From Bdellovibrio sp. ZAP7 (lineage in GTDB: Bacteria > Bdellovibrionota > UBA1018 > CAIMNF01), in NCBI GenBank assembly GCA_945874535.1, contig CAMCGZ010000005.1, positions 93,276-129,902 on the forward strand: a stretch of 36,627 nucleotides of DNA. The letters are read 5' to 3'. The notes under the pieces are model-generated. The model was not told the DNA's origin. It worked only from the letters and a program-made list of their open reading frames with translations, and did not search any database. A program made the translations under genes and the position numbers. Below, piece after piece: positions 1-36,627 of this stretch. The first letter of the stretch is position 1; every line of letters begins with the position of its first letter.

Positions 1-1
1 G

Positions 2-454
2 AATGCCCGGATCGTGGAGGAATCCTCACAGATGCGTCCAGCAATTCAGGCTGCCAATACCTCTTCTGACAGTCTCATCAAGAAGGAGCACCGTTTGGAA
101 AGCTATGCCAAACGGCTCCGTTCAGGCCAAGCCTTGGTCCGGGAGGCTCTGAATGAGGCCTTGGTGGAGCTTGAGACCGCCATGACCCTGAATCCGACCG
201 CCGATCTGCTGAAGATCACCGAATATGAGCTTGGACGGGTGGAGATTGAAATGAAAAAGACTCCGACTTCGTCTCCTTCGAGAAGAGTGCTCGAAGAGAA
301 CTTCGAAGACTTGATCCAACAGCGGAACTTTTTGAGAAACATTCGTGAAGCAAGCGAGAAAGAGGCCCAGTCCAAAGTCGCACGTCTTCAAGAGATCCTT
401 TCTGATGAAAGATTGGATGACATTCCTCCTCCTCCCCCGGTCGGGGAAATCTGA
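2..454 (+). CDS. Coiled-coil protein, 5' end cut by window start
   Basis: The reading frame is open from the first complete codon at position 2, so the true start lies outside the window. The visible 150 or so residues are charged and Glu/Arg/Leu-rich with no hydrophobic segment, which predicts long helices and probable coiled coil, and end in a five-proline run followed by VGEI. I recognise no enzymatic motif. It sits 12 bases before the LysM lipoprotein gene on the same strand and is probably cotranscribed with it. A structural or scaffold role in an envelope complex is inference only. GTG at 14 and ATG at 32 are possible internal starts, but nothing forces either. Confidence 0.6.
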   Translation, partial: NARIVEESSQMRPAIQAANTSSDSLIKKEHRLESYAKRLRSGQALVREALNEALVELETAMTLNPTADLLKITEYELGRVEIEMKKTPTSSPSRRVLEENFEDLIQQRNFLRNIREASEKEAQSKVARLQEILSDERLDDIPPPPPVGEI

Positions 455-466
455 AGGGAGCCGGTG

Positions 467-1597
467 ATGAGCCGCAAACGCTTCCGCACACCGATCAGTT
501 TTGGAGTCGCCAGCGTCTGTGTCGCAGCGTGCTCCTCGATGAATCCTTTATCCAAATCCACGATCCAGTCTTCGATGGAAGCAGAGGAGCTGATCGCACC
601 CGTGGAGGTTGCGACTGAGCTCCAGGGGATCGATGCCATACCGATTGCGAAGTCGGGGGGACCTGTGGACGGGTCTGCTGATCGTGAATCCGGCGGACCG
701 GGTGGAACAGGAAATATCGATCCGATCACGGGACAGTTGAAGGGTGGGGCATCGGCTGCCACCACGTCTGTAGGCGCTATCGCCGGAAAGAATGCCGTAG
801 GAACTTCGGGGCGTGCAGGCTCCGGCTCCAAAAACGGTCAGGCGAACGGAAAGGTTTCACCAGGCTCGGAAAACGCCTCTTCTTTGTCGGGGGCAAAAGG
901 GGCCTTGAGGGCTTCCGCCGGCTCGGCGGGACGCCAATCGACAGGAACTGCAGGTGTGGCCGGGGTCAATCAAACAGCAAATGGCTCAGGCGCGGATGCT
1001 GTGGCATTGGGTAGCCAAGCCCTTGCCGGGAAAGATGCGGTGGTCACAGCTTCGGGAGACTCTGCCTCGGCACAACCCTTGAACGCGGATGGCAGTCCTG
1101 CAAAAGCCGGAGGAAATGGGAAAGATGCCGGATCAAGTCCAGGTTCGATGGGGCGTGGGCCTGCATCAGCAGAGGGCGCCCAAATCATCGATTATCGCGT
1201 AAAAGAAGGCGATACCCTGATGAAAATCGCATTCGAGGTGTTTGGAGATTTGACTCGCTGGCGTGAAATCCACGATCTCAATAAAGAAGTGGTCAGTGAT
1301 CCGAATGTGTTGACCAAAGGGACACGGCTGAGAATCAAGGTTTTTGGTGTTCGAACAGTGAGCCGCAATGGTGAGGCTTATCTCATCAAACGTGGGGATA
1401 CTCTGCAAAAGATTTCACAATGGGTATACGGGACCATTTCGAAATGGAAACAGCTCTGGGACAACAACCGGGAACTGATCCGGGATCCGAACAAGATTTT
1501 TGCCGGATTCAAATTGTATTTTGTCCGGGAGCAGGATCCGAAGCGGATCCCGGCATCGAATCCCGGTGTGTCTCCCCCCCATGAAACGAACCGCTGA
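467..1597 (+). CDS. Lipoprotein with two C-terminal LysM domains
   Basis: 376 residues from ATG 467; a GTG lies one codon earlier. The N-terminus has basic residues, a hydrophobic stretch and a lipobox-like VAAC, so the mature protein should be lipidated at that Cys and anchored in the outer or inner membrane. Residues of about 70-235 form a low-complexity Gly/Ala/Ser-rich linker. Two LysM modules follow, starting YRVKEGDTL (about 242-290) and YLIKRGDTL (about 305-353), both with the typical GDTL turn and WxxIxxxN-like core. LysM domains bind the glycan of peptidoglycan, so the protein probably ties a membrane to the wall. Its 3' end overlaps the start of the next gene by 17 bases, which suggests coupling. 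The specific process is unknown. Confidence 0.8.
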   Translation: MSRKRFRTPISFGVASVCVAACSSMNPLSKSTIQSSMEAEELIAPVEVATELQGIDAIPIAKSGGPVDGSADRESGGPGGTGNIDPITGQLKGGASAATTSVGAIAGKNAVGTSGRAGSGSKNGQANGKVSPGSENASSLSGAKGALRASAGSAGRQSTGTAGVAGVNQTANGSGADAVALGSQALAGKDAVVTASGDSASAQPLNADGSPAKAGGNGKDAGSSPGSMGRGPASAEGAQIIDYRVKEGDTLMKIAFEVFGDLTRWREIHDLNKEVVSDPNVLTKGTRLRIKVFGVRTVSRNGEAYLIKRGDTLQKISQWVYGTISKWKQLWDNNRELIRDPNKIFAGFKLYFVREQDPKRIPASNPGVSPPHETNR

Positions 1598-2687
1598 GAT
1601 TCCCAACCGGACGCTTTTGGTTTTCTCGTGGATTTTTGTGTCGCTCGTCTGTTTAAATCCGTTTGGTGCAATTGCGCAGACGGTGGAAGAGGCGCGCCCG
1701 GAGGTCTACGACTCGAGTTCGGTCGCTGTCGAGAAGACCAACTGGGTGGCAGAGGTCACTCGTGAAGCCGATCCTACCAAAAGGATCGACTCTGTTGATC
1801 TGATCCATCAGCGGATCCCGGTGGCCTTGAGGCGGAAGGATGGCAAATTGCGTCCGTTTGTCGAAATCCGTGCTGTTTTGAAAAACGCCGACTCCAAAGT
1901 GTTCATCGAAGACCGGGAAACTTTGTACCCGGTGACCGTCAAAGAGGGTGGGATGTTTGTCGTTTTCGTTTACCTGAATTCGATCAAAAGCGAACTCACT
2001 CTCCAAGTTCTCGCCTCGGATGGTCAAACCAAGAAGAGCGAGAAATTCACTGTTTATGCTCCTGAGGTACAAGAATACAAAATTGGCAAATCGTGGGGGC
2101 TCCTGGTGGTTTCACCCGGAGGGGCGGTCCTCCGCTACAAACAGACCAACTTCGGTGATTACGCTTCCATCAATGGACTTGTGGCAGCCACTTACGAAAG
2201 TGAGCCGATCATCGGTAAGTTTTCTTTGGCCGGGGATTTCGCTCTCACGCTTTGGACCGTCCGGTCTTCTCCGACTGATACCGCCCCCCAATTGCTCGGG
2301 GCACATGCCCACGTGCTCTATGCTCTCAGAGACCCCAAATCACGATTTCAAGTGCATCCATTGGCGGGTCTCCAGTACTACACCCTTTTTTCAAACGGGA
2401 GCCAGCTCGGGTTTGCGAACCTGATTGCAGGTGGGGTAGGGACGAAAATCAGATACGAATTCACCGACCGGGCGAGGCTGACTTTGCAGGGATTTTATGC
2501 TCCACTGAAAGGCGCATTCAGCATGAAGGATTTCGGAACCGAAACTTCTTTGACGGTCAGCTACAAACTTGAAAACAATCATCGGTTCGAACTCGGTGCG
2601 GTATACAGTCGCCAGGCCTTCCAGGCTTCAGACATCACACGGGTGGATCTTGGCGCAATCTCGATTCGCCTCGGCTACTCTCTTTAG
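1581..2687 (+). CDS. Exported protein with probable outer-membrane beta-barrel
   Basis: 368 residues. The start is placed at ATG 1581 because it begins a proper signal peptide (MKRTAEIPN, then a hydrophobic core ending GAIAQ); the frame is open further upstream, inside the LysM gene. After the signal peptide comes a region of about 130 residues with alternating beta pattern. From roughly residue 170 onward there are repeated amphipathic strands rich in Tyr, Phe and Gly, and the protein ends in RLGYSL, compatible with a barrel whose last strand is recognised by the Bam machinery. No named family is recognisable. Overlap with the LysM lipoprotein gene suggests the two products act together across the periplasm. 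A periplasmic beta-rich protein is the alternative. Confidence 0.65.
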   Translation: MKRTAEIPNRTLLVFSWIFVSLVCLNPFGAIAQTVEEARPEVYDSSSVAVEKTNWVAEVTREADPTKRIDSVDLIHQRIPVALRRKDGKLRPFVEIRAVLKNADSKVFIEDRETLYPVTVKEGGMFVVFVYLNSIKSELTLQVLASDGQTKKSEKFTVYAPEVQEYKIGKSWGLLVVSPGGAVLRYKQTNFGDYASINGLVAATYESEPIIGKFSLAGDFALTLWTVRSSPTDTAPQLLGAHAHVLYALRDPKSRFQVHPLAGLQYYTLFSNGSQLGFANLIAGGVGTKIRYEFTDRARLTLQGFYAPLKGAFSMKDFGTETSLTVSYKLENNHRFELGAVYSRQAFQASDITRVDLGAISIRLGYSL

Positions 2688-2741
2688 GGTAAAATTTGCC
2701 GAATTGTCGAGCAGGGAATCGGGCCTTATCCTGTAAAGGCC

Positions 2742-3968
2742 ATGATGGACAAGAATCCGAATGAAAAGCAGGACGACCCCAATTTGATCAAGACGGCTCA
2801 GATTTATCAAAAGCTCCAGGCAGTCTCGGCGGCCTCACGGGAAGCGGCGATGATCCTCTCGGAGCAGGCCCAGGGGATCCAAGAACTGCTCGATCAAAAT
2901 AGAAATCTGAGGGCTCTCGAGTCGGTTTGGATCGAACAGAAAAAGACTCTGGAAAATCTTGAGATTGCCCATCAGTCCACCTTGAATGAGGTCCGGAGAT
3001 GCCATCAGGTCGAAGTGGATAGCCTCAAACGGGAGGTCAAGGTCAGAATCGAGGACTACACAGCCCGATACCGAGACCTCGAAAGCCGCGCGAGTGAGAC
3101 CATCAGGTCTCTGAGGTCGTCATTGATCCAGGCGCAGCAAGAAGCCAAAACGAACCATCACAATGGATCCCGGCGTGAGGCAGAGTTGGAGAGTCGGATC
3201 ACAGAACTTCTTGCGCGTTCGGATGCCGATGCGAAAGTGAATTTCGAGAAAATCACTGAAATTGAAAAGCGCCACCAGTTAGAGAAAGAGCAGCATCAGT
3301 TCGATTACCAGAAGAGCAGAACCTTCTTACTCGCATCCAATCAACGCCTCGAAGAGATTGCGAAGGAAAAGGAACTGGAATTGGAAGAGGCTAGAAAGCG
3401 GATTCTCATTCTGGGCGGGGACCCCAATCGAAATCCGGAACAAGAGCTCCGCCAGGAGCTGTTGGCAGTCCGCTCCGAGGTGTCGAGGCTTGAAAAAGAG
3501 AATGGAAAACAGCTAGCTGAATTGCAGTCCCGGAGTTTCGAGGTGTCGATCTTGAAGGATGAGCTGCACCAAGTCCGTTCGGAGTGCGCAGAGATCAGGG
3601 AGCAGTTTGAGGTGACTTCTGGAAATATGGACCTTGTCGGAAACGAGGTCGCTCTGTTACGCGCCAATCTTGCACGCGTGGAGGGAGTCAACCAATACCT
3701 CGAGAACGAAAACCGACTCCTGAAGGAAAAAACTGAACGGCTCGAACAGGAGTTGAAAACAGAAAAGGCCTCAGCTCTTTGTCAGCTTCAGATCGCTGAA
3801 GAGAACATCCGGGAGGCGCTCCGCAGTGCCCAGAGGAATTCTCCATCCGGTGCAATCGAGGAAGTGGCCTATCCGCGTTTGGATGAGCTCCGCGATCGGG
3901 TGGAAAAAGAGCGTGAGAAGGCTGCCGTCCTCCTGAAAGAGGGAGCGAGCCGGATCATCTCTTCTTGA
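2742..3968 (+). CDS. Long coiled-coil protein
   Basis: 408 residues, almost entirely Glu/Lys/Arg/Leu/Gln heptad-like sequence from about residue 15 to the end, without signal peptide or membrane segment. A long cytoplasmic coiled coil is predicted. There are two adjacent ATGs (2742 and 2745); AAAGG lies just upstream as a modest ribosome site. It follows the barrel-like gene after 54 bases and is the last plus-strand gene of this cluster. Its stop codon directly abuts the stop codon of motB on the opposite strand, leaving no room for a terminator. The function is not recognisable; a scaffold or cytoskeletal role is possible. Confidence 0.7.
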   Translation: MMDKNPNEKQDDPNLIKTAQIYQKLQAVSAASREAAMILSEQAQGIQELLDQNRNLRALESVWIEQKKTLENLEIAHQSTLNEVRRCHQVEVDSLKREVKVRIEDYTARYRDLESRASETIRSLRSSLIQAQQEAKTNHHNGSRREAELESRITELLARSDADAKVNFEKITEIEKRHQLEKEQHQFDYQKSRTFLLASNQRLEEIAKEKELELEEARKRILILGGDPNRNPEQELRQELLAVRSEVSRLEKENGKQLAELQSRSFEVSILKDELHQVRSECAEIREQFEVTSGNMDLVGNEVALLRANLARVEGVNQYLENENRLLKEKTERLEQELKTEKASALCQLQIAEENIREALRSAQRNSPSGAIEEVAYPRLDELRDRVEKEREKAAVLLKEGASRIISS

Positions 3969-4709
3969 TCAGGACTTACCTTTTTCTTCAGGCTTTCCCA
4001 TCAGGCCTTCACCTTGATGGATCAGTTTGATCACCACTCTTCGGTTTTTGGCACGGTTGTCTTCGATCGGATCACCGGCTCCGTTCCGGTTCGGAAACAG
4101 GGGACGTCCATCCGCGTATCCCACAGAGGTGAGGACGGCTTTAGTGAATCCGTACTGTTCGAATAGCCCGATCACCTTGCTCGCGCGAATTCCAGACAGT
4201 TCCCAATTGTTCAGGAACCGGCTTTTATTCCCTACCGGCACATCATCAGTGTGACCTTCGACAATGACTTGAAACTGGCCCGCCTCCTGTTTCAGAACAG
4301 GAAGAAGGGTGTTCATCAGGGATTGGGCTTCAGGTTTGACGTCGGCGGAGCCCGTATCGAAAAAAACCGCACCCAGAAAAGAGATTTCGACTCCGAGAGG
4401 AGTCTGTTTCACCGCAAACTGATTGGCCACACCCTGTTTCTCCAGGATCTTCTTGATGCGATCTCCAAGCTCGCCGTAAGGGACCTGGTAGCTCCCGCCG
4501 AACTCCTTGGCGACGACTTCCTTGAACTTTTCAAAGACCTCATCATCGATCTTGGAAAAACTGAGAAGAATGACAAAGAATCCGACTAGCAGGGTCATCA
4601 TGTCGGCGTAGGACACGAGCCAGTTTCCATCGGAGTGGTCCTCACCCGATGCATGGGTCTGGTAGGGACGTTTGAGATGCTTGATGGAGGGAGGAATCTG
4701 TTCGCTCAT
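3969..4709 (-). CDS. motB: MotB-family stator protein with OmpA-like domain
   Basis: 246 residues. An N-terminal cytoplasmic segment is followed by the single membrane helix WLVSYADMMTLLVGF, whose Asp36 is the proton- or ion-binding residue of MotB/PomB stators. A C-terminal OmpA/MotB peptidoglycan-binding domain follows, with VEGHTDD and NWELSGIRA. With MotA it forms the ion-driven stator of a flagellar motor or of a related gliding or transport machine. The start overlaps the end of motA by four bases (ATGA), so the two are translationally coupled. Which motor it powers cannot be told, as no other flagellar gene lies in the window. Confidence 0.9.
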   Translation of the reverse strand: MSEQIPPSIKHLKRPYQTHASGEDHSDGNWLVSYADMMTLLVGFFVILLSFSKIDDEVFEKFKEVVAKEFGGSYQVPYGELGDRIKKILEKQGVANQFAVKQTPLGVEISFLGAVFFDTGSADVKPEAQSLMNTLLPVLKQEAGQFQVIVEGHTDDVPVGNKSRFLNNWELSGIRASKVIGLFEQYGFTKAVLTSVGYADGRPLFPNRNGAGDPIEDNRAKNRRVVIKLIHQGEGLMGKPEEKGKS

Positions 4710-5506
4710 GCTTTGGCTGCCGCTGGATTGGCTTTCATCGATGAACGTTCATGAGGCAAGAGATAACTCTTCAGGTACTCTTCCACCATTTTGGGGTGCT
4801 CTTTTTTACGGATGAGCCTCAATCCGTCGATGACAATGGCTCGAACGGTCTCGTCTTCCTTGTTCACAGCGGTCAGGTTTTCAGCGATCGGAATGAACAC
4901 CAGGTTGGCCAGGACGATCCCGTAAAATGTGGCGACCAGCCCCAGTGCCATCGAGACCCCGAGGAACTTTTGTGCGTCTTTGCCCCCGAGTTGTTGAAGG
5001 AGGGAAATCATTCCGAGAGTGGTTCCCATCAGGCCGAAGGCGGGCGGGAACTTGGAGAGGGCTTTGATCACGACGGCATCGTGGTCATAACGTTTGGAGT
5101 AAGTCTCGGCGCGCTTCAGCAGGATCTCATCGAGGGATTCCTCCGAAATTCCGCCCAGATTCATGAGTTCGAGAGCGTCTTTCAGGAAGGGGGTCTTGAC
5201 GGATTTCGCTTTGTTCTTCGCGTATTCGGCGTTGTCCCGCATCCCTTTAGCCAGATCCACGATTTCATTGATCACCATCTCGTACCGCATGGCGTAGTTG
5301 CCGAGGATCTTGTTCTTGAGGACGGTCGCGACTCTCAGGTAGGTTTTGATCGGAAAGCAGAGCATGCCCGCTGCGGCAGTGCCTCCGATGACGATCAAGA
5401 TGCCGTGTGGATTGAGAAAGATCTTGGAGTTGCTGGTGGATGTGAATACCGAGACCAGCAGGACCAGAAGGGCAGCGGCGATGCCGAGAATGGAAGAAAG
5501 GTTCAT
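4706..5506 (-). CDS. motA: MotA-family stator protein
   Basis: 266 residues with four membrane helices: two near the N-terminus (about 5-22 and 34-52) and two around 150-205. The segment FPPAFGLMGTTLGMI matches the third helix of MotA/PomA, which contains the conserved Pro. The large cytoplasmic loop between helices 2 and 3 is rich in charged residues, as expected for torque contact with FliG or an equivalent rotor. It is the first gene of a two-gene motAB operon on the minus strand. The 64-base gap to the divergent HEAT-like gene must hold both promoters; I see no strong -35/-10 pair there. Confidence 0.9.
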   Translation of the reverse strand: MNLSSILGIAAALLVLLVSVFTSTSNSKIFLNPHGILIVIGGTAAAGMLCFPIKTYLRVATVLKNKILGNYAMRYEMVINEIVDLAKGMRDNAEYAKNKAKSVKTPFLKDALELMNLGGISEESLDEILLKRAETYSKRYDHDAVVIKALSKFPPAFGLMGTTLGMISLLQQLGGKDAQKFLGVSMALGLVATFYGIVLANLVFIPIAENLTAVNKEDETVRAIVIDGLRLIRKKEHPKMVEEYLKSYLLPHERSSMKANPAAAKA

Positions 5507-5570
5507 GATTTCAGGCTAAAGCCTCGGGCAGGAATTGCAAGGAGCAAGTGACCCGTGAGAGACTGGGAAC

Positions 5571-6599
5571 ATGAGTTCCATGAAGAAGATTCTGCTGTCT
5601 GTGTCGGTGATCATCCTGCTCGCAGGAGGCTTGATTTGGATCCTGAAGCGTCAAGGAGTTGTTGATCCATCGCAGGAGGCAATGAATCGATCCATTCGGA
5701 TGCTGCGGAATCCAGGTGGCCAGGATCCGGGGAGTCTCTACCGATCGATCCTCACGGTGGGGACCTCGCCGCGAAAGGATGATACCCGGGTGATTCTGGC
5801 TCTGGCCCGGCACGAGCAGCCATTGGTCAGGGCGGGAGTCGCTTATGCAAGCGGCAGTCTTGAGGGTCAGGATTTCCGTGAAGTCTTTGAGTCATTGAAG
5901 GCGGATCCCCATCCACTGGTACGCAGTCACGTGGTTCATGCATTGCGTGAGCGACCGGGAGAGGATCAGGTCGTTTGGTTGAAGAAAACACTCGAAATCA
6001 AGGATCTCCCCGTTCCAGAACGGATGGAGGCCCTGGCAGCCCTGCATCAATCACAGAAGGGAAAAGACGAGGCCAGAGAGACCAAAGAGGAGATGTTGGA
6101 GTTCGCCCAGAAAGAATTGGTTCGTAAGAATGCAACGCCACTGATCGAGCTGAACCGGATGTTCGGTTCGGAGGAGCGGGTGAGGACGATGAATCGGAAA
6201 GTAATCGCCGGCGAGTTCGACTCCATGGCGAAGCAATTGGCGCTCCGGTCCCTTTTCCAGGAAAGAGACCTGGCGGTGGTCCGTGATATCTCGAAGTGGA
6301 TCCACCACGAAGACGCCGGACTGCGGCGGGTCGCCGTGGAATACCTGCCGAAAGTCTGTCCTCACGATCGCTGGAAGTGGATCGAGGAAGGTATCGGGAA
6401 AGAGCCGGATTTTGCCGGGCGTTCGGTCTGGCTCCTTGCTACAGAACAGATGGGTGGGAAAAAAGCCTTAGAACTGGTTCAGAAGGTTTTGGAGCAAACC
6501 GTCAAGACCGGTGTGAACCAGGAAGCCAAAGCCATCGAGCAGGTGCTCGAGCGGATCAAGCAGCGCAATTCACCCGATCTTTGCTCCGGGCTCAATTGA
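5571..6599 (+). CDS. Membrane-anchored HEAT-like repeat protein
   Basis: 342 residues. An N-terminal hydrophobic helix (about residues 5-23) follows MSSMKK and leads to a soluble domain of repeated helical hairpins, for example [15 protein letters not shown] and [16 protein letters not shown]. The spacing and V-R-A pattern are typical of HEAT/PBS-lyase-like repeats. The domain is probably periplasmic, held by an uncleaved anchor, and likely serves protein-protein contact. A second ATG lies at 5580. Its last eight bases overlap the 3' end of dnaJ on the opposite strand. No catalytic motif is visible. Confidence 0.7.
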
Positions 6600-7752
6600 A
6601 AATTCGCTTCACTCTCTCGAAGAATCCGTGCGACAAGGGGTGTGCCCGCCCGTCTTTTTGAGTCAATTCGGCAAATTTCTTGAGGTGCTCGGCTTGCTCG
6701 TTGGTCAAACGGTTGGGGACTTCCACGATCACCCGCACGAGTTGATCACCGCGGCCTCCACGGCCGATGTGGGGCAGCCCCTTGTTCTTCAGTCTGAAGA
6801 CCTTGTGAGACTGGGTTCCTGGCGGGATCTTCATCTCGACTTTACCATCCAGAGTGGGAATGTCGATTTCAGCACCCAGAGCCGCATGGACAAACGTGAT
6901 TGGCGCATCACAGATGATGTCAGCCCCCTCGCGTTTGAAGAAATCATGGTCCATCACTTGAATCACGATATACAAATCGCCCGGAGGACCTCCGTGCTCG
7001 CCGGCCTCGCCCTCATTGGATAACTTCAAACGCTGGCCGGTATCGATTCCGGCCGGAATGGTGACCTTGAGCTGGGATGTTTTCTTGGTCTTCGCCTGCC
7101 CCTTACAGGTTCCACAAGGGGAGGTGATGGTCTGCCCGGTGCCATGGCAATGGGTACAGGGACGGGATACTGCGAAAAAGCCCTGTTGAAAGGTCACTTC
7201 TCCGCGTCCGTTGCAGATCTTGCACATCTCTGGCGATGTTCCCGGCTTGGCACCCGAACCCAAGCAGGTTTCGCAATCCACCCGCTTGTTCAATGTGATC
7301 ACTTTCTCGACGCCCTTGTAGGCCTCCTCGAAGGTGATGTCCACCTGGGTCTCGAGGTCAGCACCTGCACGGGCACGTCTTCCTCTTGCACCCCCTCGAC
7401 CGCCACGTCCTCCACCGAAGATATCTCCGAAAATGTCCCCGAAAATATCTCCGAAATCAGCAGCACCGCCGCCACCGAACGGCCCCCCCGCACCACCGAA
7501 TGGCCCCTGTCCGCCTCCGCCCATGTTCGAGGCGGCATGCCCGAACTGGTCGTACATTTTGCGTTTTTGGGGATCGGAGAGGTGTTCGTATGCTTCGTTG
7601 ATTTCCTTGAATTTATCCTCGGACTTTTTGTCTCCGGGATTCTTGTCAGGATGAAACTGTACAGCGAGCTTCCTGAAGGCCTTCTTGATCTCCTCGGCCC
7701 CGGAACCCCGCTGAACACCCAGTATTTCGTAATAGTCTCGTTTGTCTGCCAT
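6592..7752 (-). CDS. dnaJ: Chaperone DnaJ (Hsp40)
   Basis: 386 residues with full type I architecture. The J domain (1-70) carries HPD at 34-36, which stimulates DnaK ATPase. A Gly/Phe-rich linker (about 75-135) follows, then a zinc region with [24 protein letters not shown] and a fourth unit CGTCKGQA in which the last Gly is replaced by Ala. The substrate-binding C-terminal domains complete it. It acts with DnaK and GrpE in folding and stress repair. It lies 48 bases after dnaK and is probably read with it. The cysteines needed for zinc are all present, so the Ala is unlikely to matter. Confidence 0.97.
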
Positions 7753-7800
7753 GTTGCAATCCGGGAAACTTCAGGCCCTAAAGTGAATCAATGATCTGAC

Positions 7801-9717
7801 TCAGACTTGCTTGTAGTCTGCGTCGATGACGTCTTCGTCTTTTTTCCCTGCTTGTTGCCCTTCGGTTCCTGCGGACTGAGTTCCCGCATCAGCTGCCTCG
7901 GGCTGGGCTCCTGTGTTTTTGTACAGAATCTCAGCCATTTTGTTGGAGGCGGCAGTTAAATCCTGGGTTGCCTTTTCAATCTCGGCCAGCTCGTTCGAGG
8001 TGGCGAATTTGCGTGCCTCGGTCAGAGCGGCCTCGACCTTGGATTTTTCCTCGGCCGGGACCTTGTCACCGGATTCTTTCACCGTCTTCTCGATCGAATA
8101 GATCATGCTGTCGAGGGTGTTACGGGCATTGACGACCTGCTTGCGCTTTTCGTCTTCTGCACGATGTTCCTCTGCCTCGCGCTGCATGCGCTTGATCTCT
8201 TCTTCGGTCAAACCGCCCGAAGCGGTGATCTTGATCGACTGCTCCTTACCGGTGCCGAGATCTTTCGCGCCGACATGAACGAGTCCGTTCGCATCAATGT
8301 CGAAGGTCACTTCGATCTGGGGCATTCCACGGGGCGCTGAAGGGATCCCGACGAGATCGAATCGACCGAGGGATTTGTTGTGTTCAGCGAAATCACGCTC
8401 ACCTTGCAAGCAGTGGATGGTCACCGCGGTTTGATTGTCGGCCGCAGTCGAGAATACCTGGGACTTCTTGGAAGGAATGGTCGTGTTCTTTTCGATGAGT
8501 TTCGTGAAGACTCCGCCCATGGTTTCGATCCCGAGCGACAGAGGGGTGACGTCGAGGAGCAGTACGTCTTTGACTTCGCCCTTGAGGACTCCGCCCTGGA
8601 TCGCGGCACCTACTGCCACCACTTCGTCAGGGTTCACCCCCTTCGAGGCTTCTTTACCGAAGATTTCTTTCACCTTCTGTTGAACCCGTGGCATCCGGGT
8701 CATCCCGCCGACGAGGATCACTTCGTCGATCTTGTCTTTGGTGAGTCCTGCGTCCTTCAGGGCCACTTCACACGGACCTGCGAGAGACTGGATCAAGCTG
8801 TCGACGAGTTGCTCGAGCTTGGAGCGGGTGAGTTTGATGTTCATGTGCTTCGGACCCGATGCGTCCGCGGTGATGAACGGGAGATTGATGTCGGTTTCGG
8901 TCATGGACGACAGCTCGTGCTTGGCCTTTTCTGCCGCTTCTTTGAGGCGCTGAAGAGCCATCTTGTCGGAGCGGAGATCGATTCCCGATTCCTTTTTGAA
9001 CTCGTCGCACATCCAGTCGATGATCTTCTGGTCGAAGTTACCGCCGCCGAGGAAGGTGTCTCCGTTGGTGGCTTTCACTTCGAATACGCCATCTCCGAGT
9101 TCGAGTACGGACACATCGAAGGTACCGCCCCCGAGGTCGAACACGGCGATAGTGATATTGCTGTTTTTCTTATCGAGACCGTAGGCGAGGGCTGCGGCAG
9201 TCGGTTCGTTGATGATCCGCTTGACGTCGAGGCCCGCGATGCGACCGGCGTCTTTGGTCGCCTGGCGCTGAGCATCGTTGAAGTAAGCAGGGACGGTGAT
9301 TACGGCTTCAGTCACCGGTTCACCGAGGTAGTCTTCTGCGGTCTTCTTCATTTTCTGAAGGACCATTGCGGAAATCTCCTGGGGAGCGTAGTCGCGGTCT
9401 GCGACTTTCACCCAAGCGTCACCATTCTTCGCTTCGACCACTTTGAAGGGTGCGATCTTGGTGAACTCAGTGGTTTCTTTGGAGGTGAATTTGCGGCCGA
9501 TGAGTCGCTTGGCTTCGAAAACTGTTTTGTCCGGGTTGGTCACGGCCTGGCGTTTTGCGGCCTGGCCGACGATTTTTTCACCGGAGGCTAGAAATCCCAC
9601 AATGGACGGAGTGGTGTTGGCACCTTCTGCGTTGGCAATGACTTTAGGCTCGCCGCCTTCGAGCACAGATACGCATGAGTTGGTGGTTCCAAGATCGATT
9701 CCGATGATTTTACCCAT
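7801..9717 (-). CDS. dnaK: Chaperone DnaK (Hsp70)
   Basis: 638 residues, the usual length. It begins with [16 protein letters not shown], the first phosphate-binding motif, and has [13 protein letters not shown] as the second. The substrate-binding domain and helical lid follow, and it ends in DADYKQV, similar to the usual acidic Hsp70 tail. It is an ATP-dependent chaperone working with DnaJ and GrpE. An AAGGAG ribosome site lies a few bases before ATG 9717. The 70-base gap to grpE contains a sigma32-like promoter (separate entry), so dnaK-dnaJ may be heat-induced independently of grpE. Confidence 0.98.
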
Positions 9718-9748
9718 AATTTTCTCCTTATGATTCCTTACAGTTCTT

Positions 9749-9776
9749 TAATGGGAGTGTTCCCGTTTTTGTCAAA
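9749..9776 (-). promoter_or_regulatory. Sigma32-like (heat-shock) promoter before dnaK
   Basis: Read on the minus strand, TTTGACA is followed by 13 bases and then TCCCATTA. This fits the RpoH consensus CTTGAA - 13 to 15 - CCCCATTA better than sigma70: the -35 would suit sigma70 but no proper sigma70 -10 follows. It lies about 30 bases before the dnaK start. No CIRCE inverted repeat is present. Confidence 0.55.
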
Positions 9777-9787
9777 TTCGTTTGGTT

Positions 9788-10306
9788 TTAATTGGCGGGT
9801 TTGCCGCCAGAAATCAGGACCCGGCTTGGACGGAGCAAGCGTCCGTGCAAGGTATATCCTTTTTGATGTTCTTGAACGATGGTCCCTTGAGGCTTTTCGC
9901 TCGGGATCTGGCCAACTGATTCATGGAGCTCCGGATTGAAGGGTTGGTCCAGACTCTGGATCTCCGCCACTCCCTGCTTTTCCAAGGTCGACTTGAATTG
10001 TTGGGAAACCATTTTGAGTCCGCTGACCAATGCCGAGTCGGTGTCAGGCTTGACGTAACCGAGGGCTCGGTCGAAATTGTCGAGCACTTCGAGCAATCCT
10101 GAAGCGACATTCTCCCAGCCGAACTTCAGGGTTTCCTGCCGTTCTTTGATTGAGCGCTTCTTGAAGTTCTCAAACTCCGCGTAGAGGTAGACGTATTTTT
10201 GCTCCCAGTCTTTTGCTTTCTTTTCAAGTTCAAGGACCTGGGAGTCCGGAGCGCTTCCGGTGGCCTCAGGGGCTTCCGTCGGATTGGAATTGGTAGGGTC
10301 TTGCAT
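9788..10306 (-). CDS. grpE: Nucleotide exchange factor GrpE
   Basis: 172 residues from ATG 10306. An N-terminal acidic, disordered stretch leads into a long helix (KKAKDWEQKYVYLYAEFEN) and the conserved core KRSIKERQETLKFG. The C-terminal beta domain has EHQKGYTLHGRLLRPSRV, matching the GrpE signature. It releases ADP from DnaK. The frame stays open upstream to an ATG at 10336, but MQDPTN at 10306 gives the usual type of N-terminus. No clear Shine-Dalgarno precedes either start. It lies between hemW and dnaK on the same strand. Confidence 0.93.
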   Translation of the reverse strand: MQDPTNSNPTEAPEATGSAPDSQVLELEKKAKDWEQKYVYLYAEFENFKKRSIKERQETLKFGWENVASGLLEVLDNFDRALGYVKPDTDSALVSGLKMVSQQFKSTLEKQGVAEIQSLDQPFNPELHESVGQIPSEKPQGTIVQEHQKGYTLHGRLLRPSRVLISGGKPAN

Positions 10307-10316
10307 GATGCGAAGA

Positions 10317-10344
10317 CTATGGGCACCCCTTTCCATTTGGCAAG
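10317..10344 (-). promoter_or_regulatory. Sigma32-like promoter before grpE
   Basis: On the minus strand CTTGCCA, 13 bases, GCCCATAG. The spacer length and the CCCAT core match those of the motif before dnaK. If used, transcription would begin only a few bases before the grpE ATG at 10306, giving a very short or absent leader. That agrees with the lack of a Shine-Dalgarno sequence but also leaves room for coincidence. Confidence 0.4.
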
Positions 10345-10362
10345 GGGGCGTTGTGAAAAAGC

Positions 10363-11502
10363 TCAGGAAAGCTCGCGAACCAGTGCGTCAGAAAGGGCGA
10401 AACCCCGAGGGGTTGCGCGCAGGCGGTCGCCGAGGCGGGGGTGCGGCTCGAGAAGTCCTTCCCTGACGAGAATTTCCACCTTTTTCCGTCGGGATTCCGA
10501 ATCGAGCCATTCTCGCGGGAACCCCTCTTCCAATCGGATGGCCAGCATCCACTTTTCCAGGTCCAATTGCTCAGGGGTCAGCTCCTCACGTTCTTCGACA
10601 GGAAGGCGTCCGGATGACTCGAGGAGGGGGGTGGCCCATCGATGAAGCGAGTTGGGATTCCGGAAGCGGATCCGGGCCGATTTGGAGAAGGAGTGGGCCG
10701 ATGGGCCGAGACCGAGATAAGACCCTCCGGACCAGTACACCAAATTGTGACGGGCACGGTGACCGGGTTTTGCGAAATTCGAGATTTCATAGTGCTCGAA
10801 CCCGAGAGCGGTCATCTTTTCATGGATAAAAGCCAAATGATCCAGCTGCTCGTTTTCCTCGGGGAGGTCGCGGTACATCGGATGCCCGGGGGTCAGGGTC
10901 AAGAGATAAATACTCAAATGGGTCAGAGGAAATGCGGTGAGTCCCTGGATGTGCGATTCCAGATCGGCCAAAGTTTGCCCGGGAACCCCGCAAAGCAAGT
11001 CGGTCGAGACATTGGTGAATCCTGATTCGAATACCGACTCCAGCGCCCTGAGAGCCTCGTTTTCGTCATGGACCCGCCCGAGCTTCAAAAGATGGTCCGA
11101 GCGCAAGCTCTGGACCCCCATGCTGACCCGGTTGATGCCCAGGTTGCGATACGCTTTAAATCGATCCCTGGTGATCGAGGAGGGGTTCGCTTCCATGGTC
11201 CATTCGTAACCCGGATCCAATGAGGTCTTGCGGAATAGGGTGTTGAAAATCCTTTCCATGGATTCCGGAGGCGTCATGCTCGGGGTGCCACCGCCGAGGA
11301 AAATGGTCTCAATCTTGTCCGCAAACTCGCCACGCTCTCCCCGGATTCCGATTTCTTGCAGCAATGCTTTCTCAAAAAGATCAGGGTCACCTGTGCCCGT
11401 TTTTTCGCGTCCGAGTGAATAGAAGTCACAATAATGACACTTCGACTCGCAGAACGGGAAGTGAAGGTAGATCGAGGAATACTTGACGGGGGCGTCATTC
11501 AT
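10363..11502 (-). CDS. hemW: HemW-type radical SAM protein
   Basis: 379 residues. The radical-SAM cluster motif CESKCHYC supplies Cys18, Cys22 and Cys25 and is followed by DFYS, as in HemW and HemN-like proteins. GGGTPS and the ANP motif (EANPSSIT) for SAM binding are present, as are the typical YEISNFAKPG and YLGLGPSAHS segments. HemW proteins bind heme and are thought to act as heme chaperones rather than coproporphyrinogen oxidases; older annotations call them HemN-like. The gene sits 56 bases before grpE. In many Firmicutes hemW precedes hrcA-grpE-dnaK-dnaJ, so the order is familiar, but hrcA is missing here. Confidence 0.9.
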   Translation of the reverse strand: MNDAPVKYSSIYLHFPFCESKCHYCDFYSLGREKTGTGDPDLFEKALLQEIGIRGERGEFADKIETIFLGGGTPSMTPPESMERIFNTLFRKTSLDPGYEWTMEANPSSITRDRFKAYRNLGINRVSMGVQSLRSDHLLKLGRVHDENEALRALESVFESGFTNVSTDLLCGVPGQTLADLESHIQGLTAFPLTHLSIYLLTLTPGHPMYRDLPEENEQLDHLAFIHEKMTALGFEHYEISNFAKPGHRARHNLVYWSGGSYLGLGPSAHSFSKSARIRFRNPNSLHRWATPLLESSGRLPVEEREELTPEQLDLEKWMLAIRLEEGFPREWLDSESRRKKVEILVREGLLEPHPRLGDRLRATPRGFALSDALVRELS

Positions 11503-11676
11503 GCAGCGGAGTCAAACAGGGTTTACAGGTTCTGTCAATTCTTTGCCGAAAAGACCTATTTTCTCGGGCAAAATAGTTTCTTTTTGTATTCGTGGCCGGT
11601 TCCGCTAAACTATTTTTGGTACCCCCCTCCAGAAAAGGACTTCTGGAGACGAGAAGACGGTTTGAGGAGATCACTC

Positions 11677-13785
11677 ATGTCTCAGAATTTTTTTAGCAAG
11701 ATGCTTTCCGCTCTGTTGGCGCTCACCCTGGCTCTGCCTGCGGGAGTCGGAATCCCCGAGGCGAACGCGGATCTCATCCCTTCTCCGAATCAAGTTCCGA
11801 TCGCCCAGAACTCGGGCATCAGATTTTGCAACACGTACAGTGTGGACGAAGTGGCCGAGGCCAAAGGCAGCGCCATCATGTGCGTCGACAACCAGGGCAG
11901 GCGCTCGGTGATCGATACCAGCTCTGAACGGAGCCGCTTCTTGAAGCGCGGTGATGCCTATGTGGTTCGGACCACACCCGTCTCGGAATTGACCCGGTCT
12001 CAACGGCGCAGGCTCAATATCGATGATGGCGGGTCGAGTGGTTCCAGTGTGAACACCCGCGATAAGGATCGTGATGACCTCGATACTCTGGTGGATCAGT
12101 GTGGTGGATTCCCGGACTATGCCAAGCAGAGGGAAAAAGAACGCGATCAACTCAACGAAGATATCAAGCGCTACCGCTGTACCGGTCCCGATTGCGTCAA
12201 TATCGACAAGTTGAAGGCAGATCGTGATCAGGCCCTGAAAGATTGTCGTAAAGACTGTCTCCGGATTGCGGTCGAGGACGACAAAAATGCCTGCCATCAC
12301 AGCAAAGTGTTCAAGAGGACTGCGGATTTTTGCAGTTTTCTGACTTTGAATGACAAAGATTTCTGGTTGCAGGATTTCTTGAAGAAGAATGTGACCGGTC
12401 AGGACGATTGCACCACTGCGATCAACAATCCGGATCCGCGTGACGAAACCAAGGCGTGTGGTGAGCTGCTCAGGAATGACTCGTGCGCCAGTCAGATCAC
12501 AGGCCCCGGCTTCAAGTGCGATCAAAAAGACAAGATCATCGCTTATGATCAAGCAGCTCGCGAACTGGATGAGCTCGATAAAAGACGCGCGGCTCTCGAT
12601 GGTCCGACCAAGAAGGGGTATTGCAACGTTTCTTGCGGCAAAGACGCCACTTCGGCTTGGAGCAACCGTGACAGCCATTCGCTCAAGTGTCTGATCGACA
12701 TCCAGTCTTCTTGTGCTGATGCCATCGATCGGGCCCAGGCACGGGTGGATTCTAATATTTGTGTGAACTGTAATGCGGCCAACCAGCAGGCCAATATGTG
12801 CCTTTATGGACCTTGCGGGGGTGGAGTCAGCAAAGCGGCTCAGATCATCAGTGCAATCGGTTCGATCGGGGTGCCGATCGGTCTCGGCCTGATGAACATG
12901 TCGATGTACAACCGAGGCTTGCAAGCTTGTGTGGCGATGTACAATTCGCAGGTTTCGCAATCGCAGACTGTCGGATTGCCTCCACAAAACCCGAGTTGCG
13001 GAAGCGGTGGGTTTGGGATGGGTGGCTTCATGGGTGGTATGGGCGGCTTCGGTATGCCAGGTATGGGCGGCTTCGGTATGCCGGGCATGGGTATGGGCGG
13101 CTTCGGTATGCCGGGTATGGGCATGGGCGGCTTCGGTATGCCAGGCATGGGTATGGGCGGCTTCGGTATGCCAGGCATGGGTATGGGCGGAGGTATGGGC
13201 TTCCCGGGTATTGGCATCAACGCCGGTATCGGTCTGGGTGGCGGCATGGGCGGTATGGGCGGTATGGGCATGTTTCCCGGTATGGGGATGCCTGGAATGA
13301 TGGGCATGGGTGGGATGGGCATGAACCCCATGGTCGGAAACATGATGGCCTCCCAACAGAATGCCATGGGAATTCAGCAGCAAATGATGGGTTATCAGTC
13401 AGCCATGCAGGAGATGGCGGCCCAAAACATGATCCTCCAGAGCACAGGAATGATGGGCATGGGGATGGGCGGGCAGTTCGGAATGGGTTATCCCTACTTC
13501 GGGATGGGTGGCTCAGGAATGGGTGGATTCGGCGGTATGGGTGGCATGGGAGTTCCGGGTTACGCCGGCGGCATGTTCTATCCAGGCATGGGTGGAATGG
13601 GTGGCCTAGGTGGTATGGGTGGTTTCAGCCTCCCGGGAATCAATATCAATGCCGGGCTCAATCTCGGAGGCTTCGGAGCCGGAGCCTATGGTGGCTTTGG
13701 CGGGATGGGTGGTTTTGGAGGCTACAATCCGTACATGTACGGAGGCGGAGGCTGCGGAGTTCAGGTGGGTATCCCCTGCATGTGA
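11677..13785 (+). CDS. Secreted Cys-rich protein with Gly/Met-rich repeat tail
   Basis: 702 residues from ATG 11677. The start is fixed by GAGGAGA a few bases upstream and by a clear signal peptide (MSQNFFSKMLSALLALTLAL, ending near EANA). Residues of about 35-400 are charged and contain many cysteines, often spaced as in CxxxC or CxxC, suggesting a disulfide-bonded extracellular domain. From about residue 445 the chain becomes a Gly/Met/Phe repeat region built on GGFGMPGMGM units, then looser GMGG repeats, ending CGVQVGIPCM. No known family is recognised. The 174-base gap upstream shows no convincing promoter apart from a weak TTGTAT/TAAACT pair at 11584-11611. A good terminator follows the stop. 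Confidence 0.75.
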   Translation: MSQNFFSKMLSALLALTLALPAGVGIPEANADLIPSPNQVPIAQNSGIRFCNTYSVDEVAEAKGSAIMCVDNQGRRSVIDTSSERSRFLKRGDAYVVRTTPVSELTRSQRRRLNIDDGGSSGSSVNTRDKDRDDLDTLVDQCGGFPDYAKQREKERDQLNEDIKRYRCTGPDCVNIDKLKADRDQALKDCRKDCLRIAVEDDKNACHHSKVFKRTADFCSFLTLNDKDFWLQDFLKKNVTGQDDCTTAINNPDPRDETKACGELLRNDSCASQITGPGFKCDQKDKIIAYDQAARELDELDKRRAALDGPTKKGYCNVSCGKDATSAWSNRDSHSLKCLIDIQSSCADAIDRAQARVDSNICVNCNAANQQANMCLYGPCGGGVSKAAQIISAIGSIGVPIGLGLMNMSMYNRGLQACVAMYNSQVSQSQTVGLPPQNPSCGSGGFGMGGFMGGMGGFGMPGMGGFGMPGMGMGGFGMPGMGMGGFGMPGMGMGGFGMPGMGMGGGMGFPGIGINAGIGLGGGMGGMGGMGMFPGMGMPGMMGMGGMGMNPMVGNMMASQQNAMGIQQQMMGYQSAMQEMAAQNMILQSTGMMGMGMGGQFGMGYPYFGMGGSGMGGFGGMGGMGVPGYAGGMFYPGMGGMGGLGGMGGFSLPGININAGLNLGGFGAGAYGGFGGMGGFGGYNPYMYGGGGCGVQVGIPCM
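13045..13188 (+). repeat. Tandem in-frame repeat coding GGFGMPGMGM
   Basis: Five near-identical direct units begin with GGCTTCGGTATGCC at 13045, 13069, 13099, 13129 and 13159. The first unit is 24 bases and the rest are 30, so each keeps the reading frame. Differences are mainly synonymous. This suggests recent unit expansion by slippage or unequal recombination, and copy number may vary between strains. Confidence 0.9.
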
Positions 13786-13808
13786 GTCTGCACTCAGAGC
13801 GTTTTAAG

Positions 13809-13843
13809 AAGGCTCCGGAGCTGATCCGGGGCCTTTTTCTTTT
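13809..13843 (+). terminator. Intrinsic terminator after the Gly-rich secreted protein gene
   Basis: GGCTCCGG and CCGGGGCC form a stem with one wobble pair and a short loop, followed by TTTTTCTTTT. It lies 24 bases past the stop and separates this gene from rpsA. Confidence 0.8.
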
Positions 13844-13966
13844 GACGAATCAAGGGTTAAGGAATAGAGTCGGGCAGTCAGCTTCACATCTGGCTTTCGA
13901 GCTTCTCCTATCAAATGCTTTGCGTTCTGGAGAGGCCGATACTCTTACTAAGGAAACTCCATAAAA

Positions 13967-15772
13967 ATGGCTAAACTCAATACTACCGAATCTGCTCCCA
14001 AGCAGAAGAAGGAACTGCTCAAGAATTTGAGCTGGATCAATGAATTCAGCGATGTCCAAGGCGATATCACTGAACAAAAAGGCACTGTTGGCGCAGAAGA
14101 CTTCGGCGCACTCTTCGAACAGGCGCAGAAAGACAGCGGCATTCAAGAAGGTGCCGTGATCGACGGTAAAGTGGTTGCCGTCGGAACCGACGACGTCACA
14201 GTCGATATCGGCTTCAAGTGCGAAGGCTTCGTACCCCTGTATGAATTCAAGGACGCAACCGGCACTGCCAAGGTTGCTGTAGGTGACATCCTTTCTGTGT
14301 ATGTCGAACGTCTCGAGATCGAGCATGGGAAAATCCATCTCTCCAAAGACCGTGCCGACATCATCAAGGCTTGGGATGAAATCTCCGCTGCTTGTGATCA
14401 AGATCAATTGGTCGAGGGCATCGTGATCGCCAAAGTCAAAGGCGGTTTGGCTGTCGATATCGGCGTGAAGGCTTTCCTGCCCGGATCCCAGCTTGACACC
14501 AAAGCGGTGAAGAACTTGGACAAGTTCATCGGTCAGCGCATGAAGTTCAAGATTTTGAAGTTCAACAAGAAGCGCGGAAACATCGTTCTCTCCCGTAAAG
14601 CGGTTGTAGCCCAGGAGCGCGAGCTCCAGCGCGCTGAGACTCTGTCCCAGATGCAAGAGGGTATGGTGGTTGCCGGTACCGTGAAGAATATCACCGAATA
14701 CGGTGCATTCATCGATCTCGGCGGCATGGATGGACTCCTCCACATCACCGATATGTCTTGGGGACGCATCAAGCACCCGAGCGAGCTCTTCAATGTCGGC
14801 GATGAAGTCAAAGTGAAGATCCTGAAGTACGATCGCGAGAAAGAACGCGTTTCTCTCGGTCTCAAGCAGGTTTCTCCGAATCCTTGGGATGAAGCCGAGT
14901 ACAAGTTCCCTGTCGGCAAGATCGTCAAGGGTAAGGTAGTGAGCTTGAAAGACTACGGTGCATTCGTCGAGCTCGATGACGGCGTAGAAGGCCTCATCCA
15001 CGTATCGGAGATGTCTTGGACCGAGCGGGTCAAGAATCCTTCGAAATACGTTAAAGTCGGCGATGCTGTCGAGTGCAAGGTTCTCGAAGTCGATACCCGC
15101 AACAAGCGGATCAGCCTCGGAATGAAGCAGCTCCAGGACAATCCTTGGGATGCGCTTGAACTCAAATTCCCGGTCGGAGCGATTGTGGAAGAGTGCGAGA
15201 TCAAGTCGATCACTGATTTCGGCATGTTCGTCGACGTGGGCATGGGTATTGACGGCCTGATTCACGTTTCGGATCTCAGCTGGAACAAAAAAGTGGCCAA
15301 CCCTGCTGAAAAGTTCAAGAAGGGCGACAAGGTCCGTGCTGTGGTTCTCGGAATCGACAAGCAGGCCGAGAAGTTCTCTCTCGGAATCAAGCAGCTTGAG
15401 CGCGATCCTTGGGAAAACATCAAGTCTCGTTATCGCATCGGCCAGTCTGTAGAAGGCGCAGTGACCAAGATCACCGATTTCGGTGCGTTCATGGAGCTGG
15501 AAGAAGGCATCGAAGGCCTGATCTACGTGAGCGAGCTCTCTGAGCAGCGCGTGGAAAAGCCGTCCGATGTGGTGAAGCTGGGCGAGACAGTCCGTGCTGA
15601 GATCCTCTCGATCGAACCGAAGGACCGTCGCATCAGCCTGTCGATTAAGCAGTTGGGTCGTTCTGAAGAGCGTGCCAACTACGAGACCTACATGGGCGAT
15701 CGCAACAAGAAGACTTCCATGGGAGATCTTCTGGGCGAAAAGCTCAAAGGCGCACTCAAAAAGGACGAATAA
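13967..15772 (+). CDS. rpsA: 30S ribosomal protein S1
   Basis: 601 residues with six S1 RNA-binding domains at about 50-118, 133-205, 222-295, 309-380, 394-470 and 483-555. Domains 3-6 carry the typical GxVxxxxxYGAFVxL...GLIHVSEMSW pattern. The first two domains are more divergent, as in proteobacterial S1, where they anchor the protein to the ribosome. The protein unfolds and loads mRNA at initiation. AAGGA lies upstream of ATG 13967. The gene stands alone between two terminators, so it has its own promoter in 13844-13966, where I cannot single out one. No cmk or ihfB neighbour is seen. Confidence 0.97.
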   Translation: MAKLNTTESAPKQKKELLKNLSWINEFSDVQGDITEQKGTVGAEDFGALFEQAQKDSGIQEGAVIDGKVVAVGTDDVTVDIGFKCEGFVPLYEFKDATGTAKVAVGDILSVYVERLEIEHGKIHLSKDRADIIKAWDEISAACDQDQLVEGIVIAKVKGGLAVDIGVKAFLPGSQLDTKAVKNLDKFIGQRMKFKILKFNKKRGNIVLSRKAVVAQERELQRAETLSQMQEGMVVAGTVKNITEYGAFIDLGGMDGLLHITDMSWGRIKHPSELFNVGDEVKVKILKYDREKERVSLGLKQVSPNPWDEAEYKFPVGKIVKGKVVSLKDYGAFVELDDGVEGLIHVSEMSWTERVKNPSKYVKVGDAVECKVLEVDTRNKRISLGMKQLQDNPWDALELKFPVGAIVEECEIKSITDFGMFVDVGMGIDGLIHVSDLSWNKKVANPAEKFKKGDKVRAVVLGIDKQAEKFSLGIKQLERDPWENIKSRYRIGQSVEGAVTKITDFGAFMELEEGIEGLIYVSELSEQRVEKPSDVVKLGETVRAEILSIEPKDRRISLSIKQLGRSEERANYETYMGDRNKKTSMGDLLGEKLKGALKKDE

Positions 15773-15798
15773 TCCTTTTCGGACTCAAGAATCAGATC

Positions 15799-15834
15799 AG
15801 CCCCGGTGGAGATTCCATCGGGGCTTTTTTCTTG
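15799..15834 (+). terminator. Intrinsic terminator after rpsA
   Basis: AGCCCCG pairs with CGGGGCT, extended inward by GTGGA/TCCAT with one wobble, around a three-base loop, followed by six Ts. It lies 26 bases past the rpsA stop. Confidence 0.92.
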
Positions 15835-15913
15835 TCGCGATTCGACGCACCTGAGCCCGGCATCTATTGCCCGTGTATCAAGATGGGCACTCGAGGTACC
15901 GAAATGGAAGAGT

Positions 15914-16636
15914 ATGGTGAAAACCCGCATCCTTCCTCTCTTCATGTTGGTCGTGTTTCTGATCGGCTTCGGCCCGGTTCGTGCCGGAACGGAAGTCCGA
16001 TTCACCTCCCGTGAGCTCGACGCAGCTTACGTGTTGGTCAGGCCCGAGCTGAATTTGATCGAACTCGATGGTCGGTCCGGCCGATTCAGTCCGGCGCCCG
16101 CCTTACGGTTTTTCGGACTCCATGATCAACGGTTCGAAATTGATTTCAATTCCATTATCGACCTTGCGGATCTACGCTTCAATCAATTGCGTGCCAGGTC
16201 GCCTGAAGTGAGGTTCACCGGCAACTCGCTCGAACTTTCAATCTCTGTGGACGACCAGGAGAAGGTCCTGAAGAGCCGCCTCGGAAGCGTCAGTATTCAG
16301 GGTGTGTCGATCGTTGCCGTGCTGGGGTGGCACAACTATCAGGACGGGAGTCAGGCATTGGTGCTGCAGCAGGCTCGCTTCAATGGCACGTTGAGTGGGA
16401 CGGGGCTTCTCAAGTCCCAGTGGATTCTTGAGAAGTTGAAGGGGTTGTTCGTCAAACTACTGGGAGATCAAGTGAGGCAGATTCTGTCGAGAGCTGTGGT
16501 TCAGCAGTCTATTCACGATGGACTGCTTTCGTGGGCCAGGTTTTATACCGGTCAAACCGGCCAGTCAGTGGTCCCCACTTCACTTCGCTTTTACAAGGAC
16601 GATCACCTCTCCGGGCTCCGATTCGAGGTCCAGTAG
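15914..16636 (+). CDS. Exported protein of unknown function
   Basis: 240 residues. The start is chosen at ATG 15914 because GGAAGAG lies directly upstream and a signal peptide begins there (MVKTRILPLFMLVVFLIGF, cleavage near RAG); the frame is open to 15806, inside the rpsA terminator. The mature part alternates polar and hydrophobic residues in a beta-like pattern and has no cysteine or catalytic motif that I recognise. It may be a periplasmic lipid- or membrane-associated protein, but that is a guess. Its 3' end overlaps the CLC gene on the opposite strand by 34 bases. Confidence 0.65.
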   Translation: MVKTRILPLFMLVVFLIGFGPVRAGTEVRFTSRELDAAYVLVRPELNLIELDGRSGRFSPAPALRFFGLHDQRFEIDFNSIIDLADLRFNQLRARSPEVRFTGNSLELSISVDDQEKVLKSRLGSVSIQGVSIVAVLGWHNYQDGSQALVLQQARFNGTLSGTGLLKSQWILEKLKGLFVKLLGDQVRQILSRAVVQQSIHDGLLSWARFYTGQTGQSVVPTSLRFYKDDHLSGLRFEVQ

Positions 16637-17739
16637 GTCTTGCCGTAAATCGATGGTGCCCCCTTCGTGACCAGAGCGGCGATTCCATGAGCAAGCATTG
16701 CCCAAGGAACGATGCTCCATCCTGACCAGATGCAGGACAGGGCGAATGCTGTCATGGGAAGTCGTGCTGCGGCCCCGAAAACCACGCTCGCCCCCAGAGT
16801 TGGGAGCAATGCGGAATCCAGCGGAATCCATTGATTCAACAGGTTGCCGGCAGTGGCGCCGATGAATACCAGCGGGATGAATTCCCCTCCTGTGAATCCG
16901 AGTGTGAGAGATAGCAGGGTGAGGATCAACTTCAAGAGAGGCGCTTCCCATGGAATGCTTCCTGCGAAAGATCCACCGATCGTCTCGATACCCAGCCCAC
17001 GATAAATTCTCATTTCTTCGGGAACCAGCATGAGCATGAGGATCGATCCCCCGATCCACACTCGGATCGGAGAATCTGGGAGCCAATGAGACGGACGCTC
17101 GAATCGAACTCTCAAACTGGAGAATAAACGGCCCAGTACCCCGCATGTCAAGCCGAGGATCAGTGTCGTCAGGAGTGGAGACCAAATCCCGTTCACGGTG
17201 GGCAGAGGGGGGATCATGAGTAAAGAAGCCCCGAGGACTTGCATGGTGATCACACCGGAAACGGCACTCATGAGGATGAGAAAGGTCTCCCGATGGCCGC
17301 GCTTTCCCCCGACCTCCCATGAAAAAAACGAACCGGCGATGGGATTGCCGATCGCGGCGGCGAAGCCTGCAGAGAGTCCCAGCGAACGCCTCAGAGCCGG
17401 GGGGATCGGCATTTTTAAGCCGATTCGACTTCCCATCCATTCGGATCCTGTAGTGGACATTTGTACGATCGCACCTTCCCGACCCACCGAGGCTCCCACC
17501 CAATGGGATACGGTACCGCCCAGAAAAATCCAGACAATGCGGAGCCAACCGGTATCGCCCGACCCTCGGATCCATTTCCTTCGAATGGAGAAAAGCAGGC
17601 CTCCCGCCAGGGGAAGGCACCAGATCCATCCGGGGTGTCTTTGATGGATTTCGGTCACCCGATCCAGGGCCAGAGAGAAGGTAGCCCCGAGAACTCCAGA
17701 AAGAATTCCGGTGGTCATTGCAAAAAACAACATCGCCAT
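16603..17739 (-). CDS. CLC-family chloride channel or antiporter, divergent
   Basis: 378 residues with about ten membrane segments. GREGAIVQ (residues 86-93) corresponds to the CLC motif GREGP that holds the gating glutamate, with Ala in place of Pro. GFAAAIGNPIAGSFFSWEV and GFTGGEFIPLVFIGATAGN match other conserved CLC helices. The first selectivity-filter motif, usually GSGIP, appears as GSGDT. This suggests a real but divergent CLC whose ion preference may differ (chloride, nitrate or fluoride). The frame continues upstream to a TTG at 17775; ATG 17739 (or 17733), preceded by GGGA, is preferred. It is divergent from the MFS gene. Confidence 0.85.
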   Translation of the reverse strand: MAMLFFAMTTGILSGVLGATFSLALDRVTEIHQRHPGWIWCLPLAGGLLFSIRRKWIRGSGDTGWLRIVWIFLGGTVSHWVGASVGREGAIVQMSTTGSEWMGSRIGLKMPIPPALRRSLGLSAGFAAAIGNPIAGSFFSWEVGGKRGHRETFLILMSAVSGVITMQVLGASLLMIPPLPTVNGIWSPLLTTLILGLTCGVLGRLFSSLRVRFERPSHWLPDSPIRVWIGGSILMLMLVPEEMRIYRGLGIETIGGSFAGSIPWEAPLLKLILTLLSLTLGFTGGEFIPLVFIGATAGNLLNQWIPLDSALLPTLGASVVFGAAARLPMTAFALSCIWSGWSIVPWAMLAHGIAALVTKGAPSIYGKTYWTSNRSPER

Positions 17740-17791
17740 TCCCGGAAGTATAGGGTTGCCCCCATGGTGGAGCAAGTTTTAGGATCGCTCC

Positions 17792-18934
17792 ATGAATCCT
17801 ATTGTCTGGAAAGTGGGGGTGATTTCATTCTTTGCAGATCTCTCAAGCGAGTTGCTCTATCCGATTACCCCGGTTTTTTTGACTCAAGTCCTGCATGCAT
17901 CCATGGCTTCAGTCGGGCTGATTGAAGGTTTCGCTGAATTGACCGCGAGCTTCTTGAAGGGCTGGGCTGGACGCGAGTCGGATCGGATTGGAAAACGCCG
18001 GGTATTCATTTGGAGCGGTTATTTGTTGTCGACTCTCTCGAAGGCATCCATCGGATTCGCTCAGGGTTGGGGTGGAGTGCTTCTGGCCCGCTCTCTCGAC
18101 CGGGTTGGAAAGGGCGTTAGGACCGCACCGAGGGATGCAATGATTGCTGAAGCTGTCCCCAAGAAAGAGCTGGGACTGGCATTCGGAATTCATCGTGGAA
18201 TGGACACTCTCGGAGCAGTGATCGGTCCGCTTCTGGCGTTAGTCCTTCTAGGAGTTTGGGGCGAGGAGAGGCTCAGAGATTTTTATTTCTTGGCACTGAT
18301 TCCAGGGACGATCGCTGTTTTCCTTTGTTTCGCTCTTCCCGAGACGCCAGCTGAGGAAGTTCCCGTGAGACCCCGGAGCCGCTTTTCGATTGAAGGACTT
18401 CCCAGGAAGTATTTTTTGTTTTTGATCGGGTGGGGGATCTTTTCTTTTGCGAACTCGAGTGATGCCTTCCTGCTTTTGAGTGTTCAAAAGAACGGCAATC
18501 CTTTGGTTCGAGTGGTACTCATGTACTGTCTGTTCAATCTGGTTTATGCGCTATCCAGTCCTGTTTTGGGACGTCTTGCGGATCGATGGGGGCGGATGAA
18601 TCTGTTGAAGGTTTCATTGATTCTATTTTCCTTGGTCTACTGGGGTTTTTCCAAGGCATGGAACCCATGGGTCTTGTTTGCTTGTTATGGACTGTTTATG
18701 GGGATGTCGGAAGGGGTCGGAAAAGCGCTCGTAGCTGAAATGGTACCCACTGGAAAAGAAAAGGAATTGGGAGCTAGCGCACAGGGCTGGTTCGGATTGG
18801 TCACCGGAGTCGCCACGCTCGGGGCCAGTCTGACGGCGGGGCTTCTCTGGGATGCAATGGGTCCGAGTGCGCCGTTCGTTTACGGTAGCTGTGGAGCGTT
18901 ACTCTCCCTCGTTGTATTTATCCTGTTGAAATGA
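17792..18934 (+). CDS. MFS transporter
   Basis: 380 residues with 10-12 predicted membrane helices in two halves. The loop after helix 2 has GRESDRIGKRR, a form of the MFS loop motif, repeated in the second half as GRLADRWGRMN. DRVGKGVRTAPRDA after helix 4 is typical of a bacterial MFS subgroup often annotated as general or multidrug efflux. The substrate cannot be predicted. It is divergent from the CLC gene, with about 50 bases between the preferred starts, and ends 38 bases before the tRNA gene. Confidence 0.88.
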   Translation: MNPIVWKVGVISFFADLSSELLYPITPVFLTQVLHASMASVGLIEGFAELTASFLKGWAGRESDRIGKRRVFIWSGYLLSTLSKASIGFAQGWGGVLLARSLDRVGKGVRTAPRDAMIAEAVPKKELGLAFGIHRGMDTLGAVIGPLLALVLLGVWGEERLRDFYFLALIPGTIAVFLCFALPETPAEEVPVRPRSRFSIEGLPRKYFLFLIGWGIFSFANSSDAFLLLSVQKNGNPLVRVVLMYCLFNLVYALSSPVLGRLADRWGRMNLLKVSLILFSLVYWGFSKAWNPWVLFACYGLFMGMSEGVGKALVAEMVPTGKEKELGASAQGWFGLVTGVATLGASLTAGLLWDAMGPSAPFVYGSCGALLSLVVFILLK

Positions 18935-18972
18935 TAGGTTTTAGCTAGGGTCGGGTTTCCGGCCTACTCGGT

Positions 18973-19049
18973 GGGCCATTAGCTCAGCTGGTTAGAGCGG
19001 TCCGCTCATAACGGATTGGTCGCTGGTTCAAGTCCGGCATGGCCCACCA
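18973..19049 (+). tRNA. tRNA with CAU anticodon, tRNA-Ile2 (lysidine) type
   Basis: A complete 77-base cloverleaf. The acceptor GGGCCAT/ATGGCCC, D-stem GCTC/GAGC, anticodon stem GTCCG/CGGAT with loop CTCATAA (anticodon CAT), variable loop TGGTC and T-arm GCTGG-TTCAAGT-CCGGC are all paired, and CCA is encoded. The loop CTCATAA and the segment TTGGTCGCTGGTTCAAGTCC closely resemble E. coli ileX, so isoleucine after TilS lysidine modification is the likely identity; elongator Met is the alternative. Its 3' end is the left boundary of the AT-rich element. Confidence 0.93.
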
Positions 19050-20665
19050 AAAGTCAAGCTGGTCGAACACTCGACCGGTTTACATAAATGGGAGTTGGCA
19101 TAAACCAACTCCCTTTTTATTTTAGAGCGTCCCAATCCATAACCAATTTCAATTCGATCTGGAAAAATCTCAATCTTTTCAATCAAACTCGTCACAATTT
19201 TTTGTTTTTTAGCGGTGGTAAGACCACTGGCCTTTAAATCTCGTAAAACTTCCAACAACTTTTCGTAGCTGATGGCATTGGTTGGGATTTCCTTTTCCAA
19301 TTCCTCATCTTTGAGTTTCAGAATCTTCTCATCTAATTCCCGCTTTTCAATTTCTAGCTTTTCCATCTGTTTATAAATGGGTGCAGCCGAAACTTCCCTA
19401 GGAAGTTCGGCAAGCCTAAGCGTAAGAGCATCGGTTTGAGCGTTGATGGCATAGGTTTTATTCTTAAGCCGCTCAATTTCATGGGTGAAGTTGGTTTGAT
19501 TTTTCTTCTTCATGACCGCTGAAATTAATTCCTCGGACAAACTTCCACTAAGCACTTGTTCAATATCGTTCCAAACCATTTCCTCAGCTTTCTCGGCCGG
19601 AATCCTATGGGGATCACAGTTGTAGATTTTTTCAGCTAGGCCACTTTGGATTTTAGTTCTCCTTCCATGTTCATAGTAGGGATGCTTCTTATTCTTTCCA
19701 TGAGCAGACTTGCCCGACATTTTTTCACCACAAGTTCCGCAATAAATAACTTCCGTTAGAATAAAAGGAAAGCGACTATCGGTTTCTGGTTTCTTGGCAC
19801 AGTGATTCTTTGAAAGTTTCTCTTGCACTCGATTAAACATGACCTCATCAAGAATCGGCTCCCAGACGGCTTTCGCTTCTTTTTTACCGGCCTTGGTACT
19901 AAAAACCTTAATCCCAATATAGCTTTTACTGGTGAGCATGGTATGAAGAGTGTCGGTTTTAAAATGTCCTGCTCGCACCCATCCACTGCCTTCCATTTTC
20001 TTACGAAGACTAAAGCCATTTTCATTAAGCCATAAACACGCTGACGACAGCGTGCCTTGATCGAGGAATGCCTTGAAGGCAGTTTTAACCACTTCTGCTT
20101 CTTCGGGATGCACGTCAAGACTTCCCCGAGTGGCAGACAAGCGATAACCAAATGGAACAGCTCCACCATTATAAAGTCCACGCTCCGCTCGAATTTTGAA
20201 GCTGGCCGCAATTCTTTCTGAAGTAGTACGACGTTCAAATTCGGCGAAGTTGGCAAAACTTTTTAGCATGAGTTCACCCGAAGCGGTGGTGGTATCAAAA
20301 TATTCTCTGAGTGAATGGAGTTCGCAGCCAATAGTCTTGAACATATCCCACATCTGCTCAAAGTCTTTTGTACTTCGAGAAAGACGGGATAATTCCGTGA
20401 CCATGACTTGATTTACTTGTCCTTCACGAATCGCTTTTAAAAGCTTCTGAAGACCCGGTCGATTCATGTCCTTGGCCGATAATCCGGCATCGATGAATAC
20501 GCCTGCAATCTCGCAAGACCTGCCCATATCCTGCTGATAGCGGACGGTTTGACGCAATCGTTCCTCTTGGTTCTTAATTGAACCTTCGGGATTTTCAGCT
20601 TGTTCTTCGGTTGATACGCGGACGTAGAGTCCGATCTTTAAATGTCTAGATTCTGCTGGATTCAT
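19028..20665 (-). CDS. Large serine recombinase (integrase)
   Basis: 545 residues. The N-terminal resolvase domain (about 10-150) starts IGLYVRVSTEEQ with catalytic Ser18 and includes ELSRLSRSTKDFEQM and FAEFERRTTSERI. A recombinase DNA-binding domain (GGAVPFGYRL, about 175-275), a zinc ribbon (YCGTCGEKMSGK) and a long coiled coil (about 390-460) follow, the usual order for large serine integrases. It catalyses integration and excision through a Ser-DNA intermediate. The final residues GGPCRT are encoded antisense to the tRNA 3' end, so the natural stop may have been lost on insertion. It follows the 63-residue ORF by two bases. Confidence 0.95.
   Translation of the reverse strand: MNPAESRHLKIGLYVRVSTEEQAENPEGSIKNQEERLRQTVRYQQDMGRSCEIAGVFIDAGLSAKDMNRPGLQKLLKAIREGQVNQVMVTELSRLSRSTKDFEQMWDMFKTIGCELHSLREYFDTTTASGELMLKSFANFAEFERRTTSERIAASFKIRAERGLYNGGAVPFGYRLSATRGSLDVHPEEAEVVKTAFKAFLDQGTLSSACLWLNENGFSLRKKMEGSGWVRAGHFKTDTLHTMLTSKSYIGIKVFSTKAGKKEAKAVWEPILDEVMFNRVQEKLSKNHCAKKPETDSRFPFILTEVIYCGTCGEKMSGKSAHGKNKKHPYYEHGRRTKIQSGLAEKIYNCDPHRIPAEKAEEMVWNDIEQVLSGSLSEELISAVMKKKNQTNFTHEIERLKNKTYAINAQTDALTLRLAELPREVSAAPIYKQMEKLEIEKRELDEKILKLKDEELEKEIPTNAISYEKLLEVLRDLKASGLTTAKKQKIVTSLIEKIEIFPDRIEIGYGLGRSKIKRELVYANSHLCKPVECSTSLTFGGPCRT
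19090..19123 (+). terminator. Intrinsic terminator for the tRNA, inside the recombinase 3' end
   Basis: GGGAGTTGG and CCAACTCCC form a perfect nine-base stem with loop CATAAA, followed on the plus strand by TTTTTATTTT. It stands 40 bases past the tRNA and is antisense to the last codons of the recombinase. It probably ends tRNA transcription, or shields the integrase gene from readthrough out of the host side. Confidence 0.85.
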
Positions 20666-20667
20666 GT

Positions 20668-20859
20668 TTAGCCTGCCTTTCTTTGATCTTGTTCATCACA
20701 AAATTCAATTAATTCAGGTTCAACAGAACGGGTTTTATGAAGCTCGCAAAAAGCATCATAGAACAGTTCTGCTAATTCTTCAATCCGTCTTTTATAAAGT
20801 TCTTGGTCAATTTCGATAATCTTCTTCTCTGTTTTTACTGGGTTCCATTTCTGCTTCAT
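20668..20859 (-). CDS. Small charged protein upstream of the recombinase
   Basis: 63 residues, rich in Glu and Lys, mostly helical by composition, with no signal peptide. AAGGG precedes ATG 20859. It ends two bases before the recombinase start, and its final codons contain AAAGGCAGG, which can serve as the recombinase ribosome site, so the two are coupled. A role as a directionality or accessory factor of the recombinase is plausible by position only. I recognise no family. Confidence 0.6.
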   Translation of the reverse strand: MKQKWNPVKTEKKIIEIDQELYKRRIEELAELFYDAFCELHKTRSVEPELIEFCDEQDQRKAG

Positions 20860-21008
20860 TGATTGCCCTTAATTTTAATTCGGGTTTCTCAAATATTTTT
20901 TTCAATTGGTTCCTCATGTATTTATTCCCGTTTTTTTAGTTTTTATTTCCTCAAATATCTCTCAATTCACCTTCCTCATGCGCCCTAACTCTCATTTCAC
21001 ATACTCTT

Positions 21009-21073
21009 CCGCCGTAAGCACTGACCTCCTACCATCAACATCGTTGGAGGTGGGAGGTCAGTGGTGGAGGCGG
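21009..21073. repeat. Long inverted repeat, candidate oriT or replication origin
   Basis: The arms CACTGACCTCCTACC (21019-21033) and GGTGGGAGGTCAGTG (21049-21063) pair over 15 bases with one G-T wobble around a 15-base loop. Outside them CCGCC (21009-21013) and GGCGG (21069-21073) pair again. No T-run follows on either strand, so it is not a normal terminator. It is a GC-rich island in AT-rich DNA, between the relaxation-like gene and the recombinase operon. Confidence 0.6.
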
Positions 21074-21081
21074 CTTTTCCC

Positions 21082-21918
21082 TCAACTCGCATTATTTAAA
21101 ATAGGCGCGTGATTCTCTTTAGTTAGTTCTACTTTTGATTCATTCTTTTTTTCATCGAGGGTGCTCAGGTGGTGAGCAGTCACCTGAGCAGGTAAAGGTG
21201 TAAAGACTTCACCAATTTTTCTCAGAGGCTCAATGCTTATCAAGTTTGCTGTGAGTGGGTTTTTCATCACATCATCGAGGTAGGAATAAAAGATATTTGT
21301 TCCTTTCGCAAAATGGCGGCAATCATTCCAGACCTTATGAATCTGGTTCGTCATGGATTTGCGGGGGATAATGTACCATACACCTAAAAGATCATTGGCC
21401 TCTCGGTAGTGGCTCAGGACTTTTTTCAGTTTGGTTTCATTCTTCAATGTCAGTTCCATTTCTACAGCCACCGATTCCATTTTGCCTTTTACACAAGTGC
21501 TAATAAGCGCATCAGGAATCACCCGATCTTTCATTCCGCGAAGACCATACTTTCTAAACGCCATGGAGCGGATTTCATGTTCAGGTGTCCATGAGCGAGC
21601 AATGCCGCCTTCTTCAAGAAGCAATCGTAATGACAATAATTTGTAGTCATGCTCCAAAAGGTTTTTGCTCCAATGCCTTTTAGGTACGGAAACACTGACA
21701 CTTTCAGCTCCACGTTCTGTCACTGACCATAGCACTTCATGACTTGGAAGTGTTGCCACTCGGGTAATCAGTTTTTTATCTTCAAGCAAGCGTAGCCGTC
21801 TTAAAATGGTCGTTAGCGCAATTTCATTAAAGACAATTTTTGCAATCTGTTGGGTCGAAAGCATTCCATATTTGGAAAGCCTTCTAAAAAGTTCAAGGTC
21901 ACGTTGAGTCGTTTGCAT
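21082..21918 (-). CDS. Replication-relaxation-like winged-helix protein
   Basis: 278 residues. The first 75 form a winged helix (RDLELFRRLSKYGMLSTQQI, then RRLRLLEDKKLI and VTERGAE), as in the replication-relaxation family found on plasmids and integrative elements. The rest has the family-like pattern of a nuclease-fold-like body (HDYKLLSLRL, PDALISTCVKG, VAVEMELTLKNETKL), where E and K residues resemble a PD-(D/E)xK core, though I cannot prove activity. GGGGGA precedes ATG 21918. It follows the membrane coiled-coil gene by eight bases and probably forms an operon with it. Function in mobilisation or copy control is inferred from family and setting. Confidence 0.65.
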   Translation of the reverse strand: MQTTQRDLELFRRLSKYGMLSTQQIAKIVFNEIALTTILRRLRLLEDKKLITRVATLPSHEVLWSVTERGAESVSVSVPKRHWSKNLLEHDYKLLSLRLLLEEGGIARSWTPEHEIRSMAFRKYGLRGMKDRVIPDALISTCVKGKMESVAVEMELTLKNETKLKKVLSHYREANDLLGVWYIIPRKSMTNQIHKVWNDCRHFAKGTNIFYSYLDDVMKNPLTANLISIEPLRKIGEVFTPLPAQVTAHHLSTLDEKKNESKVELTKENHAPILNNAS

Positions 21919-21926
21919 GAATCCCC

Positions 21927-22364
21927 CTAAAGAAAATTCTTAAGCGCACGGCCAGTCACATCTTCTGCCGTACGCTCATACTGTTTCACTTTCTCAAGTA
22001 GGTTCTTTTCAATTTGTTCAAATTCTTTTTTCTCTCGTTGACGAGACTGTTCTGATTTCTGCAAATATTCTTGGAGCACTTCACGCTCCATTTGAGTTTT
22101 CTTTAAACTCGTCTGAGCAAATTGTAGATTCTCTTCAAGTGGCTTGATCGGCTTATTGACAAGTTTCTTCCCATAAATCACTCCACCATAAAACATCCAG
22201 CTAAACAGGCTCCACTTGCAACCCAACCGAATGAAAGGCCAGAGTGGGTTCGTAGGAAAGTTTCCTTTCAGTTTTAAAAATAAAACTAAAGAACCGTAGA
22301 AAAATACCGTCACGATCATCAAATAGTGGACGGGTTTAAGATCATTTGATTTTACTTCATCCAT
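21927..22364 (-). CDS. Membrane protein with cytoplasmic coiled coil
   Basis: 145 residues. Two hydrophobic segments (about 13-31 and 50-66) are followed by a charged heptad-rich region (about 75-135, with LQFAQTSLKKTQMEREVLQ). GGAGG stands upstream of ATG 22364. It is the first gene of a pair with the replication-relaxation-like gene. A partner role, tethering that protein at the membrane, would fit the arrangement but is inference. No named family is recognised. Confidence 0.6.
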   Translation of the reverse strand: MDEVKSNDLKPVHYLMIVTVFFYGSLVLFLKLKGNFPTNPLWPFIRLGCKWSLFSWMFYGGVIYGKKLVNKPIKPLEENLQFAQTSLKKTQMEREVLQEYLQKSEQSRQREKKEFEQIEKNLLEKVKQYERTAEDVTGRALKNFL

Positions 22365-22636
22365 GTTTTTCCTCCCTCTGGACGTAGTTCTCCCTGCACT
22401 GAAAATTCAGCTCAAAAGGTCATGCGCAAAAAGTTAGAATCAAATTGTTTAAGCAATCAAAAGGTCTTAGAATGAAAGGAACCTTCACGCTCCCTTCAAA
22501 GTTTTTTACCTTGTTATCAATGTCCTCCTTCGTCCTCACCACAAAATTGTGATGAATCTTTCCTTAGATCACAAACGAGGTATTGAAGTCATGGGACGGA
22601 TAGTTAAATTGATGGGTGCTCAAACTTTGGGATAGA
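22365..22636. other. AT-rich intergenic stretch
   Basis: No convincing gene. It must contain the promoter of the membrane coiled-coil gene and the end of the toxin transcript. CACAA/TTGTG forms a tiny dyad near 22540-22551. A 27-codon plus-strand frame (22552-22635) has no ribosome site and is not called. Confidence 0.5.
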
Positions 22637-22975
22637 TTAATTCAAATCTAAAACCGTCTTTAAACAAGAATCAACATTGGCCATGTCGGTAATCGTTAGT
22701 TGAACAAGCTTTCTTGTGAGACAAGTTTTCTCAATCGTAAAAATAGAGGCGCAACGGATAATTGTAGGCTTTTTCAGGTTAATAAGAACGTCTTCTGAGG
22801 GGTTAGTTGGTTTGTTTTTACCACTTGAGTTTTGAAGCGAAGTTAGTTTGACGACATTAATATCTAACAAGTTCGGAGCTTGATTTCGTAGATTATTGCT
22901 CACAATCAAAAGAGGGCGAGGCTTTTGTTCTGGATCGTTAGGCCACACTCCTAACCAAATTTCTCCTCTCATCAT
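22637..22975 (-). CDS. MazF/PemK-family toxin
   Basis: 112 residues. It begins MMRGEIWLGVWPND, then KPRPLLIVSNN, the conserved beta strands of the PemK/MazF fold, and continues VVKLTS and IRCASIFTIEK, which correspond to the later strands with the conserved Arg/Ser region. Such toxins are ribosome-independent endoribonucleases that cut mRNA at short sites. Its ATG overlaps the last base of the antitoxin stop codon, the usual antitoxin-first order. It probably stabilises the element. Confidence 0.85.
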   Translation of the reverse strand: MMRGEIWLGVWPNDPEQKPRPLLIVSNNLRNQAPNLLDINVVKLTSLQNSSGKNKPTNPSEDVLINLKKPTIIRCASIFTIEKTCLTRKLVQLTITDMANVDSCLKTVLDLN

Positions 22976-23247
22976 TAGTAGAAATCCTCAACTTCATCTT
23001 CTGCATCAAAGGCTTTAGCAGACATCATCATCGTTGAAGAAAGGCCGTGTTTAGTTTTCTTACGGGGCTTCTCATTGGAGATTTCTTCATTAAAACGGAT
23101 GTAGTCCTGTTCCACCTTCATTTGGTGTTCTAATGTTAAACCCTTCAAGATAAGTTCATTAATTCGGCTACTCAATTGGCCTTTGGGAATACTTTCAAGA
23201 AAAGTCTCAATTTCTTCAGTTGGATAAAATGCTTTTTTAAGGTTCAT
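22975..23247 (-). CDS. Antitoxin of the MazF-like toxin, probable ribbon-helix-helix
   Basis: 90 residues. The N-terminal part (KKAFYPTEEIETFLESIPKG, then SSRINELILKGL) fits a ribbon-helix-helix DNA-binding domain. The C-terminal half is charged and ends in an acidic tail, as expected for toxin wrapping. It has a strong ribosome site (GGGGGTGA) before ATG 23247 and a good promoter 26 bases further up. It would neutralise the toxin and repress the operon. Identification rests on position and fold pattern, not on a clear family signature. Confidence 0.75.
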   Translation of the reverse strand: MNLKKAFYPTEEIETFLESIPKGQLSSRINELILKGLTLEHQMKVEQDYIRFNEEISNEKPRKKTKHGLSSTMMMSAKAFDAEDEVEDFY

Positions 23248-23272
23248 AAATCACCCCCATTCTTCAGCTATC

Positions 23273-23301
23273 ATTGTATCCCTTGTCGTCATTTTTGTAA
23301 A
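23273..23301 (-). promoter_or_regulatory. Sigma70-type promoter of the toxin-antitoxin operon
   Basis: On the minus strand TTTACA and TACAAT are separated by exactly 17 bases and lie just upstream of the antitoxin gene. The surrounding AT-rich sequence is the likely operator region, although no clean palindrome stands out. Confidence 0.7.
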
Positions 23302-23501
23302 CAAAATTAGATATAAATAAATCTACAAATATGGATACTAAAAAGGGGTCAAATTTATCTATATCTGTCTGCAATATGACCAGTTTTTAGTCACTTGACT
23401 AGCCTTAGTTCACTAAAGGCCATAAACATTATTTTAAGTATTTGTAATTATTGGTTATTTACCGAGAGTACTTGGCTCAATTCATGCTGAATTGGATTCA
23501 T

Positions 23502-24266
23502 ATGATACAGCTGCCGAACCTTCATATTGTGGCTTTAGCAATTCTCAGCTTTACGCTGAATAGTCCCTCTTTTGCCATCGTTGGCGGAAAAATTCTTACT
23601 TCCAGCGATGATCTTGCCAAGCGTACTGTCGTGGTTGCAAAAATGCCTACAAATGCAACTCGAGCTGACTACGATTTATATGGCCTGTGTTCAGGTGTTC
23701 TCATTTCTCCTAATAAGGTTCTTACGGCTGCACATTGTGTTGCTTACGAAGCACCTGATTCGATTCGAGTTGGTTTTACCATCACTACAGAAGAAAAAAA
23801 TATAAACTCATACATTCAAGGTAAAGAAATCCTCATTCATCCTTCTTATAACTCTGAAAACAGTATGAATGACCTTGCTATTATTGAAATCGTAAAAGTG
23901 GCTCCCAATGATTACAAGACGACACCAATTATTAGCAATCTCATTGAGGTTAAAAAAAGTGATCAGTTAATACTTTCAGGTTATGGAATTAATGATCCAA
24001 AGACCGGCGATGATGGAATTTTAAAGTCCATTGAGATGTCTCCATATCAAATAAGTCTAATTACAAAAGAACTCATATTTAAAAACAACGGTTATGGAAG
24101 CTGCAAGGGAGACTCTGGTGGCCCAGCTTTTCTAAGGGTTGAGGGAAAACTTTTTATTGCTGGCATAACAAGTCACGGTGAGCAGGGTTACAAGTGTGGC
24201 CAAGGATACTCATATTATTCCGATCTACGGAAATTTTCTAAATGGATACGGAGCTTGAACAAATGA
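23502..24266 (+). CDS. Secreted S1-family (chymotrypsin-fold) serine protease
   Basis: 254 residues from ATG 23502, which gives a standard signal peptide; ATG 23484 and the longer frame are alternatives. The mature enzyme would begin IVGG right after the signal sequence (SPSFA), so signal peptidase itself may create the active N-terminus without a propeptide. The catalytic triad is His78 (TAAHC), Asp124 (NDLAI) and Ser205 (GDSGGP). The S1-pocket base, six residues before the catalytic Ser, is Gly rather than the Asp of trypsin, so cleavage after Arg/Lys is doubtful and a chymotrypsin- or elastase-like preference is more likely. The stop overlaps the next gene's start. Confidence 0.92.
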   Translation: MIQLPNLHIVALAILSFTLNSPSFAIVGGKILTSSDDLAKRTVVVAKMPTNATRADYDLYGLCSGVLISPNKVLTAAHCVAYEAPDSIRVGFTITTEEKNINSYIQGKEILIHPSYNSENSMNDLAIIEIVKVAPNDYKTTPIISNLIEVKKSDQLILSGYGINDPKTGDDGILKSIEMSPYQISLITKELIFKNNGYGSCKGDSGGPAFLRVEGKLFIAGITSHGEQGYKCGQGYSYYSDLRKFSKWIRSLNK

Positions 24267-25102
24267 GAAGTGCTTTAATACTTGTAGGTTTTCTTTTAAA
24301 TGGATTTTCTTATGCTAAAGATTGTGATCCAAATGTTCTTGTCCTTGATTCTGTCCAGGAGCAGATGAACCTCACGTTTGACAACAATTACTATCTGAAA
24401 AAATCACTTTCCCAAGAAAAATTCTGTAAAGTCATTTCCAGGCTTTCAACACTCTTTCCAAGTCAAAGTGGAATTCCAATAAAATTTAGCGCACTCTGGG
24501 ATCTGCCCGATCCCAATGCACTTGCTGACTTTAGTAACTATGAAAATGCATACACGGTAGACGTGTACGGTGGCCTACTAAATCTCAATCATTTCACTGA
24601 AGGTGCACTCGTAGCAATTACATGTCATGAATTGGGCCATATCATGGGCGGTACAAAAAAATCCAGACGACTTTGGGATGGGAAAAAGCAACCACTAAAT
24701 ACGGCCGAAGGTTTTGCTGATTACTTTGCCTCTCATGTATGTATGAAAAAGTATTATTCCAATGTTAGCGATTTTGAAGCTCCAAGAAATGAAAGAATTG
24801 GCCTTCAATGTGAAAAAGAAGCTAACAAGGCACTTTGCTTAAATGTTTTAAATGCTGCATTCGATGACTTCTATTCCATATCTAAGGGTGAAGCAAACCT
24901 TGATTTGCCTTCCAAAGCGATTGCTGCAAATACATCTTATGCTCCTCAAAATCATCCGGCAGCCAACTGTCGCTTTGATATAATGATCGCTGGCTATTTA
25001 TGCTCTAATGTCGATCGGCCTTGCGGTTTCAATAAGAATGACCAGTACACAGGCAAAGGTAACCAAAATGCGTTACCTCCAAGATGTTTCTTCAAACCAT
25101 AA
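24263..25102 (+). CDS. Secreted HExxH metalloprotease
   Basis: 279 residues from ATG 24263, which overlaps the serine protease stop (ATGA). A signal peptide (MRSALILVGFLLNGFSYA) comes first. HELGH at 122-126 gives two zinc ligands and the catalytic Glu. AEGFADYFA (Glu149) follows 23 residues later and fits a gluzincin-type third ligand. The C-terminal part has several cysteines (CEKE, CLNV, CRFD, CSNV, CGFN, CFFKP) for disulfides. I cannot assign a MEROPS family. Coupling to the serine protease implies joint secretion and perhaps a shared substrate or an activation cascade. Confidence 0.8.
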   Translation: MRSALILVGFLLNGFSYAKDCDPNVLVLDSVQEQMNLTFDNNYYLKKSLSQEKFCKVISRLSTLFPSQSGIPIKFSALWDLPDPNALADFSNYENAYTVDVYGGLLNLNHFTEGALVAITCHELGHIMGGTKKSRRLWDGKKQPLNTAEGFADYFASHVCMKKYYSNVSDFEAPRNERIGLQCEKEANKALCLNVLNAAFDDFYSISKGEANLDLPSKAIAANTSYAPQNHPAANCRFDIMIAGYLCSNVDRPCGFNKNDQYTGKGNQNALPPRCFFKP

Positions 25103-25110
25103 AAAGTTCA

Positions 25111-25290
25111 TTATTTCTTTTTGTGGTTACTGGCGCTTGGTAAGGTCATTGCCTTTGGCCACTTACTCGCCTGAGAATCCATAATGAGCTGAATTTGCGC
25201 CTTCCTGACCTGAAACAATATCCATGGCAGATTTCCCGAAGCAACGGCTAGAAAAGCAAATGTGTAAGCAATAGAGATGAGTTTACTCAC
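25111..25290 (-). CDS. Small membrane protein, GTG start
   Basis: 59 residues. GTG 25290 overlaps the last eight bases of the helix-turn-helix gene, so translation would be coupled. One hydrophobic helix (about 5-27, ISIAYTFAFLAVASG through WILF) is followed by a basic, polar tail ending in NHKKK. No family is recognised. Its end is nine bases from the end of the metalloprotease gene, on the opposite strand. Confidence 0.5.
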   Translation of the reverse strand: MSKLISIAYTFAFLAVASGNLPWILFQVRKAQIQLIMDSQASKWPKAMTLPSASNHKKK

Positions 25291-25501
25291 GACGGACTCC
25301 TTTTTTGTTGCCCGTCCGGTCTAGGCCGTACAGGTAGGTTTTAATCGTCGTCTGGCTGACCCCAAAATGGAGAGCTAGATCAACATTTGTCCACCCGTGT
25401 AATGCCTTAAGAGTTGCGAGCTTCTTTTGGTCTAAGTCTAAGACTTCCCGTTTCCATTGAACCGAGTGTGATCTTTTAACAATCACAGGGTGTTCAACCA
25501 C
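25283..25501 (-). CDS. Small helix-turn-helix protein
   Basis: 72 residues from GTG 25501, supported by GGAGGT nine bases upstream. Residues of about 25-60 (DQKKLATLKALHGWTNVDLA, then HFGVSQTTIKTYL) form a resolvase- or MarR/sigma-like helix-turn-helix. The frame is open for eight codons upstream of the GTG and reads GGGRPK, a motif seen in recombinase and transposase DNA-binding tails. It may be a regulator or excision factor of the element. Its ribosome site coincides with the proposed right attachment site. Confidence 0.6.
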   Translation of the reverse strand: MVEHPVIVKRSHSVQWKREVLDLDQKKLATLKALHGWTNVDLALHFGVSQTTIKTYLYGLDRTGNKKGVRRE

Positions 25502-25514
25502 TTTAGGGCGACCT

Positions 25515-25520
25515 CCACCA
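25515..25520. other. Possible right attachment core (CCACCA)
   Basis: CCACCA here matches the last six bases of the tRNA (19044-19049). Removing everything between them would place the tRNA end about 22 bases before the hydroxylase start. Serine integrases need only a two-base identical core, so short identity is expected, but six bases can also occur by chance. Confidence 0.3.
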
Positions 25521-25542
25521 TCTCACTATCCCTGGGGCAATC

Positions 25543-26202
25543 ATGAGTGAACGACATACCCGTAGCTACCGTCTCAGAAAATTATCCGAAATGCGCAAAA
25601 GGCGTTGGTACCGAGGCGGGTTGCACTATGGATTCACAGTGGGTTTTGCGTTACTCATCGGTGGTTTGAGCATCATGAAATTGGATCAACCCTCGATTGA
25701 AGACGCCTGGATCATTCCGGCAATGATTGTGTACGCCAATTTTATTGAATATTTTGTCCATCGGATCCCCCTTCATCGAAAAATCCGCGGTCTCGGGATT
25801 CTATATGAGCGTCATGCGGTCCAACATCATCGGTACTTCACAGATCGTGATATTTCGATCATCACTCCTTTGCAGATGTATTACGTATTGTTTCCGGCCC
25901 CGGCGATCGTCATTTTCATTCCATTAGCTGCCGGGCCTATATCCGGATTGATTGGGGGAATCTTCGGAGCCAATGCAGGTTGGATGGCGTTACTGACTTC
26001 AGCATTTTATTTCGCCTGGTATGAGACCTTTCATTTGGCCAATCATCTTCCTTTGACTCATTGGGTTCATCGCATTCCTGGCTTGAGTGATTTGTGCAGG
26101 TTTCATCGCATGCATCATCATCCCGCCTATGCGAAGCAGTTCAATTTCAATGTTACTTTTCCTCTCGCCGACTGGGTGATGGGTACCCTGAGAACCAAAT
26201 AA
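25543..26202 (+). CDS. Fatty acid hydroxylase/sterol desaturase superfamily membrane protein
   Basis: 219 residues with about four membrane helices. Histidine clusters typical of the di-iron membrane hydroxylases are visible: EYFVHRIPLH, HAVQHH, HLANH and RMHHHP. These proteins insert oxygen into, or desaturate, lipid chains; the substrate here cannot be inferred. The protein is short but all the His clusters are present. It is GC-rich like the host chromosome and would have followed the tRNA before the element inserted. Its stop codon overlaps a terminator stem that serves the opposite strand. Confidence 0.85.
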   Translation: MSERHTRSYRLRKLSEMRKRRWYRGGLHYGFTVGFALLIGGLSIMKLDQPSIEDAWIIPAMIVYANFIEYFVHRIPLHRKIRGLGILYERHAVQHHRYFTDRDISIITPLQMYYVLFPAPAIVIFIPLAAGPISGLIGGIFGANAGWMALLTSAFYFAWYETFHLANHLPLTHWVHRIPGLSDLCRFHRMHHHPAYAKQFNFNVTFPLADWVMGTLRTK

Positions 26203-26233
26203 AAAAAGCCCGGGTCTGAGTCAGACCCGGGCC
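26201..26233 (-). terminator. Intrinsic terminator of the first Cys-rich gene
   Basis: The perfect palindromic stem GCCCGGGTCTGA/TCAGACCCGGGC is followed, on the minus strand, by seven Ts. It lies 22 bases after the end of the gene at 26255-27253. Confidence 0.93.
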
Positions 26234-26254
26234 TCTGTATCAATCTGGAGCGGA

Positions 26255-27253
26255 TCAGCGGTGTTTGCAGCAGATCTTTCCGTCGACGGGGCCGAAGACG
26301 GGAACCGTTGTCACGCCGCAAACGCTACCGAAAGACATGCTTCCGCCTGCGCGAGAGCAAAGATCAGATGGATTCACGCAGCACTTGTACCCGGAATTGC
26401 TTCCTGCCGCTGATTTGCAACGAGTGTATTCACTGGCCGTGGCTGGGCTCGTAGCCAGCACCGCAAAAGGGTAAGGGATCAGCACATTCGGTGAGAGGCA
26501 TGCTGGAGTCGGCGTCGGAGTAGCCGTTGGCCTCGGAGTTGGCGTAGGAGTCGGCTTGGGTGTATCAGTGGGCCGTGGGGTCACGGTCGGAGTCGGCTTG
26601 GGTGTTTCGGTGGGCCTTGGAGTCACGGTCGGGCTCGGAGTCGGCCGTGGTGTTTCTGTGGGCCTTGGAGTCACGGTCGGTTTGGGAGTGGGGGTCGGCT
26701 CTTGTCCACACCCGGGAATTCCCGGTGCGCAGCACTTCGGATTGCTGGCGCTCCAAACACAAGAAATACTCTGGTTGACGCTATTGCAACGTTGGCGAGC
26801 AAAAGGAATACCTTGTGGATGCCCGAAATTGAGTACGGGAAGTGAACAGTCATACCCCGGATTTGCGCCCGGAATCGCTTTACAGCAGACTCCGCTCGGG
26901 AATGGGGTGGGCGTTGCCACAGGGGCGACGCAGCAACGGTAACTTTTCGGATCCCGTGTGGCGGAGGCCTCTTTTTGGCACCTTTTGTAATTCACCGTAT
27001 TTTCTGGAAGTAGGGACTGGAAAGGGAAAGGAACCAGCGTGGAAGGGGGACGACATGCCCGCGAAACCGCGACAGCCCGGAGCAATCCCGGTGAAGCGCG
27101 CAGGGGTTGAAGAGCTGATCCCGACTGAATCGATACTGAGGGTCGTGCCCGATTCTCGGAAACTTGGGCCGAGGCCGGTAACTGGCCGGATAAGAACGTC
27201 AGCGCGAAAAATCCGATCAGTACCCTAAAGGAAGAAATTCTTTTTGCCACCAT
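26255..27253 (-). CDS. Secreted Cys-rich protein with Pro/Thr-repeat linker (paralogue A)
   Basis: 332 residues. AGGAGG precedes ATG 27253 and a signal peptide follows ([18 protein letters not shown], ending ASAQ). A short N-terminal region is followed by a Cys-rich module (about 120-190: [17 protein letters not shown], then [20 protein letters not shown] and CCAPGIPGC). A linker of some 55 residues of PTxTPRPT repeats leads to a second Cys-rich module ending GKICCKHR. The Pro/Thr linker is of the kind that joins domains of secreted proteins. It is a clear paralogue of the gene at 27684-28499. No known domain is recognised. Confidence 0.8.
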
Positions 27254-27274
27254 GAGCCTCCTGGACAGAAGTTA

Positions 27275-27304
27275 ATTCTAGCGTGCAACAGAAGGGGCTT
27301 GCAA
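27275..27304 (-). promoter_or_regulatory. Sigma70-type promoter of paralogue A
   Basis: On the minus strand TTGCAA, 18 bases, TAGAAT, ending 21 bases before the start codon. The match is reasonable. Confidence 0.5.
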
Positions 27305-27341
27305 GGAGGGATCTGAATAAATGAGGGTGTCAAACCTGACC

Positions 27342-27384
27342 TATAATAGTGCCCGTACTTAGTGACTGAAAGGAGGCGTGAATG
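27342..27384 (+). promoter_or_regulatory. Plus-strand TATAAT and perfect Shine-Dalgarno
   Basis: TATAAT at 27342-27347 and AAAGGAGG at 27369-27376 stand before ATG 27382, which opens a 62-codon frame. The -35 region is poor and the frame is antisense to the ArgH-tail-like ORF, so the signals may be chance or may drive an antisense transcript. Confidence 0.25.
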
Positions 27385-27395
27385 GGTCCGCGTGA

Positions 27396-27551
27396 TCAAA
27401 GCGAAGAGAGGGTCTTCAGAGCCAACTGGACCTGGTATTCCGGGAATCCTCGGATGACCCTGTCCATTCGTTCGCGGATCTCTCGGGTGCAGAGGTTTCC
27501 GATGCTGCCTTCATGTGTGTGTTTGAGTTCGTCCGGAAGAGCCGAGACCAC
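27396..27551 (-). pseudogene. Short ORF matching the ArgH C-terminal tail
   Basis: From a GTG at 27551 the frame gives 51 residues. PDELKHTHEGSIGNLCTRE aligns with PEQLKHTHEGSMGRLCTGE near the end of the argH gene in this window, and similarity continues through RERM..VI.GFP. About 60 percent of 45 residues agree, while codon third positions differ widely. The same frame is open back to the stop of paralogue B and encodes a hydrophobic, signal-like stretch before the GTG, but contains no ATG and no ribosome site. It may be an old argH remnant or a functional small protein. I list it as a pseudogene for lack of a good start. Confidence 0.5.
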
Positions 27552-27628
27552 AGGTGGGTTCGCCAGTTGAAAGAGAACAAAAAAACCGCTGAGAGCGAGA
27601 AAATGAAAGACTGGGGGCAGTCTTCGAT

Positions 27629-27660
27629 AAAAAAAGCCCCGGTCAAACCTGACCGGGGCT
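27629..27660 (-). terminator. Intrinsic terminator of paralogue B
   Basis: AGCCCCGGTCA and TGACCGGGGCT pair over 11 bases around a short loop, followed by seven Ts on the minus strand. It lies 24 bases after the stop codon at 27684. Confidence 0.93.
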
Positions 27661-27683
27661 CCTTCAGTCTGAATGAAACTGAA

Positions 27684-28499
27684 TTACCTGCTTTTACAAC
27701 AAATCTTGCCCTGAACAGGACCGAAAATCGGGGACATCGGTCTCGGGCAAGTGCTTCCATTGATCATGACGCCTCCCTTGCGTTTGCAGCTGAGTACGGG
27801 ATCCACGCAACAAACATAGGCGGAATTGGAGCCTGCCGCCTTTTTGCAGTTCGCATACTCCTCGGCCAGTTCCGGTTGGGTCGCCAGGGCACTGAAGGGG
27901 AATGGAATTCCCACTTGAGGAGGAGAGCAAGCCGGTGTCGGAGAAGGAGTGGGACTTGAGCATCCCGGGATTCCTGGGGCACAACACTCTTTGTTCTGAT
28001 TGCTCCACATGCAGGATGCGCCACCGTTGACCTGCACACAGCGCTGGTAGGCGAACGAGATGCCCTGCGGGTGTCCGAAGTTCAACAAAGGAAGTGAACA
28101 GTTATAGCCCGGATTGGCATTCGGTTTGGCCTTACAGCAGGCTCCGCTCGGAAACGGAGAAGGACGTGGCGTCTCCGTTGGACGGGGTGTAGGACTCGCG
28201 CTGGCCGCGCCTTTCCAACGGCAACAGTCATTGCCGGCAATATTCGCGGGGCAACCTGTATTCCAGTTCGGGGCGCTCCCTGGAATCGCCGTATTGTACA
28301 AGCACTCTCCGACCGTGTTCAGATAGCATTGGTTCACCGGAACATTGTTGGCGGAAGAACTCGAAACATTATAGGGGGGGGTCTGGTTGGGATTCGCACA
28401 CGTCACGGATGCGTGAGCCGATGACAAAACCCATGAAGAACCCACCAACCCGAACAAGACCCACCCGCTTAAAACCAGATTTTTGATTCTCGACCTCAC
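27684..28499 (-). CDS. Secreted Cys-rich protein with Pro/Thr linkers (paralogue B)
   Basis: 271 residues from GTG 28499. The start is decided by GGAGGG five bases upstream and by the signal peptide that follows (hydrophobic LVLSGWVLFGLVG, ending AHAS). It shares with its paralogue the module [46 protein letters not shown] and the C-terminal module with KKAAGSNSAYVCCVDP and GKICCKSR. Its Pro/Thr linkers are much shorter, and its N-terminal region has additional Cys pairs. Expected to be extracellular or surface-located with many disulfides. Function unknown. Confidence 0.8.
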   Translation of the reverse strand: MRSRIKNLVLSGWVLFGLVGSSWVLSSAHASVTCANPNQTPPYNVSSSSANNVPVNQCYLNTVGECLYNTAIPGSAPNWNTGCPANIAGNDCCRWKGAASASPTPRPTETPRPSPFPSGACCKAKPNANPGYNCSLPLLNFGHPQGISFAYQRCVQVNGGASCMWSNQNKECCAPGIPGCSSPTPSPTPACSPPQVGIPFPFSALATQPELAEEYANCKKAAGSNSAYVCCVDPVLSCKRKGGVMINGSTCPRPMSPIFGPVQGKICCKSR

Positions 28500-28539
28500 T
28501 GTACCCTCCGAAAAATTCTTTGAAATAGACTCATAGATG

Positions 28540-28569
28540 ATAGTACTCGTGCCCCGATCCGACGATCAA
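28540..28569 (-). promoter_or_regulatory. Sigma70-type promoter of paralogue B
   Basis: On the minus strand TTGATC, 18 bases, TACTAT, about 40 bases before the GTG start. The remaining sequence to argH (28570-28696) shows no strong terminator for the arginine operon. Confidence 0.45.
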
Positions 28570-28696
28570 GGGCTATTTCAAGGAAATAGGAGCCAAGACA
28601 CTGAAACCCGCTCAAAATCAGTTGGAAGCAGACTCACCAAGATTGAATAGTCAAATCATTCAGTAGAATTCGATCAACGAGATCGATCCAATCCCA

Positions 28697-30058
28697 TCAG
28701 GCCTGGCGCTGAGGGTTGGATTGGACCAGGGCTTGAAGGGCGTCCGCCACTTTCTTGCCGGGAAATCCTTCGATCACACTCAGCATCCGGTTGCGGACCT
28801 CACCCGTACAGAGTCGGCCCATGCTTCCCTCGTGGGTGTGCTTCAGTTGTTCGGGGCGGGCCTCGAATCGACCCTCCTCTATTTCCTGGCCCACCTCGCG
28901 GTAAGCATCCCGAAAGGTCATTCCTGCGAGGACCCGACGATTCACTTCTTCGACACTGAACAAATAGCGGTATTTGGAGTCATCGAGCAAGTCCGGTTTC
29001 ACCTCGATCCGGGACAGCATCAAGACCGCCATGTCCATGCAACTCTGAAGTTCGTTGAAGGCGGGAAACAGGTGTTCCTTCAGGATTTGGAGATCCCGGT
29101 GGTACCCTGATGGAAGGTTGGTTGTCATCATCAGGATCTCGTTCGGAAGCGCCTTCAATCGATTGCACCTGGACCGGATCAGCTCGAAAACATCCGGATT
29201 CTTCTTATGAGGCATGATCGAAGAACCGGTGGTCAGCTCGGCAGGGAAACCGATGAAGTCGAAATTCTGGTTCAGAAACAAGCAGGCATCCATCGACAGG
29301 CGGGCCAGAGTATCGGCCAAGTTCGCCAAGGCCATGGCAGTGATCCGTTCGGACTTTCCCCTGCCCATCTGGGCATAGACGACATTGTAAGACAGCCCTG
29401 AAAAACCGAGAAGTTCTGTTGTCCGGGAACGGTTGATCGGAAAAGAAGAACCGAATCCGGCAGCAGATCCTAGAGGATTCCGATCTACCACATCGAATGC
29501 TCCGCGGAGTGTGACCAGGTCGTCCACCAGGCTTTCGGCGTAAGCTCCGAACCACAGTCCGAAGGATGAGGGCATGGCAAGCTGGAGGTGGGTATACCCG
29601 GGCATCAGGCGGTCTTGGTACCGTTCACTCTGCTCCTGAAGCAGGTCAAAGAGCCGGCCGGTGCTTTGCACTGTCTTCAGGATTTCATCCCGTAAAAAAA
29701 GGCGCAGGTCGACCAGAACCTGATCGTTTCGGGAGCGGGCCATGTGGATCTTCTTCCCGGCATCACCGAATCTCCGGGTGAGCAGGAGCTCCACTTGCGA
29801 GTGAACGTCCTCCACGCCTTCTTCCAGAGTGAACGTCCCTGCCAGGATCTCCGCATGGATTTCACGGAGTCCTTGAACCAGGATCTGAGCATCTGACTCG
29901 GGCAGAAGACCGGCTTCGGAGAGCATGGTCACATGTGCGATCGATCCGAGCACGTCAAAAGGGGCCAGATGGAGGTCCCAGATCCGATCCTGGCCCACGG
30001 TGAAGGCTTCGACCGCGGAGGTGAGGGCATTCTCCTGCTTTTCCCAAAGTTTTTTCAT
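28697..30058 (-). CDS. argH: Argininosuccinate lyase
   Basis: 453 residues. It splits argininosuccinate into arginine and fumarate, the last step of the pathway. The fumarase-superfamily signature GSSIMPHKKNPDVFE is present, as are the catalytic-region segments SRNDQ and TPGYTHLQ-like PGYTHLQLAMP. The tail contains LKHTHEGSMGRLCTGE, a C-terminal motif that I associate with Bacteroidota-type ArgH. The start overlaps the argE stop by four bases (ATGA). It is the last gene of the arginine operon. A similar tail is found again at 27399-27539. Confidence 0.96.
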   Translation of the reverse strand: MKKLWEKQENALTSAVEAFTVGQDRIWDLHLAPFDVLGSIAHVTMLSEAGLLPESDAQILVQGLREIHAEILAGTFTLEEGVEDVHSQVELLLTRRFGDAGKKIHMARSRNDQVLVDLRLFLRDEILKTVQSTGRLFDLLQEQSERYQDRLMPGYTHLQLAMPSSFGLWFGAYAESLVDDLVTLRGAFDVVDRNPLGSAAGFGSSFPINRSRTTELLGFSGLSYNVVYAQMGRGKSERITAMALANLADTLARLSMDACLFLNQNFDFIGFPAELTTGSSIMPHKKNPDVFELIRSRCNRLKALPNEILMMTTNLPSGYHRDLQILKEHLFPAFNELQSCMDMAVLMLSRIEVKPDLLDDSKYRYLFSVEEVNRRVLAGMTFRDAYREVGQEIEEGRFEARPEQLKHTHEGSMGRLCTGEVRNRMLSVIEGFPGKKVADALQALVQSNPQRQA

Positions 30059-31119
30059 AAAATCACCTGCGACAGAAGTTCAGTGTAAATCCGGATTCCC
30101 TGTTCAATTTCAGAAATGAGAACAAATTCATCCGCCGTGTGACTCCGCGCCGATTCACCCGGTCCGATTTTGAGAGCCGGAAACGGCATGAGTGCTTTGT
30201 CGGAAGTGGTGGGAGAGCCGTAGTGGCTGAGTCCCAGATTCAAGCCGGCGCGCACTAGAGGGTGTTCGAGACTGATGGAGGTGGATTTGATCCGGACGCT
30301 TCTCGGTTTGACCTCGCTCTTCACATGAGAGCGGATGGTCTCGAGTACTGCATCGAAGTCGTAAAGCTCGTTGACCCGGACGTCCACCGTGAATTGGCAT
30401 TCGCGAGGGACCACATTGTGCTGGCTCCCTGAGTTCAGAATGGTGACAGTCATTTTGTTCGGCCCGAGCAGGGGCGAGACATGTTCGAATTTGAAGTCCT
30501 TGAACCAGTGGATGTCATCGAGCGCTTTGTAGATAGCATTGTCGCCCTCGTCCCGGGCGGCATGGCCGGACTTCCCGATCATGGTACAGTCGAGAACCAG
30601 CAATCCTTTCTCGGCCACAGCCATCTGCATCCCGGTGGGTTCTCCCACTAGTGCGCAGTCGATGGAGGGAATTCCATCATTTTTGAATCGGGGAAGCAGG
30701 GCCTCGATTCCATTCACACCGGAAATCTCCTCCTCGGCAGTCGGAGCAAAAACAAGGTTGTATTTCAAGTCGGTGCGGGTATCGAAGTGACGGAATGCCG
30801 CTGCCATGGCAACCACCGAGGCGCCTGCGTCATTGCTCCCCAGTCCGTAAAGGCGCCCATCCCGTTCGGTCGGAGAAAAAGGATCGAGCGTGTACCCTGA
30901 GTTGGGTTTTACCGTATCGATATGGGAATTCAGAAGGATGGTCGGTTTAGCAGGATCGAAGTGTCGGTTCTTGAAGAACAGATTGTTTTTGAATCGCACC
31001 GGGCTCAGCCCGAGAAGGCTGAAGCGCTCTTCGAGCCTTAAGGCGAGGACCTCCTCATCCCGACTGAAAGACGGAGTCGAAATCATCAGCTTCAGGAGTT
31101 CGATCGAATCATCAAGCAT
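30055..31119 (-). CDS. argE: ArgE-type M20 deacylase (N-acyl-citrulline/ornithine)
   Basis: 354 residues from ATG 31119, chosen because MLDDSIELLKLMISTPSFSRDE is the normal family N-terminus; it overlaps the argB end by eight bases. Metal-binding M20 motifs are present: LNSHIDTVKP, GSNDAGASVVAM, the catalytic PTAEEEISG, VGEPTG, and a late His in ARSHTADEFV. In E. coli ArgE removes acetyl from acetylornithine. With the ArgF' type of transcarbamylase in this operon it more likely acts on N-acyl-citrulline. The acyl group (acetyl or succinyl) is not known. Confidence 0.88.
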   Translation of the reverse strand: MLDDSIELLKLMISTPSFSRDEEVLALRLEERFSLLGLSPVRFKNNLFFKNRHFDPAKPTILLNSHIDTVKPNSGYTLDPFSPTERDGRLYGLGSNDAGASVVAMAAAFRHFDTRTDLKYNLVFAPTAEEEISGVNGIEALLPRFKNDGIPSIDCALVGEPTGMQMAVAEKGLLVLDCTMIGKSGHAARDEGDNAIYKALDDIHWFKDFKFEHVSPLLGPNKMTVTILNSGSQHNVVPRECQFTVDVRVNELYDFDAVLETIRSHVKSEVKPRSVRIKSTSISLEHPLVRAGLNLGLSHYGSPTTSDKALMPFPALKIGPGESARSHTADEFVLISEIEQGIRIYTELLSQVIL

Positions 31120-31903
31120 TGCGATAAAGCCTCGTTCCGGTACTGCGTTCGATGAGACGGGGCAGGACCTCCGCCTTTCCGAGAATGACTTCACTCACCC
31201 CCGCCTCGATCGCCCGGAAAGCGTTCTCGAGTTTTGGAATCATGCCGTCGGTGATTTTGCCCTGGGCCCGGAGCTCGGCATAGCGTCCCGGTGTCAGGTC
31301 CTTCACCAAGGTGCTCTCATCGGAGACATCGAGGAGAACGCCTTCTTTTTCGAAAGTGAACAGCAAACGAACTTGGAATGCGTGAGCCAGGGCTTTAGCC
31401 ACCTCATAAGCGATCGTATCGGCGTTGGTATTCAGCAAGGAGCCCTTTCCGTCATGCGAGAGGGGGGCGAATACGGGTGTGGTGCCTGTTTGAATCAAGG
31501 TGTTGAGTGCCTTTGAATTGACACCGGTGATGTCGCCTACGAATCCGTAGTCCACGGGAACGGGGTTCCGCTTCATCGCACGGATGAGGTCGAAGTCAGC
31601 ACCGGAGACCCCCACGGCCGATAATCCACGGGCTTGGAGGCCTGCCACAATCGATTTGTTGATCCAACCGCCGTAGACCATGATGGCAATGCGTAGGGTT
31701 TCTTGATCGGTCACCCGTCGACCTTGGACCATGGTTTGAGGGATCCCGAGTTTTCCGGCGAGGTCGGTGGCGAGTTTGCCTCCACCATGAATCAGGACCT
31801 TCGGTCCATCGAGGCGCGCGAAATGGTCCAGAACGGTATTCAACGCCTGCGGGTCATTGATGATATTGCCGCCGATTTTGACCACATTGACAGTCTGATC
31901 CAT
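31112..31903 (-). CDS. argB: N-acylglutamate kinase
   Basis: 263 residues from ATG 31903, whose A is the last base of the argF' stop (TGATG), indicating coupled translation. It belongs to the amino acid kinase family: VVKIGGN near the N-terminus, HGGGKLATDL for phosphate binding, NTNADTIAYEVA, and KITDGMIPKLENA near the end. It phosphorylates the gamma-carboxyl of N-acetyl- or N-succinylglutamate. Absence of a fused GNAT domain distinguishes it from the xanthomonad arrangement; the acyltransferase is a separate gene at the head of the operon. Confidence 0.93.
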   Translation of the reverse strand: MDQTVNVVKIGGNIINDPQALNTVLDHFARLDGPKVLIHGGGKLATDLAGKLGIPQTMVQGRRVTDQETLRIAIMVYGGWINKSIVAGLQARGLSAVGVSGADFDLIRAMKRNPVPVDYGFVGDITGVNSKALNTLIQTGTTPVFAPLSHDGKGSLLNTNADTIAYEVAKALAHAFQVRLLFTFEKEGVLLDVSDESTLVKDLTPGRYAELRAQGKITDGMIPKLENAFRAIEAGVSEVILGKAEVLPRLIERSTGTRLYRNA

Positions 31904-32856
31904 CAGTAATTCCTCAGAATCTCCGAGATCACGGATTGTGCTGACCAGACGCGATTGGTGGCCAAGGGAGTGAGGAGGCTGCGTGGCCCGTCCAGGATCT
32001 CGTCCGAGAGCTCGACGTTGCGTCGAAGTGGAAGGCAGTGCATGACCTTCGATTCGGGAGCACGGGACAGATGTTTCTCGGTCAGCATCCATTCGGGATA
32101 GTGTCCGAGCACTTTGCCGTATTCGGAAACCGAGCTCCAGTTTTTCACATAAACAAAATCGGCGCCCTCCAAGGCTTCGTCTTGCCGGTCAGTGAAGGTG
32201 GCCCCTTTGGCAAAAGTGGGAGAGAGTTCGTAGCCCTTCGGGGCCGTGACCACGAAGTCGGCTTTTCCCCAGGCCAGCATCCATTCGGTGAAGGAGTTCG
32301 CGACACAGTGGGGGATTGGCTTGATGTGTGGGGCCCAAGTGAGGACCACCTTGGGTTTCCGTGCTTGACTGAAGTTCTCGGTGATGGTGATCAGGTCTGC
32401 CAAGGACTGAAGCGGGTGGCAAGTTGCACTTTCGAGGCTGATGATTGGAATTCCCGCATGCCGGATGAATGCCCGGATCACCTGATCGCTTTCATCTTCC
32501 TCGCGGCTGGTCAGTTTCGGAAAGGTTCTGACGCAAAGGATGTCAAAGTAGTTGCCGAGGATGGGAGCCGCATCCCGGATGTGCTCGACCGTGGCGCCAT
32601 TCATCATGGCGCCATCTTGGAACTCAAGGGCCCAGCCCTCCGATCCCGCATTGAGGACAATGGGGTCGAGCCCGAGATTCTTGGCTGCGATCTGAGTTGA
32701 AAGCCGGGTGCGCATGCTCGGATTGAAGAACATGAGGCCGATCCGCTTGCCGCGGCCCAGTCCCTCGTCTTTCAATCGGTTGGCTTTGTATTCACGACCT
32801 TTCCGGATGAGGGCATCGATGTCTTTCACATCTTGGACACGAATGAATTGTTTCAT
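31903..32856 (-). CDS. argF': N-acylornithine carbamoyltransferase (ArgF' type)
   Basis: 317 residues. It has the carbamoyl-phosphate loop NPSMRTRLSTQ and the HPLQSLADL segment but lacks the ornithine-enzyme SMG loop. Instead it has GWALEFQDG and HCLPLRRNVE, as in the N-acetyl- and N-succinylornithine transcarbamylases of Xanthomonas and Bacteroides. As I recall them, residue 90 (Bacteroides numbering) is Pro in the succinyl enzyme and the equivalent is Glu in the acetyl enzyme; here it is Val. The product would be N-acyl-citrulline. It overlaps argD by four bases. Substrate acyl group is open. Confidence 0.9.
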   Translation of the reverse strand: MKQFIRVQDVKDIDALIRKGREYKANRLKDEGLGRGKRIGLMFFNPSMRTRLSTQIAAKNLGLDPIVLNAGSEGWALEFQDGAMMNGATVEHIRDAAPILGNYFDILCVRTFPKLTSREEDESDQVIRAFIRHAGIPIISLESATCHPLQSLADLITITENFSQARKPKVVLTWAPHIKPIPHCVANSFTEWMLAWGKADFVVTAPKGYELSPTFAKGATFTDRQDEALEGADFVYVKNWSSVSEYGKVLGHYPEWMLTEKHLSRAPESKVMHCLPLRRNVELSDEILDGPRSLLTPLATNRVWSAQSVISEILRNY

Positions 32857-33983
32857 TTCAAGAGCGTCCTCGTGGCCTCGAGGAATTCCTCCATCTCGGC
32901 CTTGCTGATGTTCAAAGCCGGAAGAAGGCGTACGGTATTGGGTTTGGCCTCACCCGTGAAGATCCGGTGCTCCTCGAGGAGCCGCTTCCGGAAATCTTTT
33001 TTGCTGTCAGGGAGGTCGAATCCGATCATGAGGCCCATGCCTCGCAAGCCGAGGACCCCGGGAATCTTCTTGAGTTCACCCATGAGCCACTCGCCCTTTT
33101 CGCGGGCGGCAGGAATCAGGTGATCCCGCTCCATCACCTCGAGAACGGCCAGGGCTGCGGCACAAGCGAGGGGGTTTCCTCCGAATGTGGTGCCGAGCAT
33201 GCCGTAAGAGGCCTTGAATTTGGGATGGATCAGGACTCCGCCGATCGGGAAACCGTTACCCATGCCTTTGGCGGTGGAATAAAGGTCCGCCTCGACGCCG
33301 GAGTGGTCATGAGCGAAAAAGTGCCCGCTCCTTCCGTAGCCGCATTGTACCGAGTCGGCAATGTAAACGGATCCGTGCTGGTCGCAAAGGTCGCGAACGG
33401 CTTTCAGGAACTCAGGGCTTGCCACATGAATACCGCCCACCCCTTGGATGCCCTCGAGAATGATCGCAGCGGTCTGATTTCCTTCGCGGGTCATGTGTTC
33501 CCGCAGTGTGACGGGGTCATTGAAGGGCAAAAACACCACATTCGGAGTTTCATTCACCGGAGCGACAATCGAGGGATTGTCGGTGGCGGCCACTGCCAGA
33601 GACGTCCGTCCGTGGAAGGCTTTTTTGAAGGCGACGATTTTTTTGCGGCCAGTGTGAAACGAAGCGAGTTTGAGAGCGTTCTCGTTGGCCTCGGCACCAC
33701 TGTTGCAGAGGAAGAGCCGGTAATCCGGTTTGCCGCTCACCTTTCCAAGACGTTCGGCCAGCTCCTCTTGAATGGGGAGTTTGATGGAATTGGAATAGAA
33801 TGCGATCTTTGAGAGTTGCTCCTCGATCCGCTTCACCCAGTGAGGATGACGGTGTCCGATGCTGATGACCGCGTGGCCTCCGTAAAAGTCGAGGTAGGCA
33901 CGCCCTTCCGGATCGTAGACCCTTTGACCTTCGGCCCGCACGATCGTGACATCATTCAAAGGGTAAACGGGGAAGAGATTCAT
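32853..33983 (-). CDS. argD: N-acylornithine aminotransferase (PLP)
   Basis: 376 residues of class III aminotransferase. It begins FPVYPLNDVTIVRAEG with DFYGGHAVISIGH, as in Bacteroidota ArgD. NSGAEANENALK binds the cofactor phosphate, ADSVQCGYGR contains the PLP-pairing Asp, and STAKGMGNGFPIGG carries the Schiff-base Lys. It converts N-acylglutamate semialdehyde to N-acylornithine using glutamate. The start lies one base after the argC stop and the stop overlaps the argF' start. Confidence 0.95.
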   Translation of the reverse strand: MNLFPVYPLNDVTIVRAEGQRVYDPEGRAYLDFYGGHAVISIGHRHPHWVKRIEEQLSKIAFYSNSIKLPIQEELAERLGKVSGKPDYRLFLCNSGAEANENALKLASFHTGRKKIVAFKKAFHGRTSLAVAATDNPSIVAPVNETPNVVFLPFNDPVTLREHMTREGNQTAAIILEGIQGVGGIHVASPEFLKAVRDLCDQHGSVYIADSVQCGYGRSGHFFAHDHSGVEADLYSTAKGMGNGFPIGGVLIHPKFKASYGMLGTTFGGNPLACAAALAVLEVMERDHLIPAAREKGEWLMGELKKIPGVLGLRGMGLMIGFDLPDSKKDFRKRLLEEHRIFTGEAKPNTVRLLPALNISKAEMEEFLEATRTLLK

Positions 33984-33984
33984 C

Positions 33985-34977
33985 TCAGAAAGCCGATCCT
34001 TTCAGCATGAGTCCGGTGGTTTCAGGAAACCCGAAAAGCAGATTCAGGTTCTGTACAGCCTGGCCACTTGCGCCCTTGAGGAGGTTGTCGATCGCACAAT
34101 GGATGGCGAGCTTCGATCCGGACTTGTGGATTTCAATCTGTACTCGATTGGTATTCACGACTGCCTTCATGTCGATCGGCTGATCTGTGACGTGAATGAA
34201 GGGGTGTCCGTCATAGAAAGACCGGAAGTTCCGGAGCGCCTCCTCCTGTGACCAGGAGCAGGAGGTCTGCGCACTGATGAAGATCCCGCGAGTGAAGTCA
34301 CCGCGCCAAGGGATGAAAGAGACTGTTCCTTGAGCGCTCGGACCTTGAAGGGAGACCAGGCTTTCTTCGATCTCGTCGACGTGCTGGTGCTCGAGCGTTT
34401 TGTAGGCTTGAATATTATTGGAACGGAAACTGAAATGGCTGGTTTCGGAGAGTTTCTGGCCGGCACCGGTCGAACCGGTGATTCCGGTCACGGCCACATC
34501 GCCGAGGATTCCTGCTTTCGCAAGGGGCAGCAGTGCGAACTGGATGGCACTGGCGAAGCATCCCGGATTGGCAATGGCATCGGAAATCCGGATTTTTTCG
34601 CGATTGAGCTCCGGTAAGCCGTAAACAAAAGTTCTTTTGCCGAGTTTTGCATCGCCATGGAGGCGGAAATCATTTGAAAGGTCGATGAGGCGCACTGTTT
34701 GTGGCAAGTTCTCTTTTTCCAGGACTTTTCGAGTCTCGCCGTGGGGAAGGGTGAGAAATAGCGCCTGCAAGGAAGGGTCCTGCAAGTTCGCGGTTTCGAT
34801 GAAGTGGAGATCAGTGACCCCGCGTAAATCATCGTGAACAGAAGATACAGGTTTCCCCGCCTGACTCCGGCTTTGTGCGAACAGTATCCGCACACCGGGG
34901 TGGCCGAGGAGGAGACGCAACAGCTCTCCGCCCGTATAGCCTGCCGCTCCGATGATGCCGACGTTTACGGGTTCCAT
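33985..34977 (-). CDS. argC: N-acyl-gamma-glutamyl-phosphate reductase
   Basis: 330 residues from ATG 34977, which gives MEPVNVGIIGAAGYTGGELLRL with the Rossmann motif GAAGYTG at the expected position; the frame is open further upstream, inside argG. NPGCFASA contains the catalytic Cys (usually NPGCYPTA). It reduces N-acyl-glutamyl phosphate with NADPH to the semialdehyde. It overlaps the argG 3' end by 13 bases and is followed by argD after one base. Confidence 0.95.
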   Translation of the reverse strand: MEPVNVGIIGAAGYTGGELLRLLLGHPGVRILFAQSRSQAGKPVSSVHDDLRGVTDLHFIETANLQDPSLQALFLTLPHGETRKVLEKENLPQTVRLIDLSNDFRLHGDAKLGKRTFVYGLPELNREKIRISDAIANPGCFASAIQFALLPLAKAGILGDVAVTGITGSTGAGQKLSETSHFSFRSNNIQAYKTLEHQHVDEIEESLVSLQGPSAQGTVSFIPWRGDFTRGIFISAQTSCSWSQEEALRNFRSFYDGHPFIHVTDQPIDMKAVVNTNRVQIEIHKSGSKLAIHCAIDNLLKGASGQAVQNLNLLFGFPETTGLMLKGSAF

Positions 34978-36173
34978 CCCCGTCCCTGATCCATGGTGTG
35001 ATAAATTTTGAGCTGGTTGCCGAAAATCTTGGTGAACCCTCTCACGTCCTGGCCGCTCCATCCGGTGTTCATTTCACCGTACTGACCGAGCTTGCTCTTC
35101 ATGAGGTCGAATTCGGACTCGATACCGGCGAGTGCGAAGCGGAAAGGCAGCAGCTCGACTGTGACGGAACCGGTGACACGTTCTTGAGAATGGTTAAAGA
35201 AGGATTCGATGTCGCGCATGACAGGATCGAGGACCTGGCCTTCATGCAGGTGATTGCCGTAGAATTGGGCCAGCTGCTCTTTGAGGTTCTGCTGCCACTT
35301 GGTCAGGACGTGTTTTTCGAGAAGGTGGTGGGACTTCAAGATGATCAGGGGGGCGGCCGCCTCGAATCCGACCCGGCCCTTGATTCCGATGATGGTGTCA
35401 CCGACATGGATGTCCCGGCCAATGCCATAGGGAGCCGCCAAGGCCGAGAGTGCCTGGATGGCTTCGATCGGATGGGCGTACTCATTACCGTTGAGGGAAA
35501 CGAGTTCACCCTTACGGAACCCGAGCTTCACCGATTCATTACCGGTTTTGGTAGCCGGGGTGGGCCAGGCTTCTTCCGGGAGGGTTCCCAGAGAATTCAG
35601 AGTTTCCCGCCCTCCCACGCTGGTTCCCCAGAGTCCTTTGTTGATCGAGTAGGCTGCCTTTTTGAAATCCATCTCCACACCGTGTTTCTGGAGGTAGGCG
35701 ATTTCCTCTTCGCGGGAGAGGCGCAGGTCGCGGATCGGAGTGAGGATTTCGGCGTCGGGGAGAAGCGTGTTGAAGATCAGATCGAATCGGACCTGGTCAT
35801 TTCCCGCTCCAGTGCTTCCGTGTGCCACAGCAGAGACACCTTCGGCACGGGCAACCCGTGCGATCTCGAGTGCCTGAATCAAGCGCTCGGCGCTGACGCT
35901 CAGAGGGTAGGTGTTGTTTTTCAACACATTCCCGAAGACGAGGAATTTGATGATCCGGTCGTAATAGGTTTTGGCTGCGAGTACGGTGGTGTGTTTGGCC
36001 ACACCGAGCTTGTAGGCATGTTCTTCGATGCGCTTCCGTTCAGCATCCGAGAACCCGCCGGTATCGACCAGTACACTGTGAACTTCCATCCCTTTGTCGA
36101 GGGTGAGGTGTTTCACGCAAAAGGAGGTATCGAGACCTCCGCTGAATCCGAGAATGACTTTAGGTTTGCTCAT
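34965..36173 (-). CDS. argG: Argininosuccinate synthase
   Basis: 402 residues from ATG 36173, chosen because MSKPKVILGFSGGLDTS places the ATP pyrophosphatase loop (FSGGLDTS) at the N-terminus; the frame runs 40 codons further up within the GNAT gene. HGSTGAGNDQVRFD and SINKGLWG match the citrulline/aspartate-binding regions. It joins citrulline and aspartate. The start overlaps the GNAT stop by four bases (ATGA). The sequence style (SFCVKHLTLDKGMEVHSVLV) resembles the Bacteroidota branch. Confidence 0.96.
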   Translation of the reverse strand: MSKPKVILGFSGGLDTSFCVKHLTLDKGMEVHSVLVDTGGFSDAERKRIEEHAYKLGVAKHTTVLAAKTYYDRIIKFLVFGNVLKNNTYPLSVSAERLIQALEIARVARAEGVSAVAHGSTGAGNDQVRFDLIFNTLLPDAEILTPIRDLRLSREEEIAYLQKHGVEMDFKKAAYSINKGLWGTSVGGRETLNSLGTLPEEAWPTPATKTGNESVKLGFRKGELVSLNGNEYAHPIEAIQALSALAAPYGIGRDIHVGDTIIGIKGRVGFEAAAPLIILKSHHLLEKHVLTKWQQNLKEQLAQFYGNHLHEGQVLDPVMRDIESFFNHSQERVTGSVTVELLPFRFALAGIESEFDLMKSKLGQYGEMNTGWSGQDVRGFTKIFGNQLKIYHTMDQGRGWNP

Positions 36174-36627
36174 TTGGGTTCGTTCTCCTGGGAGGATTTG
36201 GATGGACGTGTCGGGTCGAACAGCATCGCCGTACAGAGGCAGTTCTTCCGCCCCTTGCTGGTGAGGATTTCGAAGTTCACGCAAGATCTGCACCCGGCCC
36301 AGAACTCTTCATCGTCAGTGAGCTCGCTGTAGGTGACGGGGACGTAGCCGAGTTCGCTGTTCATTTTCATGACTGCCAAGCCGGTTGTCAGGCCGAAAAT
36401 TTTCGCGTTCGGGAACTTGGTGCGCGACAGATTGAAGATCCTGCGCTTGATCTGGGTGGCGACTCCGCTTTTTCTGAAAGCCGGAGCAACAATCAAACCT
36501 GAATTGGCCACGAACTGCTCATGACCCCAGGCTTCGATGTAACAGAAGCCGACCCATTCACCCTCGTCTGTGACGGCAATCACTGCCTTGCCTTCTCTCA
36601 TCTTCAGCGCAACATAGTCCGGACTCC
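36170..36627 (-). CDS. GNAT acyltransferase at the head of the arginine operon, 5' end outside window
   Basis: The frame is open to the window edge with SPDYVALKMREGKAVIAV, so the start lies beyond it. A GNAT core is visible: EWVGFCYIEAWG, SGLIVAPAFRKSGVATQI (acetyl-CoA loop, R-x-x-G-x-A form) and IFGLTTGLAVMKMNSELGY. The C-terminal part carries cysteines (AGCRSCVNFEIL, KNCLCTAMLFDP) that might bind a metal or act as a switch. Position next to argG and the lack of argA or argJ in the window suggest it makes the N-acylglutamate that starts the pathway. That role is inferred. Confidence 0.85.
   Translation of the reverse strand, partial: SPDYVALKMREGKAVIAVTDEGEWVGFCYIEAWGHEQFVANSGLIVAPAFRKSGVATQIKRRIFNLSRTKFPNAKIFGLTTGLAVMKMNSELGYVPVTYSELTDDEEFWAGCRSCVNFEILTSKGRKNCLCTAMLFDPTRPSKSSQENEPK

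Follow-up and report, generated by a model that had tools for sequence, protein, structure and literature searches.

What are two protease genes that overlap by four base pairs doing in an integrated element of Bdellovibrio sp. ZAP7, and do their products work together? We addressed this question in a stretch of 36,627 nucleotides, the whole of the DNA that was analysed and hereafter the window. We propose, with a probability of about 0.5, that the two are accessory exported digestive or lytic proteases, carried as cargo of a mobilizable-type element at tRNA-Met and adding general protein digestion. The features on which this argument draws are as follows.

18973..19049, + strand: tRNA-Met (CAT; found by ARAGORN), the attachment gene; its last 6 bp, CCACCA (19044-19049), are one att repeat
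19050..25520: integrated element of 6471 bp, delimited by empty-site comparison, with the second CCACCA at 25515-25520
19028..20665, - strand: large serine recombinase (integrase) that extends with its 3' end into the tRNA gene (Pfam Resolvase 1.2e-33, Recombinase 1e-15, Zn_ribbon_recom 5.2e-11)
21082..21918, - strand: MobC/Replication-relaxation family protein (Pfam Replic_Relax 28.9 bits, cut-off 25.3)
21927..22364, - strand: ORF for a small protein with a membrane segment and coiled coil (by eye), no family above cut-off
22637..22975, - strand: PemK/MazF-like toxin (Pfam PemK_toxin 1.4e-11)
22975..23247, - strand: putative antitoxin, from its ORF and its position immediately upstream of PemK, no family match
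23502..24266, + strand: S1A chymotrypsin-fold serine protease, exported as judged by eye; mature start I26-V-G-G, Gly at position 189
24263..25102, + strand: Cys-rich HExxH...EGxAD gluzincin, exported as judged by eye; divergent member of an unnamed Bdellovibrionota family
25283..25501, - strand: small HTH-like protein, no model over cut-off; homologues on L260, L261 and L235

The integrated element

The proteases are cargo of an integrated element, a claim that is well supported because two congeners, G003 and G010, show empty sites in which tRNA-Met lies directly beside a fatty-acid-hydroxylase gene. The window aligns with these sites (loci L134 and L135) up to 19049 and again from 25515, the six bases CCACCA being common to both joints; the original prediction had placed the pair within an integrating element, and the empty sites bear this out. 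The flanking fatty-acid-hydroxylase gene is matched in only three of the 13 genomes of the GTDB family, namely the window's own, G003 (80% protein identity) and G010 (76%). The GC content of the element is 40.3%, versus 54.5% for the rest of the window.

With a serine recombinase, two empty sites and a 6-bp repeat, the element corresponds to an integrative mobilizable element in its recombinase and att features. Profile scans of its ORFs (seven against Pfam, eight against NCBIfam) recognised no relaxase and only the MobC/Replic_Relax protein, which scored 42.4 bits against NCBIfam MobC_subf, below the cut-off of 200. Copies of the recombinase that are 78-79% identical occur in G172 and G143. 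Across 368 genomes of the phylum, own genome included, there are relatives of the recombinase in 70 (E<=1e-90) and of MobC in 142 (E<=0.001). The small HTH-like protein is probably part of the element backbone, because the three stretches that carry its homologues also carry integrases of the same type.

We compared twelve stretches with a MobC relative. Six have a recombinase of the window's type and the other six a tyrosine-recombinase-looking ORF in that place (by eye), and in seven of the twelve a tRNA gene lies there (Leu in five, Met in one, Gly in one). Small ORFs stand beside MobC in ten (by eye), and the protein encoded at 21927..22364 had no sequence match in any of the twelve (E<=1e-3). 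The window's S1 protease and gluzincin likewise had no match in them at this threshold, several of the stretches ending at contig ends.

Elements or remnants with a MobC relative, a relative of the window's recombinase or both (L228-L239, L260-L264 and L266) often sit at tRNA genes, and the toxin-antitoxin and secreted-protein genes near them vary. Beside the element in the window, 26255-27253 and 27684-28499 (- strand) encode two Cys-rich proteins that look exported, are apparently paralogues, contain Pro/Thr repeats (PTPRPTETP...) and match no Pfam family.

We do not claim that the gluzincin is recurrent cargo of tRNA-Met elements, a possibility raised by L263 in G064 (L263:4649-8868), where an integrase 69% identical to that of the window lies at tRNA-Met with a gluzincin 1.6 kb off. 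The only listed repeat there with the tRNA end CCACCA (8 bp, L263:7424) would put this gluzincin outside the element, where we think it probably lies. In genome G063 the L263 neighbour gene and a gluzincin relative are found beyond tlyA and the tRNA instead.

The serine protease

Both protease ORFs are present with their catalytic residues intact, and the overlap that the original prediction described is there: the S1 gene ends in TGA at 24264-24266 and the HExxH gene begins with the ATG at 24263, which together make a 4-bp ATGA overlap. The two signal peptides that it had assigned agree with the signal-peptide-like starts of both proteins, which were judged by eye.

The serine protease matches Pfam Trypsin PF00089 at E 1.7e-25 (90.6 bits, above the cut-off of 20.6). 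Its catalytic triad (H78/D124/S205) and oxyanion motif GDSGGP are intact, the three triad residues being invariant across 20 alignment rows, 19 class relatives and the window, and Cys 63, 79, 201 and 232 occupy the places expected for two canonical disulfides (42-58 and 191-220). The AlphaFold model has a trypsin fold (pLDDT 84.6). In Foldseek it matched 1328 PDB chains at E<=0.001, with a best E of about 1e-15, and the best 50 of the 1328 are chymotrypsin-fold proteases by title.

IVGG begins at residue 26, directly after the SFA-type cleavage site of the signal-peptide-like stretch (by eye), just where it had been predicted. In the model pLDDT stays below 50 in a stretch reaching to residue 25, and the block means are 50 for residues 21-30 and 95 for residues 31-40. 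The start codon is uncertain: ATG23502 gives an n-region without Lys or Arg, and the alternatives are ATG23484 and TTG23451, the latter of which would add one Arg to the n-region. Six residues before the catalytic Ser stands Gly rather than the Asp189 of trypsin, and the description of this enzyme as having Gly at the primary specificity position and not being trypsin-like thus holds.

S1 relatives occur in 34 of 58 class genomes (E<=0.001). The protease is 28-37% identical to its best matches in the phylum (368 genomes, E<=1e-22), and where the class search gave higher identities, the matching pieces were short, with 69 residues at most. By hand count, position 189 is Gly in 11 of the 19 aligned class relatives and Asp in only three, and IVGG-like N-termini lie repeatedly at an AxA-type site or a few residues past it (by eye). 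Because class relatives commonly show both, the absent pro-segment and the absent trypsin specificity are unremarkable. Going by this alignment, S1 proteases of the class commonly have Gly189 and a pro-segment that is short or missing, and the enzyme appears ordinary for its lineage.

The metalloprotease and its family

The second protein is, judging from its sequence, a divergent member of a large, exported-looking, Cys-rich gluzincin family that is common in Bdellovibrionota. Its motifs are HELGH at 122 and EGFAD at 149; it contains ten Cys, and its apparent signal peptide ends in SYA (by eye). The combination of HExxH with a downstream Glu ligand is that of clan MA(E). In an alignment of 90 rows (the window and 89 of 117 non-redundant family ORFs, a number that includes the window's own copy; L110 was left out), H122, E123, H126, E149, D153, C236, R237 and C275 are invariant. 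Of 139 family ORFs with lengths of 240-360 aa, 138 retain the HExxH motif, the exception being L110 with HQIGH.

Within the GTDB family, 12 of 13 genomes (the window's own among them) carry these gluzincins, several of them in two to four copies. The window's genome itself has one more copy (G000:C4), which is more typical of the family and shares 32% identity with that of the element. In genome_contigs there are at least 513 relatives; among the best 80 of these at least 513, which were retained, the MAG labels shown are mostly Bdellovibrionota or Elusimicrobiota, with few Proteobacteria. In MAGs labelled Bacteriovoracaceae (L088, L047, L096, L058, L074 and L078), three to five gluzincin genes stand in tandem. 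At three further loci (L120:3495-5705, L122:3479-5699 and L126:3558-5798) the gluzincin directly follows a gene of 414-419 aa with a similar start in all three. Their surroundings look like a phage structural region (by eye), and in trees these gluzincins group with one from the window's own genus.

We found no Pfam model of the family's own. The window gluzincin scores 14.1 bits against Pfam M48, below the gathering score of 20.3, and M48 matches at E<=0.01 were obtained for 20 of the 90 family members. Its structural model has a mean pLDDT of 81.6, with block means of 87-96 over residues 51-130 and 151-220, and residues 11-40 are modelled at low confidence (block means 45-53). In fold comparison it matches M48, M13 and M4 enzymes at Z 5-7.8, the best chains reaching 7.8, 7.6 and 6.7, and Foldseek returned nothing for it at E<=0.001. 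We dropped an assignment to a neprilysin-, thermolysin- or M48-like family, as these similar scores single out none of them.

Over matches of at least 100 residues the window gluzincin is at most 36% identical to its relatives (one 69-residue piece reaches 40%), and its branch is very long, at 3.2-4.0 changes per column across the trees. Given this branch, its function may have shifted. A join with L213 as closest relative was dropped as a long-branch artefact. In a second tree, from which seven rows (L213 and six others) were dropped and to which six were added, the window row falls at the midpoint root, nearest to L211, L077, L086, L083, L075, L100 and L097. We claim no origin for the window gluzincin from these trees.

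Recurrence of the pair

The pair of S1 and HExxH proteases recurs nowhere in the GTDB family, the class, 368 phylum genomes (where part of the matches at E<=1e-18 and E<=1e-22 were inspected), the best 80 of at least 513 relatives in genome_contigs or IMG/VR. A plasmid search with the gluzincin did not find it either, and the GenBank phage collection held no match to the gluzincin of the window or of L118. The original prediction proposed a look for the same pair in other elements and named the lack of such co-occurrence as one outcome that would refute it; this is the outcome in the collections searched, where the pair was not found again.

This result bears on one rival to our reading, namely that capture of cargo brought the two genes together by chance and that they are co-transcribed, with each enzyme working alone and with no joint function. 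We examined 380 loci (overlaps not collapsed), 184 with a gluzincin and 66 with an S1 gene, and both occur in one locus only in the window's three copies and in the loose associations L037, L080/L224 and L105. Most loci from whole genomes were examined with flanks of 1.5 kb and those from genome_contigs with up to 4 kb, which means that looser associations would escape. In L080 and L224, apparently one gene seen twice, the S1 gene is on the strand opposite the gluzincin, and in L105 it is about 3 kb away. At L037 the two genes are neighbours, but a hairpin and T-run lie between them (by eye) and the serine protease looks V8-like from its motifs (also by eye), and we rejected this locus as a second pair. 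That no second pair is found beyond these loci favours an accident, as does the quite different content near MobC in the sister stretches, where Fic, RelE and AbiEii genes (above Pfam cut-offs) and unknown secreted proteins are found. However, the genes lie on the same strand with a 4-bp overlap, both proteins look exported, and 11 contigs of IMG/VR have a member of the gluzincin family as immediate neighbour of a papain-like protease. An accident of capture is a possible explanation, and we regard it as a doubtful one.

Papain-like proteases beside gluzincins on viral contigs

Among 25 gluzincin loci in IMG/VR, a papain-family (C1) gene lies directly upstream in nine and not in the other 16. 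A papain scan of the same collection gave 37 loci, and in 11 contigs, which were the 11 best matches, the papain gene is followed directly by a gluzincin (L287:9449-13151, L286 and L288-L296; two of the 11 look near-identical). An amidase gene lies directly upstream of the papain gene in nine of the 11 (L292 starts inside the papain gene, and in L294 the amidase is far off on the other strand), and an SNase gene lies close downstream in all 11, with a gap of about 0.8 kb in L287 and L289. The papain assignment has Pfam support of 1e-42 to 1e-53 in the four of four tested; the protein has a lipobox-like signal (by eye), and its expected Cys, His and Asn are invariant in eight rows. Contig L287 also carries genes for terminase large and small subunits, portal, virion proteins, RecT, resolvase and a phage-type amidase, and is by these genes a phage; L111 also carries a virion gene.

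In the bacterial gluzincin loci examined, no comparable match to a papain, an SNase or an amidase was present. Papain relatives occur in 30 of 368 phylum genomes (E<=1e-30), and none of the papain loci inspected from these genomes has both papain and gluzincin. Only four matches to the papain, all weak, were found in the GenBank phage collection. The gluzincins of the module belong to a viral clade of 15 rows with support of 100/99 that excludes the window gluzincin, and any pairing therefore arose separately.

The viral contigs are the main evidence for a second rival, a dedicated lytic pair resembling a phage module, which would open the envelope of a host, competitor or prey to release cells or the element. 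They offer a gluzincin directly after a papain-like lipoprotein, with the amidase and SNase genes alongside, in one case on a contig with phage genes. Against this reading, profile scans recognised no amidase, holin or nuclease in the window's element, the S1 protease is not a papain, and the window gluzincin is outside the viral clade. The module itself is variable: the gluzincin of L110 (L110:4684-5517), inside a complete module, has lost its catalytic Glu and is probably inactive, that of L294 is shortened to 192 aa from the first ATG, and L297 has amidase, papain and SNase without gluzincin. L110 and L297, with the remaining 25 papain loci, which also have no gluzincin, speak against a strict need for it. 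We think a dedicated lytic pair unlikely. The original prediction of a bipartite lytic or predatory function thus gains indirect backing for a two-protease module, through gluzincin and papain genes that lie mostly beside an amidase gene, and finds none in recurrence of the pair itself.

We tentatively suggest that the gluzincin family has been recruited repeatedly by mobile DNA as half of a two-protease lytic module, with a partner class that differs each time. In phages its partner might then be, equally tentatively, a papain-like lipoprotein accompanied by an amidase and a nuclease, and in the element of the window an S1 protease that matures by itself. If true, this would suggest that both settings require two cutters that complement each other.

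Proposed function

Mutual maturation, in which S1 trims a gluzincin pro-segment or the reverse, was the weakest part of the original prediction, because the S1 protease has nothing to trim and the gluzincin relatives mostly have no S1 neighbour. With IVGG directly after the apparent signal peptide, the sequence of S1 needs no such step. A long pro-region is absent from the gluzincin; one of 20-30 residues is possible in the low-confidence residues 11-40, but in nearly all loci examined its relatives have no S1 gene beside them and would need no S1 partner. We consider maturation of one by the other quite improbable. Still further down, and very improbable, is an anti-phage or conflict system of the sort in which S1 domains occur (Lamassu LmuA and Avs1b), since the PADLOC matches to the S1 domain (LmuA E 7.1e-17, Avs1b 6.8e-6) read as generic S1-domain similarity to longer proteins, both window proteins look exported, and no sensor or nuclease partner was recognised.

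We return to the reading of the proteases as accessory digestive or lytic cargo. A 6.47-kb element driven by a large serine recombinase, with a MobC-type gene, brings two proteases near its right end. The 4-bp overlap suggests that both would be made from one message with coupled translation, and their signal-peptide-like starts and Cys content suggest that both would leave the cytoplasm by Sec. Following the S1A mechanism, signal peptidase would free Ile26, which would pair with Asp204 and switch the S1 protease on. From its motif and model, the second protease would act as a zinc gluzincin through H122/E123/H126 and E149. The outcome for a Bdellovibrionota host would most likely be general protein digestion, extracellular or periplasmic, by two unrelated catalytic mechanisms, for feeding or for lysis of other cells; synergy within such a pair is possible. 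The viral contigs give this reading a precedent, since in them too a gluzincin of this family adjoins another exported protease. Counting against it is that the pair is found in one genome only of the collections searched.

Published precedents touch parts of this scheme. Some exported Bdellovibrio proteases are described as rising at prey exit, and the subtilase-type Bd2269 as abundant at that stage and as lysing E. coli from within (PMC12546842, in the parts consulted). As a subtilase, Bd2269 is neither S1 nor gluzincin, and by analogy it is a precedent only for the notion that exported proteases can act in this way. For staphylococcal SplB, exact N-terminal processing is needed, with structural details unlike S1A, according to the parts of PMC3793935 consulted. 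A literature search of titles and abstract starts, with subscription papers mostly outside its coverage, returned nothing on bacterial IVGG proteases freed by signal peptidase, on the papain-gluzincin module or on this gluzincin family.

What is new here is the pairing of a well-known with a little-known exported protease on a mobile element, to which the phage parallel adds interest. The pair itself, exported proteases as accessory cargo, is modest, and the metalloprotease is the part worth following: in bacteria of predatory lineage it marks out an exported family that is large and unnamed and that is also found, beside other exported hydrolases, on viral contigs and in the element of the window. 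Should the phage module act in the lysis of hosts from this phylum, it would reveal what their phages add to the usual endolysin, and would provide a ready assay for the whole gluzincin family.

Comparison with known systems

The S1 protease resembles the S1A (chymotrypsin/trypsin) enzymes of Bdellovibrionota in its triad, GDSGGP, IVGG and the Cys for disulfides 42-58 and 191-220, and differs from S1A trypsins in having no pro-segment between the apparent signal peptide and IVGG and in having Gly189 instead of Asp. BspK (Bd1962), an S1-type protease of the predatory relative B. bacteriovorus, likewise has a trypsin-like domain and a likely signal peptide, but it is reported to cleave after Lys and is annotated as V8-like, unlike the window's enzyme with Gly189 and IVGG (PMC5288813, in the parts consulted). 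BspE is given as S8, not S1, in the portion consulted of PMC6510308.

The gluzincin shares HExxH and the E-x-x-x-D third-ligand motif with M48 enzymes (BepA, Ste24, HtpX), and BepA and Ste24 are the best fold neighbours of its model (Z 7.7-7.8, rmsd 4.3-4.5, 143 residues). Unlike M48 proteins, it falls below the Pfam gathering score, M13 and M4 enzymes fit its fold about as well, and its conserved Cys set and C-terminal CR...C region lie outside the matched part of the Pfam model.

Mobile elements that spread protease genes are also described in Bacteroides (PMC2873492, in the parts consulted), although those are C10 cysteine proteases in another phylum. The amidase-papain-gluzincin-SNase module of IMG/VR is like the window pair in that a gluzincin of this family and an exported protease of a different class are immediate neighbours on mobile DNA, and differs in that its partner is a C1 papain accompanied by an amidase and a nuclease, with gluzincins of a separate clade.

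Follow-up and report, generated by a model that had tools for sequence, protein, structure and literature searches.

Locus organization

The stretch of DNA analysed here (the window; 36,627 nucleotides of Bdellovibrio sp. ZAP7, contig CAMCGZ010000005.1, positions 93,276 to 129,902) holds an arginine operon (28697-36600), and the order on its minus strand is argH, geneA, an argH-like fragment, and geneB. The three genes are as follows.

28697..30058, minus strand: argH, intact, encoding argininosuccinate lyase (Lyase_1; Pfam PF00206, E 2e-42)
27684..28499, minus strand: geneA, encoding a Cys-rich, apparently secreted protein of unknown function (97% identical to G006:C45:16262-16720; not downstream of argH in G009)
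26255..27253, minus strand: geneB, also Cys-rich (60-75% amino acid identity to the G009 gene directly 3' of argH)

Two genomes of the same genus, G006 and G009, serve for comparison. The arginine operon of G009 is collinear with that of the window, and its argH is followed by a single geneB orthologue with no geneA between them; geneB is the native gene, originally adjoining argH. The G009 homologue of geneA is located in an unrelated place (C40), and neither G006 nor the window genome has a syntenic counterpart of that stretch by DNA search. The products of geneA and geneB are homologous to each other and both apparently secreted, neither belongs to a Pfam family, and Cys-rich proteins of their type were seen only in this genus among the genomes searched. 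The two proteins (26255-28499) contain Thr/Pro-rich linkers and repeated units, and the number of repeats varies between species.

The operon is patchy in the genus, with a clear argH in G000, G002, G003, G009, and G010 and no clear one in most other congeners. The hits of a genome contig scan with ArgH were for the most part argH genes of Bacteroidota (up to 67% identity), and among the fetched loci the window ArgH is of a type found mainly in Bacteroidota. A patchy operon with a Bacteroidota-like argH suggests horizontal spread or loss.

Composition of the frame between geneA and geneB

The minus-strand frame 27683-27396, which an earlier note on this sequence had singled out, translates to FSFIQTEGAPVRFDRGFFYRRLPPVFHFLALSGFFVLFQLANPPVVSALPDELKHTHEGSIGNLCTREIRERMDRVIRGFPEYQVQLALKTLSSL and ends ...FHFLALSGFFVLFQLANPPVVSALPDELKHTHEGSIGNLCTREIRERMDRVIRGFPEYQVQLALKTLSSL. 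It opens immediately past the stop codon of geneA (27684-27686), remains open through to 27396, and consists, as the note described, of an ArgH-like C-terminus behind a hydrophobic stretch ending in VVSA. The C-terminal part is about 60% identical in amino acids to the window's own ArgH tail over 42-43 residues (E 4e-12), so the likeness is not due to chance, and it carries the KHTHEGS.G.LC motif common to the argH genes of congeners and of the fetched loci. Identity between the two tails is 64, 80, and 29% at codon positions 1, 2, and 3, respectively, with most differences in the third position, and the divergence at synonymous positions that the note reported is therefore real. The fragment corresponds to the C-terminal 43 residues of argininosuccinate lyase, a member of the Lyase_1 superfamily; it includes no Lyase_1 domain and has no Pfam match. 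There is no usable start, again as noted earlier: no ATG occurs ahead of an internal one at 27467, and the only GTG (27551) lies within the hydrophobic stretch, upstream of which there is neither ATG nor GTG.

A single DNA search with the 288-bp interval split it into three pieces that differ in origin, which makes the frame a mosaic. Bases 1-75 match G006 downstream of geneA, bases 69-157 match the signal-peptide region of a G006 gene designated geneB' (99%), and bases 148-284 match the argH tail of G009 (78%). The pieces overlap by only 7 and 10 nt. These junctions are known from the assembled contig, and overlaps of 7 and 10 nt are much shorter than the k-mers usually used in assembly, which makes an assembly chimera less likely. 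The features of the interval and its surroundings, including the terminator that had been placed upstream of the detached tail, are listed below.

about 28697-28852, minus strand: last ~50 codons of argH, a probable incoming, non-native tail (from its divergence from G009)
27630..27665, minus strand: intrinsic terminator of geneA, inside the interval (RNA fold dG -29.4 kcal/mol, z -6.6, T-run; conserved in G006)
27609..27615: deletion junction (blastn segments overlapping by 7 nt; about 97 bp of G006 missing in the alignment with G006)
27527..27615, minus strand: remnant of the donor geneB' signal-peptide coding region (98.9% over 89 bp to G006:C45:15997-16085)
27527..27536: donor geneB' joined illegitimately to native argH (the G006 and G009 matches overlap by 10 nt, CCGGACGAAC)
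27396..27526, minus strand: probable displaced native argH 3' end, 43 codons and stop, a gene fragment (closer to the G009 ArgH tail than to the window's own)
27254..27395, minus strand: native argH-geneB spacer including the geneB upstream region (aligns with the G009 argH-geneX spacer)

Origin of the detached tail

The fragment shares 78% of its DNA and 73-75% of its amino acids with the G009 ArgH tail, vs 57-58% and 60%, respectively, with the ArgH tail of its own genome, and its greater nearness to G009 has a codon bootstrap of 0.9999. The G009 alignment continues past the stop codon and across the non-coding spacer up to geneB. In local alignment to the G009 argH-geneX spacer, the spacer after the fragment scores 70 (shuffles 26 +/- 4, reached by 0 of 1000), whereas that after the present argH scores 28 (shuffles 30 +/- 4), which is background. 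Since the fragment and its spacer both match G009 and the spacer of the present argH does not, these alignments identify the detached piece as the native argH end, and it appears to be the ancestral argH 3' end in its original place, not a copy. The ArgH of the window is 88% identical to that of G009 over 445 amino acids, dropping to about 51-55% in the tail, where DNA identity is 54-55%.

Of G009 argH, only the final 43 codons have a match in the fragment, behind which spacer and geneB are collinear, and the fragment has neither start codon nor RBS of its own. The frame is a recent pseudogene fragment that is probably under no selection of its own. The earlier idea of a truncated gene was right insofar as this is a gene fragment, but the piece is not a copy: it represents the native argH 3' end, and it is the present argH that has the incoming tail. 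The fragment has a dN/dS of about 0.2 vs G009, a value that mixes the time before and after detachment. The selection-like codon pattern arose in a functional argH to which the tail was then still joined, and the debris frame shows a selection signal because it inherited one from the intact gene. Reading the frame as an old sequence kept under selection was correct in that it is no decayed copy of the present argH, but the selection predates the detachment. A short frame can thus mimic a selected small protein, with a conserved motif, third-position divergence, and a signal-like leader, and yet be debris.

Origin of the leader and the insert

At its contig end, G006 carries geneA and the same terminator, followed by an intact geneB' with RBS and ATG, the product of which begins MVKRPFFHFLALSGFFVLFQLANPPVVSALPDEQ. 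The hydrophobic leader of the frame matches the signal-peptide region of this gene over the 89 bp listed above and is read in the same phase as MVKRPFFHFLALSGFFVLFQLANPPVVSALPDEQ; judged from this match, the leader derives from the genuine signal peptide of a different gene, namely geneB' in a G006-like relative. The window lacks about 97 bp that G006 has here: the spacer together with the RBS, the start codon, and the initial codons of geneB'. Identity to G006 is 97-99% in the insert and only about 70-84% in other (core) genes of the same contig, from which it follows that the insert has moved horizontally and recently. Because the arrangement is intact in G006 and scarred in the window, the window lineage is the recipient, and geneA was acquired with the insert.

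The G006 contig ends inside geneA, and neither argH nor an arg operon was found in the G006 assembly. As G006 thus offers no donor argH, we infer the left breakpoint as well as the derivation of the present tail from the donor. The ArgH scan of genome contigs did not show the donor, and when the present ArgH tail and geneA were searched for across the class, neither had a match beyond the genus. The present tail is further from G009 than a vertically inherited G006 orthologue should be, so the donor locus may be a mosaic in its own right or have a fast-evolving tail.

The gene order first suggested an internal tandem duplication of the argH 3' end together with a Cys-rich gene, the copies then diverging. 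The order argH, geneA, argH tail, geneB, with geneA homologous to geneB, is what such a duplication would leave. The fragment, however, is nearer to the ArgH of G009 than to that of its own genome, the spacer of its own argH is not homologous to the spacer that follows it, and geneA and the leader match G006 at 97-99% against the 70-84% background. A simple tandem duplication is very unlikely and was rejected on the nearness of the tail to G009 and the match of the insert to G006.

The earlier note had also proposed an unannotated small protein reusing an ArgH element. Such an exported protein, a signal peptide joined to an ArgH tail, would have to begin at a non-canonical start, e.g. the CTG at 27620. 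In its favour, no stop interrupts the frame between the end of geneA and 27396, the hydrophobic part goes back to an N-terminus that truly resembles a signal peptide, and the two parts are joined in phase. Openness, however, is expected neutrally (the stop-free probability of such a stretch is 0.84-0.91 at 1.5-3% divergence, counting substitutions only), the frame being open because the event is recent, and an in-phase joining is a one-in-three chance. Moreover, no ATG or GTG lies upstream of the hydrophobic stretch, the RBS and start seen in G006 have been deleted together with the first codons, and a strong terminator stands between geneA and the frame. A fused frame was also looked for in relatives and occurs in none of those searched. 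With neither a start nor, in the genomes searched, a homologue of the fusion, a selected small protein was rejected; that the frame encodes a functional one is extremely improbable. There is equally little chance that the fusion is translated now, from a non-canonical start, or was translated before the start was deleted, which would make it a small exported protein born from a recombination junction.

Proposed history

Very probably, then, the frame is not a gene but a recombination scar, in which the native argH tail was displaced by G006-like DNA. The ancestor would have had argH directly followed by geneB, the arrangement still found in G009. G006-like DNA with the argH 3' end, geneA, the terminator, and the start of geneB' would then have recombined into argH. 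Most likely homologous recombination inside argH made the left end; the argH of the window runs on without a break and keeps its frame. The right end was made by illegitimate joining at the microhomology-sized overlap, as the junction found there between donor geneB' and recipient argH shows. As an outcome, argH would have received a foreign tail with geneA added, and the last 43 native argH codons would have ended up, in frame by chance, after the ~33 opening codons of geneB'. A deletion of about 97 bp would have taken away the RBS and start of geneB', so that nothing would now initiate the fused frame.

The comparisons with G009 and G006 demonstrate the displacement of the native tail, the gain of geneA, and the loss of the geneB' start. 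The scar records a recent transfer of DNA from one bacterium to a related one and is, very probably, ordinary genome wear and no new protein. The locus shows legibly how an arginine operon gained a gene from another species, and both the donor-type and the recipient-type arrangements are known.

Comparison with known systems

Homology-facilitated illegitimate recombination (HFIR) has been described for transformable bacteria (Streptococcus pneumoniae, Acinetobacter baylyi, Pseudomonas stutzeri) and, at a low rate, in E. coli conjugation, and yields inserts of around 1 kb with 3-10 bp of micro-homology at the illegitimate end (PMC3240628). The scar resembles it in the insert size of about 1 kb, in the short micro-homology (3-10 bp) at one end, here the 10-nt overlap of donor and recipient matches at 27527-27536, and in the argH homology available at the other; it differs in that we infer the homologous end.

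A second parallel is the e14 prophage in E. coli icd, where incoming DNA supplies the 3' end of the gene and the displaced icd' pseudogene remains (PMC6379469). In both cases a housekeeping gene was given a new 3' end and the old one was left on the far side. This likeness in topology would fit a site-specific integrative element that entered the argH 3' end carrying a replacement tail (PMC6379469). Unlike e14, however, the insert in argH (about 1.3 kb) has no integrase and holds one small cargo gene, geneA; DNA identity between the two tails is just 57%, and they share no identical core repeat; and on the right it breaks off within a chromosomal gene of which G006 has an intact version. An element of this kind is highly improbable and was rejected for want of an integrase and identical att repeats.

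A putative mobile element in the window

A 6.5-kb insertion (19050-25514) lies elsewhere in the window, immediately following the tRNA-Met(CAT) gene at 18973-19049 on its 3' side, and is absent from G009 and G006. The features assigned to it are:

19028-20665: large serine recombinase
21082-21918: Replic_Relax-type protein
22637-23247: two-gene pair, toxin-antitoxin-like (by eye only)

Its other products are unknowns and one protein that looks trypsin-like (by eye only). Integration at a tRNA 3' end by a serine recombinase is less usual than by a tyrosine integrase. About 7 kb beyond its argH, G003 (L022 16449-18000) has relatives of the same recombinase (81%, at a contig end) and of the Replic_Relax protein (54%), which suggests a related mobile element in the genus.
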